From Synechococcales cyanobacterium C42_A2020_086 (lineage in GTDB: Bacteria; Cyanobacteriota; Cyanobacteriia; Elainellales; Elainellaceae): a DNA stretch of 64,000 nucleotides. The notes below the pieces were generated by a model. The model was not told where the DNA came from. It searched no databases and worked only from the letters and a program-made list of their open reading frames with translations. The stretch spans positions 186,001 to 250,000 of the forward strand of contig JACYLU010000008.1 in NCBI GenBank assembly GCA_015272325.1, in the 5' to 3' direction. The position numbers were made by a program, and so were the translations under genes. Below are positions 1 through 64,000 of this stretch, in pieces; the first letter of the stretch is position 1, and the number at the start of each line of letters is the position of its first letter.

Positions 1-246
1 ATTGACTCAGAAATTCAGACAGCGCATCATAAAGACGGGAAGTAGGAGACATATGATTTGACTGGTGTGTGTGGTTACTTCTCAGCCTAAATCACGCTCC
101 GCTTCCCTCCTAGCTTTTGCTTCAGCCTCATCTCGTTTTGTCAGTCAATCAGGTCTCGTAGCTCAACTCGCCCTCTAGACATTTTCTTGACCGCTGTCAG
201 CCTCAGGGCTTATGTTGGGCTTGCCGAGTATAGTTCAACTTCAAAC

Positions 247-1452
247 CTACACTGCTTTCCCAGGCATTCGCTTTAAAGCCTCTGTCTCATAGCATTTGAG
301 AATTAACTCATTGAGAACATCCAAGTCATTAATTGATGAAATGATCACTCTTGCTGTTGCATCTCCAAACGAAGCTGACATCTCCTGAACTTCAAAACCC
401 AATGATAATCTCTTGACCTCATCAATGGGCAACCGAGTCACGAAACTCTTCTTCTTAGGGGATAGATACAACCTTAGGAACCACCATGTTACTTTGCCAA
501 CATTCAATCCAAAATATGAGACGACATCCTTATACTTGACTTCTAATTTACAATTTGTTGACTGCGCTACGATAGCCTTGATCTTCTCAAATGCTTCGAG
601 TTCTTCCGCAGTCGTCTCTACTTTAGTATCTTCCAAGCTTTGGTCTAACTCATCTTGAATTTCCTCAATCTCCTCCATTAGTTGTGCTGGAGAAGAAATT
701 TCATTGGACTGACCCATTTCTTTGCTAATGGATTGGGTCATTAACTCAACTAGGCTTCCTTGGATAGATTTTTTCACAATTGGCCGAAATTTTTCAACAA
801 TCTTGCTGGTAATCTTGCTCTCTATTGCGTATCTCGAACCAATGTTACCAAGCTGAGAAATTAAAAAGCGAATAAATTCATCAGAAGGAGAACGCAGCAG
901 GCCATCCATGAGTTGAGTCATTCCAGTCAAGTAGACCATCTCTTCAGCATGTCGCTTTATCACAAGAGCGTCAAAGTTATCTCTATGGAAAAACTTTAAG
1001 TTTTCAACTTGCTTTTGGTCGTAGCTAAGAATGTTGAAAACAAAGAAAGGATCATCATCCATCATGTTTTCATGGCGTAAATCTGTGAAGAAAAGATACT
1101 CAATGCCATTTGTTACAATAGCGACCTTTGCCGAGCGCAACCCATTGAAATACCTTTTTAACTGACCGTCATGTGCTTCTGGCTTTTTGTCACGGGCTTT
1201 TGCTTCGACAAGCATAACAATCTCATTGCTGATGGATATGGCATAGTCTACTTTCTCCATCTGCCCTGATTTTTTAACCGCAAAATCTGCGATGTATTCA
1301 GGAATAACTTCTGTTGGATCAAAGACATCGTAGCCAAGGGTACTAAAAAATGGCACAATCAATCCCATTTTCGTTGCCTCTTCACCTGAGACTGCTTCAG
1401 CCCTTTTTCGGACTTGTTCTGCAACCTTGGCGATGTCATCTGTAAATGCCAT
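247..1452 (-). CDS. PD-(D/E)XK nuclease-like protein, HsdR N-terminal type
   Basis: 401-residue soluble protein. The first 150 residues resemble the N-terminal nuclease domain of type I restriction HsdR subunits: a helical start, then EKVDYAI followed about 16 residues later by IVMLVEAKA, which fits the D...ExK catalytic pattern. The rest is a coiled or acidic linker (about residues 255-285) and a C-terminal alpha/beta region not recognised. There is no helicase domain, so this is a stand-alone nuclease-type protein and not a full HsdR. A GGAG lies 8 nt before the ATG. No methylase or specificity subunit is adjacent; the integrase remnant downstream of its promoter side suggests acquired DNA. 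Function (defence or repair) is inferred. Confidence 0.75.
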   Translation of the reverse strand: MAFTDDIAKVAEQVRKRAEAVSGEEATKMGLIVPFFSTLGYDVFDPTEVIPEYIADFAVKKSGQMEKVDYAISISNEIVMLVEAKARDKKPEAHDGQLKRYFNGLRSAKVAIVTNGIEYLFFTDLRHENMMDDDPFFVFNILSYDQKQVENLKFFHRDNFDALVIKRHAEEMVYLTGMTQLMDGLLRSPSDEFIRFLISQLGNIGSRYAIESKITSKIVEKFRPIVKKSIQGSLVELMTQSISKEMGQSNEISSPAQLMEEIEEIQDELDQSLEDTKVETTAEELEAFEKIKAIVAQSTNCKLEVKYKDVVSYFGLNVGKVTWWFLRLYLSPKKKSFVTRLPIDEVKRLSLGFEVQEMSASFGDATARVIISSINDLDVLNELILKCYETEALKRMPGKAV

Positions 1453-1822
1453 GTTAATTGCTCCAACAGCTAAAACCTAAATACGCTACACAGATTTTTC
1501 AGAAAACCACACATTCACCACTACTTTCTGGTCTGATTACTTGAAATCTTCGGCGCTGACGAGCAGCCTTTAAGTACAGTCCACACCGAGGTATGAAGCA
1601 GCCCAACAACTTATTGCACTGAAACTTTCCGTATATCTGCCCTATACAGAAATTACCCGGAAGTTTGCTGAAGTAATTCCCACAGTCGGGGAGTTACCCG
1701 GAAACTTTCTAGAATATTATCCATTTCCTAGAGATTTACTCCGAAAAGTTCCGTATATTTTCAGATTTTTACACGGAGAATGCTAATGTACTATTTGCTA
1801 CACTAAGTATCTCCGTAGACCC
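1453..1822. other. Gene-free stretch with short direct repeats
   Basis: No coding region seen. Two pairs of short direct repeats occur here: TTCCGTATAT at 1627-1636 and 1749-1758, and TTACCCGGAA at 1653-1662 and 1694-1703. The stretch lies directly before a truncated integrase gene, so it may hold old recombination sites, but this is a guess. Confidence 0.4.
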
Positions 1823-2011
1823 ATGGACTCTCAACCCAAGCTTTTCGACCAAGTTCGTAGCGTCTTGCGCCGCAGGCACTATTCCTATCAAACAGAGAAA
1901 AGTTATATTCAGTGGATCGACCCCGTTCACCCGCCGCAGACAACCTCTCGGACTCAGCGAGGAGACCTCATACAGTCGGTGAGCAACGGGATGGTTCAAT
2001 GGTCTCAGTAG
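1823..2011 (+). pseudogene. Tyrosine recombinase (integron-integrase-like) N-terminal remnant
   Basis: The first 32 codons read as the start of an integron-type or tyrosine recombinase: QPKLFDQVRSVLRRRHYSY followed by TEKSYIQWI, the core-binding SAM-like domain. Similarity ends abruptly after IQWI, and the reading frame then runs through unrelated sequence into a 9-bp tandem repeat before stopping. The whole catalytic domain (R...HxxR...Y) is absent, so this is a dead fragment of a gene usually over 300 codons long. Confidence 0.7.
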
Positions 2012-2041
2012 TCTCAGTAGTCTCAGTAGTCTCAGTAGTCT
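2002..2041. repeat. 9-bp tandem repeat, about 4.4 units
   Basis: GTCTCAGTA is repeated four times from 2002 to 2037 and then breaks off. On the minus strand the array begins at the stop codon of the coiled-coil gene, so an in-frame TGA recurs every 9 bp. Looks like replication-slippage expansion. Confidence 0.9.
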
Positions 2042-2355
2042 AAAAACAGCAGGTTGAACGGATCGCTGGCGGCAGATGAGTTTGCTGTCACTGTGGCGGC
2101 AACAGCCGGAGTCGCTGCTTTCGTTGAGGTACCCGACTGGGTTGCTTGCTCTAGCTCGGCAACCTGTTGCTCGAGTTCCAGCAGCCGTTCGTTAATTTGC
2201 TGCCGTCGCCGCTCGAGGTTGTCTAGCTCTTGCTGGAGCCGGTTCTTCTCGACTAGCAGCTTGTAGATATCGAGAACGGCGGCTGCCTCAGTCTGCGGGC
2301 GGGGCATGGTGCTGATTTTGGGGTAAATTCGATTGCGGCTAACCTTAGGGCGCAT
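2032..2355 (-). CDS. Small coiled-coil protein, GvpV-like
   Basis: 107 residues. The N-terminal stretch (KISTMPRPQTEAAAVLDIY), then a long Q/E/R-rich coiled coil (about residues 35-70), resembles the gas-vesicle-cluster protein GvpV of cyanobacteria. The C-terminal third is a low-complexity Thr/Ala stretch ending in a hydrophobic LLFLDY. No gas vesicle structural gene (gvpA, gvpC, gvpN) is in the window, so a gas-vesicle role cannot be claimed; the family assignment is from memory of its conserved opening motif. The stop codon lies in a 9-bp tandem repeat. Divergent from ccmP. Confidence 0.6.
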   Translation of the reverse strand: MRPKVSRNRIYPKISTMPRPQTEAAAVLDIYKLLVEKNRLQQELDNLERRRQQINERLLELEQQVAELEQATQSGTSTKAATPAVAATVTANSSAASDPFNLLFLDY

Positions 2356-2480
2356 GGTGGAGTTTCATCTCATCGTAAATGGCTGCTTTCTAGCATTCCC
2401 AAGGGTAGCCTTGTGATCCCGGTTGTGGCTGAGCCAACATCAGGAAGACAGTGGGGGATGTTGTTCCAAGGCTTTACAAC

Positions 2481-2494
2481 AATTGTTAACAATT
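2481..2494. promoter_or_regulatory. Perfect 14-bp palindrome upstream of ccmP
   Basis: AATTGTTAACAATT is its own reverse complement. It lies in the divergent intergenic region between the coiled-coil gene and ccmP, about 110 bp before the chosen ccmP start, so a dimeric repressor or activator could bind here. The regulator is unknown. Confidence 0.4.
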
Positions 2495-2602
2495 CAGCGA
2501 TAATTGAAAAGGTTGTTGCCGGTACTGACCCGAGTTCCATCATCTAGGGTCAGCTTTTTAGCCGGCCAGCAGCGGTTTCTTACCGGAGGGTTGGGTTTAG
2601 TT

Positions 2603-3244
2603 TTGGGTATCGATCTGCGTAGCTACGTCTATTTAGACAGTTTGCAGCCTCAACATGCTGCCTATCTGGGCACTCAAGCTCTAGGCTTTTTGCCGTTGCC
2701 GGGCGACTCATCGCTCTGGGTAGAGATTTCTCCGGGCATTGAGATCAATCGTTTGATGGACATTGCTCTCAAGGCGGCAGTGGTCCGTCCAGGCGTGTTG
2801 GTGATCGAGCGGTTGTATGGGCTGCTGGAAGTTCATTCGGGCAAGCAGAGCGATACTCAGGCAGCGGGGCGAGCTGTTTTGCAAGCAATTGGGGCAGACC
2901 GTCGCGATTGCCTCAAACCCCGCATCATTTCCAGCCAAATTATCCGCAATATTGATGCTCATCATACACAGCTGATTAACCGCACCCGCAAGGGGAACAT
3001 GCTGCTTGCTGGGCAGACGCTGTACGTGTTGGAGGTTGAGCCTGCCGCCTATGCCGCTCTTGCCGCCAACGAAGCCGAGAAAGCCGCGCTGATCAATATT
3101 CTGCATATTTCGGCTGTGGGCAGCTTTGGGCGACTCTATTTAGGTGGAGAAGAGCGAGATATCATTGCTGGAGAGCGAGCGGCCGTTGCTGCCATTGAGA
3201 ACGTGGCGGGCCGAGAAGAGCGAACATGGGGACGGAATGAATAG
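2603..3244 (+). CDS. ccmP: Carboxysome shell protein CcmP (tandem BMC domains)
   Basis: About 213 residues matching the stacked-trimer, double-BMC shell protein CcmP of beta-carboxysomes: ELRSYVYLD-type opening (here [19 protein letters not shown]), [19 protein letters not shown] in the first domain, then [18 protein letters not shown] and [14 protein letters not shown] in the second. CcmP is thought to form a large gated pore in the shell for metabolites such as RuBP or 3-PGA. The frame is open from a TTG at 2504, but family length and a GGAGGG 12 nt upstream favour the TTG at 2603. As is common for CcmP, it is away from the main ccm cluster. A 14-bp palindrome lies upstream. Confidence 0.88.
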
Positions 3245-3281
3245 GCGCACGCTAAGGAGCAAGCACCGAAAGGAACCCGAG

Positions 3282-4142
3282 ATGGCAAATGGAGAACATC
3301 TGGCGTTGCTACAGCGAAGACGAACCGACTGGGGAGCGTGGCGACAGCGCTATCCCCAGATTGAACCCGACCTAAGTGGTGCTGACTTCCGAGGTGCCGA
3401 CTTGCGGCGGCTCGATTTTAGCGGCGTCAATTTGCAGCGCGCCTATCTCTCTGGGGCAAACCTGACTGCGGCCACGCTCCGGGGTGCCATCCTAACTAAA
3501 GCTAATTTTTACGAAGCCATTCTCACTGATGCTGACTTGAGTGATGCACTTCTCAATGACGCCAAGCTGATTGGGGCACAGCTTTACGGAGCTGAGCTGC
3601 AAAGCGCTAGCTTGAGAAACGCCGATCTGCGGGAAGCCAATCTGACGGCAGTCAATCTTAGCCATGCCGATTTGATTGGAGCCGACTTTCGCCGTGCAAT
3701 TTTGCGGACTGCCGAGCTGAGTGATGCCAATTTGATGCGAGCCGAGCTACGGGGCGCTATCCTAAATGCCGCCCACTTAAACAGCAGCAACCTCAGTCGC
3801 GCCAATCTAACGCGAAGCGAGCTGGTTGCAGCGCATCTCACGAAAGCCAGTCTCTATAGTGCCACTCTAGTGGGCGCACAGCTTACCAATGCCTATCTCG
3901 TTGGTGCAACCCTCATCGACGCAGAGTGCGAAGGCATCAATTTGAGTTGGGCAAACCTCAGCCGGGCCAATCTGGTGGGGGCAAATCTAGCCGGAGCGAA
4001 TCTGCGAGGTGCGAACCTAACTCGGGCGAACCTGCGGGGTGCCAACTTAACCAACGCCGACCTGCGGGATGCCAAGCTCGCTAAGGTAGATCTCACCGAC
4101 GTGAATCTCACCAGCACCAGGATGTCTGAAGGAACATGCTAG
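3282..4142 (+). CDS. Pentapeptide-repeat protein
   Basis: 286 residues, almost entirely A(D/N)LXX pentapeptide repeats from about residue 27 to the end (for example GADFRGADLRRLDFSG and GANLAGANLRGANL), which fold as a right-handed quadrilateral beta helix. The start at ATG 3282 has an AAAGGA upstream and avoids the long overlap with ccmP implied by an earlier start. No extra catalytic or membrane domain is seen. Such proteins are very abundant in cyanobacteria and mostly of unknown role. It follows ccmP by 37 bp on the same strand and may be cotranscribed. Confidence 0.85.
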   Translation: MANGEHLALLQRRRTDWGAWRQRYPQIEPDLSGADFRGADLRRLDFSGVNLQRAYLSGANLTAATLRGAILTKANFYEAILTDADLSDALLNDAKLIGAQLYGAELQSASLRNADLREANLTAVNLSHADLIGADFRRAILRTAELSDANLMRAELRGAILNAAHLNSSNLSRANLTRSELVAAHLTKASLYSATLVGAQLTNAYLVGATLIDAECEGINLSWANLSRANLVGANLAGANLRGANLTRANLRGANLTNADLRDAKLAKVDLTDVNLTSTRMSEGTC

Positions 4143-4186
4143 CGTAGGGGTATGCCTATCGTCGTTATCAACGATTTAAGCCTACC

Positions 4187-5593
4187 GTGTTGCGCTTCAA
4201 AAAATCCGTTCTTTTCAGCAGTTTGAGTGGTTTGTCGCTAGTGGTTCTCTTGGGTGGCTGTGCCAATAGTCCCTGGGCAGAATCCCTCGAGCGCTCGCTA
4301 GCTGCCGATCCGCGGCTCAACAATAATCCAGTCACCTTTGGCCTCCCCGCTGTGCCTGAGGCGATCTCAACTCCTACGACCGCTCAGCTTCCGGCGAATT
4401 TTCCGGGTGAAATTCCTCGTTATCAGAATGCGGAGCTGATCGCTGTAACCGCACCGGAAGCGAGTGAGCTTACTGTGGCGGCGGGGCAAAGCACTCGTAC
4501 TCGCTGGCGCACGAGCGATTCAGCTGAGCAGGTGCAACAGTTCTATCGTGAGCAGTTTCAAACGGCGGGTTGGCAGCTCCAAGATAGGTCAGGGACGGCT
4601 TCCCCGGCGGCCGCTCCAACGCTAGTAGCAGTGCGGGATGGGTTGCAGGTCGAGGTTACCGTTGAGACCACAGCAGCGGGCACCGAATTTAACATCAACT
4701 ATCAATTTGACAGTACAGCCGCCACACCGCCCAAGACACCGCCTGCAACGGTCTCTGAAACCGCAGCTCTACCGCAGCCCGGTGATCCCGAGTTCATAGG
4801 TCCCGTTTGGCCTAGCGACGGCGCAGGCACAACAGCTAGCCCCACCGCCAACCCAGCGAATGATTCCGGCTTTGCCGATCTAAATCAGGCACCGGCCGAG
4901 CTACAGCCTTATCTCACTGATCTAGCAAAGCTCGGCGTGCTGCCGCTGCAAGCGGGAGGAACCGCTACTGCCCAAGGCGGCTCGTTTCAGCCCAATCAGC
5001 AAGTCACGCGACGAGAGTTTGCCCGCTGGCTAGTGACGGCCAATAACGCGATTCATGCCAATCAGCCGGCTCGCAAAATTCGCCTTGCCACCGCGACCGA
5101 TCAGCCCGCCTTTCAGGATGTGCCGGCAACGGACCCCGATTTTGCTGTGATCCAGGGCTTGGCCAACGCCGGCGTGATTCCTAGTCCGCTAGCGGGCGAC
5201 GCCACAACGGTCACCTTTCGTCCTGATGCACCCCTGACACGGCAAGACCTGATTCTCTGGAAGGTGCCCCTGGATACGCGGCAGGCTCTACCCACCGCTA
5301 CCCTAGACGCGGTGAAGCAAACCTGGGGCTTTCAGGATGCCGCCCAAATTTCGCCCGAGGCATTGCGTGCAGTCTTAGCTGATTTTCAGAACAGCGACTT
5401 GTCAAATATTCGCCGCGCCTTTGGCTACACCACCATCTTGCAGCCGCTCAAGCCGGTCTCGCGGGCAGAGGCGGCAGCCGTGCTCTGGTACTTTGGTGCC
5501 CAAGGCGACGGGTTAACCGCCAAGGATGTGCTAGCTGCTCGGCAGGCGACGAATCCAACGGCTAGCCAAACCCCGGCGGTTACAGGTCCCTGA
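4187..5593 (+). CDS. SLH-domain lipoprotein
   Basis: 468 residues from a GTG start. The N-terminal signal ends in a lipobox (VVLLGGCANS), so it is a predicted lipoprotein. Residues about 70-180 form an unrecognised domain with a Pro/Thr-rich tail; the second half carries S-layer-homology motifs (FADLNQAPAELQPYLTDLAK, VTRREFARWL, FQDVPATDP, LTRQDLILWK). SLH domains bind peptidoglycan-linked polymers, so the protein probably sits at the cell envelope, tethering outer layers to the wall. It is not the OprB-type porin fusion, because no beta barrel follows. Confidence 0.82.
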   Translation: MLRFKKSVLFSSLSGLSLVVLLGGCANSPWAESLERSLAADPRLNNNPVTFGLPAVPEAISTPTTAQLPANFPGEIPRYQNAELIAVTAPEASELTVAAGQSTRTRWRTSDSAEQVQQFYREQFQTAGWQLQDRSGTASPAAAPTLVAVRDGLQVEVTVETTAAGTEFNINYQFDSTAATPPKTPPATVSETAALPQPGDPEFIGPVWPSDGAGTTASPTANPANDSGFADLNQAPAELQPYLTDLAKLGVLPLQAGGTATAQGGSFQPNQQVTRREFARWLVTANNAIHANQPARKIRLATATDQPAFQDVPATDPDFAVIQGLANAGVIPSPLAGDATTVTFRPDAPLTRQDLILWKVPLDTRQALPTATLDAVKQTWGFQDAAQISPEALRAVLADFQNSDLSNIRRAFGYTTILQPLKPVSRAEAAAVLWYFGAQGDGLTAKDVLAARQATNPTASQTPAVTGP

Positions 5594-5606
5594 GTGGCCA
5601 TCAAAC

Positions 5607-6125
5607 CTACGCCAGCACAAAATCGACGTCCGCAGCGCCTTTTGCCTCTCCCTGACCCGAGGTGAGCTTCTGACCGGCAATCTCAACGGCAAAGGGAGTG
5701 CCGCCTAGATTCAGGTTATAGTCTGAAGCTTGGGGCGTATAGCCGACGCTTGCAATCATCTTGCGGCCCTCGGGTGTGTACAGGAAGGCGAGCATTTGGT
5801 TCTTGTTCTTTTTGTTATCGCGGGCCCAAACGACCATGTATTGCTTGCCTTGGTAGTCAAAAACTTTGGCAGGACGGGTTGGCACGTAGCGTCCGGCTTC
5901 CCCAAAGCTGACATCTAGGAACTTTTGCAGCGAGGCATCTTCCACCTTAGCAAAGACAACCTCATTGTCCGACTGAGGCTCCTGGTCCCCTTGGCTGGGA
6001 TCGGGGGTTTTCTCTTCGCCGCGATTTCGGAAGTAATCCACAGCGGCTTTGGTACCAATGGCTCCAACGGTGGCCACACCCGCACCCACCAAAATATTCC
6101 GGAGCAGATTGCTACGATTCGTCAT
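5607..6125 (-). CDS. Conserved hypothetical membrane-anchored protein
   Basis: 172 residues with an N-terminal hydrophobic segment (about residues 8-27) and a charged linker (GEEKTPDPSQGDQEPQSDNE), then a compact globular domain of about 110 residues (KVFDYQGKQYMVVWARDNK, FLYTPEGRKMIASVGYTP). No family recognised. It converges on the SLH lipoprotein gene with a 13-bp gap. It is probably exported or membrane-tethered with the domain outside; function unknown. Confidence 0.65.
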   Translation of the reverse strand: MTNRSNLLRNILVGAGVATVGAIGTKAAVDYFRNRGEEKTPDPSQGDQEPQSDNEVVFAKVEDASLQKFLDVSFGEAGRYVPTRPAKVFDYQGKQYMVVWARDNKKNKNQMLAFLYTPEGRKMIASVGYTPQASDYNLNLGGTPFAVEIAGQKLTSGQGEAKGAADVDFVLA

Positions 6126-6428
6126 TTTTATTCCTTAGGTGATGTTTGATGAGAATGGAAAAGGCATTGAGCTAAACGCCTTTCAGTAAAGACTTAGCAT
6201 GTCTGGACAGCAGCGTCTTACTACCAAAGGCAGAGTGCTAGCTGATGACTCGGGGTCACGATGCAGTGTCTACCCTGTCCCGTCTTATTGTACAGTTGGT
6301 TCTCCATTCCACCCATTGCGAATCCGATCCCCTGCCTCAACAGCCGTTTCTTTGATCCCGCAATTCCCTACAATTAGAGTGAACCGAACAACGGCTCAAG
6401 TCCGTTCCTTCTCCACTCCTTGATCTCT
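6126..6428. other. Divergent intergenic region, nothing identified
   Basis: About 300 bp between two divergent genes. It should hold both promoters, but no convincing -35/-10 pair, operator or RNA gene was recognised. Confidence 0.4.
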
Positions 6429-6902
6429 ATGCCCACAACGGTTGCAGATGTGATGACCCCTGACCCAATCGTGGTCACGCCTGAGACGCCTTTGCAAGAG
6501 GCCATCCAGATTTTGGCAGAGCGACGCATCAGCGGCTTGCCGGTCGTGGATCAAAACAACAAGCTGGTTGGCGTGATCTCTGAAGCCGACTTAATGTGGC
6601 GAGAAAGCGGCGTCACGCCTCCTCCCTTCATCATGATTCTCGACAGCGTGATCTATTTAGAAAATCCAGCTAAGCATGAGCGGGAGCTGCACAAGGCTCT
6701 GGGGCAAAGTGTCGGTGAAGTGATGACCCGCAAAGACCTAGTCACTATTACGCCTAATTTGTCTCTGCCCAAGGCGGCTCAACTGCTGCACGAACGCAAG
6801 GTGCCGCGGCTGCTAGTGTTGGATGAGGCAGGGCAGCTTGTAGGCATTCTGACCCGCGGCGATATTGTCCGCTTTATGGCTGCCCATCCCGAAACGGAAT
6901 AG
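6429..6902 (+). CDS. Two-CBS-domain protein
   Basis: 157 residues made of a Bateman module: CBS1 about residues 5-60 (VADVMTPDPIVVTPETPLQE, SGLPVVD, LVGVISEADL) and CBS2 about residues 97-152 (VGEVMTRKDLVTITPNLSL, VPRLLVLD, LVGILTRGDIVRF), separated by an insert containing PPPFIMILDSVIYLENP. CBS pairs bind adenosine nucleotides and act as energy sensors. There is no fused enzyme or channel, so the partner is unknown. The ATG at 6429 gives the usual short N-terminus. Confidence 0.85.
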   Translation: MPTTVADVMTPDPIVVTPETPLQEAIQILAERRISGLPVVDQNNKLVGVISEADLMWRESGVTPPPFIMILDSVIYLENPAKHERELHKALGQSVGEVMTRKDLVTITPNLSLPKAAQLLHERKVPRLLVLDEAGQLVGILTRGDIVRFMAAHPETE

Positions 6903-7046
6903 CAGCGAACCATGCTGACGAGACGCGTTACCCGATCTGTTGTGACCAGTGATACCAGTTGTGACTAGTCGCCGGGCAGATGTGCAGTTCTGCAACTCGC
7001 TGCTTCTAGACTTGTCCTGTCCGATTTGAAAAACCGAGATAACATT

Positions 7047-7709
7047 ATGAGCATTACCCCCGAATCCGTGCAAGCGCTGTTGAGTTCCGAGGATTTTGGC
7101 GATCGCCTCAGTGCCGTCAATCAAATGCGGCAGCTCGACCCCAGCGTAGCGTTTCAACTAATTCAAACGGCTGTTGTTGATCGCAATGTGCGGGTGCGTT
7201 ATGCCGCCGTTAGCCAGCTGGCAACCCTGGGGCAACAAAATCTGCCTCTAACGCTCGATATTTTGCGTCGCTCGCTACTCGAAGACCCAGAAATGGATGT
7301 GCAGGCTGCTGCTGCCGATGCCTTAGGGGCGCTGAAATTACGCGATGCCTATATGGACCTGCAAGAGCTGTATTACCGCACACCCGAATGGTTGGTACAG
7401 TTCAGCATTATTGCGGCACTAGGCGAAATGGGCGATCCGCGCGCCTTTGAACTCTTAGAAGATGCCCTGAAGTCAGGGAATGAGCTAGTCAAAACTGCAG
7501 CCATCGGATCGCTCGGAGAGTTAGGAGATGAGCGAGCGCTGCCGCTGCTGCTTCCGTATGCTACTGATACTGACTGGCAAGTTCGCTACCGGGTAGCACA
7601 AGCCCTCAGTCATTTCCACAGTCCAGAAGCCCGATCGGCCCTGGAAAGCCTCAGCCAAGATACCGTCGAACCAGTAGCCCAGGAAGCCCGCACCTACTTG
7701 AATTCGTAG
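7047..7709 (+). CDS. NblB-like HEAT-repeat protein
   Basis: 220 residues of HEAT or PBS-lyase repeats throughout (DRNVRVRYAAVSQLATLGQ, DVQAAAADALGALKLRDAY, IIAALGEMGDPRAFELL, DWQVRYRVAQALSHF). Length and order match cyanobacterial NblB, which helps dismantle phycobilisomes under nutrient starvation by detaching or binding chromophore; it also resembles the CpcE/F bilin lyases. No phycobiliprotein genes are adjacent, which is usual for nblB. The ATG at 7047 (MSITPESVQALL) fits the family better than the upstream TTG. Confidence 0.75.
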   Translation: MSITPESVQALLSSEDFGDRLSAVNQMRQLDPSVAFQLIQTAVVDRNVRVRYAAVSQLATLGQQNLPLTLDILRRSLLEDPEMDVQAAAADALGALKLRDAYMDLQELYYRTPEWLVQFSIIAALGEMGDPRAFELLEDALKSGNELVKTAAIGSLGELGDERALPLLLPYATDTDWQVRYRVAQALSHFHSPEARSALESLSQDTVEPVAQEARTYLNS

Positions 7710-8279
7710 GATTCATAGAGGCTTTGTAGATCCTGCTGCTTCTATAAAGAGGCGATGAATGCCGCTGCTCGTAGGGTGACAGAATACTTAGGTGTTCGGT
7801 AAATTTAGTTACATAAGCAACACAAGTCACGGATGCCTCTCAGTGAGATTCTCCATCCTTCAGTGATTCCGGAAACGGTCAATGGAGGTTAACTCGCTGA
7901 TTTCACTGGGCAGCCCTGCCGCTTAAACATCGCAGCTATCGTGATCGCCCCATTCGAGCTGTGAATGTATACCGCCTGTCAGGTTCTAACGGTTCCGAGC
8001 TAGCTGGTTGTGCGGTTGAGTTCAACTCGGTGCAACCAGTAAAGTAAATGGCTTCTTGCTGCCCGTTGTGGCGTCAAGTCATGGCGTCATTAGCGGTATC
8101 ACTCCCTGAAGTTAATCTCAACCATTTCATGTTGCCCCGTCTGTTTACCTCTCTTTATCTCTCTGCGTGTGTTTCGTCGATGACAGCGGGTGGTGCCTTT
8201 CCTTATGGCGGATGGCGCGAACCTCCTACAGCATTGAGTCAGCATTCAGACATTCCTACACTAACGATCAGGCATTCCT
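7710..8279. other. Long intergenic region, nothing identified
   Basis: About 570 bp upstream of the PEP-CTERM gene. Open frames here are short and lack conserved features. No tRNA, terminator or clear operator was found. Confidence 0.4.
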
Positions 8280-9059
8280 ATGAACTTCAAAACGATTGTG
8301 GCTCGGGTTGGTTTAGCAGCAGGTCTTGTGATTACGAGTGCTGCGCCTTCGTTGGCAACGGGTAACCTCACTCCGGCAGACCTAGGATTAGATGCGTTCG
8401 ACCCCTCTAAGCCGGTGACGGGAGAAACCCAAGCCAATGCCGCGCCACTTGTTGCCTTTCCCTACCAAGCCCGCACGTTTTCGTTTACCAAAGAGCGGCG
8501 GATTCGCTTCAGCTTGATCCAGCCGACCGGCCTCGGCAGCCGAGGCAAATCGCAGTCCAGCTTTGGCTTTGTTATGTCTCCCGAAAAGAGCGGCGGCACC
8601 TTCAAGACCATTTTTGCTGAGGTCAGACCCTTTGATTCCGGGTCCAATGCGCAGACGAATGACTGGCTGGGCACCTGCGGCACCAGCAGAAAGAATGCAA
8701 TTTTGGCTCCCTGCGAACGTGAGATTGCCTTCAGGGGCGGCACGCTCTACCAGTTGGCGCTGAATACGGGCAATGCGATGCAGTTTGGCGTGGGAGCGCT
8801 CGATCAGTACACCTTCAATACGGTTTCGGATCAGTTCTATCCTCAAGCTGGCAGCTTTACGACGGTAGCAGAACCGGGAGCATTATTTATCGGCATGGAA
8901 GACGGTCAGTTCCGACGCTCGGGCAATCGCTTCTACTACGACTATCAGGATTGGGTCGTGAAAGCGGAGGCCGTTCCCGAGCCGGCTACGCTGTTAGGAT
9001 TGGGTGTCCTTGTTGGGGGCATGCTGTTGACGCAGCGGCGCAAGGCGCAATCGGCTTAG
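8280..9059 (+). CDS. PEP-CTERM sorting-domain secreted protein
   Basis: 259 residues with a Sec signal peptide (residues 1-26, GLAAGLVITSAAPSLATG) and a C-terminal tripartite sorting signal: VPEPATLLGLGVLVGG, a hydrophobic helix and a basic tail QRRKAQ. The middle is a beta-rich secreted domain with no family recognised, containing a probable disulfide pair (GTCGTSRKNAILAPCE). PEP-CTERM proteins are processed by exosortase and usually reach the outer surface or extracellular matrix. No exosortase gene is in the window. Confidence 0.82.
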   Translation: MNFKTIVARVGLAAGLVITSAAPSLATGNLTPADLGLDAFDPSKPVTGETQANAAPLVAFPYQARTFSFTKERRIRFSLIQPTGLGSRGKSQSSFGFVMSPEKSGGTFKTIFAEVRPFDSGSNAQTNDWLGTCGTSRKNAILAPCEREIAFRGGTLYQLALNTGNAMQFGVGALDQYTFNTVSDQFYPQAGSFTTVAEPGALFIGMEDGQFRRSGNRFYYDYQDWVVKAEAVPEPATLLGLGVLVGGMLLTQRRKAQSA

Positions 9060-9233
9060 AACCTGCTTTGCAGCAGTTGAGCACATTGCTCAAGTTGTAA
9101 GTTAGGTTCCTCATGTCCAGAATGTCCAATTCGCTGTCAATCCGGTTGTCGTTCCAGGTATGAATCGTTGAATCTGGGTGACATCTGCCGCAGCATCTAC
9201 CGCGACATCACAGTACCGTACCATCACACACAT

Positions 9234-9267
9234 AAGCCCCTGGATCATCATCCAAGGGCTTTTTTTA
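9234..9267 (+). terminator. Rho-independent terminator
   Basis: A hairpin with 12-nt arms (9234-9245 and 9250-9261, loop CATC) runs into a T tract. It lies 175 bp after the PEP-CTERM gene in the correct orientation to end its transcript. Confidence 0.75.
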
Positions 9268-9359
9268 GTCTTTTTGCAAGAATTCAGACCAACTGTATGG
9301 TTTGTCCTGCTTTCAGACTGCAAGCGCCATGCTATAGGACTCTAACGTTCGCTGGTGAC

Positions 9360-9800
9360 TTATCGCACAGAAGCGACATCAGCGACATCCTCATCCACAG
9401 CCGGAGACAACGCTTCGGGCGGCACCGGAATCGCGAAGGACGTAGGTTCAACCCATTCGGTTGTCTCTTCAGTTGCCTCAACAGCCACCGGCTCCGCTTG
9501 GGGCAGTTCTGCTGCAGTGGGAGCCGGACGACGAGTTAAGCGCTTCAGCAGGATGCCACCGCCCAGCAGCCCGAGCACCGCGGCCGCACCGCCAGCAATC
9601 GCCAGCTTGTTTGGGTTGGACGAGTCGAGGTTGAACTCTGTTGGGGTGGTAGAGCTAGAGGGACTGCTAGAGGTCATGCTATCCAGGGCACCACCCTTGC
9701 TGAAGGCACAGGTCAATCCTGGCGCAATTGAGGCTAACAGAATTGCCCCTGACAAAGCGGCAGTACCAAAGGTTGCGGTTAGAGAACGCTTAAGTTGCAT
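9360..9800 (-). CDS. Hypothetical envelope protein with signal and C-proximal TM helix
   Basis: 146 residues. It has an N-terminal signal-like segment (TATFGTAALSGAILLASIAP), a Ser/Thr-rich linker, and a second hydrophobic helix (LAIAGGAAAVLGLLGGGILL) followed by RR-containing basic residues, then an acidic Pro/Glu tail. The start at 9800 is preferred because GGAG stands 6 nt upstream of that ATG. No family recognised. The layout suggests a membrane-anchored protein with a periplasmic low-complexity part. Confidence 0.6.
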   Translation of the reverse strand: MQLKRSLTATFGTAALSGAILLASIAPGLTCAFSKGGALDSMTSSSPSSSTTPTEFNLDSSNPNKLAIAGGAAAVLGLLGGGILLKRLTRRPAPTAAELPQAEPVAVEATEETTEWVEPTSFAIPVPPEALSPAVDEDVADVASVR

Positions 9801-10251
9801 GAGGATCTCCAAGGAATAAGTAGTGAGAAAACGACTTCATCAAACTCAATCAAAATCGTTCCCAGATGGTCAGGAACGATGCTCATGAAGCCAGGTGAAT
9901 GGAGTGCCTAGTTACGAAAGCTTACAAATAGTTTACGGATTTGCAACAGATTTGCAACTAATCGATCCAGCAATGGGCGCTCCCTGACGGTAAGCAGCTG
10001 CCTTATTTCCTCGAATTTTTCTACCTAAATGGCTGAAATGCCGGCTTTTCCAAACTGCTGCAATCGTCTCGCAAATCGTCTTGCAGAGTGGGCAACAGCC
10101 ACGACCCGATTAAAACGAGCCAAGACGGGTACACTGAAGGCACATTTCAGCCGTCCGCAGCAGCTCGACTATATCAGTTGGCGTCTGCTATTTAGTTGGC
10201 GTCCGCTTTACGGGTTTACAGAATCGTTGCGATTGCTCCGTCCTATTCCTT
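9801..10251. other. Divergent intergenic region, nothing identified
   Basis: About 450 bp between divergent genes. Presumably it holds promoters for both; no specific element or RNA gene was recognised. Confidence 0.4.
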
Positions 10252-13200
10252 ATGTCTGTCTCCACCTCTCCGCTTCCTTCCGACGATGCACAACACGCTC
10301 TGCAGCAGATTGCTCAGCTAGGTCAAGCCGGTCAGTTCATCGCAGCCGCCAGTTTGTGTCAGCAGGTGTTGCAGCAGCATCCGACCTCGGCCCAAGCCTG
10401 GCACCTGATGAGTTTGATTCATTTACAGCAGGGGCAGATTCAGTTAGCCCTTGACCACATCGAGCGGGCTATCGCTCTAGATCCGCAGGTCGCGGAATTC
10501 CACAGTCATGCCGGCGTGATTCGCTGTAGCTTAGGAGATTTGGAAACGGGTCTGGTGTGCTATCAACAGGCGTTGGCCCTACAGCCCGACTCGCTGCCGA
10601 CACGCTACAACCTAGGTCTGGCGCTGCAAAAAGCCGGACGCTGGGAAGACGCTATGCAGGTTTATTTGCTGCTGATTGCACAACAACCCACCTATGCGGC
10701 TGCCCACTATCAACTCGGCAATGTCTGCCAGCAGCAGCACAACCTGTCTGCCGCCATTGCTCACTATCGGCAGGCCATTCAGCTCCAGCCTCAGCTCGCA
10801 GAAGCCTGGTACAACCTGGGGGTAGCGCTACAGTCTCTAGGGGAATGGCTACCGGCTCAAGATGCCTACCAGCAGGCATTGCAGCTCAACCCGCAGTATG
10901 TCGAGGCACACAATGGGCTGGGCACACTCTACGAGAAGCAGGGACAAGTCACGACGGCACTGCATCACTACCAGCAGGCGCTAGCTCTTCAGCCCGATTA
11001 TCTGCCGGCTCTCGCCAATTTAGGCACCGTGCAGTTGCGGCTCGACCAACTTCCAGCCGCCGAATCTACCTATCGGTCTCTGCTCCAGCGAGATCCTGAC
11101 TCGATGGTGGCCCTCGATAGCTTGGTCAAGCTGCGGTTGCGAACAGGCAATTGGACAGACCTATCTACCTGGACGGATCGGCTCCGGCAGCGAGTGCAGC
11201 AGGCGCTACAGCAGCAGGAGACCATGCGAGTATCACCACTAAACACCCTGTATCTTCCTTTCTCAGCGGCTGAACAGCAAGCTATTGCCGCATCCTATGC
11301 CCAGGAGATTCAGCGTCGTATGGCTGCCGTGCCGCCGTTGCCGCCCGCAGTGTCTGCATCGCCTCGGCCGTTGCGGTTGGGCTATGTCTCGGGAGACTTT
11401 CGCTGCCATGCAGTGGGGCAGTTGATTTTGCATCTGTTTGAGCTACACGACCGCCAGAATTTTGTGGTGTTTGCCTATTCGCTGGGGCCCGAGGATGGCA
11501 GCTCCGAGCGGCAGAAGCTGCGAGCCGACTGCGATGTCTTCCGCGATTTCCAGGGTTGGAGTCCGGCGGCTATGGCAACCCAAATTCGCCAGGACCAAAT
11601 TGATATCTTGATTGATCTAACTGGCTACACCGACTATGCCTGTCCCGAGCTGTTTGCCTTGCGACCCGCTCCTGTGCAGGTCAACTACTTAGGCTATCCA
11701 GGAACGCTAGGAGCGGACTACATCGATTACATCATTACCGATGCAGTAATTACGCCGCCAGAGCTAGCAGGCTCTCTCAGCGAACGCTGTCTCTACCTGC
11801 CCCACACTTATCAACTCAATAGCTACCGCTACACCGATGCCCCACCTCTGCTCATGGCTGAGCAACAAGCCGAGCTGCGAGCCACCTACGAGCTGCCAAC
11901 CAATGCAGTAATCTTCTGCTGTTTCAACAAAAGCCAGAAAATTGAGCCAATCATCTTTGCTGCCTGGATGCGGATTCTGTCGCAGGTGCCCAGCAGCGTC
12001 CTTTGGCTATTGAGCGACCGACCGGAAACCGCAACCCATCTGCGAGCCACAGCAGCGAGCCACGGCATCGACCCCCAGCGACTGATCTTTGCCCCTCGGC
12101 TGCCCAAAGCGGAGCACCTGCAGCGGCAAGCCTGTGCCGATCTGTTTCTCGACACGCTCTACTACAATGCCCATGTCACTGGTAGCGATGCCCTTTGGTC
12201 TGGCGTACCGCTGCTGACTGTATTGGGGCAAACCTTCGCCTCGCGGGTTGCGGCTAGCTTGCTGACTGCCGCCGGACTGCCGGAGCTGATTGCCCCCTCG
12301 CTCGCTGCCTACGAACAGCACGCAGTTTATCTGGCAACCCATCCCGCTGAGCTGCACGCCCTGCGGCAACGGCTGGCTGACCAGCGCTTGCACTGCCCGC
12401 TCTTCGACACCGAACGCACCGTGCGCCACCTAGAAGCCGGCTATCGTCTGATCTGGGAGCAGTACCTCGCGGGGGATTCTGCCTCGTCGCTACAGGTCCC
12501 TGTTCAGTCACTGGGGCAAGCCGCTGCTGCACCGACCCCTTCTCTGCACGGTCCTGTTCGCAGCTCCTCGACCCCTGTTGTGTCCGAACTACTGTCTTGT
12601 ACAGCAGACGAAGGGTTTATCAACTGGCTCAGCCAAGCGGCAGGCTCGCTGCTGATTACGACTTACCAAGCGGGCAAAGTGCTGCTGGTGGGCTGGAATG
12701 GGCAGCAGGTCACTCTCTTAGCGCGGCAGTTCACCAAACCGATGGGGGTGGCACTGGCAGGCGATCGACTGGCACTGACGACGAAGCACGAGGTGCTGCT
12801 GTTTGCCAACGCTCGCCCTCTGGCAGCCAGCTACCTTGACGATCAGCCTGGTCGCTACGATGCCCTGTATCTACCGCGTTCCACGTATTTCACTGGAGAC
12901 TTAAACTTCCACGACATTGCCTTTGGCGAGGCGGGGCTGTGGCTAGTAAACACGCGCTTTAGCTGCCTGGCTACCCTCAGTCCCGATTTCAGCTTTGTGC
13001 CACGCTGGCATCCCGCATTCATTTCGGAGCTGGCACCCGAGGACCGCTGTCATCTCAACGGCTTGGCGATGGTTGCCGGTCAGCCGAAGTATGTCACCGC
13101 GCTCGGAGAAACCGATACAGTCGGCGGCTGGCGAACTACCCAAGCTACCGGCGGTATTTTAATAGACGTAGACAGTGACGAGATTCTGCTGCGGGGGCTA

Positions 13201-13644
13201 TCGATGCCGCACTCGCCGCGCTGGTATCGCGACCGTCTGTGGCTGCTGAATTCGGGCACCGGGGCCCTATGGCAGGTGAATCCTGCGACCGGCGAAACTC
13301 AGGAGGTTTGTGCGCTGCCCGGATTTGGGCGAGGTCTGAGTTTGGTGGGCAACCATGCGCTGGTGGGGTTATCGCAAATGCGCGAGCGACAGATTTTTGG
13401 TGCTTTACCGCTACAGGAGCGGTTTCCACGGCTAATCTGCGGTGTCGCGGTGGTCGATCTCAGCACAGGAGCGGTGGTCGGGCAGCTCGAATTTCCCAGC
13501 GGCTGCCAAGAGCTGTATGACGTGAAATTTCTGCCGGGTATCTACCGTCCCAGCCTGCTCAGCCCCAGTCAGCCCGCTAGTCGCGAAGCCTTCACTGCTC
13601 CCGAGTTTGCCTACTGGCTGCGTCCCTCGTCCCGGCTGGCGTAG
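10252..13644 (+). CDS. TPR - O-GlcNAc transferase-like (GT41) - TIGR03032 fusion protein
   Basis: 1130 residues with three parts. Residues 1 to about 300 are at least seven TPRs (for example AEFHSHAGVIRCSLGDLET, AAHYQLGNVCQQQHNLSAA). Residues about 373-740 are a GT41/SPINDLY-type glycosyltransferase (LRLGYVSGDFRCHAVGQL, VNYLGYPGTLGADYIDYI, CCFNKSQKIEP, LDTLYYNAHVTGSDALWSG), expected to move a sugar from a nucleotide donor to protein Ser/Thr. Residues about 780-1105 match the TIGR03032/DUF4915 beta-propeller-like family (TTYQAGKVLLVG, HLNGLAMVAGQPKYVTALGE, MPHSPRWYRDRLWLLNSG). A Ser/Pro-rich linker of about 40 residues joins the last two. TIGR03032 proteins are more often separate, so the fusion suggests a linked role in glycan or surface-protein modification. 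No signal peptide. Confidence 0.85.
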   Translation: MSVSTSPLPSDDAQHALQQIAQLGQAGQFIAAASLCQQVLQQHPTSAQAWHLMSLIHLQQGQIQLALDHIERAIALDPQVAEFHSHAGVIRCSLGDLETGLVCYQQALALQPDSLPTRYNLGLALQKAGRWEDAMQVYLLLIAQQPTYAAAHYQLGNVCQQQHNLSAAIAHYRQAIQLQPQLAEAWYNLGVALQSLGEWLPAQDAYQQALQLNPQYVEAHNGLGTLYEKQGQVTTALHHYQQALALQPDYLPALANLGTVQLRLDQLPAAESTYRSLLQRDPDSMVALDSLVKLRLRTGNWTDLSTWTDRLRQRVQQALQQQETMRVSPLNTLYLPFSAAEQQAIAASYAQEIQRRMAAVPPLPPAVSASPRPLRLGYVSGDFRCHAVGQLILHLFELHDRQNFVVFAYSLGPEDGSSERQKLRADCDVFRDFQGWSPAAMATQIRQDQIDILIDLTGYTDYACPELFALRPAPVQVNYLGYPGTLGADYIDYIITDAVITPPELAGSLSERCLYLPHTYQLNSYRYTDAPPLLMAEQQAELRATYELPTNAVIFCCFNKSQKIEPIIFAAWMRILSQVPSSVLWLLSDRPETATHLRATAASHGIDPQRLIFAPRLPKAEHLQRQACADLFLDTLYYNAHVTGSDALWSGVPLLTVLGQTFASRVAASLLTAAGLPELIAPSLAAYEQHAVYLATHPAELHALRQRLADQRLHCPLFDTERTVRHLEAGYRLIWEQYLAGDSASSLQVPVQSLGQAAAAPTPSLHGPVRSSSTPVVSELLSCTADEGFINWLSQAAGSLLITTYQAGKVLLVGWNGQQVTLLARQFTKPMGVALAGDRLALTTKHEVLLFANARPLAASYLDDQPGRYDALYLPRSTYFTGDLNFHDIAFGEAGLWLVNTRFSCLATLSPDFSFVPRWHPAFISELAPEDRCHLNGLAMVAGQPKYVTALGETDTVGGWRTTQATGGILIDVDSDEILLRGLSMPHSPRWYRDRLWLLNSGTGALWQVNPATGETQEVCALPGFGRGLSLVGNHALVGLSQMRERQIFGALPLQERFPRLICGVAVVDLSTGAVVGQLEFPSGCQELYDVKFLPGIYRPSLLSPSQPASREAFTAPEFAYWLRPSSRLA

Positions 13645-13680
13645 CTGCGGCTCCCTTTGCTTCAGACGTTCCGGTGTCCT

Positions 13681-15120
13681 TCAAACGGTGGTGGATGGGG
13701 CGACGCCCTGCCCGGTTGACCGCGCCAAGAAATGCCCGATTAAATACAGTGAACCGCAGAGCACGACTGTTGCAGCACCAGCCTGGGTTGCCTGCATGGC
13801 TGCCTCTAGCGCCTCTAGCACGTCTGGAAACACTCCGCAGGCGGCGAGCTGAGGGCAAACCTGCTGCGCTAGATTTGCTAGGTTGGGCAGATCCACCGCC
13901 AGATGATCCGGCACCGGCACTAGCGCTAGACTATCTCCCGGACGCAACAGCGCCTGAAAGACATCCGCGTGATCTTTGTTGGCAATCATGCCGATCACCC
14001 AATAAATCGGCGGATAGATCGGCGGCGTGCTCAATGGTTTAGAACCTGGCTGAGCCATTTGACCGGCGTTGATCCCAGCATCAAGGTAATGGCGCAGGGT
14101 AGCCGCTCCTGCTGGATTGTGGGCCCCATCAATTAGCAGCGGTCGATTCTGCCAGGTAATCCACTGCAACCGCCCCTGCCACTGAGTTCTCGCCATGCCC
14201 TGCAGAATATGCGACTCCTCAATTGGCCAGCCCTGCTGCCGCAGCACCTGAATTGCCGCCATCGCCACCGCCGAATTGATGAGCTGGTGTGCCCCTAGCA
14301 GCGGTACCGGATAGCGGAGCGGCGGTATCGAGGAAAGAGTTGATCTGGGGTCTGCCTGCCACCCCTCCCACTCGGCCCAGCCATTGCCCACATCGCGGGC
14401 GGGTTGCACCCAAATTGCCGGACAGTCCAGCTCTTGTAGACGCTGTTCTAGCACCGCAGCGGCATCGGCAGGTTGAGGCGCAATCACTGCCGGGCAGTTC
14501 GGCTTCAAAATTCCCGCTTTTTCGCGACTGATGTCGGCTAAGGTGGGTCCTAACCGCTGCCAGTGCTCCCGGCTGAGGGAGGTAATCACGCTCACCAGTG
14601 GACGATCGCAGACATTTGTAGCGTCGAGGCGACCGCCCAGCCCGACCTCTATCACGGCTACATCCACCTGCTGCTGGGCAAAATACAGCCAGGCTGCGGC
14701 CGTAATCACCTCAAACTGAGTCGGCGACGGATAATTGGGACGGATGGCTGCCACCACCTGCTGCACCACCTCGTACAGCGCCAGTGGCTCGATCGGCTGC
14801 TGGTTCAGACAAATCCGCTCGCACCAGCTCACCAGATGCGGCGACGTATAGCGCCCGACGCGATAGCCTGCCTCACTCAAGATCGACGACAGGTAAGCGC
14901 AAACCGACCCCTTCCCATTGCTGCCGGCCACATGCACGATCGGTACAGCATGGTGGGGGTTGCCCAAATCCGCCAGCAGCCGCTCAATCCGCTCTAGCCC
15001 CAGCTCGACGCCGAAATGGGTAAAGCCATTGAGAATGCCCTCTACTGCTGCTAGGGCTTGGTTTTGAGTCAGAGGGGACAGACGAGAATCCAAAGAATCA
15101 GCAGAATCAGCCGCGTTCAT
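13681..15120 (-). CDS. folC: Bifunctional folylpolyglutamate / dihydrofolate synthase
   Basis: 479 residues of the Mur-ligase-like FolC family. The P-loop HVAGSNGKGSVCAYLSSIL is followed by YTSPHL, then DVAVIEVGLGGRLDATNV, the SREHWQRLG region and PLLIDGAHNPAGAATLRHYL of the C-terminal domain. The enzyme adds glutamate to dihydropteroate or folates using ATP in the cytoplasm. The ATG at 15120 (MNAADSADSLDS) gives normal family length; the frame is open further upstream into a degraded Uma2 fragment. It converges with the OGT-fusion gene, 36 bp apart. Confidence 0.92.
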   Translation of the reverse strand: MNAADSADSLDSRLSPLTQNQALAAVEGILNGFTHFGVELGLERIERLLADLGNPHHAVPIVHVAGSNGKGSVCAYLSSILSEAGYRVGRYTSPHLVSWCERICLNQQPIEPLALYEVVQQVVAAIRPNYPSPTQFEVITAAAWLYFAQQQVDVAVIEVGLGGRLDATNVCDRPLVSVITSLSREHWQRLGPTLADISREKAGILKPNCPAVIAPQPADAAAVLEQRLQELDCPAIWVQPARDVGNGWAEWEGWQADPRSTLSSIPPLRYPVPLLGAHQLINSAVAMAAIQVLRQQGWPIEESHILQGMARTQWQGRLQWITWQNRPLLIDGAHNPAGAATLRHYLDAGINAGQMAQPGSKPLSTPPIYPPIYWVIGMIANKDHADVFQALLRPGDSLALVPVPDHLAVDLPNLANLAQQVCPQLAACGVFPDVLEALEAAMQATQAGAATVVLCGSLYLIGHFLARSTGQGVAPSTTV

Positions 15121-15121
15121 T

Positions 15122-15487
15122 TCATGCCTCGATGCAATTTCCGACCGCAAGATCTTCTTTGTCCATTAGTCCTTTGTCCATTAGTCGTTTGAAATTGCAT
15201 TCCTGAACGTCCGCATCGCTTTTAGCCAATCGGTTTCCCCCATGAGAACACAGCGAGAAAGGAGCGCAATGTTTAAATTCGCTAGTTCGGGAATCTGGCT
15301 TTTGTAAATTTGTGTGTACCCGTTTTCTCCCAACCGATGCAGGGTTAGCTCCTGCATAAAAACTTAACCGCACACCTGGGTGATCCTCCAAGCCCTTCTG
15401 AATATGCCTGAACTGCTCCCAGGTGCGATCGTAGTAGACAACTATCTGGTCTTCTGAGGATCGTGGTCTTTCAAGTGCCTGTGTCAT
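15122..15487 (-). pseudogene. Truncated Uma2-family fragment
   Basis: The first 45 residues (VVYYDRTWEQFRHIQKGLED, then PGVRLSFYAG) match the start of Uma2-type PD-(D/E)XK proteins, but the catalytic core is missing and the frame continues into unrelated sequence containing a 15-bp tandem duplication (15157-15186). This is a dead 5' fragment lying between folC and gyrB. An intact Uma2 gene is at 36665-37324. Confidence 0.6.
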
Positions 15488-15560
15488 GGCGTTAGCTGCG
15501 CTCCACGCGGTGCTTACTCCAAATGCTTTCCGTATTGATTGACCAGATGAATTGACTAGA

Positions 15561-17597
<2,037 letters not shown>

Positions 17598-17699
17598 CTA
17601 TCTGAGGTGAAGTTTATCTGGGAGATCGATCAAATTAATACTAACTTTGACCTAATGATAGGTCAGCTTGGTAAAATCGAGGCTAATCTTGACCGAGGC

Positions 17700-18656
17700 A
17701 TGATTGATAGTACTTATGTACTAAATTCTCCTGTTCCTATTTTAATTGTCATTTGCGGTCCTACGGCAACTGGGAAGTCGGGATTGGCGATGGCGCTGGC
17801 TGAAATCCTGCCCGGCGTCATTTTAAGCGCAGATTCGCGGCAGGTGTATCGCCAGTTTGATATTGGCACTGCTAAGCCTAGCCAAGCCGACCGGCAGCGA
17901 GTCCCCCATTTTCTGATCGACCTCTGCGATCCCCGAGAAACGCTTACCCTAGCCGACTACCAGCAGCAAGCCCAGGCTATCATTACTCAACTCCATGCTG
18001 CTCGGACTCTGCCCCTGCTCGTTGGGGGAACTGGACTCTACATTCGCGCCATCACTCGTGGCTTACAAATCCCTCGTGTTGCTCCTCAGCCCCAGCTGCG
18101 TCGTCAGCTTGCCGCCTTGGGGCAACCTTGGTGCTATACTCTACTGCAGCAAGTAGACGCTACTGCCGCTGCCAAAATTCACCCCAACGATACAGTCCGT
18201 ACTCTGCGGGCGCTGGAAGTGTTTTATCTCAGCGGTAAGCCGATCTCGCAACAGCAAGGTGAGCAGCCACCTCCCTATCCAATTCTGCAAATTGGGCTAG
18301 ACTGTCCCGATACGGCTGCCCTCGAACGACGGATTGCCCAACGCACAGCCGAGATGCTAGCGGCCGGCTTTGTCCGCGAAGTCGAGCAACTCTGCCAAAC
18401 CTACGGTGCCGATTTGCCACTGCTCAACACCCTTGGCTATCAAGAAATCAAGCGCTATCTACAGGGGGAACTGTCCCTTGCCGCCGCCGAGGCAGAAATC
18501 GTGTTGCATACACGCCAGTTTGCCAAACAGCAGCGCACTTGGTTTCGCGCCGATCCGACAATCGAGTGGTTTGACGCCGATGCTCCGGATCTCGTCGCGC
18601 AGGTGAGGCAGCGCATCGAGGAATTTATCGCCTGCCCCACTCCGATTAAGGGCTAG
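17700..18656 (+). CDS. miaA: tRNA dimethylallyltransferase
   Basis: 318 residues. P-loop VICGPTATGKSGLAMALAE, then SADSRQVYRQFDIGTAKPS, HFLIDLCDPRETLTLADYQQ, LPLLVGGTGLYIRAI and PLLNTLGYQEIKRYL, all conserved MiaA blocks. It transfers dimethylallyl to A37 of tRNAs reading UNN codons. The frame is open back to 17523, but the ATG at 17700 gives usual family length and has GAGG just upstream. It diverges from gyrB and overlaps the 3' end of the convergent zinc-ribbon gene by 11 bp. Confidence 0.93.
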   Translation: MIDSTYVLNSPVPILIVICGPTATGKSGLAMALAEILPGVILSADSRQVYRQFDIGTAKPSQADRQRVPHFLIDLCDPRETLTLADYQQQAQAIITQLHAARTLPLLVGGTGLYIRAITRGLQIPRVAPQPQLRRQLAALGQPWCYTLLQQVDATAAAKIHPNDTVRTLRALEVFYLSGKPISQQQGEQPPPYPILQIGLDCPDTAALERRIAQRTAEMLAAGFVREVEQLCQTYGADLPLLNTLGYQEIKRYLQGELSLAAAEAEIVLHTRQFAKQQRTWFRADPTIEWFDADAPDLVAQVRQRIEEFIACPTPIKG

Positions 18657-19188
18657 CCTGCGATTTGGAGGTGCTGCGGCTCCACTTTCGCCGAATTGCC
18701 CGCAGAAAAATCCCCAGCGGCAAGCGGTAAAAGCCAAGCAGCGAACGCCCGATCAGTGCTCCATGCAGTAGCAATGCCAACCCTGCCCAAACCAGCGAAA
18801 ACCTTGGCAATTCCCCCTCAGCCGACACCATATAGGCTGATACCCCGATCAGCATGGGCGGCAATAGCAAGAATGCCGCGGCACTCAGCCAGTAAAGCCA
18901 CGAGAGCCGCCTGCCCTCCACATGCGCCCCCGTCCAATTTTTGCCGTTCCAATGCCAAGCGAGGGCGGGGGTACGATCAGCTAGCAGCAGCCGCTGCCGC
19001 TCAACATTAGTGGTGAAAATATGACGGCAAGTATCGCAAGCCATCGCCTCCATCAACGGCAACGCCTGAATTTGCCCCAATCGACACGCCGGACAAGGGT
19101 AAACGCTTTGAGTAGAAAATGGGGAATGCGACTGTGTTCTCGAAATAGAGCCTTGAACCGGAGGTTGAACAGCAGGTGTACCAGCCAT
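18646..19188 (-). CDS. Zinc-ribbon two-TM membrane protein, unknown function
   Basis: 180 residues from the ATG at 19188. A zinc-ribbon-like pair (CPACRLGQIQAL, then CDTCRHIF) stands at the N-terminal third, followed by a Trp-rich linker (ALAWHWNGKNWTGAHVEGRR) and two hydrophobic segments (WLYWLSAAAFLLLPPMLIG and SLVWAGLALLLHGALIG), ending basic. This layout recurs in cyanobacterial hypothetical proteins. The ribbon is likely cytoplasmic. It overlaps miaA's 3' end convergently. Confidence 0.7.
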   Translation of the reverse strand: MAGTPAVQPPVQGSISRTQSHSPFSTQSVYPCPACRLGQIQALPLMEAMACDTCRHIFTTNVERQRLLLADRTPALAWHWNGKNWTGAHVEGRRLSWLYWLSAAAFLLLPPMLIGVSAYMVSAEGELPRFSLVWAGLALLLHGALIGRSLLGFYRLPLGIFLRAIRRKWSRSTSKSQASP

Positions 19189-19270
19189 GTCAATTACTGC
19201 AACAGTATTGGAACAATCATAATGGTGATGCTCCCTGCCGTGACTATGCAACAGCTATCCAACAACTCTC

Positions 19271-19296
19271 ATTGAAATCAAGCATTGAAATCAAGG
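19271..19296. repeat. 13-bp tandem duplication
   Basis: ATTGAAATCAAGC occurs twice back to back with one mismatch at the last base. One of many such short duplications in this window. Confidence 0.8.
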
Positions 19297-19399
19297 CGGG
19301 AAAAGCAGCACCAATCATGGAGTGAATGGAGTGATTCAGAATGATTCAGATGAATTAGCCAAATGGATAGAACGTCAAAACTGAGCCACCCCAGTTACG

Positions 19400-19642
19400 T
19401 TATTCTTCCAGATCCCATTCATCGGCGTCATCGTCTGTGTCTAGGCTGTAGATGGGTGCTCCCATGATGTCTTCTATTTCTTCTGTGGCTTCCGTTGGGG
19501 CCGGCAAGTCAAGTTCATGCTGGGAAAACCGCCCGCTGTCCTCTAGCCAGTTCAGCAGGGATTCTCTTGCTCGCGGAGGAATAACACGAGCGTGCTGGCT
19601 GAGGGATTCTTCATGAAGCGCAGGATTATTAAACGTTGCCAT
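19400..19642 (-). CDS. Small acidic cyanobacterial protein, DUF3134-like
   Basis: 80 residues. NNPALHEESLSQHARVIPPR followed by ESLLNWLEDSGRF resembles the cyanobacterial DUF3134 family; the tail is strongly acidic (DTDDDADEWDLEE). No catalytic motif. Stand-alone gene with flanking non-coding DNA on both sides. The family name is from memory and function is unknown. Confidence 0.65.
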   Translation of the reverse strand: MATFNNPALHEESLSQHARVIPPRARESLLNWLEDSGRFSQHELDLPAPTEATEEIEDIMGAPIYSLDTDDDADEWDLEE

Positions 19643-19958
19643 AGGTACTCATCGCTTAGCATTTTGTACCTTCATCTTAGCGTTTAGTTGTCGAACCGCC
19701 GGGTTTTTAGAATCCTCGAGAGTATCCAAGAGAATGGAAGCGCAGCAACCGGCATCTGCAAGTCAAGCGAGAACCAGAAGCGCCAATTGCCAGGACTGTA
19801 AACAGTGTGGGGAACGTTCCAGTGGGGTGCGTCTGTCCAAATTCGGCTGGAGATGGCTTTAGGTCCTGAGACATGCAGAAATTCTGTACATCATTCGCCC
19901 TTCCTAGCCTTATACTGAACGAAGTAGCCCTTCAAAAAAAGTTGATGCAACGAAATCA

Positions 19959-20297
19959 ATGCAACAGAAGTTGATGACTGAATCAGCCATGCGAGCTGAG
20001 CCTTTAATTGCGGCAGGATTTCATGCGCTTGCAGAACCTTTGCGGTTGCAAATCCTAGATTTGCTGCGCAGCAATGAACTCTGCGTGTGTGACTTGTGTG
20101 CGGCCACCGACACCGCCCAGTCAAAGCTATCTTTTCATTTGAAAGTGCTGAAAGCAGCAGAACTCGTACGGTCGCGTCAGGAGGGACGTTGGATATACTA
20201 CAGCCTCAACCTGCCGCAATTTGCTCGCCTAGAGCAGTACTTGGCGGAGTATCGTCGCTTCAGTCCCATTGTTCCGGCCCATCCTTGCCGAGACTAG
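19959..20297 (+). CDS. arsR: ArsR/SmtB-family metalloregulator
   Basis: 112 residues, a winged-helix repressor. The alpha-3 metal site ELCVCDLC (Cys42, Cys44, Cys47) is the classical As(III)/Sb(III) motif, followed by the recognition helix region AQSKLSFHLKVLKAAELV and the wing SRQEGRWIYYSLN. It should leave DNA when arsenite binds. The start at 19959 is open to doubt; Met7 or Met11 would also work. It lies upstream of, and in the same direction as, the arsenic operon, but about 195 bp away with a separate promoter and operator between. Confidence 0.88.
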   Translation: MQQKLMTESAMRAEPLIAAGFHALAEPLRLQILDLLRSNELCVCDLCAATDTAQSKLSFHLKVLKAAELVRSRQEGRWIYYSLNLPQFARLEQYLAEYRRFSPIVPAHPCRD

Positions 20298-20382
20298 CAG
20301 CACGTCATTGCAGTTAATCCTCGCAGTCAATTCTCAATTCTGTCAATTTTGTTAATTCTGCTATTCATGTATTCCTGATAGC

Positions 20383-20420
20383 TTGACATACCAAATTAGA
20401 TTGATATAAATCTCATATCA
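20383..20420 (+). promoter_or_regulatory. Promoter with ArsR-type operator for the arsenic operon
   Basis: TTGACA (20383-20388) and TATAAA (20405-20410) are 16 bp apart. A perfect dyad TGATAT (20402-20407) / ATATCA (20415-20420) with a 7-bp spacer overlaps the -10 box, which fits steric repression by an ArsR dimer. It stands 72 bp before the PstS-like gene. Confidence 0.7.
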
Positions 20421-20491
20421 GGATTTTTTAATGTAATGTGTGGAGTCCACCGCTTCAATCCTAGGTATTGGCTCCATGCTAAGGAGGCTTT

Positions 20492-21610
20492 ATGGTGTTC
20501 CAATTTGAGAAAACTTCTGGCAAAGCGCTGAGAGTTCCCCTGTTTGCCGTTGCTACTGGGCTGCTTGTTGCGGCTTGTTCTCCCGCTCCGACCACGACTA
20601 CGCAGCCAGGAACGACCGATTCTTCTCCGGTAGAACAGACCAATGCCCCTGCTGAATTGACTGGTGCTGCCGTTGCCACCCCCGAAGTGGAAGTAGATGG
20701 GTCGAGCACCGTGTTCCCGATCACGAATGCGGCGGCTGAAGAATTTCAGAAGGAGAATCCAGATGCGAAGGTCATAGTTGAGTTCTCGGGAACGACTGGG
20801 GGCTTCAGAAAATTCTGTGCGGGCGAAACCGATATCAGCAACGCTTCCCGTCCTATCTCATCGGAAGAGATTGTCACCTGCCGAGAAGCGGGGGTGCGAT
20901 TCATTGAGCTTCCCATTGCCTTTGACGCGCTGACGGTGGTGGTACATCCCGAGAATACCTGGGCCCAGAGCCTGACAGTATCTGAACTGAAAAAAATGTG
21001 GGAACCCGCAGCTCAGGGCAAAATCACCAACTGGAACCAGATTCGTCCTGATTTTCCCAACCGTCCTCTGAAGCTCTACGGCGCGGGCACTGACTCTGGA
21101 ACTTACGACTACTTTGCGGAAGTGATCACCGGTGGCTCTGACCTGCGTTCCGACTTCACGGCTAGTGAAGATGATGATGTGCTGGTGCAAGGTGTAGCCA
21201 ATGACCCTGACGCGCTAGGATTTTTCGGCTTCTCCTACTTCGAGCGCAACCAAGACAAGCTGCGGGCCGTTGCCATTCTCGATGACAGCCAAGGTCGAGC
21301 CACCGAAGCCGTACTTCCATCCCGCGAAGCGGTAGAGAATGCGACCTATGTGCCGCTATCGCGTCCGCTTTTCGTCTATGTTAATGGACGGGCAGCGCAG
21401 CAAAATCCCAACCTGCGCGATTTTATGACATTCTACCTGACCAATGCCCAGCGGATCGTGGAGTCGGTGGATTACATTCCGATGCCGGGCGAAGCCTATG
21501 AAGTTGGCTCTGTTCACCTCTTCAAAGGGGAGTATGGTACGGCCTACGATGGCAAACCTCAGCCTTACCTAACGATTCGAGAAGTGCTGCAAAAGGAGCA
21601 GTCGCTGTAG
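20492..21610 (+). CDS. PstS/SphX-type oxyanion-binding lipoprotein in the ars operon
   Basis: 372 residues with a strong ribosome site (AAGGAGG, 5 nt spacing). Lipobox GLLVAACSPA marks a lipoprotein. The mature part is a phosphate-binding PstS-like fold: VDGSSTVFPITNAAAEEF, FSGTTGGFRKFCAGETDI, NASRPIS, YGAGTDSGTYDYF and VPLSRPLFVYVN. Normally such proteins feed a Pst ABC transporter, but none is adjacent. Here it is the first gene after an ArsR-type operator and precedes acr3 and arsC, so an arsenate-linked or high-affinity phosphate role under arsenic stress is inferred. Confidence 0.85.
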   Translation: MVFQFEKTSGKALRVPLFAVATGLLVAACSPAPTTTTQPGTTDSSPVEQTNAPAELTGAAVATPEVEVDGSSTVFPITNAAAEEFQKENPDAKVIVEFSGTTGGFRKFCAGETDISNASRPISSEEIVTCREAGVRFIELPIAFDALTVVVHPENTWAQSLTVSELKKMWEPAAQGKITNWNQIRPDFPNRPLKLYGAGTDSGTYDYFAEVITGGSDLRSDFTASEDDDVLVQGVANDPDALGFFGFSYFERNQDKLRAVAILDDSQGRATEAVLPSREAVENATYVPLSRPLFVYVNGRAAQQNPNLRDFMTFYLTNAQRIVESVDYIPMPGEAYEVGSVHLFKGEYGTAYDGKPQPYLTIREVLQKEQSL

Positions 21611-21705
21611 CGCTCAATCATCCCAACCATTCAGTGATTCGCCGTCACCTGCAACTCAAGCAACCAGCGACTTAAACAAACGGAAAACGCGTAGAGGAAT
21701 AATCA

Positions 21706-22860
21706 ATGAGAAAATCCGGAGCAAGACCCGCAGCCGTACAGGCAGGAGGAAAACTGAGTGTCTTTGAACGATACTTAACCCTGTGGGTGTTCTTGTGCAT
21801 CATTGCTGGCATTGTCCTAGGACGAGTATTTCCCGGAATTGCTGTTGCGCTTGATGCCATGAGTATCTATCAAGTGTCCATTCCAATTGCTATTTGCCTG
21901 TTCTTCATGATGTATCCCATCATGGTGAAGATTGATTTCTCGCAGGCAGCGCAGGCGGTTCGGGCACCAAAGCCTGTGATCTTAACGCTGATTGTGAACT
22001 GGTTGATTAAACCTTTCACGATGGTAGCCTTTGCGCAATTTTTCCTGGGATGGCTTTTTCGCCCTTGGATTACTGGTACAGAAATCATTCGAGGCACCGA
22101 AGTCGCATTAGCTGACTCCTACATCGCTGGCACCATTTTGCTGGGAATTGCTCCCTGCACCGCCATGGTACTGATGTGGGGGTATTTATCCTACAGCAAC
22201 CAGGGACACACCTTGGTCATGGTGGCGGTGAATTCTTTGACCATGCTATTTCTCTATGCGCCGCTGGGACGTTGGTTACTAGCAGCCAATAATTTAGTTG
22301 TGCCGTGGCAGACCATTGTGTTGTCGGTCTTGATTTATGTGGGCTTGCCGCTGCTGGCTGGCATCTATTCGCGGCATTGGATTCTCAAACATAAGGGGCG
22401 AGCTTGGTTTGAGCGGCAGTTTCTGCATTACCTGACGCCGATTGCGATTACTGCAATGCTGATCACCTTGGTACTCCTGTTTGCGTTCAAAGGAGAGTTA
22501 ATTGTCAATAATCCGCTGCATATTCTGTTGATTGCCGTACCCTTGTTTGTTCAAACCAATTTCATTTTTATCATGGGTTATGTAGCCGGACAGAAGATGC
22601 AGCTTGCCTACGAAGATGCAGCTCCGGCAGCCCTAATTGGTGCCAGCAATCACTTTGAAGTGGCAATTGCCACTGCAGTAACGCTATTTGGGTTGAACTC
22701 GGGGGCGGCCCTGGCCACCGTGGTCGGCGTATTGATTGAGGTGCCAGTAATGCTAATGCTGGTTGAATTTTGCAAGCGTACCGCATTCTGGTTTCCTCGG
22801 GAGCCAGAAAAAGCAACCTTGCCAGACCCGCGCTGCATTCCCAGTGGTTGGAATCAATAG
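21706..22860 (+). CDS. Acr3-family arsenite efflux permease
   Basis: 384 residues with about ten hydrophobic segments. ACR3 hallmarks: [19 protein letters not shown] at the N-terminus, the essential-cysteine motif [15 protein letters not shown], and [20 protein letters not shown]. It expels As(III) from the cytoplasm using the proton gradient. In Synechocystis the equivalent gene is called arsB although it belongs to the Acr3 family. Ribosome site GAGGAA precedes ATG 21706. Second gene of the presumed operon. Confidence 0.92.
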
Positions 22861-22973
22861 GGACTGTGAGGCGTTCAAGAGCTTCAGAGGTTGCCAAACG
22901 TAGCCCGTTCTCAAACCGTAATGTCTGAAGCACTATTTTTAGACGACTGAATAGATACCGAGGAATTCAGACA

Positions 22974-23384
22974 ATGAAAAAAGTCATGTTTGTTTGCAAG
23001 AAAAATTCGGCGCGATCGCAAATGGCAGAGGGATTTGCCAAAACCCTAGGCAAAGGACAAATTGAAGTCACTAGTTCCGGGCTAGAAGCCAGTCAGGTGC
23101 GCCCCGAGGCGATTGCTGCGATGAAAGACGTTGGTATTGACATCACAGACCAATACTCTAAGCCCCTCAGCGACTTCAACGCGGAAGATTTTGATGCGGT
23201 CATTTCCCTCTGCGGCTGTGGCGTCAACCTGCCTCCAGAATGGGTAATGCGGGAAGTGTTTGAAGATTGGCAACTCGATGACCCTGCTGAGCAGCCCGAC
23301 ATTTTTCCCCGCGTGCGGGATGAAATCAAAGTCCGGGTTGAGCAGTTGATTGCTTCCCTCAATGCATCGGCAACCGTAGGATAA
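22974..23384 (+). CDS. arsC: Arsenate reductase, cyanobacterial three-cysteine type
   Basis: 136 residues of the low-molecular-weight phosphatase fold. Catalytic loop VCKKNSARSQMAEG has Cys8, and SLCGCGV supplies Cys80 and Cys82, the same three positions used by Synechocystis ArsC, which works with glutathione/glutaredoxin. PEWVMREVFEDWQLDDPA is also typical. It converts arsenate to arsenite, the substrate of the Acr3 pump encoded just upstream (113 bp gap). Confidence 0.93.
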   Translation: MKKVMFVCKKNSARSQMAEGFAKTLGKGQIEVTSSGLEASQVRPEAIAAMKDVGIDITDQYSKPLSDFNAEDFDAVISLCGCGVNLPPEWVMREVFEDWQLDDPAEQPDIFPRVRDEIKVRVEQLIASLNASATVG

Positions 23385-23418
23385 CGCCCAGCCGTTCGGT
23401 CCATAGGAATATTCAACC

Positions 23419-23880
23419 ATGCAGGAGCAAACGACACAGCCCATCTCTGAGAACCTCTGGTGGGTCATTCCCGGCAAGTTGGCAGGGGTACGCAAACCAG
23501 ACCCGGAAGAGATCCCCAAATTGCGGGCGGCGGGAATTGGAGCGATCGTCTCAGTCATGGATGATCCATCGAATCTGGATCAGTATCAGCAGGCGAATTT
23601 GCCCTATCGTTGGCTGCCGACCAAAGGCGGTACTGCCCCTACCCCAGAGCAACTTCAAGACTTGCAGTCCTTTGTGGATCAGCACCATCAGCTAGGTCGC
23701 GCCGTTGCGGTTCATTGTACGAGTGGCAACCGTCGCACCGGAACGATGCTGGCCGCCTACTTGATTCGGGCAGGGGCATCCTACGAGGAAGCGATGCAGA
23801 CCATTCAGACTGCCAATCCCAACGCCGAGCTACGAGAGGCGCAAATGAGCTTTTTGCAGGACTTAGCGGCAGCCCAGTAG
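23419..23880 (+). CDS. Dual-specificity phosphatase-like protein
   Basis: 153 residues. The Cys-dependent phosphatase loop AVHCTSGNRRTGTMLAAYLI contains HC-x5-R, with an upstream Asp-bearing segment (SVMDDPSNLDQY). The fold is that of small dual-specificity or PTP-like phosphatases. It lies 34 bp after arsC on the same strand and so is probably the last gene of the arsenic operon. A role in arsenate or phosphate handling is only inferred. Confidence 0.8.
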   Translation: MQEQTTQPISENLWWVIPGKLAGVRKPDPEEIPKLRAAGIGAIVSVMDDPSNLDQYQQANLPYRWLPTKGGTAPTPEQLQDLQSFVDQHHQLGRAVAVHCTSGNRRTGTMLAAYLIRAGASYEEAMQTIQTANPNAELREAQMSFLQDLAAAQ

Positions 23881-23941
23881 GGCAGTGAGCCTAGCCTCGG
23901 CTTATGCTTGCCATCACTGACTCGCCATAACTTGTGGATCT

Positions 23942-24085
23942 TCAGGGTTTAAGGTGAAGCAGCGAAAGTAAGATTTCCACGGGTTGCTCTCCCGCATGAG
24001 ACTCAGGGGAAGCGGTCACGGCGATGGTCATCACGGCGAGCAGAGCGGTGATTAAAGCGCTGATGTTGCAAGAGGGCAATTTCAT
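23942..24085 (-). CDS. Possible small secreted peptide
   Basis: A 47-codon frame that starts MKLPSCNISALITALLAVMT and continues IAVTASPESHAGEQPVEILL. This reads as a short signal peptide with an SPESHA-G-type cleavage region and a 15-20 residue mature peptide. GGA stands about 8 nt before the ATG. It lies between the arsenic and chaperonin operons on the opposite strand. No homologue known to me; the call rests on shape alone. Confidence 0.35.
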   Translation of the reverse strand: MKLPSCNISALITALLAVMTIAVTASPESHAGEQPVEILLSLLHLKP

Positions 24086-24653
24086 AGCAAGTATTCCAGC
24101 AGACAAGGAGCAGTCAGGAACGAATGTGGTCAGTCTAGTGGTCAGTCTAAAATTAGCGACTGATCAGCGTTCTATGCCTTATTGGTCCTGTAGCGGTTTT
24201 TCTGGCAGTTGCACAGCAGATAGTGCTTTCAGAGTTCTGCAAAGAATTGGTGAGGTGCAGAAGTCGTGCACTCTATTTGATTGAGATGAGGACCAGTTGG
24301 GTGAGGATGACCTAGATGCGACCGTTGAAGCCACAAGAATTGCAGATGCACAATCGACACCATTAAAGCTGATACAGCAGCTGATACAGTCGAGAAGATG
24401 CAAGCCCACAGAACAGCGACGCAATTGCCGTTGCGGACCTGATTCTGAATACGTTCTGAATACGTCCTGAATCGAGGAAAGATGGCAATTGCACTTGACA
24501 AATCTAGCCGTCATTCTGGCATGGGAGGGGCAGTCGGTACTCTATCGTCTCCGCAATCTTCATTGAAGCTGCCCATTGAAGCAGGTTTTCCTGAAGGCAA
24601 GATGAATTTCAACCGATCAGGTTCAGTCCTATTTAAGACCCCTAGACCCCTCA
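24086..24653. other. Intergenic region before groESL, with a short tandem repeat
   Basis: About 570 bp without a convincing gene. TTCTGAATACG is repeated about three times at 24443-24474. Open frames present have no conserved features. Confidence 0.4.
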
Positions 24654-24669
24654 GTTCGGGAACCCGTAC
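24654..24669 (+). promoter_or_regulatory. K-box of the groESL promoter
   Basis: GTTCGG-GAAC-CCGTAC fits the published cyanobacterial K-box pattern GTTCGG-NNAN-CCNNAC exactly. This element is linked to light and heat induction of groESL1 in cyanobacteria. It lies 49 bp before the CIRCE. Confidence 0.8.
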
Positions 24670-24690
24670 TCCTAAAGATAGACCTGTGGG

Positions 24691-24744
24691 TTGCACTTGT
24701 TCCCACGGTTGGTTAAATTAGCACTCAGGAGTCGAGAGTGCTAA
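24691..24744 (+). promoter_or_regulatory. groESL promoter with CIRCE operator
   Basis: TTGCAC (24691) and TTAAAT (24713) form a plausible sigma-70 promoter. A perfect CIRCE follows: TTAGCACTC (24718-24726), 9-bp spacer, GAGTGCTAA (24736-24744), overlapping the -10/+1 region. HrcA, encoded at 58455-59555, is the expected repressor. Confidence 0.93.
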
Positions 24745-24877
24745 TCTTAAGACTCAAGGCTTTTTGTGATTCGCAGAGGCAGCGTCCCTAGAGCTGGGGG
24801 CTGTTTTCTGTTGAATATTCACTTGACCCCGTCTAGACCAAGTCTAAAGTTGCAAGCGAATCTGGAGAATTTAGTGT

Positions 24878-25189
24878 ATGGCAGCTGTATCTCTAAGCGT
24901 TTCCACGGTTAAGCCTCTTGGAGATCGCGTGTTTGTCAAGGTCAGCGCGTCTGAAGAGAAGACCGCTGGTGGCATTCTGCTCCCCGATACCGCCAAAGAG
25001 AAGCCTCAAGTCGGCGAAGTGGCGGCAGTGGGCCCTGGCAAGCGCAGCGATGACGGTACTCGTCAAGAGATGGAAGTGAAAGTCGGCGACAAAGTCCTGT
25101 ACTCCAAGTACGCTGGTACCGACATCAAGCTGGGCAGCGAAGAGTATGTTCTGCTGTCGGAAAAGGACATTTTGGCAATTGTGTCCTAA
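24878..25189 (+). CDS. groES: Co-chaperonin GroES
   Basis: 103 residues. Conserved GroES blocks are visible: [12 protein letters not shown], the mobile loop [29 protein letters not shown], and [20 protein letters not shown]. It caps the GroEL ring as a heptamer and is cytoplasmic. GGAG lies upstream of the ATG. First gene of the operon, 154 bp before groEL, driven by the K-box/CIRCE promoter. Confidence 0.97.
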
Positions 25190-25340
25190 TAATCCCGTCC
25201 TCAAGAGTAGCTGCTAAGAAGTAGCGCTGGACTGGGTAACCATAGTGCCAAACGGTATTTGCTGATGCCCACGCCGCTGCTCTTAGTGGTTTTCAACAGC
25301 TGATTCGACCCTAACTTATCGTTAACTGGATCAAGATTGA

Positions 25341-26981
<1,641 letters not shown>

Positions 26982-27107
26982 GTCGCTGCTTAGACGTGGG
27001 GAACTGAGTTGATCACTAAGTCGATCTCAGTCTCCCGTCTCATCCCCTTCACTCACTTCACTCAATAGAGTCAAGTAGAGAGAGACGAAAGTAAGACGAA
27101 AGTAAAT

Positions 27108-27141
27108 AGAGGCGCAGGCGGTATGATCCTGTGCCTCTTTA
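27108..27141 (+). terminator. Probable terminator of groESL
   Basis: Arms 27108-27118 (AGAGGCGCAGG) and 27128-27138 (CCTGTGCCTCT) form an 11-bp hairpin with one G-T pair and a 9-nt loop, followed by a weak T run. Located 126 bp after groEL. Confidence 0.6.
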
Positions 27142-27317
27142 TGTTGGTCTGTATGTTGACATTTGTGTTGACATCTTTACTTACAGCGGCTTCGCTATTG
27201 ATTGGCTACAGCGTAACCGTGCTGAATAGCGATTTCAGACATTGGTCTGTATCTAGTGATTCCGGAAACCGCTGTAATAGCCTCTATGGCAAATCTCTGT
27301 GGCAAATTCTTTGCGCT

Positions 27318-28895
27318 CTACCTCTGATGAGCTAGCAGCGGGGTCTGCTGGGACTGCGGCTGCCCAGAACGCTGGCGAATCGTCTTCCCGGTCAACAGTT
27401 CCACCACATCCATGCCGTTGCTAATCACACCGGGAACGCTAGGATAACCCGCACTCGCTCCGACCAGCATCAGGTTGGGCAATTCGGTAGTGTAGCCGAG
27501 GCGGTTCAGCCCCACTTGGCGAGGCACGAGCTTAGCGCCGTAAATATTGCCCTGGGGTTGTCCCAGATAATGCTCACTGGTGGTAGGGGTGCCGTAGACC
27601 TTGAGGCGGGTGTAGGCATCGATATCGGGAATCAGATCACGGACGCTGGTCATGATCGATTGATACACTTCACGCTTTTTGGCCTTGTAGGCACGCAAAT
27701 CGGTCTGGCGGAGTTGCTGGAACGGCTCGTATGGGCAAACCGTTGCCACCTCTAGCACATGATGTCCCTCGGGAGCCATACCCGGCTCGCTCGATTTCAT
27801 CGTCGGGCAGGAGAGGAAGATCCAGGGATGTTCCAGATTGCCCATGAGCTGTTGCTGATAGGCCCGATTCAGATCGCCCGTGGGGTAATACCAGATATTC
27901 CAGTTGCCGATGCCATAGCGCTGCGGTTCAAAGCGGCTGTCTAGCCCAAGATAAATGTTGAAGGCACTGGCAGAATAGTCGTAGCTTGTCAAGCGGCGAT
28001 ACTCAGAGTCGCTGAGGGCATTGGGACGATGCATGAGCTGCACCGTTAGCTTAGGGTCAAGATCACTGATGTAGGCATGTTTGGCGTAATAAACTGTCCC
28101 GCCCGCCGTAACACTCTGCACCTGCCGCCGCTGCACTTCGATATGCTCAACTGGCGTCGAGTAGCGCACGATGCTGCCGCCAGCGGTAATCGCTTCCACA
28201 ATCGTATCCACAAAATTCTGGAAGTGATGCTTGGGATAGTAGGCCCCTTCTGAATAATCCCAAACCAAAGAAGTATGGGTAATCAAGGCAATCTCGTTGG
28301 GTGGCAAGGCATAATCGCCGCTCTGCCCAGCTAACAGAGCCTGTAGTTTGGGCGATAGCCCGATGTGGTCATACAGCGTTTGCAGCGTCCAGTTGCGCTT
28401 GAGAAACAAATTCCAATACTTGGGCAGCTTCAGCCAGTCACTCCACTTCTGGTCATACCAGCGGACCTCCTGCACCAAACTCCGCAGGTCGTGATGGAGC
28501 TGTTGGATCTCGTCGCAGTAGCGCTGAATCGGCTCGGCTTCGTCGGGAAACGTGCTCAGCAACCGTGCCCGCAAAGTATCCCAGTTCAAAGGAATGGCGA
28601 AATCCACTTCAGGTGTAATCACCCGATCAATGCAGTTGGGATCCAGGGAGTTGAAGGCAACGTTGCGCTCGATGTACTGCAAAAATTGATCGATGGTTTG
28701 CCCGGCCCCACACTGGGAGATATAGTGCACATCCGCACAGAAGTGATAGTTGCCATAGGGGAAGGTATGGCAGCATCCTCCCGGCAGGTAATGTTGCTCC
28801 AGCACAATCACACGATAGCCCTGACGAGTCAGACAGGCGGCAGCCGAGAGACCTCCCAACCCTGCGCCTAGAACCACATAGTCATAGCTTTCCAT
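27318..28895 (-). CDS. FAD-dependent oxidoreductase, CrtI/RetSat-like
   Basis: 525 residues. The N-terminal dinucleotide fold YDYVVLGAGLGGLSAAACL followed by VIVLEQHYLPGGCCHTFPY is typical of phytoene-desaturase-related enzymes, and LPNLMLVGASAGYPSVPGVI closes the FAD domain. Length and motifs fit the clade containing carotene isomerase CrtH and retinol saturase, but the exact substrate cannot be told. It probably acts on a carotenoid or other isoprenoid at the membrane. No carotenoid genes are adjacent. Convergent with groEL. Confidence 0.8.
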   Translation of the reverse strand: MESYDYVVLGAGLGGLSAAACLTRQGYRVIVLEQHYLPGGCCHTFPYGNYHFCADVHYISQCGAGQTIDQFLQYIERNVAFNSLDPNCIDRVITPEVDFAIPLNWDTLRARLLSTFPDEAEPIQRYCDEIQQLHHDLRSLVQEVRWYDQKWSDWLKLPKYWNLFLKRNWTLQTLYDHIGLSPKLQALLAGQSGDYALPPNEIALITHTSLVWDYSEGAYYPKHHFQNFVDTIVEAITAGGSIVRYSTPVEHIEVQRRQVQSVTAGGTVYYAKHAYISDLDPKLTVQLMHRPNALSDSEYRRLTSYDYSASAFNIYLGLDSRFEPQRYGIGNWNIWYYPTGDLNRAYQQQLMGNLEHPWIFLSCPTMKSSEPGMAPEGHHVLEVATVCPYEPFQQLRQTDLRAYKAKKREVYQSIMTSVRDLIPDIDAYTRLKVYGTPTTSEHYLGQPQGNIYGAKLVPRQVGLNRLGYTTELPNLMLVGASAGYPSVPGVISNGMDVVELLTGKTIRQRSGQPQSQQTPLLAHQR

Positions 28896-29072
28896 ACTGA
28901 GACTCCTGGTTATGCTCGTGAGTATTCCCGTTGGATGTCTGTTCAGCAGACTACCTAGCTTTACGGTAGAGAGTAAAGTTGAGGATTCTATGAGGATTTC
29001 ACGAGGATTTCACGCTGAAACCGATTATCAGGAGATGATACGCTTTTGCCATGAAGGAATCGCTTCCTCAGT

Positions 29073-29410
29073 TTAGTGAGCCATTAGTGAGCAAGCATTG
29101 TGCTGGAGCGTGATCGTGCGCAGCGTAACTAGAGAAGTTTCAGGAGTTGGCAGCACAAACTGCCGTCCGCACTCCTGGCAGCGGAATCGAGATTTACCGT
29201 GGATGAGTATGTCCGTCAATGTTTCCAGAGGCTTTTGACTTTGAACTGGTATCGAGGTTAAACATTTGCTTAATCCTCGTTGAGGATGCGAAACTCACGT
29301 TCCCAAATCTGTTGTTGTTCTGGAGTTAAAATTTGGCTGATTGTTCGCAGATAAGCGGTCAACGATGGGTTTCGCCAATGCCAGATACAGTTGAATACTT
29401 TAGTTGCTGC
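29073..29410 (-). pseudogene. Degraded gene fragments (zinc-ribbon piece and a C-terminal tail)
   Basis: Two adjacent minus-strand scraps. The piece at 29270-29410 encodes a C-terminal tail ending ILTPEQQQIWEREFRILNED with no start codon. The other (29073 to about 29290) contains KSRFRCQECGRQFVLP, a zinc-ribbon knuckle like those in transposases, in another frame. Neither has a start or a full domain, so both look like remains of decayed genes just upstream of the CRISPR region. Confidence 0.4.
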
Positions 29411-29544
29411 CTAGAGCCACTATAGCTTTCAAGCTTTCAACGCGCAACGTGACTTGCACCCGCTGCTAGAATAACCGGTAGTTTGGCTACATTCCCTGAC
29501 TGAAAACTCGTTGAGATGCCGTTCAGAGTTCTCTGCTTTTTGCC

Positions 29545-30852
29545 ATGTCCACCATCTTGCTCATTACCGTTGGCGGTTCTCCTCAACCGATTATCACCGC
29601 GATTCAATCCCTCACTCCCGATCGCACCGTGTTCATTTGTTCCGATGGTGCTAGAGGTAGCGTTTCTCAGGTGATTGGCGAGGGAACGCCCTGCGAAATG
29701 CGGCGGGGAGCAGAGGTGGTGGAACGGTTGCCGAATTTGCCGACCCATTTGGGCCTGGGCGATCGCTTTCATCCAGACACCGATCTAGTGCGCCTGGACA
29801 ATCCCGATGATTTGGCCGAGTGCTACGGACGCATTGCCGCCAAAATCAATGAAATCAAAACCACCGATCCCAATGCCCAGCTTCTGGCAGACTATACAGG
29901 CGGCACCAAAACCATGTCCCTGGCGCTGGGCATGGCGGCATTGGACTATGGCGTAACACTATACCTGACCACCAATGCCACCCGCGAAAATCTGATTCGG
30001 GTGGAGCGGGGCGAATCGACTGAACGGGCACCCACTACCCTGCTGACCGTGGAACGCACGCTCAACCAGGATCTGCCTCGGTTTTTGCAGGACTATAACT
30101 ACAGCGGGGCGATCGCCACCCTGCAAACCCTGCTGCAATCCCTGGAACTGCCCCAGGATCAGAAACGCAAACTCCGGGAATGGTTGGATATTTACAAAGG
30201 TTTTGATGCTTGGGATCGGTTTGATCACCAAACGGCTTGGGATTTACTTTCCCTGCACATGAATCAGGTACAGTCTTACGGACTGGCGCTCAAGCGCGTC
30301 CTCAGCAGTCGCCAGGCGATTGACCCTACCTTTCAGCCAACCGAGACGATTCCTGGTCACGGCTACGAACTGGTGGAAGACCTGCTGCTCAATGCCCAGC
30401 GTCGTGCCCACCAGCAGCGCTATGACGATGCCGTTGGTCGGTTGTATCGAGCACTAGAGTTACTGGCGCAAATTCGCCTGCGGCAGACCTATGAGTTGCA
30501 AACGGGGGACATTGATCTGGAAAAGTTACCTGCCGAATTGCAGGAGAAGTACAGCGCTGAGCGCAATCCCCGCAACGGCAAAATTCAGCTTCCGTTGTGG
30601 AAAAGCTATCTCCTATTGAGCGAGTTGGCCAACGATCCCCTAGGGCAACGGTTTCAGGCACACGCCAAATCCCTGGAAAATGCGCTCCAGGTACGCAATT
30701 ATTCCTTATTTGCCCACGGTTTTCAGCCCATAACGGAAAGCGACTACCGTCAGACCGGGCAGGTGATTCAAACTTTCATCGCAACCGCTTTAGATGCACT
30801 CATTCCCAGCAAAAAGCGCCATCCCCTGCCCCAGTTTCCAACTAGCTTGTGA
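29545..30852 (+). CDS. CRISPR-associated CARF-HEPN protein, TIGR02710 type
   Basis: 435 residues. The N-terminal Rossmann-like CARF domain opens ILLITVGGSPQPIITAI and has the ligand-loop motif LLADYTGGTKTMSLALGMA. The C-terminal half is helical and ends with RNYSLFAHGF, an R-x6-H motif of HEPN ribonucleases. By analogy with Csm6/Csx1, it should bind a cyclic oligoadenylate made by Cas10 and then cut RNA non-specifically. No Cas10 is encoded in the window. A degraded second copy of its 3' end lies at 36462-36620, showing that the locus was duplicated. HIP1 octamers occur inside. Confidence 0.88.
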   Translation: MSTILLITVGGSPQPIITAIQSLTPDRTVFICSDGARGSVSQVIGEGTPCEMRRGAEVVERLPNLPTHLGLGDRFHPDTDLVRLDNPDDLAECYGRIAAKINEIKTTDPNAQLLADYTGGTKTMSLALGMAALDYGVTLYLTTNATRENLIRVERGESTERAPTTLLTVERTLNQDLPRFLQDYNYSGAIATLQTLLQSLELPQDQKRKLREWLDIYKGFDAWDRFDHQTAWDLLSLHMNQVQSYGLALKRVLSSRQAIDPTFQPTETIPGHGYELVEDLLLNAQRRAHQQRYDDAVGRLYRALELLAQIRLRQTYELQTGDIDLEKLPAELQEKYSAERNPRNGKIQLPLWKSYLLLSELANDPLGQRFQAHAKSLENALQVRNYSLFAHGFQPITESDYRQTGQVIQTFIATALDALIPSKKRHPLPQFPTSL

Positions 30853-30873
30853 ATCGGGGGTCAAGCTTGAGTG

Positions 30874-31032
30874 TCTGCGGCTTTGCGGGCGAGTCTAGCG
30901 TAAGGTGCGGCAGCACATCAAGCCAGAAGAGGACAACGTTCGCTTTTACTGGATTCCAACGGATGCACTCCCCAGAGTGCTGACCCTGGGCAGCGGCCCA
31001 CCCGAACCGCCCCCAGAGTTTTATATCATTTA
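30874..31032 (+). pseudogene. Deletion scar: 3' ends of cas6 and cas2 joined
   Basis: 30874-30902 matches the last codons of cas6 (compare 37418-37446), and 30902-31032 matches the last 131 bp of cas2 (compare 40434-40564) with about six base differences. The rest of cas6, all of RT-cas1 and the 5' half of cas2 are gone from this copy. The join lies at a short shared AGG. Confidence 0.88.
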
Positions 31033-31282
31033 ACAATTGCCGGTCGTTTTTTGAGCCGACCTGGATTATGATGAGCCTATTGGCGATGACCGCCATAGGT
31101 CGGCTGAACCTTGAAAACCGCATGATTTCGTTGACCTATGGCGATGGCTTGCCCCATCAGGGTTTCAGCCATCAAAGTTTCCTGATTTTTGAGCCTTCGT
31201 GCCCTGATTTTCAGGTCAAGAATGACCTATGGAGATCGAGGGTACTGAACCTCTCAGCCTGTAAAGGTTCCAGAAGGCCACC
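31033..31282 (+). promoter_or_regulatory. CRISPR leader, array 1
   Basis: 250 bp with no difference seen from the leader at 40565-40814. It contains TGACCTATGG at 31132 and 31223 and the inverted CCATAGGTC at 31093-31101. These are candidate sites for Cas1-Cas2 docking or a host factor; the closest ends 46 bp before the first repeat. The array promoter should lie here. Confidence 0.85.
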
Positions 31283-34200
31283 CTTTCCCAACCACTTCCC
31301 CGCAAGGGGACGGAAACCTGCTGCTCATAAAGCTCTTGCGCTGAAACTCTAGCAACTTTCCCAACCACTTCCCCGCAAGGGGACGGAAACTACCTGTGTT
31401 CTGGGGACTATTGGGAGGCGGCGGGCCACGGCGCTTTCCCAACCACTTCCCCGCAAGGGGACGGAAACTAGACCGAAGTTATACGCTGTATTGAACATCC
31501 CAAAGCTGATGGATACTTTCCCAACCACTTCCCCGCAAGGGGACGGAAACCAAGCGTTCACTCGGAGGTGTATTGCCACAAGCACTATGCTGCTTTCCCA
31601 ACCACTTCCCCGCAAGGGGACGGAAACCTTTGCATGTCCGCAAGCAGCAATCTGTTCGATCGCCTTTCCCAACCACTTCCCCGCAAGGGGACGGAAACCC
31701 TGTTATGGCATGGGTTACTCGAAAGTCTTTATCAGCTTTCCCAACCACTTCCCCGCAAGGGGACGGAAACAAGGTGTCTACCACATCCCTCTGTTCTAAC
31801 AGAGGCTTTCCCAACCACTTCCCCGCAAGGGGACGGAAACACCATTGAGGATAGTGAAGTGGTTCATATGTACGAATGCTTTCCCAACCACTTCCCCGCA
31901 AGGGGACGGAAACTTGGTACACCGCTGCCCCGATGTACTCCAATATACGGGTGGAGACTTTCCCAACCACTTCCCCGCAAGGGGACGGAAACTCTCATTC
32001 AGCTTATCCACTACGTACTTAACCACACGGTCTTTCCCAACCACTTCCCCGCAAGGGGACGGAAACAGTCGAAGTTGTGCACAACGGCAGTTCGCGCACC
32101 TATCTTTCCCAACCACTTCCCCGCAAGGGGACGGAAACATATCCGCTGGAGTTGGTCGAAAGAGCGGCTGAGATTTTGCTTTCCCAACCACTTCCCCGCA
32201 AGGGGACGGAAACTGTCTAAGGGTAATAACACCACATACACTAATACCCCTTCTTTCCCAACCACTTCCCCGCAAGGGGACGGAAACCTCCTATACCGGT
32301 TGTAATTTGTGCTAACTGTGTTGCGGGGTCTTTCCCAACCACTTCCCCGCAAGGGGACGGAAACAAATACCCTTGTTGTTGTGTACCCAGCTCAGACTGA
32401 TAACTTTCCCAACCACTTCCCCGCAAGGGGACGGAAACGGATAGCGGATGCAACCATTACCACTTTCCCATTATACATCACCTTTCCCAACCACTTCCCC
32501 GCAAGGGGACGGAAACATCAACCTCGTCAGAGACCCCCAGACGTATAGCTTGCTTCTTATACTTTCCCAACCACTTCCCCGCAAGGGGACGGAAACCTGG
32601 AGCCGCTAATACCTAAAAAGACCGCTCCGCAGGCGTCTTTCCCAACCACTTCCCCGCAAGGGGACGGAAACACCCATTGGTTGATTAGGTAATCTTCATC
32701 AACATTAGCTGCCTTTCCCAACCACTTCCCCGCAAGGGGACGGAAACCACAAAGTCAATGCTACCGTTAACCCCAGCGTACTCTACTTTCCCAACCACTT
32801 CCCCGCAAGGGGACGGAAACGCATCCATGGGTTCCTTAAAGGGTACCCAGTCATACCCTTTCCCAACCACTTCCCCGCAAGGGGACGGAAACTAAAAGAA
32901 CAACCTGATTCCTTCGCTTAGTCGATTACTTAAAACTTTCCCAACCACTTCCCCGCAAGGGGACGGAAACTCTGGGTACTTCCGCATAGCTAAGGGAAGT
33001 GTTGCTGAAGGCTTTCCCAACTACTTCCCCGCAAGGGGACGGAAACAGGGCATACCAATGTACGTCAGAACCCGTGTTAAATCTTTCCCAACCACTTCCC
33101 CGCAAGGGGACGGAAACAGTAGAGGGCGACTGATCATATAATGTGTACCATACTGGTGACTTTCCCAACCACTTCCCCGCAAGGGGACGGAAACAAGTAG
33201 AGTAAGTTACCCCCAGCACTCATCAGTTGTATGCTTTCCCAACCACTTCCCCGCAAGGGGACGGAAACTACCAGTTCCTAGCCAACCAGAATGGGTTCCG
33301 TGCTAAGTTCTTTCCCAACCACTTCCCCGCAAGGGGACGGAAACGTATTCTGGCGAGGTGCTTTTGAGGAAATGCTTTGGTTCCTTAAGCTTTCCCAACC
33401 ACTTCCCCGCAAGGGGACGGAAACTATAGTTAAATCATGACAGTTGCAGTTACTACACTCACTAATCTTTCCCAACCACTTCCCCGCAAGGGGACGGAAA
33501 CGATAGTGCTTGCCTCGGGAAGGGATATCGTTCTAAGCTTTCCCAACCACTTCCCCGCAAGGGGACGGAAACAAGTTGCGGCGATGGACCATCGAGACCG
33601 CACCCCTTTCCCAACCACTTCCCCGCAAGGGGACGGAAACCCTCTTCGTATTCAGCATGACTTGACACCTACGCTAGGTGGGACTTTCCCAACCACTTCC
33701 CCGCAAGGGGACGGAAACCATATCCCTGGTTAGCTTGGGTACACCCCATGGTTGGTTGCTACTTTCCCAACCACTTCCCCGCAAGGGGACGGAAACCATC
33801 TTCCTGAGGAAAGTGGAAGGCAATGACATCCTCAGGGTACTTTCCCAACCACTTCCCCGCAAGGGGACGGAAACTGTTGAATACTTGGTTATCACTCAAA
33901 CGTGTCACCACAAACTTTCCCAACCACTTCCCCGCAAGGGGACGGAAACAACTTGTTAGCCAATGCTTGACGGGTAGCACCGTTAATGTCTTTCCCAACC
34001 ACTTCCCCGCAAGGGGACGGAAACCAACCATGCGATACGGTGTGGGAATTGGAGACGTGCGAACCCACTTTCCCAACCACTTCCCCGCAAGGGGACGGAA
34101 ACCGGTACGCCGGGATAATCCACCCATAGTCGTCGCCGACTTTCCCAACCACTTCCCCGCAAGGGGACGGAAACACAACTTAGGTGTTACTCTCTCCAAA

Positions 34201-34946
34201 GCGGAGTTGGCACAGATGGCTTTCCCAACCACTTCCCCGCAAGGGGACGGAAACCGTGATGTTCATGGTAGTTACCTCGTGTGTGTGTGTGGGCTTTCCC
34301 AACCACTTCCCCGCAAGGGGACGGAAACTTCTCTGCCAGTTCCCGAGGAATAGTGTTCAAGAATTGGTTAAGCTTTCCCAACCACTTCCCCGCAAGGGGA
34401 CGGAAACAATTAAGGCAACAGTCAGGGGCAGTTAGTTTTGATGGAACACTTTCCCAACCACTTCCCCGCAAGGGGACGGAAACTCAACAGGGGGTAACAC
34501 CCACCACGGGTATAGCTGCAGGTATAGCTCTTTCCCAACCACTTCCCCGCAAGGGGACGGAAACCCCTCGGGCATTGGTTGTACCCTCGGGTCTTAAGTG
34601 GGAGAGGTCTTTCCCAACCACTTCCCCGCAAGGGGACGGAAACAACAAGCTCCCCACTTGTGTTTGTAAGTCGTGGAGAGCTTTCCCAACCACTTCCCCG
34701 CAAGGGGACGGAAACATCCTATGACCGTAATGAGAACTTGCTGTGGGTACAAACCTTTCCCAACCACTTCCCCGCAAGGGGACGGAAACTCAACTTGAGT
34801 AGTTACAAACAAAACTCGCTCGGCAAGGCGTACGCTTTCCCAACCACTTCCCCGCAAGGGGACGGAAACAAAGTTTTGCTGCCGTGCAATCCAGCTACGG
34901 ATTTGCGCATCCTTTCCCAACCACTTCCCCGCAAGGGGACAGATAG
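31283..34946 (+). CRISPR. CRISPR array 1: 49 repeats, 48 spacers
   Basis: The 35-nt repeat begins CTTTCCCAACC and ends ACGGAAAC; its core TCCCC-GCAA-GGGGA forms a 5-bp stem with a GNRA loop. Spacers are 33-47 nt. The last repeat (34912-34946) is intact to GGGGAC and then diverges, which marks the leader-distal end and sets transcription left to right. The repeat at 33012 has one C-to-T change. The ACGGAAAC 3' end would be the 8-nt crRNA tag, a type III-like feature. No repeated spacer was noticed within this array. Confidence 0.97.
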
Positions 34947-34966
34947 TTTATTGTTGACGGATACTG

Positions 34967-34990
34967 AAAAAAACGCCCCAGTTGAGGGCG
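34967..34990 (-). terminator. Terminator of the psbA gene
   Basis: Read on the minus strand, CGCCCTCAACTGGGGCG is followed by seven T. It lies 51 bp after the D1-like gene and separates it from the end of CRISPR array 1. Confidence 0.8.
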
Positions 34991-35040
34991 CTGCATTCAT
35001 AGTAGTTCAGTGCTGAGGGCGATCGCCGCAACCGAAACAC

Positions 35041-36117
35041 TTACAAGAATCGAGCAGGAATCGGATCTCCACTGGCAAGAATCACCGGAAAATGATGGGT
35101 GTTGGGAGCGTGCATGGCCTGAATGCCCAAGGTTGCTCGATTCAGTAGATCCGCCTCCGTAGGAATCACATGACCCTGACTGTCCAGAATCGAATGGTTA
35201 AAGTTAAAGCCATTCAGGTTAAACGCCATTACACTAACTGCCAGAGCCGCTGACCAGATACCGATCGTCGGTAGGGCGGCCATCAAGAAATGGATTGTCC
35301 GGCTGTTGCGGAACGCCAGTGGCGGGATCAATAACCGTCCCAGATAACCCACATGGCCTGCCATCAGGTTGTAGGTAGTTTCCTGTTGACCAAAACGGTA
35401 GCCCGTATTCACTGATTCCAGATCAGAGGTTGCCCGAATCAAGCTCGCAGTCACCAGAGAACCGTGAGTGGCACTCAGGAGTGCACCGCCAAAAACTCCC
35501 GCCACTCCAATCATGTGTAGAGGATGCATCAAAATATTATGGTCAGCTTGGAAAGCGAACATGAAGTGAAATGTACCTGAGATACCTAGAGGCAAGCCCT
35601 CAGAAAAACTGCCTTGCCCGATGGGGTACACCAGTAGAACGGCGATTGCCGCAGCGACAGGGGCTGAAAACGCAACCGCAATCCACGGACGCATTCCCAG
35701 ACGATAGCTCAGTTCCCACTGCCGACCCATGTAAGCCACAATACCAATCAAAAAATGCAGCACAATTAGCTGATAAGGCCCACCGTTATAGAGCCATTCA
35801 TCCACTGATGCCGCTTCCCAGATGGGATAGAAGTGCAGCCCGATCGCCGCAGAAGTAGGAATCACGGCAGCGGTAATTAAGTTGTTACCACTGAGCAAAG
35901 CTCCCTGAATCGGTTCACGAATGCCCTCCATATCAACGGGTGGAGCGGTAATGAATGCCAACAGGAAAACGATCGTTGCGACTAACAGAGTGGGAATCAT
36001 CAACACACCAAACCAGCCGATGTATAGCCGACGATCCGGGCTGGTGATCCAATCACAAAACCGCTCCCAAATTCTGAAGATATCCAGAGACGGTCGCTGT
36101 TTAACAGAAATAGTCAT
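35041..36117 (-). CDS. psbA: Rogue D1 protein (psbA paralogue lacking Mn-cluster ligands)
   Basis: 358 residues, a five-helix D1 protein ([67 protein letters not shown]). In standard D1 numbering by alignment, Tyr161, His190, His198, His215, His272, His332 and Ala344 are kept. Asp170 is Glu, Glu189 is Asp, Glu333 is Ala, Asp342 is Ile and Asp61 is Glu, so the Mn4CaO5 cluster could not form normally. In the QB pocket Phe255 is Leu and Ser264 is Ala, with one extra residue after His252. Positions 127-128 are Met-Gly, not the Gln-Asp of ChlF, so this is a rogue/sentinel D1 and not chlorophyll f synthase. ATG 36117 has AGGAGG 8 nt upstream. Confidence 0.9.
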
Positions 36118-36247
36118 AATCAAGCCTCCTGAAATGACGAGAGATGCATGATTAACTCCTAGAGAGCGATAGGAAGAAAAATGGAGAGTATTCCGATTGC
36201 ACTCTAGCTGCATCGTCTTTCAGTCAGAGTAAACCTTTCTTCCAAAG

Positions 36248-36269
36248 GTTCTATACAGAATTGTAGAAC
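36248..36269. promoter_or_regulatory. Inverted repeat upstream of rogue psbA
   Basis: GTTCTA (36248-36253) and TAGAAC (36264-36269) are 10 bp apart, about 130 bp before the psbA start. This could be an operator for the dark or micro-oxic expression expected of rogue D1 genes. The binding protein is unknown. Confidence 0.35.
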
Positions 36270-36461
36270 GATGGCTTGATTATCAGACAGTTATTTAATG
36301 ATTTTTTAGATGACGATGACCGTGTTTGAAGTCAGACCCCTCATGAGGGAATGCCTATGGAAAGCCGGGCTTCCTGGAGCTTTAGGAATTGATCAAAGCC
36401 AAAAAGCTTTCTATGCATAAAGTGGTGGTTGGAGCAGTATTCCTTATCGATACTTCTTTTG

Positions 36462-36620
36462 CGAAATTATTCACTGTTTGCCCACGGTTTTCAGCCCATT
36501 ACGTAAAATGACTACCGTCAGACTGGGCAAGTGATCCAGACCTTCATCGCAACCGCTTTAGATGCACTCATTCCTGGCAAAAAGCGCCATCCCTTGCCCC
36601 AGTTTCCAACTAGCTTGTGA
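36462..36620 (+). pseudogene. 3' remnant of a second CARF-HEPN gene
   Basis: This stretch aligns with the end of the gene at 29545-30852, from the HEPN motif codons (SLFAHGF) to the same stop (TTTCCAACTAGCTTGTGA). It has scattered substitutions and an in-frame TAA in place of an ITESD-type codon. It shows that the right-hand CRISPR copy once carried its own CARF gene. Confidence 0.9.
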
Positions 36621-36664
36621 ATCAGCTCTCAAACCTGAAGTTAGCTTTAGCCAGAAATGGAAGC

Positions 36665-37324
36665 TCAAGTGCTCGGCGAGTCATGCAGCCGACTTCTAAT
36701 CCACTGACGAAAGGCTTGCACTGCACGATTGCGTCCTTCGATGCGGCTTTGCTCCAAATATTGAGAAATTGCCAGATGGAGTTGCCACCCCGGTAAGCTA
36801 GGGCTATCGGGCACTTCTACATAAACTCCATTTTGAAGCTGACAGAGGTGAATCTTGCCGTCCGCCCACTGCCAGAGTTCTGGAACGCCCAAAGCAGCAT
36901 AGATTTCGGGGTGGGTGCGGGAAGGAATATCAATTTCTAGGGCCAGGTCTAGGGGTGGATCGACGGTCAGATCTAATCGTTTTTTTCCACGAATAGCAGG
37001 CTCGTTTTGAATATAAAAACATTGATCTGGCTCGATGCCTTTTAGCATCAACGGATTCTTAAAAGTAGTTGAACCCAGGGTGCGAAGTTCGATATCTAGT
37101 TCCTCTAGAAAACACTTCAGTAAATCGCTAATAACTTCCTTATCGTCTTCATGTTCAGGAAGCGGAGCCATGATTTCAAGGAGACCCTTGTTAAAGGCGA
37201 TGCGGGTGCTGCGGTGTTCTCCGAGTTCCTTCAGAATGGCTTCAAACTCATCCCAGCTAACGTTATGCAGCAGAACACGCTGTCCAGAGGGAATATCGAG
37301 CTGCTGAAGATGAATTGTGACCAT
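36665..37324 (-). CDS. Uma2-family PD-(D/E)XK protein
   Basis: 219 residues. WDEFEAILKELGEHRSTRIA, IAFNKGLLEIMAPLPEHED, then CFYIQN and LDLTVDPPLDLALEIDIPSR are the characteristic Uma2 order, with D...E-x-D in the nuclease core. These proteins are strongly expanded in cyanobacteria, and few have a tested function. It lies between the CARF remnant and cas6, a position absent from the left copy, so it either moved in after the duplication or was lost on the left. Confidence 0.85.
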   Translation of the reverse strand: MVTIHLQQLDIPSGQRVLLHNVSWDEFEAILKELGEHRSTRIAFNKGLLEIMAPLPEHEDDKEVISDLLKCFLEELDIELRTLGSTTFKNPLMLKGIEPDQCFYIQNEPAIRGKKRLDLTVDPPLDLALEIDIPSRTHPEIYAALGVPELWQWADGKIHLCQLQNGVYVEVPDSPSLPGWQLHLAISQYLEQSRIEGRNRAVQAFRQWIRSRLHDSPST

Positions 37325-37404
37325 TGGGATTTGTCTGGGAGTCTTTGCAGAAAATGATTGCTTCTATCCTAACGACTTTAGTTTATCTAGGAAGTGAATA
37401 AGGC

Positions 37405-38535
37405 TCAGGATTTAGTTTCTGCGGCTTTGCGGGCGAGTTTGGCGTAGGTTTTAGTGGTTTCGTAGCGCAGCCCCAAATCTTCGGCGATGTCTTGCAAGGA
37501 TTCACCTAGTTCGCGCCGAGCCAAGATGGTGGCCCAGGTTTCGGCAATGGCGATCGCCCTTTCTCCCCCTGTGCGCTTGCGTTGGGCGAGGAACTGTTCA
37601 GTCAGGTCTGCAATGCGCTGAGCCAGCAGGTCTTGGCGGGTGGGCTGGGGAGGGGTAACGGGTGCAGCCGACCAGCCGAGGCGAGTTTGGCCCAGTCCGA
37701 AGGGGGTTTTGTGGCCCGTGCCGCAGTAGGGCGCATACCTGCCCAGGGCCATAAATAGCCGCACATACTCTGCATCCTCGAGGGCTGTCTTACTCAGCCC
37801 CAGTTCAATCGCCCCTGTGAATCCCGTGACCGATCCCCGCTTACCGGCAACCGTTTTGACAGATTGCAGGTGATGGCGCGTGATGAGCACCGATTCATCA
37901 ATCCAGTCCAAGAAATCTTCTTGGTCATACTCTATGCCCGAAAAGTCGTTCCAGCGGCGCAGGTAGCTATGGAATAGGTTTGTGGGAACGGGCAGCGGAA
38001 AGTGGTGTTTGTGGCGGCGGAAACTGGTGGGCGAGAGGAAGGAGAAGGCGATCGCCGGATTGTCGGGAATAGGCTCGTCAAACAGCTTCTGGTAAGTTGT
38101 GGCAGGATGGCTGGGAGGGGTGAGGCCCCAATCCACGATTTGCAGGGGTGCACCCCGCAACTCCACGGTTGCCGGGGGATGTTGCAACCAATCCATGAGC
38201 CAGACCACCACCGGCTGAGAGAGTGCCGTAATGGTCCAGCCATAGCGTTTGCCAGCGCTAAGTTTGGGACTGCCGCCCGGCGCAATGTCGATGCCCTGCA
38301 ACCCAGAGATGGTAAAGGGCTTCTCAGACTCGCCATCGTGTAGGTAGGCAGACAGGTCGGGGTTCCTCTGCCGCACTTGATCGAGTAACCAGGCGTGCAG
38401 CCCAATCGTGTATTGAGGATAGAGCGTACTCTCTTGCTGGGGCTGGAGTTGCAGCGTTAGCCCCACCAGTTGGGTATCAGCAGGAAAAATGGAACTCTGG
38501 GTTTGTTTGGGCTGGCGGGCGCGAGTGCGAGGCAT
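37405..38535 (-). CDS. cas6: CRISPR endoribonuclease Cas6 with C-terminal HTH-like tail
   Basis: 376 residues. The Cas6 signature Gly-rich loop GTGHKTPFGLGQTRL stands at about residues 272-286, preceded by the ferredoxin-like pair and FSFLSPTSFRRHKHHFPLP, whose His/Arg may serve in cutting. It should process the long array transcript 8 nt before each spacer, leaving ACGGAAAC tags. A 90-residue extension follows the Gly loop, with ESLQDIAEDLGLRYETTKTY, a helix-turn-helix-like unit. Oriented away from RT-cas1. The very 3' end of a second copy survives at 30874-30902. Confidence 0.85.
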   Translation of the reverse strand: MPRTRARQPKQTQSSIFPADTQLVGLTLQLQPQQESTLYPQYTIGLHAWLLDQVRQRNPDLSAYLHDGESEKPFTISGLQGIDIAPGGSPKLSAGKRYGWTITALSQPVVVWLMDWLQHPPATVELRGAPLQIVDWGLTPPSHPATTYQKLFDEPIPDNPAIAFSFLSPTSFRRHKHHFPLPVPTNLFHSYLRRWNDFSGIEYDQEDFLDWIDESVLITRHHLQSVKTVAGKRGSVTGFTGAIELGLSKTALEDAEYVRLFMALGRYAPYCGTGHKTPFGLGQTRLGWSAAPVTPPQPTRQDLLAQRIADLTEQFLAQRKRTGGERAIAIAETWATILARRELGESLQDIAEDLGLRYETTKTYAKLARKAAETKS

Positions 38536-38694
38536 AGGAAAGGGATAGCACAGGGATGATGGTGCTTCAGCAGAGTGTTTAGTGTGTCAGTCCCGTCAAT
38601 ATTTTATGCCTATTTTAGTCCCCCTTTGGGGATTTAGGATCAGGTTTACCCTTCTTACTAACCTTCTTACTAATAGGTCTGCCGGTTTGGGGTA

Positions 38695-40290
38695 TTGCAC
38701 CTAGTGGAGCAATGGCTATCGGTGGGCATACTGACACGAGAAGGGGTGTACTTTCCCCAGCAGGGCATCCCCCAGAGGGCCGTGATTTCGCCCCTGCTGG
38801 CCAATGTCTACCTGGATGACTTTGATGAGGCGATCGATGGCACCAAGCTGAAGTTGGTGCGCTACGCCGACGATTTTGGGGTGCTGGGACGCAAACAGCA
38901 GCACGTTCAAGCCGCTAGGGAGCAAGTGTCGCAGCTTTTGGGGGAGATGGGACTAGTCTTGCACCCCCAAAAAACGAGCCTGACCAGCTTCGAGCGGGGG
39001 TTTCAGTTTTTGGGCCATGTGTTTAGCGGTGATCTGGTGCTGCCGATGAAAAAGGTGACAGACCCCAAACCCCCGGATGAAACCAACATCCGCTTGGGAT
39101 CAGACCTGCGCCTTGTTCACACCGACGCGCCAGCGCAGAACACGCAGATGGAGCAGGCGCTGCTGGCGGCGCTCAAGGCATCACAACAGCCTATACCGCC
39201 ACCCTTATTTGTGGTGCTGGGCTATCGGGTGCGCGAACCTGAACGAGTTGAAATCACATCAAGCGAAACAATTTGGAGGACGGGTATGTCAACGCTGTAT
39301 CTGGTGCACCAGGGCACCACGGTCAAAAAAGAGCAGAGCCGCTATGTGCTCAAGCTGCCCAAGGAGGCGGCACTCGAAATTCCGGTGCGAGAGGTGGAGC
39401 GGGTGCTGGTGTTTGGCAATATTCAGCTCACCGCGGCAGTGATTGCTGAATGTCTGGAAAACCAGGTGCCGGTGGTGTTTATGTCCCAGCTAGGAGACTA
39501 CAGGGGCCACCTGTGGAGTGCAGAGTACAACGACATCGGCACAGAACTGGTGCAGTATCAGCATCAGGGGAATGAGGGCTTTAAGCTGGCCACGGCTCGC
39601 GCCATTGTGGCGGGAAAGCTGACCAATTCGCGCCAGCTCTTGCTGCGGCTCAACCGCAAGCGCCAGCTTCCAGAGGTGGCTGAGGCAATTGCGACGCTGG
39701 CAGAGTTGCTAGAGTCTAGCCTTCAGGCCGACAACCTCAATGCTCTACGGGGCTATGAGGGGCTGGCAGCAGCCAAGTATTTTCGTGCCCTGGGGGCGCT
39801 GATTGTCAACCCGGCCTTCACGTTTACTGAGCGCAACCGTCGCCCACCCAAAGACCCGGTCAACTCGCTGCTCAGCTTTGGCTACACGCTGCTGTTTAAC
39901 AACGTCTTGAGTCTGCTGCTGGCGGAGGGGCTAAATCCCTACCTGGGCAACCTGCACGGGTCAGAGAAAAAGCAAACGTTTCTGGCCTTTGATCTGGTGG
40001 AGGAGTTTCGATCGCCCGTGGTGGATAGCCTGGTGATGCGGCTGATTAACCAGAAGTTTTTGAAGCCCACCGATTTCACCTGGCCCAATGCCGAGGGTGG
40101 CATCTACCTTAACGACGCTGCCCGCCGTCCCTTCCTCAAGCAGTTTGAAGAGCGCCTATCGCTAAAGGTGTCTCACCCCGATGTGGCAGAGCCAGTCTCC
40201 TACCGGCGGGTGATGCAGCTCCAGGTGCAGCGCTACAAGCGGGCGTTGCTGGAGGGGGTGCCCTACGAAGCGTTTCGCAAGGTGAACTAA
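38695..40290 (+). CDS. cas1: RT-Cas1 fusion with truncated RT domain
   Basis: 531 codons from a TTG; an in-frame TAG stands seven codons upstream. The RT part begins only at the end of the palm: GIPQRAVISPLLANVYLD (motif 4, Arg where Gly is usual), LVRYADDF (motif 5), then QFLGHVF. Fingers and the first catalytic Asp are absent, so RT activity is very unlikely. A linker of about 80 residues leads to a complete Cas1 of 334 residues starting MSTLYLVHQGTTVKKE at 39286, where GGAGG lies 6 nt upstream, so Cas1 can be made on its own. Catalytic residues are visible in GYEGLAAAKYF (Glu), GNLHGSEK (His) and AFDLVEEFR (Asp). Confidence 0.9.
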   Translation: MHLVEQWLSVGILTREGVYFPQQGIPQRAVISPLLANVYLDDFDEAIDGTKLKLVRYADDFGVLGRKQQHVQAAREQVSQLLGEMGLVLHPQKTSLTSFERGFQFLGHVFSGDLVLPMKKVTDPKPPDETNIRLGSDLRLVHTDAPAQNTQMEQALLAALKASQQPIPPPLFVVLGYRVREPERVEITSSETIWRTGMSTLYLVHQGTTVKKEQSRYVLKLPKEAALEIPVREVERVLVFGNIQLTAAVIAECLENQVPVVFMSQLGDYRGHLWSAEYNDIGTELVQYQHQGNEGFKLATARAIVAGKLTNSRQLLLRLNRKRQLPEVAEAIATLAELLESSLQADNLNALRGYEGLAAAKYFRALGALIVNPAFTFTERNRRPPKDPVNSLLSFGYTLLFNNVLSLLLAEGLNPYLGNLHGSEKKQTFLAFDLVEEFRSPVVDSLVMRLINQKFLKPTDFTWPNAEGGIYLNDAARRPFLKQFEERLSLKVSHPDVAEPVSYRRVMQLQVQRYKRALLEGVPYEAFRKVN

Positions 40291-40565
40291 TGCTAATACT
40301 AGTGGTCTACGATATTCCCGACAACAGGCGGCGTGCAAAACTAGCGACGTTTCTGGAGGGCTATGGGCGGCGCGTGCAAAAGAGCGTATTTGAGTGCTTT
40401 TTGCCCCTGGCGGAGATGAAAACCCTCCAGCAGAAGGTGCAGCGGCGCATCAAGCCAGAAGAGGACAACGTCCGCTTTTACTGGATTCCAGCGGATGCAC
40501 TCCCCAAAGTGCTGACCCTGGGCAGCGGCCCACCCGAACCGCCCCCAGAGTTTTATATCATTTAA
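40290..40565 (+). CDS. cas2: CRISPR adaptation protein Cas2
   Basis: 91 residues: MLILVVYDIPDNRRRAKLA with the metal-binding Asp, then GRRVQKSVFECFL and DNVRFYWIP. It forms the Cas1-Cas2 integrase that inserts new spacers at the leader end. Its ATG overlaps the cas1 stop (TAATG), so the pair is translationally coupled. The Pro-rich tail PPEPPPEFYII is somewhat unusual. The 3' third exists again as a scar at 30902-31032. Confidence 0.95.
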   Translation: MLILVVYDIPDNRRRAKLATFLEGYGRRVQKSVFECFLPLAEMKTLQQKVQRRIKPEEDNVRFYWIPADALPKVLTLGSGPPEPPPEFYII

Positions 40566-40814
40566 CAATTGCCGGTCGTTTTTTGAGCCGACCTGGATTA
40601 TGATGAGCCTATTGGCGATGACCGCCATAGGTCGGCTGAACCTTGAAAACCGCATGATTTCGTTGACCTATGGCGATGGCTTGCCCCATCAGGGTTTCAG
40701 CCATCAAAGTTTCCTGATTTTTGAGCCTTCGTGCCCTGATTTTCAGGTCAAGAATGACCTATGGAGATCGAGGGTACTGAACCTCTCAGCCTGTAAAGGT
40801 TCCAGAAGGCCACC
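40566..40814 (+). promoter_or_regulatory. CRISPR leader, array 2
   Basis: Same sequence as the array 1 leader by eye. Direct TGACCTATGG copies fall at 40664 and 40755, and the inverted CCATAGGTC at 40625-40633. It begins directly at the cas2 stop. Confidence 0.85.
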
Positions 40815-43800
40815 CTTTCCCAACCACTTCCCCGCAAGGGGACGGAAACACGAAACTGGCTGGGTCCGCTATCAAGGACAGCTGGTCCTACTTTCCCAAC
40901 CACTTCCCCGCAAGGGGACGGAAACTGAATGGAAACCTCACGTTAGGGAGGTTAACTGGTCTTTCCCAACCACTTCCCCGCAAGGGGACGGAAACTCCGC
41001 CTAGTGGCGCACACGGTGTTGCCCGCTTTGATGCAGAACTTTCCCAACCACTTCCCCGCAAGGGGACGGAAACTCCAGTAGCAGTTCCTGTTTAAGTTGC
41101 ATAGGGTTGTCCTTTCCCAACCACTTCCCCGCAAGGGGACGGAAACACGCAGGTTTTTAAGACTGTTGGGGTGCATTGACGATCTCCTTTCCCAACCACT
41201 TCCCCGCAAGGGGACGGAAACTGTTACCACTCCGTACAAGCGGTACCGTACGTGTGCTTTCCCAACCACTTCCCCGCAAGGGGACGGAAACTCGCGGCAA
41301 TCTGCGCCTGAATCTGCTGGTTTTCCAGCTCCAAGGCTTTCCCAACCACTTCCCCGCAAGGGGACGGAAACCTTCTAGAAGGTCCAGAACCGCTAGCGGC
41401 AGACGAAGGGTCAGCAGCTTTCCCAACCACTTCCCCGCAAGGGGACGGAAACTGGTAAGAGTGTTGTCACTATATTCCGGGTGGGTAACTTTCCCAACCA
41501 CTTCCCCGCAAGGGGACGGAAACTTGGGTAGTGGTGTCTAACCCAGTTAACGTAGTAGCACCAACTTTCCCAACCACTTCCCCGCAAGGGGACGGAAACT
41601 AATTCGATCCGGTGTTTTAGCGGTAGGCGTCTCACTGACTTTCCCAACCACTTCCCCGCAAGGGGACGGAAACCCGTTTGGGGTGGTCAGGGTTTTTAAC
41701 ACCACGTACCTTCTTTCCCAACCACTTCCCCGCAAGGGGACGGAAACATGGTGCAATTCCTTATTTCAACATTAGCGCTGTTGACTTTCCCAACCACTTC
41801 CCCGCAAGGGGACGGAAACTTTTTACGGACACACTGCTGGGTAGGTCCTCATGAGTTACTTTCCCAACCACTTCCCCGCAAGGGGACGGAAACTGTACAC
41901 TGTATCGTGTTATGGGTGCTAAGTCAGGGTCAACTTTCCCAACCACTTCCCCGCAAGGGGACGGAAACCTGCTGATCTCCAGAGAGAAATCTGCAAAGAG
42001 ATACCTCTTTCCCAACCACTTCCCCGCAAGGGGACGGAAACAAATTCGCGGGCGCACAGGACCCGAATTTTGCGTCGCAACTTTCCCAACCACTTCCCCG
42101 CAAGGGGACGGAAACTGCAACCCGCTGCGCCCCCCACCCCTGGGTCAAGCCCACTTTCCCAACCACTTCCCCGCAAGGGGACGGAAACCGGACGCAACTG
42201 CCTCGCTCAAGAGCTGCACAATCAACTTTCCCAACCACTTCCCCGCAAGGGGACGGAAACTATTTAGGATTCCGAGCGCCGAACACCGGCAAGACCGTGC
42301 TGGCTTTCCCAACCACTTCCCCGCAAGGGGACGGAAACGGTCATCCGTTCCAGTGATACAGAGAGTGGTCTGTACTTTCCCAACCACTTCCCCGCAAGGG
42401 GACGGAAACATTACGTGACTAGTGTCGTAGTATATCGCCTCTACAGCTTTCCCAACCACTTCCCCGCAAGGGGACGGAAACTAATGCTACGGGGTCAAAG
42501 AGGGTGAAGTCAACAGAGAGTTGCTTTCCCAACCACTTCCCCGCAAGGGGACGGAAACCGAACACCTAAAGAAACAACAACGGGTTAGTGGACACTTTCC
42601 CAACCACTTCCCCGCAAGGGGACGGAAACGGAAGAGGCAGCTGAGACATAGTGTAACCATGGAGCAAATCCTTTCCCAACCACTTCCCCGCAAGGGGACG
42701 GAAACCTGCTGATCTCCAGAGAGAAATCTGCAAAGAGATACCTCTTTCCCAACCACTTCCCCGCAAGGGGACGGAAACAAATTCGCGGGCGCACAGGACC
42801 CGAATTTTGCGTCGCAACTTTCCCAACCACTTCCCCGCAAGGGGACGGAAACTGCAACCCGCTGCGCCCCCCACCCCTGGGTCAAGCCCACTTTCCCAAC
42901 CACTTCCCCGCAAGGGGACGGAAACCGGACGCAACTGCCTCGCTCAAGAGCTGCACAATCAACTTTCCCAACCACTTCCCCGCAAGGGGACGGAAACTAT
43001 TTAGGATTCCGAGCGCCGAACACCGGCAAGACCGTGCTGGCTTTCCCAACCACTTCCCCGCAAGGGGACGGAAACGGTCATCCGTTCCAGTGATACAGAG
43101 AGTGGTCTGTACTTTCCCAACCACTTCCCCGCAAGGGGACGGAAACTATACTCTGCCATAATTGCCTCAATCTCCGCAGCCTGTTTCCCAACCACTTCCC
43201 CGCAAGGGGACGGAAACCAAATGAAACCATATCTGCGTTGATGAGTTATCATCTCCTTTCCCAACCACTTCCCCGCAAGGGGACGGAAACAGTTCACTGG
43301 GATCGGAGCCTTCGCAGTACTCTACGAAGAAACTTTCCCAACCACTTCCCCGCAAGGGGACGGAAACAATATGGTTTGAGGTTGAACGATCGCTTGCATC
43401 AGTCCGACTTTCCCAACCACTTCCCCGCAAGGGGACGGAAACTAGTAGATCATGTTCAGATAGAACAACAATCCGATAAATGTCTTTCCCAACCACTTCC
43501 CCGCAAGGGGACGGAAACCAAATGAAACCATATCTGCGTTGATGAGTTATCATCTCCTTTCCCAACCACTTCCCCGCAAGGGGACGGAAACAGTTCACTG
43601 GGATCGGAGCCTTCGCAGTACTCTACGAAGAAACTTTCCCAACCACTTCCCCGCAAGGGGACGGAAACAATATGGTTTGAGGTTGAACGATCGCTTGCAT
43701 CAGTCCGACTTTCCCAACCACTTCCCCGCAAGGGGACGGAAACCAGCGACCGTAAGGACACTCACCACGAACAGCAGACTTTGCTTTCCCAACCACTTCC

Positions 43801-44566
43801 CCGCAAGGGGACGGAAACATTTACTCCAGTATGAACGTTTGTAGTTTTGTCGAGATGCCTTTCCCAACCACTTCCCCGCAAGGGGACGGAAACTACGGAT
43901 TTGCGCATCACGTGCATCCCATGCGGCGAGGCTTTCCCAACCACTTCCCCGCAAGGGGACGGAAACACGTAGCAACAAAGGAAATAACCACCAACTGTGG
44001 CAAACATGAAACTTTCCCAACCACTTCCCCGCAAGGGGACGGAAACAACTGAGCGGCGATTTCCTCTTGGCTCTTCTGTCCTAGACTTTCCCAACCACTT
44101 CCCCGCAAGGGGACGGAAACAACGTTAGGGTGGCTGCGACCCTAGTACAGCAGCGCAAAGCTTTCCCAACCACTTCCCCGCAAGGGGACGGAAACTTTGA
44201 CTGGAAAGGATTTCGCAGACATGCCTGGAACGATGTCTTTCCCAACCACTTCCCCGCAAGGGGACGGAAACTCTTTTACAATCGGTGTCAGAAATTGAGC
44301 GTCAATAGAAACAGCTTTCCCAACCACTTCCCCGCAAGGGGACGGAAACAATTCTCGCCGTGCGCAGCATTCAGGACGTCCAGCTTTCCCAACCACTTCC
44401 CCGCAAGGGGACGGAAACGAGAAGAACCAACCCAGAGCTGCACCTACCAGAGCTTTCCCAACCACTTCCCCGCAAGGGGACGGAAACAAACACTGCACGT
44501 GCCACATCCAATGGATTACCCGTAGTTACGTCTTTCCCAACCACTTCCCCGCAAGCGATCGAATGT
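40815..44566 (+). CRISPR. CRISPR array 2: 51 repeats, 50 spacers with two internal duplications
   Basis: Same 35-nt repeat as array 1. A six-spacer block (41969-42374) recurs exactly at 42706-43111, and a three-spacer block (43218-43407) recurs at 43519-43708, leaving 41 distinct spacers. The repeat at 43183 starts with G instead of C. The last repeat (44532) is intact only to GCAAG and then runs into the tail of a mutY-like gene. The spacer at 43894-43931 shares 16 nt with the last spacer of array 1. Confidence 0.97.
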
Positions 44567-44641
44567 GATGAAGTCAAATGGGTCACTTTGGCAGAATTAA
44601 GTCAGTATCCATTCCCGAAAGCCAATCTTAAGAACATCTGA
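44557..44641 (+). pseudogene. C-terminal remnant of a MutY/NUDIX-type gene
   Basis: The frame ECDEVKWVTLAELSQYPFPK-ANLKNI-stop matches the end of the NUDIX-like domain of adenine glycosylase MutY or a NUDIX hydrolase. It has no start and begins inside the last, broken CRISPR repeat, so the array end was fused to this gene tail by insertion or deletion. Confidence 0.6.
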
Positions 44642-44776
44642 GTTTGGCAAGTTGGCAGTAACGATACCTGATACGGGTTTTGAAGCAGTCTACCACCTCG
44701 AACTTTCATAAATGATTTGGGAATGATTTGGGATGGCTATATTACTTTGATAATTGTTCCTTACGGATAAAACATT

Positions 44777-45177
44777 TCACGCATTAGCTGCCCAAATAAT
44801 TGAAACATCGCTGTACTGCCTGAATGTTGCATCAGCACTGACAACCGTCATATCTTCCAACTGCGCCTGTGCAATCAACATTCTGTCAAACGGATCCCGG
44901 TGATGCAACGGTAAAGCAGCCGCGCGTAAGGCGTGAGTTGCTGTGATTTCTAGCGATCTCACACCTAACTGACCCATACGTCTAGAAATGTAGCCATCTG
45001 GGGGTTCTGGTAATGGTAGCTTTCCGAGCGCAACTTTGATACCGATTTCCCAGATGCTAGCGACCGAGAACCACAATTCGTTTGTTTATCGGCAATGTGT
45101 GGTATTACCTCCTCGCTTAACCGGTCTGGCTGGGCAAACCACCATAACCAGCATTGGGTATCCAACAAGAGCTTCAC
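44777..45177 (-). pseudogene. VapC-type PIN toxin, frameshifted
   Basis: The first 34 codons (MKLLLDTQCWLWWFAQPDRL) and the remainder (SVASIWEIGIKVALGKL, HHRDPFDRMLIAQAQ, VVSADATFRQYSDV) are in different frames, changing near 45075. Together they form a full PIN domain with the acidic residues D6, E, D and D. The toxin would have been an RNase. Its ATG overlaps the antitoxin stop. It is likely inactive unless frameshifting or a sequencing error is involved. Confidence 0.8.
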
Positions 45178-45419
45178 TCTTCGCCGCCCTCAAAGGCAAC
45201 CAAGATCTCCTCCGGTAAAGGAGCATCAAAGTCATCTGGTATGGTAAATCGACCTCGATCCAGCCCTAAACTAGCTCGTCGATTGGATGAAGGGTGAAAC
45301 GGAACGAGCTTTGCAACTGGGATACCTCGGTTTGAAATAATAATTTCTTCTCCACGTTCTACACGGGACAACAAGCGTGAGAGATTTGTTTTAGCTTGAT
45401 GGATATTTACAGTCTCTAT
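45174..45419 (-). pseudogene. Phd/YefM-type antitoxin with lost start codon
   Basis: The in-frame sequence ETVNIHQAKTNLSRLLSRV, then ERGEEIIISNRGIPVAKLVP, is a complete Phd antitoxin, but the initiator codon at 45417-45419 is ATA, and a stop precedes it with no ATG, GTG or TTG between. Translation could only restart at an internal TTG, losing the first DNA-binding strand. It is coupled to the frameshifted toxin downstream, so the pair is probably dead. Confidence 0.7.
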
Positions 45420-45428
45420 GATTCTAAA

Positions 45429-45452
45429 AGACTTAGTTTATGAACTAAGTCT
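45429..45452. promoter_or_regulatory. Operator palindrome of the toxin-antitoxin pair
   Basis: AGACTTAGTT and AACTAAGTCT form perfect 10-bp arms around TATG, ten bp before the antitoxin N-terminus. This fits autoregulation by a Phd-type antitoxin. Confidence 0.65.
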
Positions 45453-45487
45453 AGTTTAATTGTGGTTTCATTGTGGCAATTCTACAA

Positions 45488-45535
45488 GGTTAGATTGGCT
45501 TAGAATCCTGAGGTTAGATTGGCTTAGAGTCCTGA
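45488..45535. repeat. 24-bp tandem duplication
   Basis: A 24-bp unit starting GGTTAGATTGGCTTAGA occurs twice in tandem with one mismatch. Confidence 0.9.
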
Positions 45536-46150
45536 GCAGCTGGCAAGCAACGCGGCATAATACGCGCGGGAGTGGACGGTTGAAAGATACTGGTCATGAT
45601 ACCGAGGTTATCTGCCGCCGCTCAGCCGTTAGGCATCTTGCTGCCGCCCATTGGAAAGTCGCCATCCACTGCTCCATCACCCCTGTTTTTGAGTTCAACT
45701 CATCTAAACCTCATCCAACAGAACTGTCTCCCAAAACTGCGTTGGTGCAGACGAAAATAACCTCAATACTGAGGTTATTAATGAAAGGACTGGACTGTGC
45801 CGACATAGCCTGAATGGCAGCAGTGATGCAAGAAGGGTGCCAGAGGCTGTTTTGCGGCTAGCTCGCAGATAGAACTGCTATGCTGGTTGCCCAACCCATC
45901 TATGTCAAACCCTTGATTTTCCGTGAAAGCCAAATTTCTCTGGTAGGGCTGGTTAAGGCTTTTGGCTCATCAAGTTACCCCCAACAAGCTTTTCAGTTTA
46001 GATAGCAGAGTGCTTACAGAGCAAGGCTTTGAGGTGCTTGTGTTAGCTAGTCAGACTGCTATAAGGAGCAATTGGTCTACCGGAGCAGATGCATCCACTT
46101 CCCCATTCGCCTGAACCCAAGTCATCTGCCGATCCGGATGCCCTTGGACA
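45536..46150. other. Intergenic region, nothing identified
   Basis: About 600 bp after the dead toxin-antitoxin pair. Short open frames lack conserved features. No RNA gene was recognised. Possibly decayed accessory DNA. Confidence 0.4.
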
Positions 46151-46402
46151 TTAGTCCTTTTGCAATTGAAAGGGGTTTTTGCCAATCCCTAACTCTTCTT
46201 GGCTGTGCTGGAGTTGTTCCCAAAGCAATTCGATCTGCCGGAAGGCTTCTTCGGGAGAGAGCTTGCCGTTGGTTTGCAGCCCACAAATTAAGCTAACTCG
46301 CTGGGAAAACTCTTGAAGGTTGCTGTTGAAAACCACGTTTTCGGGGTTCACTGAACCTCGATATCGGCTGTAGGGATAGAGGAAATCAGAGGGACGGACC
46401 AT
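46151..46402 (-). CDS. Small conserved cyanobacterial protein, DUF7219-like
   Basis: 83 residues: DFLYPYSRYRGSVNPENVVF, NSNLQEFSQRVSLICGLQT, NGKLSPEEAFRQIELLWEQL. The pattern recurs in cyanobacterial hypothetical proteins of this size; the DUF number is from memory. No membrane or catalytic motif; probably helical and soluble. A Pho-box-like element lies 57 bp before its start on the opposite orientation. Confidence 0.65.
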   Translation of the reverse strand: MVRPSDFLYPYSRYRGSVNPENVVFNSNLQEFSQRVSLICGLQTNGKLSPEEAFRQIELLWEQLQHSQEELGIGKNPFQLQKD

Positions 46403-46458
46403 CGGCTTCTCTCCTAGAAAGCGAGTTTGTCACAGGAAAATATCATTTTGGGGCAAGA

Positions 46459-46488
46459 TTTAACCTTTTAATAACCTTATCTTAACCT
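46459..46488 (+). promoter_or_regulatory. Pho-box-like triple direct repeat
   Basis: TTTAACCT, AATAACCT and CTTAACCT are spaced by exactly 3 bp (11-bp period), the pattern of SphR/PhoB sites in cyanobacteria. Read on the plus strand it faces purC (456 bp downstream) and a 33-codon frame at 46544. On the minus side it is 57 bp from the DUF7219-like gene. Confidence 0.65.
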
Positions 46489-46543
46489 TAGATCTGGGGA
46501 ATGGAAACGAAGATTGCTCTGGGAGCATCATAAGGATCGCTTT

Positions 46544-46645
46544 ATGGCAAAATGCATTCAATTTCTGCTTCTCTCAGTTAGCTTGATTGAGGAAATAGCA
46601 GCCGGCGGAACGCTAGCAGACCGTGCGGCAACCTTATCCCAATGA
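46544..46645 (+). CDS. Possible 33-residue peptide behind the Pho box
   Basis: ATG with AAGGAT 7 nt upstream; begins MAKCIQFLLLSVSLIEEIAA. It is the first frame after the Pho-box-like element. Too short to judge; it may be a leader peptide or chance. Confidence 0.25.
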   Translation: MAKCIQFLLLSVSLIEEIAAGGTLADRAATLSQ

Positions 46646-46854
46646 CCACACTTTGGAGTCACATCCATATTGAGCCGCTGGGCGGAGGCATGCTGACGCA
46701 AGTCATCCGGTAACAAAGGGGAAGCCTGCCGTGACGGTAGAACTGAGAAGCCTAGGAGCGAGTCCAACGAGGTAAACGCGATTCCTAGTTTGAGATTTAT
46801 GCAATCAACTAAGCCCCTACTGAGAACCTAGAACTACCGCTAGGTCCTAACTAT

Positions 46855-46878
46855 ATAAGAAGCTCGATAAGAAGCTCG
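46855..46878. repeat. 12-bp tandem duplication upstream of purC
   Basis: ATAAGAAGCTCG occurs twice in tandem, 66 bp before the purC start. Confidence 0.85.
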
Positions 46879-46943
46879 GCAAGGAGGCGACATCGCCCGG
46901 TACAATGATTAGGCCTGCCTTGAAGCGATGCCTCTTTTCTGCT

Positions 46944-47672
46944 ATGTCAGCAACCCCTATCCTTTACGAAGGAAAAGCAAAAATCCTCTACCCGACGACC
47001 GATCCTGATATTCTCCTGACCCACTTTAAGGATGATGCCACTGCCTTTAATGCTCAAAAACGAGGCAACATTGTGGGCAAAGGAGAGATGAATTGCGCTA
47101 TTTCTAGCCATTTGTTTCAGCTACTAGAAGCTCAAGGCATTGCAACACATTGGATTGATCGTCCGGCTCCCAATCAGATGCGAGTTCGGGCTGTTAAGAT
47201 TTTGCCGCTTGAGGTGGTGGTCAGGAACATTGCAGCAGGGAGTTTGTGTCAACAAACAGGTCTTGCTTTGGGAACTATTTTGAAACAGCCTCTGGTGGAG
47301 TTTTATTACAAAAACGACGCGCTAGGAGATCCCTTATTGACACTGGATCGCCTGCTGCTACTGGAATTAGCGACTCCTGAGCAGGTAGAGCAACTGCGCT
47401 CGCAGGCGTTACGGATTAACCGTATCCTGACGGATTTCTTCCAAAAATGTGGCATTACCTTGGTAGATTTCAAGCTGGAGTTTGGTTTGGATGCTCAACA
47501 GAACCTGCTATTGGCAGACGAAATTAGCCCGGATACCTGTCGCTTGTGGAATCAGGCAGATGCGGATCCAACGGCGCGAGTTCTTGACAAAGATCGGTTC
47601 CGTCATGATTTAGGAAATGTTGAGGCTGCCTATCGCAACGTGCTAGAACGAGTTCTGGCACAGCCCGTTTAA
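46944..47672 (+). CDS. purC: SAICAR synthetase
   Basis: 242 residues, normal length. LYEGKAKILYPTTDPDILL, FKDDATAFNAQKRGNIVGKG, HWIDRPAPNQMRVRAVKILP, LEVVVRNIAAGSL and LLADEISPDTCRLW are the family blocks. It joins aspartate to CAIR using ATP in purine synthesis. The ATG at 46944 (MSATPILYEGKAK) is chosen over an upstream ATG for family length. It is not in a pur operon; purD begins at 62885. A terminator follows at 47681. Confidence 0.95.
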   Translation: MSATPILYEGKAKILYPTTDPDILLTHFKDDATAFNAQKRGNIVGKGEMNCAISSHLFQLLEAQGIATHWIDRPAPNQMRVRAVKILPLEVVVRNIAAGSLCQQTGLALGTILKQPLVEFYYKNDALGDPLLTLDRLLLLELATPEQVEQLRSQALRINRILTDFFQKCGITLVDFKLEFGLDAQQNLLLADEISPDTCRLWNQADADPTARVLDKDRFRHDLGNVEAAYRNVLERVLAQPV

Positions 47673-47680
47673 ATCTTGGG

Positions 47681-47716
47681 GCAAGCAATGCTGTAAAATT
47701 GCTCCGTTGCTTTTTT
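47681..47716 (+). terminator. Terminator of purC
   Basis: GCAA-GCAAT pairs with ATTGC and TTGC (interrupted stem), followed by six T at 47711-47716, 9 bp after the purC stop. Confidence 0.75.
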
Positions 47717-47866
47717 ACATTTGCCTAAAGTTTATAGAGTTTTCTGACATTGCTAGTGCCGGTTTCGTCAGGATCGCCTGACTCAGGGCTGCAAACCGTT
47801 CTGCTGTGCAACTGCAATTACTTAATGATCGTCTGGTGTGTGGAAGTGCCAAACAGTCTAGAAACT

Positions 47867-50200
47867 ATGCGCTTTTCTCCGGTTTTGTTTGCAGCATTAA
47901 CAGCGGCTGCGACGTTGGGTATGGCTCAGCCGACCCAAGCTCAGTCGCTGGATGCGGTTGATTCTAGCTCTGATTCCCTTGAGCTTTCAGAGCAGTTGTC
48001 CCTTGATCAACCTCCTGATCAGTTTGATCAGGATGACTCTGCTCCAACGGAGCTTCTAGCGGATGCGGCAGCGAGTGAATGGGTCAGTGAATCGTCGGTT
48101 GATGCTCTCAATCCTCTGGAGTGGAGCCCATTCAGCTCAACGGAAGCAATGCTCGATCCGGCAGCCCCTAGACTGGAGCTAGCTCAAGATACTCCTGAAC
48201 CAACGCCCTCTGAGGTGCCGCTCAGCCCGGAGACTGCCCCGGAACCGGCCGACGAAGCTGCGCCTTTGCCCGAGGAGCCACCAGAAACTGCCCCGGAACC
48301 AGTCGAGCCGCCTCCCGTTGACTCCCCGCAAGAGCCAACCCCTGCTCCACCTCCTCAGCCACAGCCCGAAGCTACACCGCCGGTTGAGCCGCGAGTGTTG
48401 GTGGCGGAAGTTGTGGTTACCGGAGCAGAGGGCGAACTGGCAGACGAAGTCTATCGGGTGATTCGTACGCGACCAGGACGGACCACCACGCGCTCTCAGC
48501 TTCAGGAAGATATCAACGCCATTTTTGGAACGGGCTTCTTTTCAAATGTGCAGGCAATTCCAGAAGATACACCGCTAGGTGTGCGCGTTACCTTTGCGGT
48601 GCAACCCAATCCGGTGCTGCAATCGGTACGGCTAGAGGGCAGTGTGCTGGAAACCATCCAAGTGGATGGTGAAGAGGTGCCGCTGCAAGACGCCGTTGAC
48701 CAAATTTTTGCGCCTCAATACGGGCAGGTGGCGAACCTGCGGGGGTTGCAGGCCGGCATTGAGCAGTTAAATCAGCTGTATCGAGACAATGGCTATGTGC
48801 TGGCTCAGGTGATTGGGGCACCCGAGATCTCTCCTGATGGGGTGGCGACGCTGGAAGTGGCTGAAGGGGTGATCGAAGATATCCAGATTCGCTTCTTGAA
48901 CCAGGACGGTGAAGCCGTAGATGAAGAAGGCAACCCGATACGGGGACGCACCCGACCGTTCATCATTACTCGCGAATTCGAGTCTCAGCCGGGCGACGTG
49001 TTTAACCAAAACCAAATCCGAGCTGATTTACAGCGTGCGTTTGGGCTGGGTATTTTCGAAGATCTCAATATCTCGCTTGATCCAGGGCGAGATCCGCGTC
49101 AGGTAAACGTGATTGTCAACGTGACGGAACGCCGTACGGGATCGTTGGCGGCGAGTGTGGGCGTCAGCTCGGCTAGCGGTTTGTTTGGGGCCGTCAGCTT
49201 GCAGGAGCAAAACCTAGGCGGCAACAACCAGCGACTGAACGCTGAAGTGCAGGTGGGGCAGCGGGATGTTTTGTTCGACATCAGCTTCACCGATCCCTGG
49301 ATTGCCACTGACCCGAACCGGACTTCCTATACTGTGAATGCCTTTGGGCGGCAGTCGATTCCGCTGGTATTTGACGGCGGCGAACGAGAGGTGGAGTTGC
49401 CTAATGGTCAGCGGCCGCGGGTGCGCCGGTTTGGGGGAGGGGTTAGCTTTAGCCGCCCCCTAGGCAACAATTGGCGAGCGTCGTTGGGAGCGCAATATCA
49501 AAATGTGACGGTGGTTGATGCCGATGGCGATATTTCTCCCCGCGATGAATTCGGCAATCTGCTCAGTTTTAACGAGTCTGGCACCGATAACATTGCGACG
49601 CTACAATTCTCAGCGTCCCAGGACTTACGCAACGACCCGGTGCAGGCGACTAGCGGTTCTGTGTTGCGGCTGAGCACCGAGCAAGCCCTGGGGCTAGACA
49701 GCATTTTCTACAACCGCCTGCGAGCCAGCTACAGCTATTTCATCCCGGTCCGGTTGACGGCCTTCACTGAGGGCTGTCGCCTCGAAGACCCTACCCCTAG
49801 CGATTGCCCACAGGCTCTGGCTTTTAATGTGCAGGGCGGCACGATTCTCGGCGACTTTCCACCCTACGAGGCCTTTTCCTTGGGCGGCACCGACTCGGTG
49901 CGGGGCTATGACGCTGGGGAATTGGGCAGCGGTGCTAGCTACCTGCAGGCGACTATAGAATATCGCTTTCCCATAATTAACATTGTCAGCGGGGCGCTGT
50001 TTGTGGACGCTGGTACCGACCTCGGTACTGCTGACGATGTGCAGGGCAACCCGGCCGGCATTCGGGAAAAACCGGGATCTGGCTTTGGCTATGGCATTGG
50101 GCTGCGCGTGCAGTCTCCTTTGGGGCAAATCCGGGTCGATTATGCCATTAATGATGATGGTGAAAGCCGATTTCATTTTGGGATTGGTGAGCGGTTTTGA
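47867..50200 (+). CDS. bamA: Outer-membrane assembly factor BamA / Omp85
   Basis: 777 residues. A signal peptide (LFAALTAAATLGMAQPTQAQ) precedes an acidic Pro-rich region (to about residue 180), three POTRA domains (VAEVVVTGAEGELADEVYRV, SVRLEGSVLETIQVDG, IEDIQIRFLNQDGEAVDEE) and a C-terminal 16-strand barrel starting near VGVSSASGLFGAVSLQEQN and ending in the OMP-type FHFGIGERF. VRGYDAGELGSG is the conserved loop-6 RGY motif. Cyanobacterial Omp85 has three POTRAs, like chloroplast Toc75. The ATG 47867 places the signal peptide correctly. It inserts beta-barrel proteins and heads the lipid A gene block. Confidence 0.93.
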   Translation: MRFSPVLFAALTAAATLGMAQPTQAQSLDAVDSSSDSLELSEQLSLDQPPDQFDQDDSAPTELLADAAASEWVSESSVDALNPLEWSPFSSTEAMLDPAAPRLELAQDTPEPTPSEVPLSPETAPEPADEAAPLPEEPPETAPEPVEPPPVDSPQEPTPAPPPQPQPEATPPVEPRVLVAEVVVTGAEGELADEVYRVIRTRPGRTTTRSQLQEDINAIFGTGFFSNVQAIPEDTPLGVRVTFAVQPNPVLQSVRLEGSVLETIQVDGEEVPLQDAVDQIFAPQYGQVANLRGLQAGIEQLNQLYRDNGYVLAQVIGAPEISPDGVATLEVAEGVIEDIQIRFLNQDGEAVDEEGNPIRGRTRPFIITREFESQPGDVFNQNQIRADLQRAFGLGIFEDLNISLDPGRDPRQVNVIVNVTERRTGSLAASVGVSSASGLFGAVSLQEQNLGGNNQRLNAEVQVGQRDVLFDISFTDPWIATDPNRTSYTVNAFGRQSIPLVFDGGEREVELPNGQRPRVRRFGGGVSFSRPLGNNWRASLGAQYQNVTVVDADGDISPRDEFGNLLSFNESGTDNIATLQFSASQDLRNDPVQATSGSVLRLSTEQALGLDSIFYNRLRASYSYFIPVRLTAFTEGCRLEDPTPSDCPQALAFNVQGGTILGDFPPYEAFSLGGTDSVRGYDAGELGSGASYLQATIEYRFPIINIVSGALFVDAGTDLGTADDVQGNPAGIREKPGSGFGYGIGLRVQSPLGQIRVDYAINDDGESRFHFGIGERF

Positions 50201-50209
50201 GGTAGAGGC

Positions 50210-51112
50210 ATGACTCAACCTACGATTCCAATGCAGTCTCTAGAGGCACAGGCAGTCTGTCCTGTAGCGCTGCCGGATGGTCCTCAGCAGACGCTTGCCG
50301 CAGCGGTAGAGCGTTCGGGCGTTGGGCTGCACTCTGGGCAGAGGGTACGGGTGCAGCTGCGGCCGGCTGATCCAGGAGCTGGGCGCTACTTTGTGCGAAC
50401 CGATTTGCCGGGTGCGCCTGTGATTCCGGCTGGTATTGCCTATGTCAGCCAGACCACGCTCTCGACCGAGCTATCCTGTGGGGATGCAGTCGTACGCACT
50501 GTCGAGCATCTGCTAGCGGCTCTGAGCGCCATGGGCATCGATAATGCTCGCATCGAAATAGAGGGTGCGGAGGTCCCGATCCTCGATGGCTCCGCCCAAG
50601 ATTGGGTGGCTGCCATTCTGGAGGCTGGAATTGAGATCCAGGATAGCCAGCGCCAGATACCCTGTTTGAGCACCGCTGTTTCTGTACGCCACCAGGATGC
50701 CTTTGTACTGGCAATGCCAGCCACCGAGCTGCGCTTTACCTACGGAATTGATTTTGAGCTGCCGAGCATTGGCAATCAATGGTATAGTTGGTCGCCAAGA
50801 GCGGAAAGTTTTGCGACGGCCATCGCTCCTGCTCGTACGTTTGGTTTGGCTCATCAAATTGAGCAACTGCGGCAGCGTGGGTTGATTCAAGGAGGTAGTC
50901 TCGAAAATGCTTTGGTTTGCGGTTCACAGGGATGGTTAAATCCCCCATTGCGATTTGCAAATGAACCGGTGCGTCATAAACTTTTAGATTTAGTGGGAGA
51001 CTTGAGTTTGTTAGGCGTTTTTCCACGGGCGCACATCTTGGCGTATAAGGCTAGCCATCATCTGCATACGCAACTCGCTCAGCAGCTGGCACCAGTCTGC
51101 TTGCCCGCTTGA
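50210..51112 (+). CDS. lpxC: UDP-3-O-acyl-GlcNAc deacetylase
   Basis: 300 residues. [40 protein letters not shown] (first zinc His), [20 protein letters not shown], and [17 protein letters not shown] (the second zinc His and Asp) are LpxC hallmarks. It catalyses the committed step of lipid A synthesis in the cytoplasm. It starts 9 bp after bamA and so shares its transcript. Confidence 0.95.
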
Positions 51113-51162
51113 CGCCTGCCCGCGTTACCGCTTGCTTGTTCTCTTGTGATCATCGTTTACCC

Positions 51163-51678
51163 ATGGCTATTTTGACAGACGCCCATACCACAACCCCAGT
51201 GGACGCTGAACCTGCTCAACCGGTTGCTGAAGGAACCCCTGCGGCAACGGTCTTCTCGATCGAAGAAATCCATCGCTTGCTGCCTCATCGCTACCCTTTC
51301 TCTCTAGTCGATCGAATCATCAAATACGTTCCAGACAAATTAGCGGTTGGTGTGAAGAACGTGACGTTCAACGAGCCGCAGTTCCAGGGGCATTTTCCAG
51401 GACGCCCGATTATGCCAGGGGTGCTGATTGTGGAAGCCATGGCGCAAGTGGGTGGCATTGTCCTGACCCAGATGCCCAATTTGCCGGAAGGTCTGTTCAT
51501 GTTTGCCGGAATTGATAAAGTGCGATTCCGCCGCCCGGTGGTGCCCGGTGATCAGCTGATCATGACGGTTGAAGTGCTGCGCGTAAAGCGACGCTTTGGC
51601 TGGATGCATGGCCGGGCCGAAGTTGAAAATCAGCTCGTTGCTGAAGGGGAACTGATGTTTTCTTTAGTTGATATTTAA
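51163..51678 (+). CDS. fabZ: 3-hydroxyacyl-ACP dehydratase FabZ
   Basis: 171 residues with about 30 extra N-terminal residues. The hot-dog core has [14 protein letters not shown] (catalytic His), [20 protein letters not shown] (Glu) and [17 protein letters not shown]. It dehydrates 3-hydroxyacyl-ACP in fatty acid synthesis and competes with LpxA for the same substrate, which fits its place between lpxC and lpxA. ATG 51163 is preferred over an upstream start overlapping lpxC. Confidence 0.95.
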
Positions 51679-51801
51679 TGCCAGTCATTGGGTCATGGTT
51701 GAGACCCACCCAATCAGCGTCCTACTGTGCAGAATCCTGGATTTAGGTTTCGCTCTCTCTAGCAATCGCATTGCATCCACCTTCTCCCAATCCTGTCTCC
51801 C

Positions 51802-52629
51802 TTGACTACTCTGATTCATTCCACGGCTGTCATTCACCCTCGCGCTGAACTGCACCCCACCGTGCAAGTTGGGGCTTATGCCGTCATTGGAGAACGGGTT
51901 AAAGTCGGAGCGGGCACGGTCATTGGACCGCATGCCGTACTCGATGGCTGGACGGAAATTGGAGCTCGCAATCAGATCTTTCCAGGGGCTGCGATTGGGC
52001 TGCCGCCTCAAGACCTCAAATACGATGGGTCTCCAAGCCAGGTGCGGATTGGCGACGACAACCTGATTCGTGAGTATGTCACGATCAATCGGGCGACCGG
52101 CGCAGGAGAAGCCACCGTGATCGGCAACGGCAATTTGCTGATGGCTTACGTGCATGTGGGTCACAATTGCGTGATTGCTGACCGGGTAGTGATTGCCAAC
52201 GGCACGGCGCTAGCGGGGCATGTGCACATCGAGTCGCGAGCCACCATCAGTGGTGTATTAGGCATTCATCAGTTTGTGCATGTGGGGCGCTTGGCCATGG
52301 TGGCAGGGATGAGCCGCATTAATCGTGATGTGCCGCCCTATATGCTGGTTGAAGGCAATCCGGCCCGGGTCCGCTCGCTCAACAAAGTCGGACTGCAGCG
52401 AGCTGGGCTGACGGAAATCAACCAGGGCAAACCATTCCGTGCGCTGAAAAAAGCCTTCCGGATTCTCTACCGCTCTGATTTGTTGCTGGATCAAGCGCTA
52501 GAGCAGCTCGATCTCCTCGACGACAACGAGCTGGTGCAGCATTTGCGGCAGTTTTTGCGGTTGAGTCATTCTCCTGGTCGTCGAGGATCCATTCCAGGAC
52601 AGCACAGCCGCAGCAGGGATGAGGAGTGA
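51802..52629 (+). CDS. lpxA: UDP-GlcNAc acyltransferase LpxA
   Basis: 275 residues from a TTG start. Left-handed hexapeptide repeats (VIGERVKVGAGTVIGPHAVL) are followed by the active-site His region LMAYVHVGHNCVIADRV and HQFVHVGRLAMVAGMS, then the helical C-terminus (KPFRALKKAFRILYR). It attaches a 3-hydroxyacyl chain to UDP-GlcNAc, the first lipid A step. Its TGA stop overlaps the GTG of lpxB. Like many cyanobacterial copies it has a Ser/Arg-rich tail. Confidence 0.94.
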   Translation: MTTLIHSTAVIHPRAELHPTVQVGAYAVIGERVKVGAGTVIGPHAVLDGWTEIGARNQIFPGAAIGLPPQDLKYDGSPSQVRIGDDNLIREYVTINRATGAGEATVIGNGNLLMAYVHVGHNCVIADRVVIANGTALAGHVHIESRATISGVLGIHQFVHVGRLAMVAGMSRINRDVPPYMLVEGNPARVRSLNKVGLQRAGLTEINQGKPFRALKKAFRILYRSDLLLDQALEQLDLLDDNELVQHLRQFLRLSHSPGRRGSIPGQHSRSRDEE

Positions 52630-53825
52630 AGCAGCGCATTAGACGCATTTTTATCAGCACCGGTGAGGTCTCGGGCGATTTGCAAGGATCGCTACTGGTG
52701 CAGGCCTTGCAGCGACAGGCAGCCCAGCGCTACCTTGAGCTGGAGATTCTGGCCTTGGGCGGTGAGCGCATGGCCGCCGCTGGTGCCAAACTGCTAGCTG
52801 ATACCAGCGCTATCGGTTCGATTGGCATTGTAGAATCGCTGCCCTACGTTCTGTCTACCTTGCGAATTCAGCGGCGAGTCAAGCAGCAGCTCCGACAGCA
52901 CCCTCCGGATCTCGTCGTGATGATCGACTATTTTGGTCCTAACCTGGGCATTGGCAGCTTTGTGCGGCAAGCATTGCCCCAGGTGCCAACGGTGTACTAC
53001 ATCGCGCCGCAGGAATGGGTCTGGTCGATTAACCGTCACAACACCGAGCGGATTCTACAAATCACCGACCGCCTGCTGGCAATTTTTCCGGCAGAGGCCG
53101 ACTACTACCGAAACCAAGGCGGTTCCGTAACCTGGGTAGGGCATCCGTTGATTGACCGGGTGCAGTCCGCTCCAACGCGGGCACAGGCACGACAGCAGCT
53201 TGGTCTAGATGCCGATCAACTTGTCATTGCTCTGATCCCGGCTTCTCGACGGCAAGAACTCAAGTATGTGCTGCCCATTTTGTGTGAGGCAGCGCAGCAC
53301 ATTCAGGCGCAACTGCCCCAGGTGCAGTTCTGGATACCCCTATCGCTAGAGCAATATCGTCCTGCGATGGAAGCTGCGATTCAGCGCTATGGGCTACAGG
53401 CTCGCATCGTGTCGGGGCAGTCGCAGACCGTAATCGCGGCGGCCGATCTGGCACTGGCAAAGTCAGGAACAGTGAACCTGGAGATAGCCTTACTGAATGT
53501 GCCGCAGGTTGTCATGTATCGCATTCATCCCGTTACGGCCTGGATTGCAGAGCACCTGCTGAAGTTTTCGGCTCCATTTGTATCGCCACCAAATTTAGTA
53601 TTAATGGAGCCGCTGATCCCAGAGTTTTTGCAAACCCAAGCGACCCCCGAACGCATTGCCGCCGCAGCGTTAGACATTCTCTGCCACGACCAACGACGGC
53701 AAGAGATCCAGGCAGGCTATCAGCGGTTGCGGCAGCAGTTAGGAGCCGTGGGAGTGTGTGATCGGGCTGCCGGCGAAATCCTCGAATTGCTGGATACAGC
53801 TTTAAGGAACCGAGGTATAACCTAG
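52626..53825 (+). CDS. lpxB: Lipid-A-disaccharide synthase LpxB
   Basis: 399 residues from GTG 52626. ISTGEVSGDLQGSLLVQAL, IDYFGPNLGIG, PTVYYIAPQEWVWSINR, LAIFPAEADYY, VTWVGHPLID and ALAKSGTVNLEIALLNVPQV are LpxB blocks of this GT19 glycosyltransferase. It joins lipid X and UDP-diacyl-GlcN at the inner membrane. Translationally coupled to lpxA by a GTGA overlap; last gene of the envelope block. Confidence 0.95.
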   Translation: MKQRIRRIFISTGEVSGDLQGSLLVQALQRQAAQRYLELEILALGGERMAAAGAKLLADTSAIGSIGIVESLPYVLSTLRIQRRVKQQLRQHPPDLVVMIDYFGPNLGIGSFVRQALPQVPTVYYIAPQEWVWSINRHNTERILQITDRLLAIFPAEADYYRNQGGSVTWVGHPLIDRVQSAPTRAQARQQLGLDADQLVIALIPASRRQELKYVLPILCEAAQHIQAQLPQVQFWIPLSLEQYRPAMEAAIQRYGLQARIVSGQSQTVIAAADLALAKSGTVNLEIALLNVPQVVMYRIHPVTAWIAEHLLKFSAPFVSPPNLVLMEPLIPEFLQTQATPERIAAAALDILCHDQRRQEIQAGYQRLRQQLGAVGVCDRAAGEILELLDTALRNRGIT

Positions 53826-54004
53826 GAAGGAAATCCCAGTTCCTCCCTTGCAATTCCTCCCACTCTGCTTTAGTGTCAAGTATGTTCGCAAGTCCTGGAG
53901 ATAGTCTTAAAACCGACAGCCTGTCGTAATTTTGGTTCTATCCTAGACTGGGATATCCTCTCACGTCTGACATTAAGTTGTTTAGGTTATTCCAAGGTGT
54001 GACT

Positions 54005-54445
54005 ATGGAGCCTGAAGTGAAGCAAGAGACGACCTCCTCAGAATTCGGTGCGGAGAAAGTCACTGTTAAAATCGAACCTGAAGATCCAGGAGTGCTGGAG
54101 ACCCTGACAGACGAAGCCAACGCACAGTGGCGTCAGATTGGGGACAAGGTTTCTGCCTTTTTAGCCGACCTTCCAGAGTATTTGGGAGACTTTTTTGGCG
54201 AATATAAGCGTCCCATTGTCACCATTGGGTTAATTCTGGGTGCCATTATTGCTGTCAAGCTGCTGCTGGCGATTCTAGATGCTATTAACGATATTCCGCT
54301 GCTGTCGTCGTTCTTTGAGCTGGTCGGAATGGGATACTCTGCTTGGTTTGTCTATCGTTACTTGCTCAAAGCCTCAACTCGGAAAGAGCTGGGAGAAGAT
54401 TTCAATGCGTTGAAAGAGCAGATATTGGGCAACAAACTGAGCTAG
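54005..54445 (+). CDS. curT: CURT1/CAAD-domain thylakoid curvature protein
   Basis: 146 residues. The N-terminal acidic part and amphipathic helix (DEANAQWRQIGDKVSAFLA) precede two membrane helices (RPIVTIGLILGAIIAVKLLL and SFFELVGMGYSAWFVYRYLL), then KASTRKELGEDFNALKEQI. This is the layout of CURT1/SynCurT proteins that bend thylakoid membranes and help photosystem II assembly. The ATG 54005 with AAGG upstream is preferred to the earlier frame opening. Confidence 0.85.
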   Translation: MEPEVKQETTSSEFGAEKVTVKIEPEDPGVLETLTDEANAQWRQIGDKVSAFLADLPEYLGDFFGEYKRPIVTIGLILGAIIAVKLLLAILDAINDIPLLSSFFELVGMGYSAWFVYRYLLKASTRKELGEDFNALKEQILGNKLS

Positions 54446-54605
54446 GAGTTGATTTCGCAGCACAGCCTAGCCTTCATTGCCTCTACCTCAACCATCAGCC
54501 GTCATCGTTTCGGGTCTTGGGCGTACAGCGGTGCGCCCTTGCCTTTCTGCTCTAGGGTGCTTTTCTGAAGAGTGCTCTGGTTGTCCGCAATTGGTGAACC
54601 TGACC

Positions 54606-55082
54606 TCAGTCCTGCAATAGCACCACCGCATGGGCGGCAATGCCCTCCTCGCGCCCTACAGGACCCAGCTTTTCATTTGTTGTTGCTTTGATGCCCACCT
54701 GATCCACATTGACCTGTAATACTTCCGCCAACCGGTCCCGCATAGCTGGTAGATGGGGTTTCAGCTTTGGGCGCTCAGCGACAATCACCGAATCTAGGTT
54801 GCTAATTCGCCAGCCCTTGGACAGGATCAGCTGGTTTACCTGCGCTAGCAGCTTCAGGCTATCGGCGTCTTTCCACTGCGGGTCTGTAGGAGGGAAATAA
54901 TGTCCTATGTCGCCTAGACTCAACGCTCCCAGCATGGCGTCCATAATGGCGTGGGTGAGCACATCGGCATCGCTGTGCCCCAATAATCCCAAATGATGGG
55001 GAATCTCGACACCACCCAAAATCAGCCGGCGACCGCTCACCAACTGATGGATGTCGTAACCATTGCCAATCCGGAGGTTCAT
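54606..55082 (-). CDS. ispF: MECDP synthase IspF
   Basis: 158 residues. GNGYDIHQL and [20 protein letters not shown] hold the zinc ligands, followed by [20 protein letters not shown] and [16 protein letters not shown]. It makes 2-C-methylerythritol 2,4-cyclodiphosphate in the MEP isoprenoid pathway. The start is uncertain: the conserved [13 protein letters not shown] at 55082 has GGAG touching it, while GTG codons at 55097 and 55109 lie in a 12-bp tandem duplication (55086-55109) and one has GGAG at 6 nt. The duplication may add a four- or nine-residue leader. Confidence 0.93.
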
Positions 55083-55227
55083 CTCCTTTGTCTCCACCTT
55101 TGTCTCCACCTCAGGTTTGCCATGCTTATGGAACTAGTTTGTCTTGGTTGATTAGTTAATTTAATTGATGACTTTTATGTGATAAATATTGATAATTTTT
55201 CAGCAGTTGATGTCCTGACCAACAGGG

Positions 55228-56115
55228 TTAGCCTTCTTCTGCACGGCGCTTGGCCGCCTGATCGAGGGCTGCCTCACTATTTTGGCGATAGCGCTGCACG
55301 CGATCTTGGGCCGTTGCATAGCGGGGATCTTGCGCCGGCACTTGATTCATCAGGTCAGAGGCCCGCTGCCAGCGGCTCGCAATATCCAGCCATTCTGCGG
55401 AGGTATCGGCAGTGCGACCGACCGCCACGGTTTCCTCGGCTAGCCGTACGGCTTGGGCAAAGGGATCGGCTGCCGCAGCAATAACGGGCTGAGTCGGAGA
55501 AGCCGCAGCTTCAGGGGAAGGACTAGCTGCCTCCGGAGCTTCGGAGGAACCCGCTACAGCTCCCCTCGGCGAGGGACTCAGCTTTGGAGCCAGCCAGTGA
55601 TAGAGCGCCCAGCCGAGCAGCAGCAAAAACAAACTCAGACTCGCCCCGCCAATAATCCCTCGCCAGAAGACTCGCTTTTCTCGGGTTTGCCGCACAGACG
55701 ACCTCGGTAGGGTCGTTTTAGGGTCGGGCTTATCCTGCCGACGTTGAGCCAACCGCTGTAGGAAGCTAGTCTTCGCCAAGGTAATTTCCTCAGACCACAG
55801 CAGCTTTTCTGGCTCGCGCTTAATTTCTTCTAACCATAGCAACTGCTGCTCCTGAACAATGCGGCCGTTAATATTGACCCGACGCACATTGCGCGGCTGT
55901 AGCGACTCTAGGATTTGCCGCACCCGGGGCACTAAAACCGGCTGTTCTAGCTGCTCGGTTTTTGCGGCTTCGCACAGCAGTTGCAACACCCCTTGGTCGA
56001 ACATAGCTCTGGTTCGCACCCCAGAGTCAGCCAGCTTTTCGTTCAATACCTGAATAATGGCTGAAATACTGCCCTGACGAGCTTGTCGTACGATATCGTT
56101 GATCGGATCTACCAT
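55228..56115 (-). CDS. Hypothetical single-TM protein
   Basis: 295 residues. An N-terminal domain of about 95 residues (VDPINDIVRQARQGSISAII, VRQILESLQPRNVRRVNIN) precedes a basic linker, one TM helix (GGASLSLFLLLLGWALYHWL), a Pro/Ala/Ser-rich spacer and a C-terminal helical segment (AEWLDIASRWQRASDLMNQV, VQRYRQNSEAALDQA) of the kind often seen in cyanobacterial proteins of unknown function. Probably N-in with the C-terminal helices in the periplasm or lumen. No function assigned. Confidence 0.65.
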   Translation of the reverse strand: MVDPINDIVRQARQGSISAIIQVLNEKLADSGVRTRAMFDQGVLQLLCEAAKTEQLEQPVLVPRVRQILESLQPRNVRRVNINGRIVQEQQLLWLEEIKREPEKLLWSEEITLAKTSFLQRLAQRRQDKPDPKTTLPRSSVRQTREKRVFWRGIIGGASLSLFLLLLGWALYHWLAPKLSPSPRGAVAGSSEAPEAASPSPEAAASPTQPVIAAAADPFAQAVRLAEETVAVGRTADTSAEWLDIASRWQRASDLMNQVPAQDPRYATAQDRVQRYRQNSEAALDQAAKRRAEEG

Positions 56116-56344
56116 CGTTCCTTCAGCAGCTAGACCAGTCGTGAACTCCTCGTACCGCAATGGTAATCGCTAGTTGCGTCAGCCATGCTGATGCTTAACA
56201 GAAAAGCATATCGCTAAACGACTACCCTATGGTACTCCTCATCCTATGCCTGAGTGAGTTTCTGGACTAGAAATTGTTCGCAAACCTGTGCTGATCCGCA
56301 GAAGACCCTCAGAAGATCACCAGAACCAAAGATCATCAAAATCA

Positions 56345-57073
56345 TCAAAATAAATGTCGGCAATCATTGAATCGGCGAATTTGCCACAAATCGGTGTTAA
56401 AGCGGTTTTGATCGCGGCGTTGCCACCGTGAGCGGTCGATCCAAAACTCAAATAGCGCCGTATTGTGGACCTGGATCCGCCAGGAGCGGTCGCAGCCGAG
56501 CAGTTCCGCAATCAGGTGCTGCAAGATCCAGCAATGGGATACAACCCAAATCTGGTCTCCATTGTGGTGGCGAGCCAGCAGGGTTTGCAAAAAGCGCCGC
56601 GCTCGCTCCCGTGCCTCCTGCAAAGACTCTGCACCGGGAATGGGAATCCAGTCTGAGGACTGTTCGAGGGCAGCACAGAGCGTAGGATAGCGGGCTTTAG
56701 CTTCTCCCCAAGTTAAGCCCTCAAAAATGCCGTTCTGGTGCTCCCGCAGTTCCTCGGCATATTCCACTGGAATCGCTGCCAGGGGCTGAGCCTCTAGGGG
56801 CACATCCACATCGCTGTCCATTAAGTCCTGAATGACTGCGGGCAGAGGCTCGGCTAGAAAGGGCGCTAGCAGAATCTCAGTCGTCTGCACAGCCCGCTGT
56901 AGAGGGCTGCTATACACATAAGATGGCCGCCACGCCTCAATCGCTAGCCGCTGCGCCAGTTTCTCGGCCTGCTGCCGCCCCGCCGGCGAGAGATCAAACT
57001 CTCCGTTGCCCTGCATCCGCTTTTGCTGGTTGCCAATGGATTGAGCATGACGGATAAACAGAAGTTTCAGCAC
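56345..57073 (-). CDS. Histidine phosphatase (phosphoglycerate-mutase-like)
   Basis: 242 residues. LLFIRHAQSIGN contains the RHx catalytic core (RHA instead of the more usual RHG), with RMQGNGEFDLSPAGRQQAEK, VYSSPLQRAVQTTE, ELREHQNGIFEGLTWGEA and IWVVSHCWILQHLI (second catalytic His). This fits the GpmB-like or broad phosphatase group rather than glycolytic dPGM. The substrate is unknown. Confidence 0.85.
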   Translation of the reverse strand: MLKLLFIRHAQSIGNQQKRMQGNGEFDLSPAGRQQAEKLAQRLAIEAWRPSYVYSSPLQRAVQTTEILLAPFLAEPLPAVIQDLMDSDVDVPLEAQPLAAIPVEYAEELREHQNGIFEGLTWGEAKARYPTLCAALEQSSDWIPIPGAESLQEARERARRFLQTLLARHHNGDQIWVVSHCWILQHLIAELLGCDRSWRIQVHNTALFEFWIDRSRWQRRDQNRFNTDLWQIRRFNDCRHLF

Positions 57074-57104
57074 CTTTTTTCAGCACCTTCATTGAGAGCC
57101 TTGG

Positions 57105-57314
57105 TTAAACATCTGCTGCTCTAGTGTCTGCGGCGCGGCCTCCGGCGAACATGGGAGCGGACTCGGGTGCCATCGCGTCTGCGGTAACGTTGCACATTAA
57201 CCTGTGTATATTAACCCATCCCGACTGTCTGCTGGCAGTGCTGCTGCTACCTCTAAAGAAGCTGCGGATGAACAGGATCAACAACCCAATTGCCATTAAG
57301 CCCAGCAGTTCCAT
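57105..57314 (-). CDS. Possible small membrane protein after the iron permease
   Basis: 69 residues from the ATG at 57314, with AAGG 7 nt upstream. It begins MELLGLMAIGLLILFIRSFF and is then polar. It starts about 10 bp after the FTR1 gene on the same strand, so coupling is possible. The C-terminal part is not convincing as coding. Confidence 0.4.
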   Translation of the reverse strand: MELLGLMAIGLLILFIRSFFRGSSSTASRQSGWVNIHRLMCNVTADAMAPESAPMFAGGRAADTRAADV

Positions 57315-57324
57315 AGCCATGCCT

Positions 57325-58263
57325 TCAAGAAGATGTCAGGTTTTCCGTTGCCGACTTTGGGACAGCCACTGCTGAAGCACCTGTAATGCTGCGGAGATAG
57401 ATACTGCCTACAGTGCTCAGAAACACAACATACCCCACTGCCTGAGCTAAAAACAGCGTTTGGGTGTAGCCAAAGAAGGCCTTCAGCAAAATGCCCGGAA
57501 ATTGGCGGTCGGGCAGCACGGTGCTCAGATCCCACACTAGCGGTCCCAACAGGCAGGAACCTGAGCTAGCGCAGAGGTCAGCAAACTGTGGATCAACTTG
57601 GGACAGTAGGATTGCCGCCTTATCGAAATGGCGCAGGGCGCTAATCACAAGCCCCGAAACAATCAGCAGAAGCAGCACGCCCATGCCCTGAAAAAACTGC
57701 CGCAGGTTAATCTTGATGCCAATTTGAAACAGCAGAATTCCAATCAGCGTTGCGCCCAACAAGCCAGCAAGGGCACCGATTGCCGGCAGCCAGCCCTGCT
57801 GAAACTGAGCCGCAATGAACACGACCGTCTCAAAGCCTTCCCGGAGCACGGCAATCGTAATCAGCCCAAAGACGCCCCAGCCGGCTGCCGTCCCCTGCTG
57901 CAGTGCTGCCGTAACAGCGCCTTCCACTTCTGCTTTCATGGAGCGTGCCTGCCGTGTCATCCAGATCAGCATCCAGCTCAGTAGCCCAATCGCCACCACA
58001 CCAAATCCCCCCTCTAGGAGTTGCTTGACCACAGGAGCATAGGGCTGATTGGACGTAGACAGCGACACCATGACACCACTAAAGCCGACGCCAATTAAAG
58101 CGCTGGCCAGCACTCCAACGCCAATGCCCGCATACACCCAGGGGTTGAGCCGCGTCTGATTGGCTTTCTTGAGATAGGCCAGCACAATACCGACCACCAA
58201 TGCGGCTTCGGTTCCCTCCCGTAGGGTGACAACGAAGGTAGGTAATGCAGCACTCAAATCCAT
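57325..58263 (-). CDS. FTR1-family iron permease
   Basis: 312 residues, about seven hydrophobic segments. TFVVTLREGTEAALVVGIVL and ITIAVLREGFETVVFIAAQF carry the two REGxE iron-binding motifs of the Ftr1/EfeU family. Cyanobacterial versions import iron, or other metals, across the inner membrane after oxidation or reduction at the surface. Partner EfeO/EfeB genes are absent here. A 13-bp tandem duplication lies upstream (58333-58358). No Fur box was recognised. Confidence 0.88.
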   Translation of the reverse strand: MDLSAALPTFVVTLREGTEAALVVGIVLAYLKKANQTRLNPWVYAGIGVGVLASALIGVGFSGVMVSLSTSNQPYAPVVKQLLEGGFGVVAIGLLSWMLIWMTRQARSMKAEVEGAVTAALQQGTAAGWGVFGLITIAVLREGFETVVFIAAQFQQGWLPAIGALAGLLGATLIGILLFQIGIKINLRQFFQGMGVLLLLIVSGLVISALRHFDKAAILLSQVDPQFADLCASSGSCLLGPLVWDLSTVLPDRQFPGILLKAFFGYTQTLFLAQAVGYVVFLSTVGSIYLRSITGASAVAVPKSATENLTSS

Positions 58264-58332
58264 GATCTTTGCGTTGCTCTTTGATGTTTGACTGATTTTC
58301 GATGGATTGATTTGAACTGATTTTTGATTCTT

Positions 58333-58358
58333 TGTTGATGTTCACTGTTGATGTTCAC
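58333..58358. repeat. 13-bp tandem duplication
   Basis: TGTTGATGTTCAC is present twice in tandem, 70 bp upstream of the iron permease. Confidence 0.85.
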
Positions 58359-58454
58359 AGGTCTGTCCAGTGACAGCAAGCCCGACCTGGATATAACGAA
58401 TCTACCTTAGAAGCTGCATTCTCAGTTGTTACTAGCAGGTTCTGAGTGGCTTGA

Positions 58455-59555
58455 CTATGTTGCTGGACTCAGCGCTTCAGAGAGGTAATTGGCGGCCGCT
58501 TCAACGATGGCAATGGCATTCTCGTAGACCATGCGCGTAGGTCCTAACATGCCGACGCTGCCCACAGGCACGCTGCCCCGCTGGTAGGTGGCCGATACCA
58601 AAGCACAGGAGCGAATAGGCTCCAATGGATTTTCGGACCCAATGCGCACCATAACCCGCTTTCCGGGTGTACTCGACAGCTCGGCCTCAGCAGCATCAAA
58701 GATCAGCGACCAGAGTTGGTCCTGCTCCGACTCTAAAAGCTGCAGGATCGTCTGCACCTGCTGCACTTGCGAGAATTCGGGATGCCGCCGCAGCACCTCC
58801 GCTACGCCGTTGATCAAAATTTGGGTGGATACCGAAAGCTGAGTGCGGCGGTTTAATTCCAGGAGTGAGGTGCGCAGCAGGTCGCCGTAGCGTTCAAATT
58901 CGCGTCCTAGTTCGCTCCAGTCGAGGGTGACAATCTCATTCAGGGTGCGGCCTCGCAGTTGGCTAGTCAGGAAGTTCGACAGAATTTGCAGCTCGCGATC
59001 GAGGTGCTCGGCGTCAATCGTGTTGGGTTCACTGCCAGTCTGCACATCTAGTAGGGTTGATTGGGTTTCGTAGGAGTCCAGAACCACGATTAGCATGGCT
59101 CGCCCTGGATCGACCTGCACGAGCTGGAGGTGCCGAAGTTGGGAGGTGTTAGTCTGCGGCATTGTGATCAGGGTGATATAGCCACTCAAGGTAGACAGAA
59201 TTTGAGCAGCGCCCCGCAGCAGCGCCTCCAAACTCAACTCCTCCCAGTTCAATTGATCGGTGAGGAGCTGATCGACTTGGCGGGCCACCCGATCTGAAGG
59301 AGTCACCAACTGATCGACATAGATCCGATAGCCGGAGTCGGAAGGAATTCTGCCAGCCGAGGTGTGGGGTTGATACAGCAGCCCGGCTTTCTCCAGATAA
59401 CCCATTGCGTTGCGAATGGTAGCTGGGCTAACCCTGGGATTAAATTCATCGACAAGGGCTTCTGACCCCACGGGTCTGGCGGTGGCAACATAATGGCGTA
59501 CAGTTGCTCCAAGCACCTGCTGCTGTCGGGAACTAAGCTTCATTGGCGTAGACAT
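58455..59555 (-). CDS. hrcA: Heat-inducible transcription repressor HrcA
   Basis: 366 residues. The winged-helix N-terminus ([51 protein letters not shown]) leads to [20 protein letters not shown], then the GAF-like dimer domain and the C-terminal [20 protein letters not shown]. It binds CIRCE; the CIRCE before groES at 24718-24744 is its clear target. The start could be at 59555 or at Met5. Confidence 0.95.
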
Positions 59556-59780
59556 AGCGCGATTGGGTTGAGATGCTAAATGAGCAAATAGGCAAGACTC
59601 TCAGAAGGCGAACTCTAGGGACCAAGCTGCGGAAAGGGCGAGTCGTTACCAGTTGCTACCAGTTATTACCAGTCGTTGCCTATGAAATCACTGTAGCTAA
59701 AACCCAGCAGGGTTGAAGACTGGGACAGGTCCATTGGACAACGATTCGGAAAACGATAAGAGTGCTCTGGCGCACCTACA

Positions 59781-59829
59781 GGTTAATAGTGGGTTAGTAA
59801 TAGTGGGTAATAGCGGGTTAATAGCGGGT
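59781..59829. repeat. 11-bp tandem repeat at the end of the rhodanese gene
   Basis: Units of GGTTAATAGCG and close variants are repeated about four times, reaching the stop codon of the rhodanese gene on the minus strand. Confidence 0.85.
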
Positions 59830-60188
59830 TAATAGCGGGGAATCGTCGAATCGACCTCCACCGCATAGGCTTCAATGCCTCCTACTACATTTCTCACCTG
59901 AGTAAAGCCCTGTTGCTGTAACCATTGGCACATCTGTGCCGACCGTATGCCGTGATGACACAGGACAATGGTCTCAGCCGTTGGATCGAGGTGTGTCTGG
60001 ATCTGCTCAGACCAAACCGCAAACTGGCTGAGCGGTAGATTCATGAACCCGTCAATCTGAGCTATGGCGAGTTCCTCAGGTTCTCGCACATCAATGAGCT
60101 GCAACCCTGCTGGGGCATCAGCCATACGGCTGGCTAACTCCTGAACGCTGATTTGCGGAATCGGTTGATTAAACGATGAAACAGACAT
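59829..60188 (-). CDS. Rhodanese-domain protein
   Basis: 119 residues forming a single rhodanese domain: ISVQELASRMADAPAGLQLI, DVREPEELAIAQIDGFMNLP, and the active loop VLCHHGIRSAQMCQWLQQQG with catalytic Cys. It probably carries persulfide sulfur or acts in redox handling. ATG 60188 (MSVSSFNQPIPQ) is chosen; the frame extends a further 12 codons. The stop lies within an 11-bp tandem repeat. Confidence 0.87.
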   Translation of the reverse strand: MSVSSFNQPIPQISVQELASRMADAPAGLQLIDVREPEELAIAQIDGFMNLPLSQFAVWSEQIQTHLDPTAETIVLCHHGIRSAQMCQWLQQQGFTQVRNVVGGIEAYAVEVDSTIPRY

Positions 60189-60402
60189 TGAGGGATTATG
60201 AAGAAAGTTTTCAATAAGTACCATTTAACAAAGCAAATTGGGCCGCAAAACGCACTCTTGCTGTTTCCACCTTACTTCAATCCTTCAATTATTGAGATAA
60301 ACGGAGTAATACTCAGTACAGTGTGAACTTATTTTGCAAATTGGCTGAGCAGATGTATTGTGCCAAAGTGCGGACCTCGCTGCTCATTATCTAATCTGAG
60401 AA

Positions 60403-60789
60403 CTAATCTGAGAAATCCCGGATCAGTTCGGAGATGGGCTGCTGATTTTTTGCATTTCTTGTTAAAACAGGACCACGATATTTACGGATCTGCGCAAATC
60501 GTTGCGAATTGTGGCTGGAGAAGCCGATATCCCCGATTTGAGCCGATGATGAAGATGAAAAGGCACGAGTTGCCTGGGCCAGCGTGGCTTCGAGGAGAGT
60601 AGCCCCAGACGAGGAAGCTGTGCTGCTCCCTGCCCCCAAAAATGCTTGATTGTTTGTCAACCGCAACGCTACCCAAAACGGGTCAAGAGACAGCTCAGGC
60701 TGCTGCGCTGTCAAATTGAGGTGAAGTGCGGATGCCGCTGTCGGGCATGTTGCTGAGAATGTTTGTTTGAGAGAGGAAGAACGAGCCAT
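60403..60789 (-). CDS. Possible hypothetical protein
   Basis: 128 codons beginning MARSSSLKQTFSATC, Ser/Ala/Thr-rich, ending in a charged tail (RKYRGPVLTRNAKNQQPISE). Codon choice looks coding, but no family is recognised. Its ATG shares the four bases CATG with the ATG of the plus-strand frame at 60788. Confidence 0.35.
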   Translation of the reverse strand: MARSSSLKQTFSATCPTAASALHLNLTAQQPELSLDPFWVALRLTNNQAFLGAGSSTASSSGATLLEATLAQATRAFSSSSSAQIGDIGFSSHNSQRFAQIRKYRGPVLTRNAKNQQPISELIRDFSD

Positions 60790-60961
60790 GTTGACTCGCC
60801 TACTACAGGCCACCCTAATCACCGCTGCCCTTCACCTGATTCTCGGCATCCAGCAACCGGTGACGAGTTCTTCCGTGGTGGTATTGCAACCGTACTCTCC
60901 TTCTGCCGACACACCGCTCGCCCAGTTGCTCTCCCAGATGAGGCGGCGACCAGCCTACTGA
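60788..60961 (+). CDS. Possible small exported protein
   Basis: 57 codons: MLTRLLQATLITAALHLILG looks like a signal or anchor, then a polar tail (LAQLLSQMRRRPAY). GAGAGGAAG precedes it. It is divergent from and overlaps the start of the minus-strand frame. Low certainty. Confidence 0.35.
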   Translation: MLTRLLQATLITAALHLILGIQQPVTSSSVVVLQPYSPSADTPLAQLLSQMRRRPAY

Positions 60962-61010
60962 TTCCATCTCCTCCTCCGCTTCACGGACTGAGGTTTCTCG
61001 AGGTCTGCCT

Positions 61011-62396
61011 TTACTGCATCATTTCTTGAATGCGGGCGTTGAAGAAATCTACCTTGTAGTTCAACTGTTGAGCAATTTGCAATCCCTGTTGGAAGGCTGC
61101 CAGCGCCTGCGAGCTTTCGCCACGTGTCGCGTGCAGTTGACCAATTTGGGCGTAGGTGTTCATCTGCCCATAGCTGTTGTAGGACTGCCGCTCCACATCT
61201 AGGAGTAGCTGATAGACAATGAGCGCATCATCGAGGCGGTTTAGCGACTGATACAGCGATGCCAGCCGTTGTAAGGCGTCACTAGCATAGGCCAACTGCT
61301 GCACCGAGCGAGCCACCGCGAATGCTTCTTGGTAGCTAGTTGCAGCTAGGTCAGGACGGTTCAACGCCACATAGTTATCGCCGATTGCCAGTTTCAGTGC
61401 TGGAATAGGAGCCAAGTTTTGCTGCTTTTGGTAGACCTCCACAAGCTGCTGCTGGGCAGCAATGGCAGGTTCAGGCTGATTACTGTCTTGATAGATAGCC
61501 GCCAGTTTTTGCAGCGCCACAATTTCCGTTGCGCTATCTCTGGCTGCCCGCGACAGAACCAACAGCCGCTCATAGGCGTTAGCCGCTTCAGTATAGTCAA
61601 ACCAGCCCAAGTGCAGTTCCGCCACCGTGGATAGCAACTGCTGCTGCCGAACCGTATCTTGCTGTTGCTGCGCCTGCACGAGCAGTTTTTCATATAGCGC
61701 GACTGCCCGATCCTTGGCTCGCACGGCTTGATAGGCTTGCGCTAGGCTCAGCAGCACATCGTAATTTGCAGCCGCTGAATTGACCGCAGCCTCACTAGCC
61801 GGTGTTGTCCCAGCCCCGGCGACGGGTTCGCCCGTCAGCTCTTGCTCAATCTGCTCCAGACGCAGGGTAATAAAGCGCAACTCTGAGGTTTGGCTCTGCC
61901 GCCAGGCTACCTCTCCCACGCGAGCCAGAGAGGCAATTTCAGCTTGCGGTCCCAAAAAACGCCGCAGTCGTAGCTCCCGGTTCCACAGTGCTAGTGCTCC
62001 CGGCAAATCGCCTGCTTCTAGTGCGGCCTGCCCTTGGCGCTGCAGTTCATCGAGAGCTGTTTGCAGCACCGCTCGCTCTTGCGGGTTGAGCGGTCGATCG
62101 AGCACCATAGTAGGCAGCAAGGGGTCCGGTTGCCTCAGCTCCAGCGGATTCACTAGCTCCCCATTGGTGGGTGGTTCCGGCGGCAATTCTGGAATGATCG
62201 GCACCCCGGCAGGCGGTTCAGCCGCAGGCTCGGCAGGCCGTTCGACGGGTGCAGAAGCGTCTTGGGCTAAACTAGGAGCCGCCAGGGTTCCCAATAGTAG
62301 CACCGCCAGCCCACTGGCACTCCAATGAGTCAGCCTGGAAGAGCGGCGGCACTGGAACGGCCGCATTGGCAGCAAGTGGAATCCTCGATTGAGCAT
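61011..62396 (-). CDS. Secreted TPR-repeat protein
   Basis: 461 residues. The signal peptide (SASGLAVLLLGTLAAPSLAQ) follows a basic start; Met11 at 62366 is an alternative start with a more usual signal length. A Pro/Glu-rich segment is followed by a conserved region (LNPQERAVLQTALDELQRQG, ALWNRELRLRRFLGPQAEIA) and about seven TPRs (DYTEAANAYERLLVLSRAAR, DDALIVYQLLLDVERQSY). Probably a periplasmic scaffold. Resembles cyanobacterial TPR proteins with no assigned function. Confidence 0.8.
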   Translation of the reverse strand: MLNRGFHLLPMRPFQCRRSSRLTHWSASGLAVLLLGTLAAPSLAQDASAPVERPAEPAAEPPAGVPIIPELPPEPPTNGELVNPLELRQPDPLLPTMVLDRPLNPQERAVLQTALDELQRQGQAALEAGDLPGALALWNRELRLRRFLGPQAEIASLARVGEVAWRQSQTSELRFITLRLEQIEQELTGEPVAGAGTTPASEAAVNSAAANYDVLLSLAQAYQAVRAKDRAVALYEKLLVQAQQQQDTVRQQQLLSTVAELHLGWFDYTEAANAYERLLVLSRAARDSATEIVALQKLAAIYQDSNQPEPAIAAQQQLVEVYQKQQNLAPIPALKLAIGDNYVALNRPDLAATSYQEAFAVARSVQQLAYASDALQRLASLYQSLNRLDDALIVYQLLLDVERQSYNSYGQMNTYAQIGQLHATRGESSQALAAFQQGLQIAQQLNYKVDFFNARIQEMMQ

Positions 62397-62884
62397 AGGT
62401 ATTGGGACGATACTCGCGACGTAAAGAGACGAATCAGAAGAAAAACCAATATAGAGAAAAAAACAGGCTTACCTAACAGTCTTATACCAACTTGGCATCG
62501 AGCGGCACAGATGAACCGCGTCGGATGAACTGCATCTGCTGATGTAGGTTAGTCGCACTCCCACTTTCAGTTATGATTCAAGTGCTCAAAAAATTGCTCC
62601 CGGATTTCGCCGCGCTGAGATCGATCTGTCAAAATGTGGGGAGAACAAGTTCTGTTCGTGATCAGACCATCTGAAGAGCAGCCTTACCAAAGGTGAATCG
62701 CTCGATGTGAATTGTCAAGGAAGCAGGCGGATAGACCCAGTTGAGCAACTCAACCGCTGGGACCAAGGTCTGGTCTCTGAAGCAGGCTGCGTTCTCCTTA
62801 TCCCATGACTATCCAGTTCGTATGGGATAATGAATTTCATTTTGGTCCTAAAGGTTCGATATTACCAGTGAGGGTGAACACAGC
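62397..62884. other. Divergent intergenic region, nothing identified
   Basis: About 490 bp between the TPR gene and purD. It should hold both promoters. No purine riboswitch, PurR box or RNA gene was recognised. Confidence 0.4.
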
Positions 62885-64000
62885 GTGAAAGTCATGGTGG
62901 TTGGCAGCGGTGGGCGAGAACACGCGCTTGCTTGGAAGTTGCTGCAATCAACACGGGTGCAAGAAGTCGTCTGTATTCCTGGCAATGGTGGTACAGCTCA
63001 GCTAGAGCGCTGTCGTAATCTGGCACTGGGAATGAACGACTTTGAGGGCATTGGACGGTTTGCCCTGGTGAATAATATTGCGCTGATCGTCGTTGGACCA
63101 GAGGCCCCTTTAGCTGCTGGCATCGCCGACTATCTTCAGGCTCAAGGGCTGACGGTGTTTGGGCCAACGCAGGCTGGGGCGCAAATCGAAGCCAGTAAAG
63201 CCTGGGCTAAGGCGTTGATGACCGATGCCAAGATCCCGACTGCGGCGGCGGCCATATTCACGGATGCAGACACCGCCATTGACTATGTGAAGGCACAGGG
63301 TGCCCCAATTGTGATCAAAGCAGACGGGCTAGCCGCCGGTAAAGGGGTCACCGTTGCCACCACCCTAGAACAGGCAATCTCAGCAGTTGAGGCAGCCTTT
63401 GGGGGGCAGTTTGGGGCAGCCGGGCAGCGGGTTCTGATTGAGGAGTGCCTCACCGGGCAAGAAGTCTCGGTGCTGGCGGTCACTGATGGTCTGACGATTC
63501 GACCACTGCTGCCCGCGCAAGACCACAAGCGGATTGGGGAGGGCGATACCGGAGCCAACACTGGCGGTATGGGAGCCTATGCGCCGGCCCCTCTGGCTAC
63601 TCCTGCCCTCATGGAACGCATCCAGCAAGAAATTTTGGAACCGACCCTTGCCGCACTCCGACAGCGACAGATTGACTACCGAGGGGTGCTCTACGCAGGA
63701 CTGATGATCACACCTGCCGGTGACCCCAAGGTGATCGAGTTCAATTGCCGCTTCGGTGATCCTGAAACCCAGGTGGTGCTGCCTCTGCTCGAAACTCCTC
63801 TCGAAACCGTGCTGCTAGCCTGTGCCCAACAGCGCCTTGCTGAATTGCCACCCCTCAACTGGACTGCCGGTTTTGCTAGCTGCGTTGTCATCGCCGCTGA
63901 AGGCTATCCTGACTCCTACCAGAAAGGCTACGAAATCAGCGGTTTGCCGCAAGCTACTGCCACAGGCGCTCTCGTCTTTCATGCCGGCACCAAACTGAAG
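62885..64000 (+). CDS. purD: Phosphoribosylamine-glycine ligase (5' part)
   Basis: The first 372 codons of an enzyme usually about 430 residues long; the frame runs past the window edge. GTG start, then VMVVGSGGREHALAWKLL, IPGNGGTAQ, GPEAPLAAGIADYLQAQG, the ATP-grasp region PIVIKADGLAAGKGVTVA, DHKRIGEGDTGANTGGMGAY and VIEFNCRFGDPETQ. It joins glycine to phosphoribosylamine, the second purine step. Confidence 0.94.
   Translation, partial: MKVMVVGSGGREHALAWKLLQSTRVQEVVCIPGNGGTAQLERCRNLALGMNDFEGIGRFALVNNIALIVVGPEAPLAAGIADYLQAQGLTVFGPTQAGAQIEASKAWAKALMTDAKIPTAAAAIFTDADTAIDYVKAQGAPIVIKADGLAAGKGVTVATTLEQAISAVEAAFGGQFGAAGQRVLIEECLTGQEVSVLAVTDGLTIRPLLPAQDHKRIGEGDTGANTGGMGAYAPAPLATPALMERIQQEILEPTLAALRQRQIDYRGVLYAGLMITPAGDPKVIEFNCRFGDPETQVVLPLLETPLETVLLACAQQRLAELPPLNWTAGFASCVVIAAEGYPDSYQKGYEISGLPQATATGALVFHAGTKLK

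Follow-up and report, generated by a model that had tools for sequence, protein, structure and literature searches.

Effector genes are missing from about half of RT-cas loci, although an array is often present, and such effector-less loci have been proposed to partner type III effectors in trans (Silas et al., 2017, PMC5513706, in the part of the text available to us). Compared with the RT-Cas1 modules described there, the locus analyzed here has a cut RT and is itself doubled. Similar consensus repeats within one genome are also frequent: 25.0% of arrays co-occur with another such array, and array duplication is named as a source of same-repeat arrays (PMC12814883, in the accessible sections). 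Leader homogenisation that can be dated by scars, a feature of our locus, is not described in those sections.

Among related loci, the III-A locus of Kaiparowitsia implicata GSE-PSE-MK54-09C (MAG, JAHHHI010000044, L048) has a similar TIGR02710 CARF protein (74% identity), RT-Cas1 (80%) and Cas2 (90%). Its leader is alike at 168 of 248 sites (80% over the best 154 columns), as is the end of its repeat. It differs in that Csm1 to Csm5 all score above the NCBIfam cut-offs, a different cas6 (32%) stands in line, a CARF-TM gene and a full RT (725 aa) are present, and one array is seen. In Leptolyngbya sp. SIOISBB (MAG, JAAHII010000001, L078), RT-cas1-cas2 lies between two arrays, both preceded by a leader-like stretch, and the RT domain is also damaged, by a frame change between residues 165 and 190. 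There, however, the two arrays have unlike leaders and repeats, csm genes are present (Csm1, Csm3 and Csm5 above cut-off), and the CARF-like gene at that place belongs to TIGR02619, not TIGR02710. A module in a single-contig genome of another family (G206, L123/L124) carries the same repeat, with RT-Cas1 93.8%, Cas2 96.7% and the leader 91% identical, and tblastn with eight effector queries found no effector in the 35 kb read; unlike our locus, it has a full RT (722 aa), CARF-TM instead of CARF-HEPN, no cas6 match and one array of 23-24 repeats. A relic on contig C59 of G246 (L125) retains CARF, a cas6 tail, an 86% identical leader and a first repeat in line, and neither RT-cas1 nor cas2 has a match across the 15.6 kb read; it differs in its broken CARF gene, its single repeat without an array and its other breakpoint, at which no cas2 tail is seen.

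Within the window, the 64,000-nucleotide stretch of DNA that was analyzed, two copies of the locus lie in tandem:

29355..29417, + strand: remnant of a gene found upstream of CARF in G030 and G246, where it is a 206-aa ORF (blastn, 90-92% over 61-63 bp)
29545..30852, + strand: left CARF-HEPN gene, intact (TIGR02710, 6.5e-67)
30855..30903, - strand: relic of the cas6 3' end at the left scar (alignment to the right cas6 tail)
30904..31033, + strand: relic of the cas2 3' end at the left scar (comparison with the right copy)
31034..31282, + strand: leader 1, identical to leader 2 (0/248 differences)
31283..34946, + strand: array 1, 49 repeats (the last degenerate) and 48 spacers
35041..36213, - strand: psbA-like D1 gene between the two copies (TIGR01151, 602 bits)
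36462..36620, + strand: right CARF 3' relic (143/159 identical to the left)
36621..36704, no strand: CARF-Uma2 junction flank common to G030 (243-bp alignment, 36462-36704, at 84%)
36665..37324, - strand: Uma2-family nuclease gene (PF05685, 4.3e-17)
37405..38535, - strand: cas6 with a C-terminal HTH (Cas6 family match)
38695..40290, + strand: truncated RT fused to an intact Cas1 (family matches, alignment to full RT-Cas1)
39275..39288, + strand: GGAGG followed by ATG (39286) at the start of the Cas1 domain, a possible internal start
40290..40565, + strand: cas2, intact (TIGR01573, 1.2e-17)
40566..40814, + strand: leader 2
40815..44555, + strand: array 2, 50 complete repeats and one further, cut repeat, with 50 spacers

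An earlier note on this DNA had read the region as a duplicated locus with a cas6-cas2 scar in the left copy, and had called for the scars to be aligned. Each copy-versus-copy alignment was judged against the highest score of 200 shuffles. The CARF tails (30694-30855 and 36462-36623) are identical at 146 of 162 positions, with a score of 244 against a shuffle maximum of 26; the cas6 tails (30849-30906 and 37394-37449) at 47 of 56 (57 against 21); and the cas2 tail with the leader (30894-31300 and 40426-40832) at 398 of 407 (769 against 28). The CARF, cas6 and cas2 relics are therefore far above chance, and homologous relics are present in both copies; upstream and at the array ends, homology between the copies falls to chance level in the shuffle alignments. 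The scar is real, with the qualification that its cas6 part runs antisense to CARF and spans just ~45-50 nt; judged by eye, it is joined to the cas2 relic with 1-3 nt of microhomology. The CARF-HEPN gene of the left copy is intact, as the note had it. It belongs to the TIGR02710 ancillary RNase family (226 bits, curated cut-off 83.9), and its dN/dS of 0.09 against G030 indicates purifying selection. On the right, the reported reduction of CARF to its last 159 bp and the order of CARF relic, Uma2 sequence and cas6 were confirmed, whereas the reported RT-cas1 lacks the first 194 RT residues. The right-copy cas6 is 82% identical to a cas6 of G030; its HTH matches Sigma70_r4_2 at 19 bits, below the cut-off, and the PADLOC HTH model at 2.9e-20. 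Insertion of the Uma2 gene with a target-site repeat was considered and dropped, the best flank repeat being equalled by 22 of 500 shuffles.

RT-Cas1 is without RT residues 1-194, and the RVT_1 match starts only at profile position 102 of 205. The VLDADI motif is missing, PQG has become PQR and YADD is retained, so that the RT is incomplete; we take VLDADI, in the lost front, to be catalytic and assume the roles of PQG and YADD likewise. A genome-wide search for the RT N-terminus, run without a positive control in that genome, found none elsewhere. The Cas1 domain, by comparison, is complete (PF01867, 1.5e-87, profile positions 1-283 of 283) and aligns gap-free to that of G206. Purifying selection acts on both Cas1 and cas2 (dN/dS 0.10 and 0.08), and Cas2, leader and array adjoin the truncated RT-Cas1, as in an adaptation module. 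The GGAGG-ATG at the Cas1 domain also occurs in K. implicata, L078, L055 and L057 and is absent in L051 and L054.

The next-best Cas1 in the whole genome is 38% identical and the next-best cas6 34%, and the only other matches of the TIGR02710 CARF family are two short relics, so that by sequence a single set of Cas6, Cas1-Cas2 and CARF is left for the two arrays, which have repeat and leader in common. The earlier note had suggested that the two halves may share one set of proteins, with adaptation genes linked to array 2 only; the single set and this linkage are borne out, the left copy holding no adaptation gene. Its phrase that each copy keeps what the other lost applies to the complementary losses; it fails for the RT N-terminus, gone from both copies, and for the effector, of which the window contains none.

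The history of the leaders can be read against the scar. All nine mismatches of the cas2-leader alignment lie inside 30896-30975, and the 342 nt from 30976 to 31317 are identical to the right copy. The cas2 relic carries six left-specific changes within 30907-30983, with none beyond 30975, so that 6/77 differences stand beside 0/248 in the leader (Fisher p 6e-5). All six are left-derived against G206 and five of six also against K. implicata, and 22/248 sites distinguish the right-copy leader from that of G206. When leader constraint is allowed for, 8-10 differences are expected and P(0) is 4e-4 to 5e-5, at a neutral rate of 0.22 chosen as the middle of the dS values; these figures replace a first estimate of P 1e-12, which ignored constraint. 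Three of the six scar changes sit no more than ~12 nt from the deletion point, and repair errors could thus explain some of them, weakening the leader test. On this evidence the leaders are homogenised after the copies diverged, presumably by recombination, and the 'same leader' of the earlier note, correct as identity, is more than mere sameness, since the flanks had diverged before. Identity of the leaders, the short stretches that direct new spacers into an array, suggests that the one surviving enzyme set serves both arrays. Arrangements of this kind, with arrays sharing one machinery, have precedents; what appears unusual is that the homogenisation can be dated by the scars and that the RT was lost while Cas1 was retained, and in the titles and abstract openings of the open-access literature we found no leader homogenisation or concerted evolution of this kind.

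The repeat is confined to these two arrays (99 of 99 matches, up to 3 mismatches allowed), and the repeats are equally clean in both, with one internal variant each. No whole spacer is common to both arrays. Array 2 contains two internal segment duplications, and nine of its spacers are internal duplicates. Spacer length and GC do not differ clearly between the arrays (p 0.053 and 0.34; 48 versus 40 unique spacers, the last array 2 spacer left out). The oldest spacer of array 1 (a1_48) and spacer 42 of array 2 (a2_42) show a flush, same-strand overlap of 16 nt, with a chance probability of ~2e-6, as two cuts from one invader would give.

Is array 1 still written to? It may instead be a dead archive, transcribed and used and gaining no spacers, its leader identity a by-product of repeat-driven recombination. 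The absence of any adaptation gene from the left copy fits this reading, and recombination between CRISPR loci of one cell has been reported in Sulfolobales (PMC4390879, in the part available). We nevertheless regard it as doubtful: leader 1 and the first repeat are fully intact, the array 1 repeats are as clean as those of array 2, and the spacer overlap points to a shared invader, though both spacers are old.

As to origin, the two copies do not have the same gene junctions, and each finds its match in other genomes: G030 shares the CARF-Uma2 junction of the right copy, and G246 and G031 share the CARF-cas6 arrangement of the left. The copies had thus, by their sequence, probably already differed before decay. 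Simple duplication followed by decay, as the earlier note proposed, is not supported as stated because the flanks downstream of CARF match different genomes; tandem CARF-cas6-(RT)cas1-cas2-leader-array copies with complementary losses stand, and identical copies before decay do not. Nor did the suggested comparison of relatives reveal an undivided CARF-cas6-RT-cas1-cas2-array locus among the related loci read; closest come the K. implicata locus, which is complete but has a different cas6 at another position, and two decayed loci. Duplication in situ with reciprocal decay, the leaders remaining identical through constraint only, would account for the complementary relics in tandem, for the 8 of 159 CARF-tail sites that group left with right, apart from G030 and G246, and for three cas2 sites within 30907-30983 at which the right copy and G206 differ and which the left shares (left and G206 differing at 9 = 6 + 3 of 77). 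It is unlikely in this form, given the junctions, each common to other genomes, and given that the divergence between the right and G206 leaders argues against constraint alone holding all 248 sites fixed beside so altered a relic.

It is quite possible, if short of probable, that two related loci (xenologues, one G246-like and one G030/G206-like) were acquired separately, became neighbours and then exchanged the CARF tail and leader. Besides the junctions, the module occurs in another family (G206) at high identity in RT-Cas1 and leader and hence moves, and RT-cas1 modules are described as horizontally spread (Silas et al., 2017, PMC5513706, in the same part of the text). At five CARF-tail sites the left copy goes with G246 and the right with G030, and at one site the pairing is the opposite. 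The eight sites shared by left and right, together with the tandem position, favor duplication or heavy exchange instead, and the homologous stretch available for placing left versus right is only ~160-340 bp. Misassembly, with one locus split or the arrays swapped, is very improbable. The genome is a 38-contig draft, and the 342-nt identity could in principle let a short-read assembly swap the two arrays; but a divergence of about 8-16% between the relics shows that the copies did not arise by duplication in assembly, and other genomes contain each of the two CARF junctions.

Apart from the arrays, the large ORFs between 29 and 45 kb correspond to CARF, D1, Uma2, cas6, RT-cas1 and cas2 only, with no Cas10, Cas7 or Cas5 effector genes of a complete type III locus. 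In relatives, the same module is accompanied by csm (III-A) or III-D-like genes. K. implicata Csm1 finds no match in the whole genome, in a search without a positive control in that genome, and the Cas10 family is present on contigs C2 and C5 only. The C2 set comprises Csx3, Cas10, a Cas7-Cas5-like protein, Cas7 and Csx19. Csx19 (TIGR03984, 8.3e-40, 136 bits, cut-off 35) and the PADLOC models (Cas5_IIId 1.9e-30, Cas7_IIId 2.6e-142, Cas10 2.4e-128) identify it as a predicted III-D set, while its two RAMP proteins (Csx10 and Csx7 models) fall below the NCBIfam cut-offs. No array, cas1 or cas6 was found at C2:30000-66852. Of four other genomes with a Cas10 match of at least 53%, three carry, close by, cas1 or RT-cas1 and an array whose repeat core is similar; the fourth shows just the RT half before its contig ends. 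The III-D-like proteins of G030, G009, G024 and G031 are below the NCBIfam cut-offs or without a match, and their subtype rests on homology to C2. Judging from this linkage in relatives, the effector for both arrays is probably the III-D complex, acting in trans. The C5 set is just cmr-like (Cmr4 80.7 bits, cut-off 87; Cmr2 66.9, cut-off 79.4; Cmr6 weak; two members without a family match); it could use these crRNAs too, although it is accompanied by an array of its own, whose repeat is not the one found here. An orphan array on C10 (32 repeats, L132) was rejected as III-D partner, its repeat core resembling, by eye, that of the C14 array.

We somewhat favor a model in which both arrays, after scarring and leader recombination, depend on a single Cas6, a single Cas1-Cas2 pair and a single CARF-HEPN RNase, with III-D acting in trans. 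A mobile type III memory module (CARF-HEPN, antisense cas6, RT-cas1, cas2, leader, array) would have come to lie in tandem as two related copies. In the left copy, a single deletion would have fused the last cas6 codons to the last third of cas2, while CARF and array 1 with its leader were spared; in the right copy, CARF would have been cut back behind the Uma2 gene and the RT half would have lost its front, leaving cas6, Cas1 and cas2. Gene conversion between the leader regions may then have restored leader identity after the scar formed. The right-copy Cas1-Cas2 would insert spacers at both leaders, in trans at array 1, and Cas6 would process both transcripts, the repeat being the same. The crRNAs would be taken up in trans by a type III effector, for which the III-D set on C2, itself without an array, is the likeliest candidate, and target recognition would yield cyclic oligoadenylate that activates the left-copy CARF-HEPN RNase; capture of RNA-derived spacers would presumably be lost. 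The anatomy, the scars, the identity of the leaders, the truncated RT and the single gene set are read directly from the DNA. A broader proposal, which we offer tentatively, is that leaders within one genome evolve in concert: gene conversion would re-copy leader and first repeat between arrays as the cas genes decay complementarily, a single Cas1-Cas2 would keep both arrays writable, and the scars would serve as a clock, with the RT half dropped and the likely partner switched from III-A to III-D elsewhere in the genome. The locus offers a natural experiment on two questions: whether an array can still be written to once parted from its adaptation genes, and whether constraint or recombination keeps several leaders in one genome alike. 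That the RT front is lost with Cas1 still selected bears on the need for RNA-derived spacers in module persistence.

Spacer targets were sought with both whole arrays against phages and plasmids and with two short patterns against viral contigs. The phages gave no match, nor did the viral contigs for a 21-nt pattern across the a1_48/a2_42 overlap; one viral-contig match of an 18-nt pattern was rejected as chance, its flanks agreeing at 27 of 64 positions. The two arrays match 9 and 10 cyanobacterial plasmids, with 65-77% and 65-90% identity at the best places, and one plasmid match covers 92-93% of the array query; we take these plasmid matches to be other CRISPR arrays, matched via their repeats, and not spacer targets.

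The earlier note had described two adjoining CRISPR loci carrying complementary relics, and this description is borne out: the three relic alignments between the left and right copies each score far above every one of 200 shuffles. The two-copy locus with matching relics is real. The source genome, that of a cyanobacterium, comprises 5.93 Mb in 38 contigs, and the window corresponds to G000:C8:186001-250000. A psbA-like gene sits between the copies, which are arranged as follows.

Left copy: CARF-HEPN gene (TIGR02710), scar joining an antisense cas6 end to a cas2 end, leader, array 1 (48 spacers)
35041-36213, minus strand: psbA-like D1 gene
Right copy: 159-bp CARF relic, Uma2 gene, cas6, RT-Cas1 fusion with truncated RT, cas2, leader, array 2 (50 spacers)
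44777-45374, minus strand, just after array 2: PIN-domain gene and Phd/YefM-like gene (below cut-off)

The psbA-like gene matches its family barely above the cut-off (602 versus 596 bits). Several residues are altered at positions of Mn-cluster ligands, and the product may be an atypical 'rogue' D1.

Was one locus duplicated and then decayed, as the note had proposed? The relics imply the same former gene order in both copies: CARF stood on the side of cas6, and cas2 preceded the leader and array. Against this, the CARF junctions differ, and each is found in other genomes. Downstream, the two CARF tails have unlike flanks: the left order, with cas6 directly following CARF tail to tail, also occurs in two relatives (G246:C59 and G031:C612), and the right one, with the 3' end of a Uma2 gene after CARF, occurs in a third, G030, whose CARF is 94% identical. 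In the 19 kb read around the G030 CARF, cas6 gave no match. The CARF family is rare: among 36 genomes of the order, 4 have a match, one of them the source genome. Comparisons among copies and relatives span only 160 to 340 bp; at the 159 CARF-tail sites, left and right are united against both G030 and G246 at eight, left pairs with G246 and right with G030 at five, and the opposite pairing occurs at one. Changes are confined to the right copy at nine sites and to the left at one, a surplus that fits the right CARF being a relic; of the remaining variable sites, eight are specific to G030 or G246 and one is other. The mixed pattern fits sequence exchange between already differing copies. Because of this pattern and the differing flanks, duplication of one locus is likely but falls short of proof. 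The history seems more complicated than one duplication, with a mechanism that is plausible and testable. A third CARF relic (118 bp, G000:C37:314765-314882, L061:8766-8883; 84% to window 29601-29718) lies elsewhere in the source genome, head to head with a Uma2 gene, a neighbour arrangement as in G031.

Left and right are distinguished by 6 of 77 sites in the cas2 relic (30907-30983), but by none of the 51 sites in the final cas2 codons and none of the 248 in the leader (Fisher test, 6/77 versus 0/299, p = 6e-5). At all six sites the right copy matches G206, a single-contig genome of another family, and at five it also matches Kaiparowitsia implicata GSE-PSE-MK54-09C; the changes therefore lie on the left. 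The leader is free to change, since 22 of its 248 sites are different between the right copy and G206. Relative to a neutral rate of 0.22 (the middle value chosen from dS 0.19-0.28), this gives a ratio of 0.40, at which one would expect 8-10 left-right leader differences, with a probability of 4e-4 to 5e-5 of seeing none. The simplest account is recombination between the leader regions, later than the deletion. Three of the six left-side changes lie no more than about 12 nt from the deletion point, and errors at the break could explain part of the six, in which case the leader test is weaker. A promoter-like element nearly invariant across 37 arrays in six species of one genus has been described (PMC3396285). 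The MAG of Leptolyngbya sp. SIOISBB also carries arrays on either side of RT-cas1-cas2 (L078:8313-9350 and 11922-13254), but its leaders and repeats differ, which makes the identical leaders here more notable.

With up to three mismatches, the repeat occurs 99 times, always in arrays 1 and 2. A looser search of its core gave 99 forward and 31 reverse matches; at least one of the reverse matches lies on contig C10, with two mismatches. An orphan array of 32 copies of another repeat is located there (L132:12719-15032), and the Cas queries used found no match in the 16 kb read around it. Array 1's last spacer has 16 nt in common with spacer 42 of array 2. The shared stretch sits flush against the end of one spacer and the start of its counterpart, as would be required of overlapping pieces of one invader. 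Both spacers are old, so the overlap is no proof of spacer gain by array 1 after its cas genes were lost. Within array 2, 41934-42375 equals 42671-43112 (spacers 16-21 and 26-31) and 43184-43445 equals 43485-43746 (spacers 33-35 and 37-39), a sign of repeat-driven recombination. The array stops mid-repeat and runs into the apparent 3' end of a NUDIX-domain gene (44532-44641; PF14815, 9e-4, below cut-off); a deletion or insertion may have removed its trailer end. The genes that follow are probably a toxin-antitoxin pair, the PIN gene seemingly split over two reading frames.

RT-Cas1 is 531 residues long in the window, compared with 725 in K. implicata and 722 in G206. Homology starts at K. implicata residue 195 and, against G206, at window position 38691. 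The missing part, which was sought elsewhere in the source genome and not found, includes the VLDADI motif, which bears a catalytic aspartate in RTs. In the remnant, motif 4 has changed from PQG to PQR and YADD is retained. Purifying selection acts on Cas1 (dN/dS 0.10 in the comparison with G206). The remnant therefore probably lacks RT activity, and Cas1 is probably active. The remnant itself (dN/dS 0.19; the corresponding stretch gives 0.15 between G206 and K. implicata) is at most mildly relaxed, which favours either a recent loss or a role that persists. A GGAGG-ATG at the Cas1 boundary could be a start for Cas1 alone or a trace of conserved Trp-Arg codons; it also occurs in four of the six relatives in which the site was located (eight scanned) and is absent in L051 and L054. 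The RT domain of Leptolyngbya sp. SIOISBB is broken between residues 165 and 190. At L081:12627-14400 (G022:C22), cas6 stands back to back with only the last ~96 cas1 residues, followed by cas2; here, in a further lineage, the middle of this module has been lost.

According to Silas et al. (2017, PMC5513706), effector genes are absent from about half of RT-cas loci, yet these often have an array; the authors propose that such loci act in trans. Same-repeat arrays are described as common, with duplication and splitting named as sources (PMC12814883). Recombination between CRISPR loci within one cell has also been described (PMC4390879). Given these reports, the two-array arrangement is a variant of known systems.

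The window contains no type III effector genes, whereas csm genes lie in line with this module in K. implicata (III-A locus; Csm1-Csm5) and Leptolyngbya sp. SIOISBB (Csm1, Csm3 and Csm5 tested). K. implicata Csm1 found no match in the source genome, where Cas10 was found on contigs C2 and C5 only. C5 carries a cmr-like set (models below cut-off) with its own cas1-cas2 and an array of a different repeat. C2 encodes Csx3, Cas10, a Cas7-Cas5-like protein, Cas7 and Csx19, a III-D set; no array, cas1 or cas6 was seen on C2:30000-66852. Among 36 genomes of the order, 7 have a match to the C2 Cas10 (E up to 0.001), the source genome included; four others reach at least 53%. In three of these four loci, the stretch read holds cas1 or RT-cas1 and an array of similar core; the fourth (G031:C494) holds the RT half of RT-Cas1 and then the contig end. 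The window cas6 is 82% identical to that of G030, where the RT-Cas1 array adjoins a C2-like set, and only about 32% identical to that of K. implicata; the module thus resembles a III-A-type adaptation set paired with a III-D-type cas6. The III-D effector on C2, acting in trans, is the best candidate for its partner.
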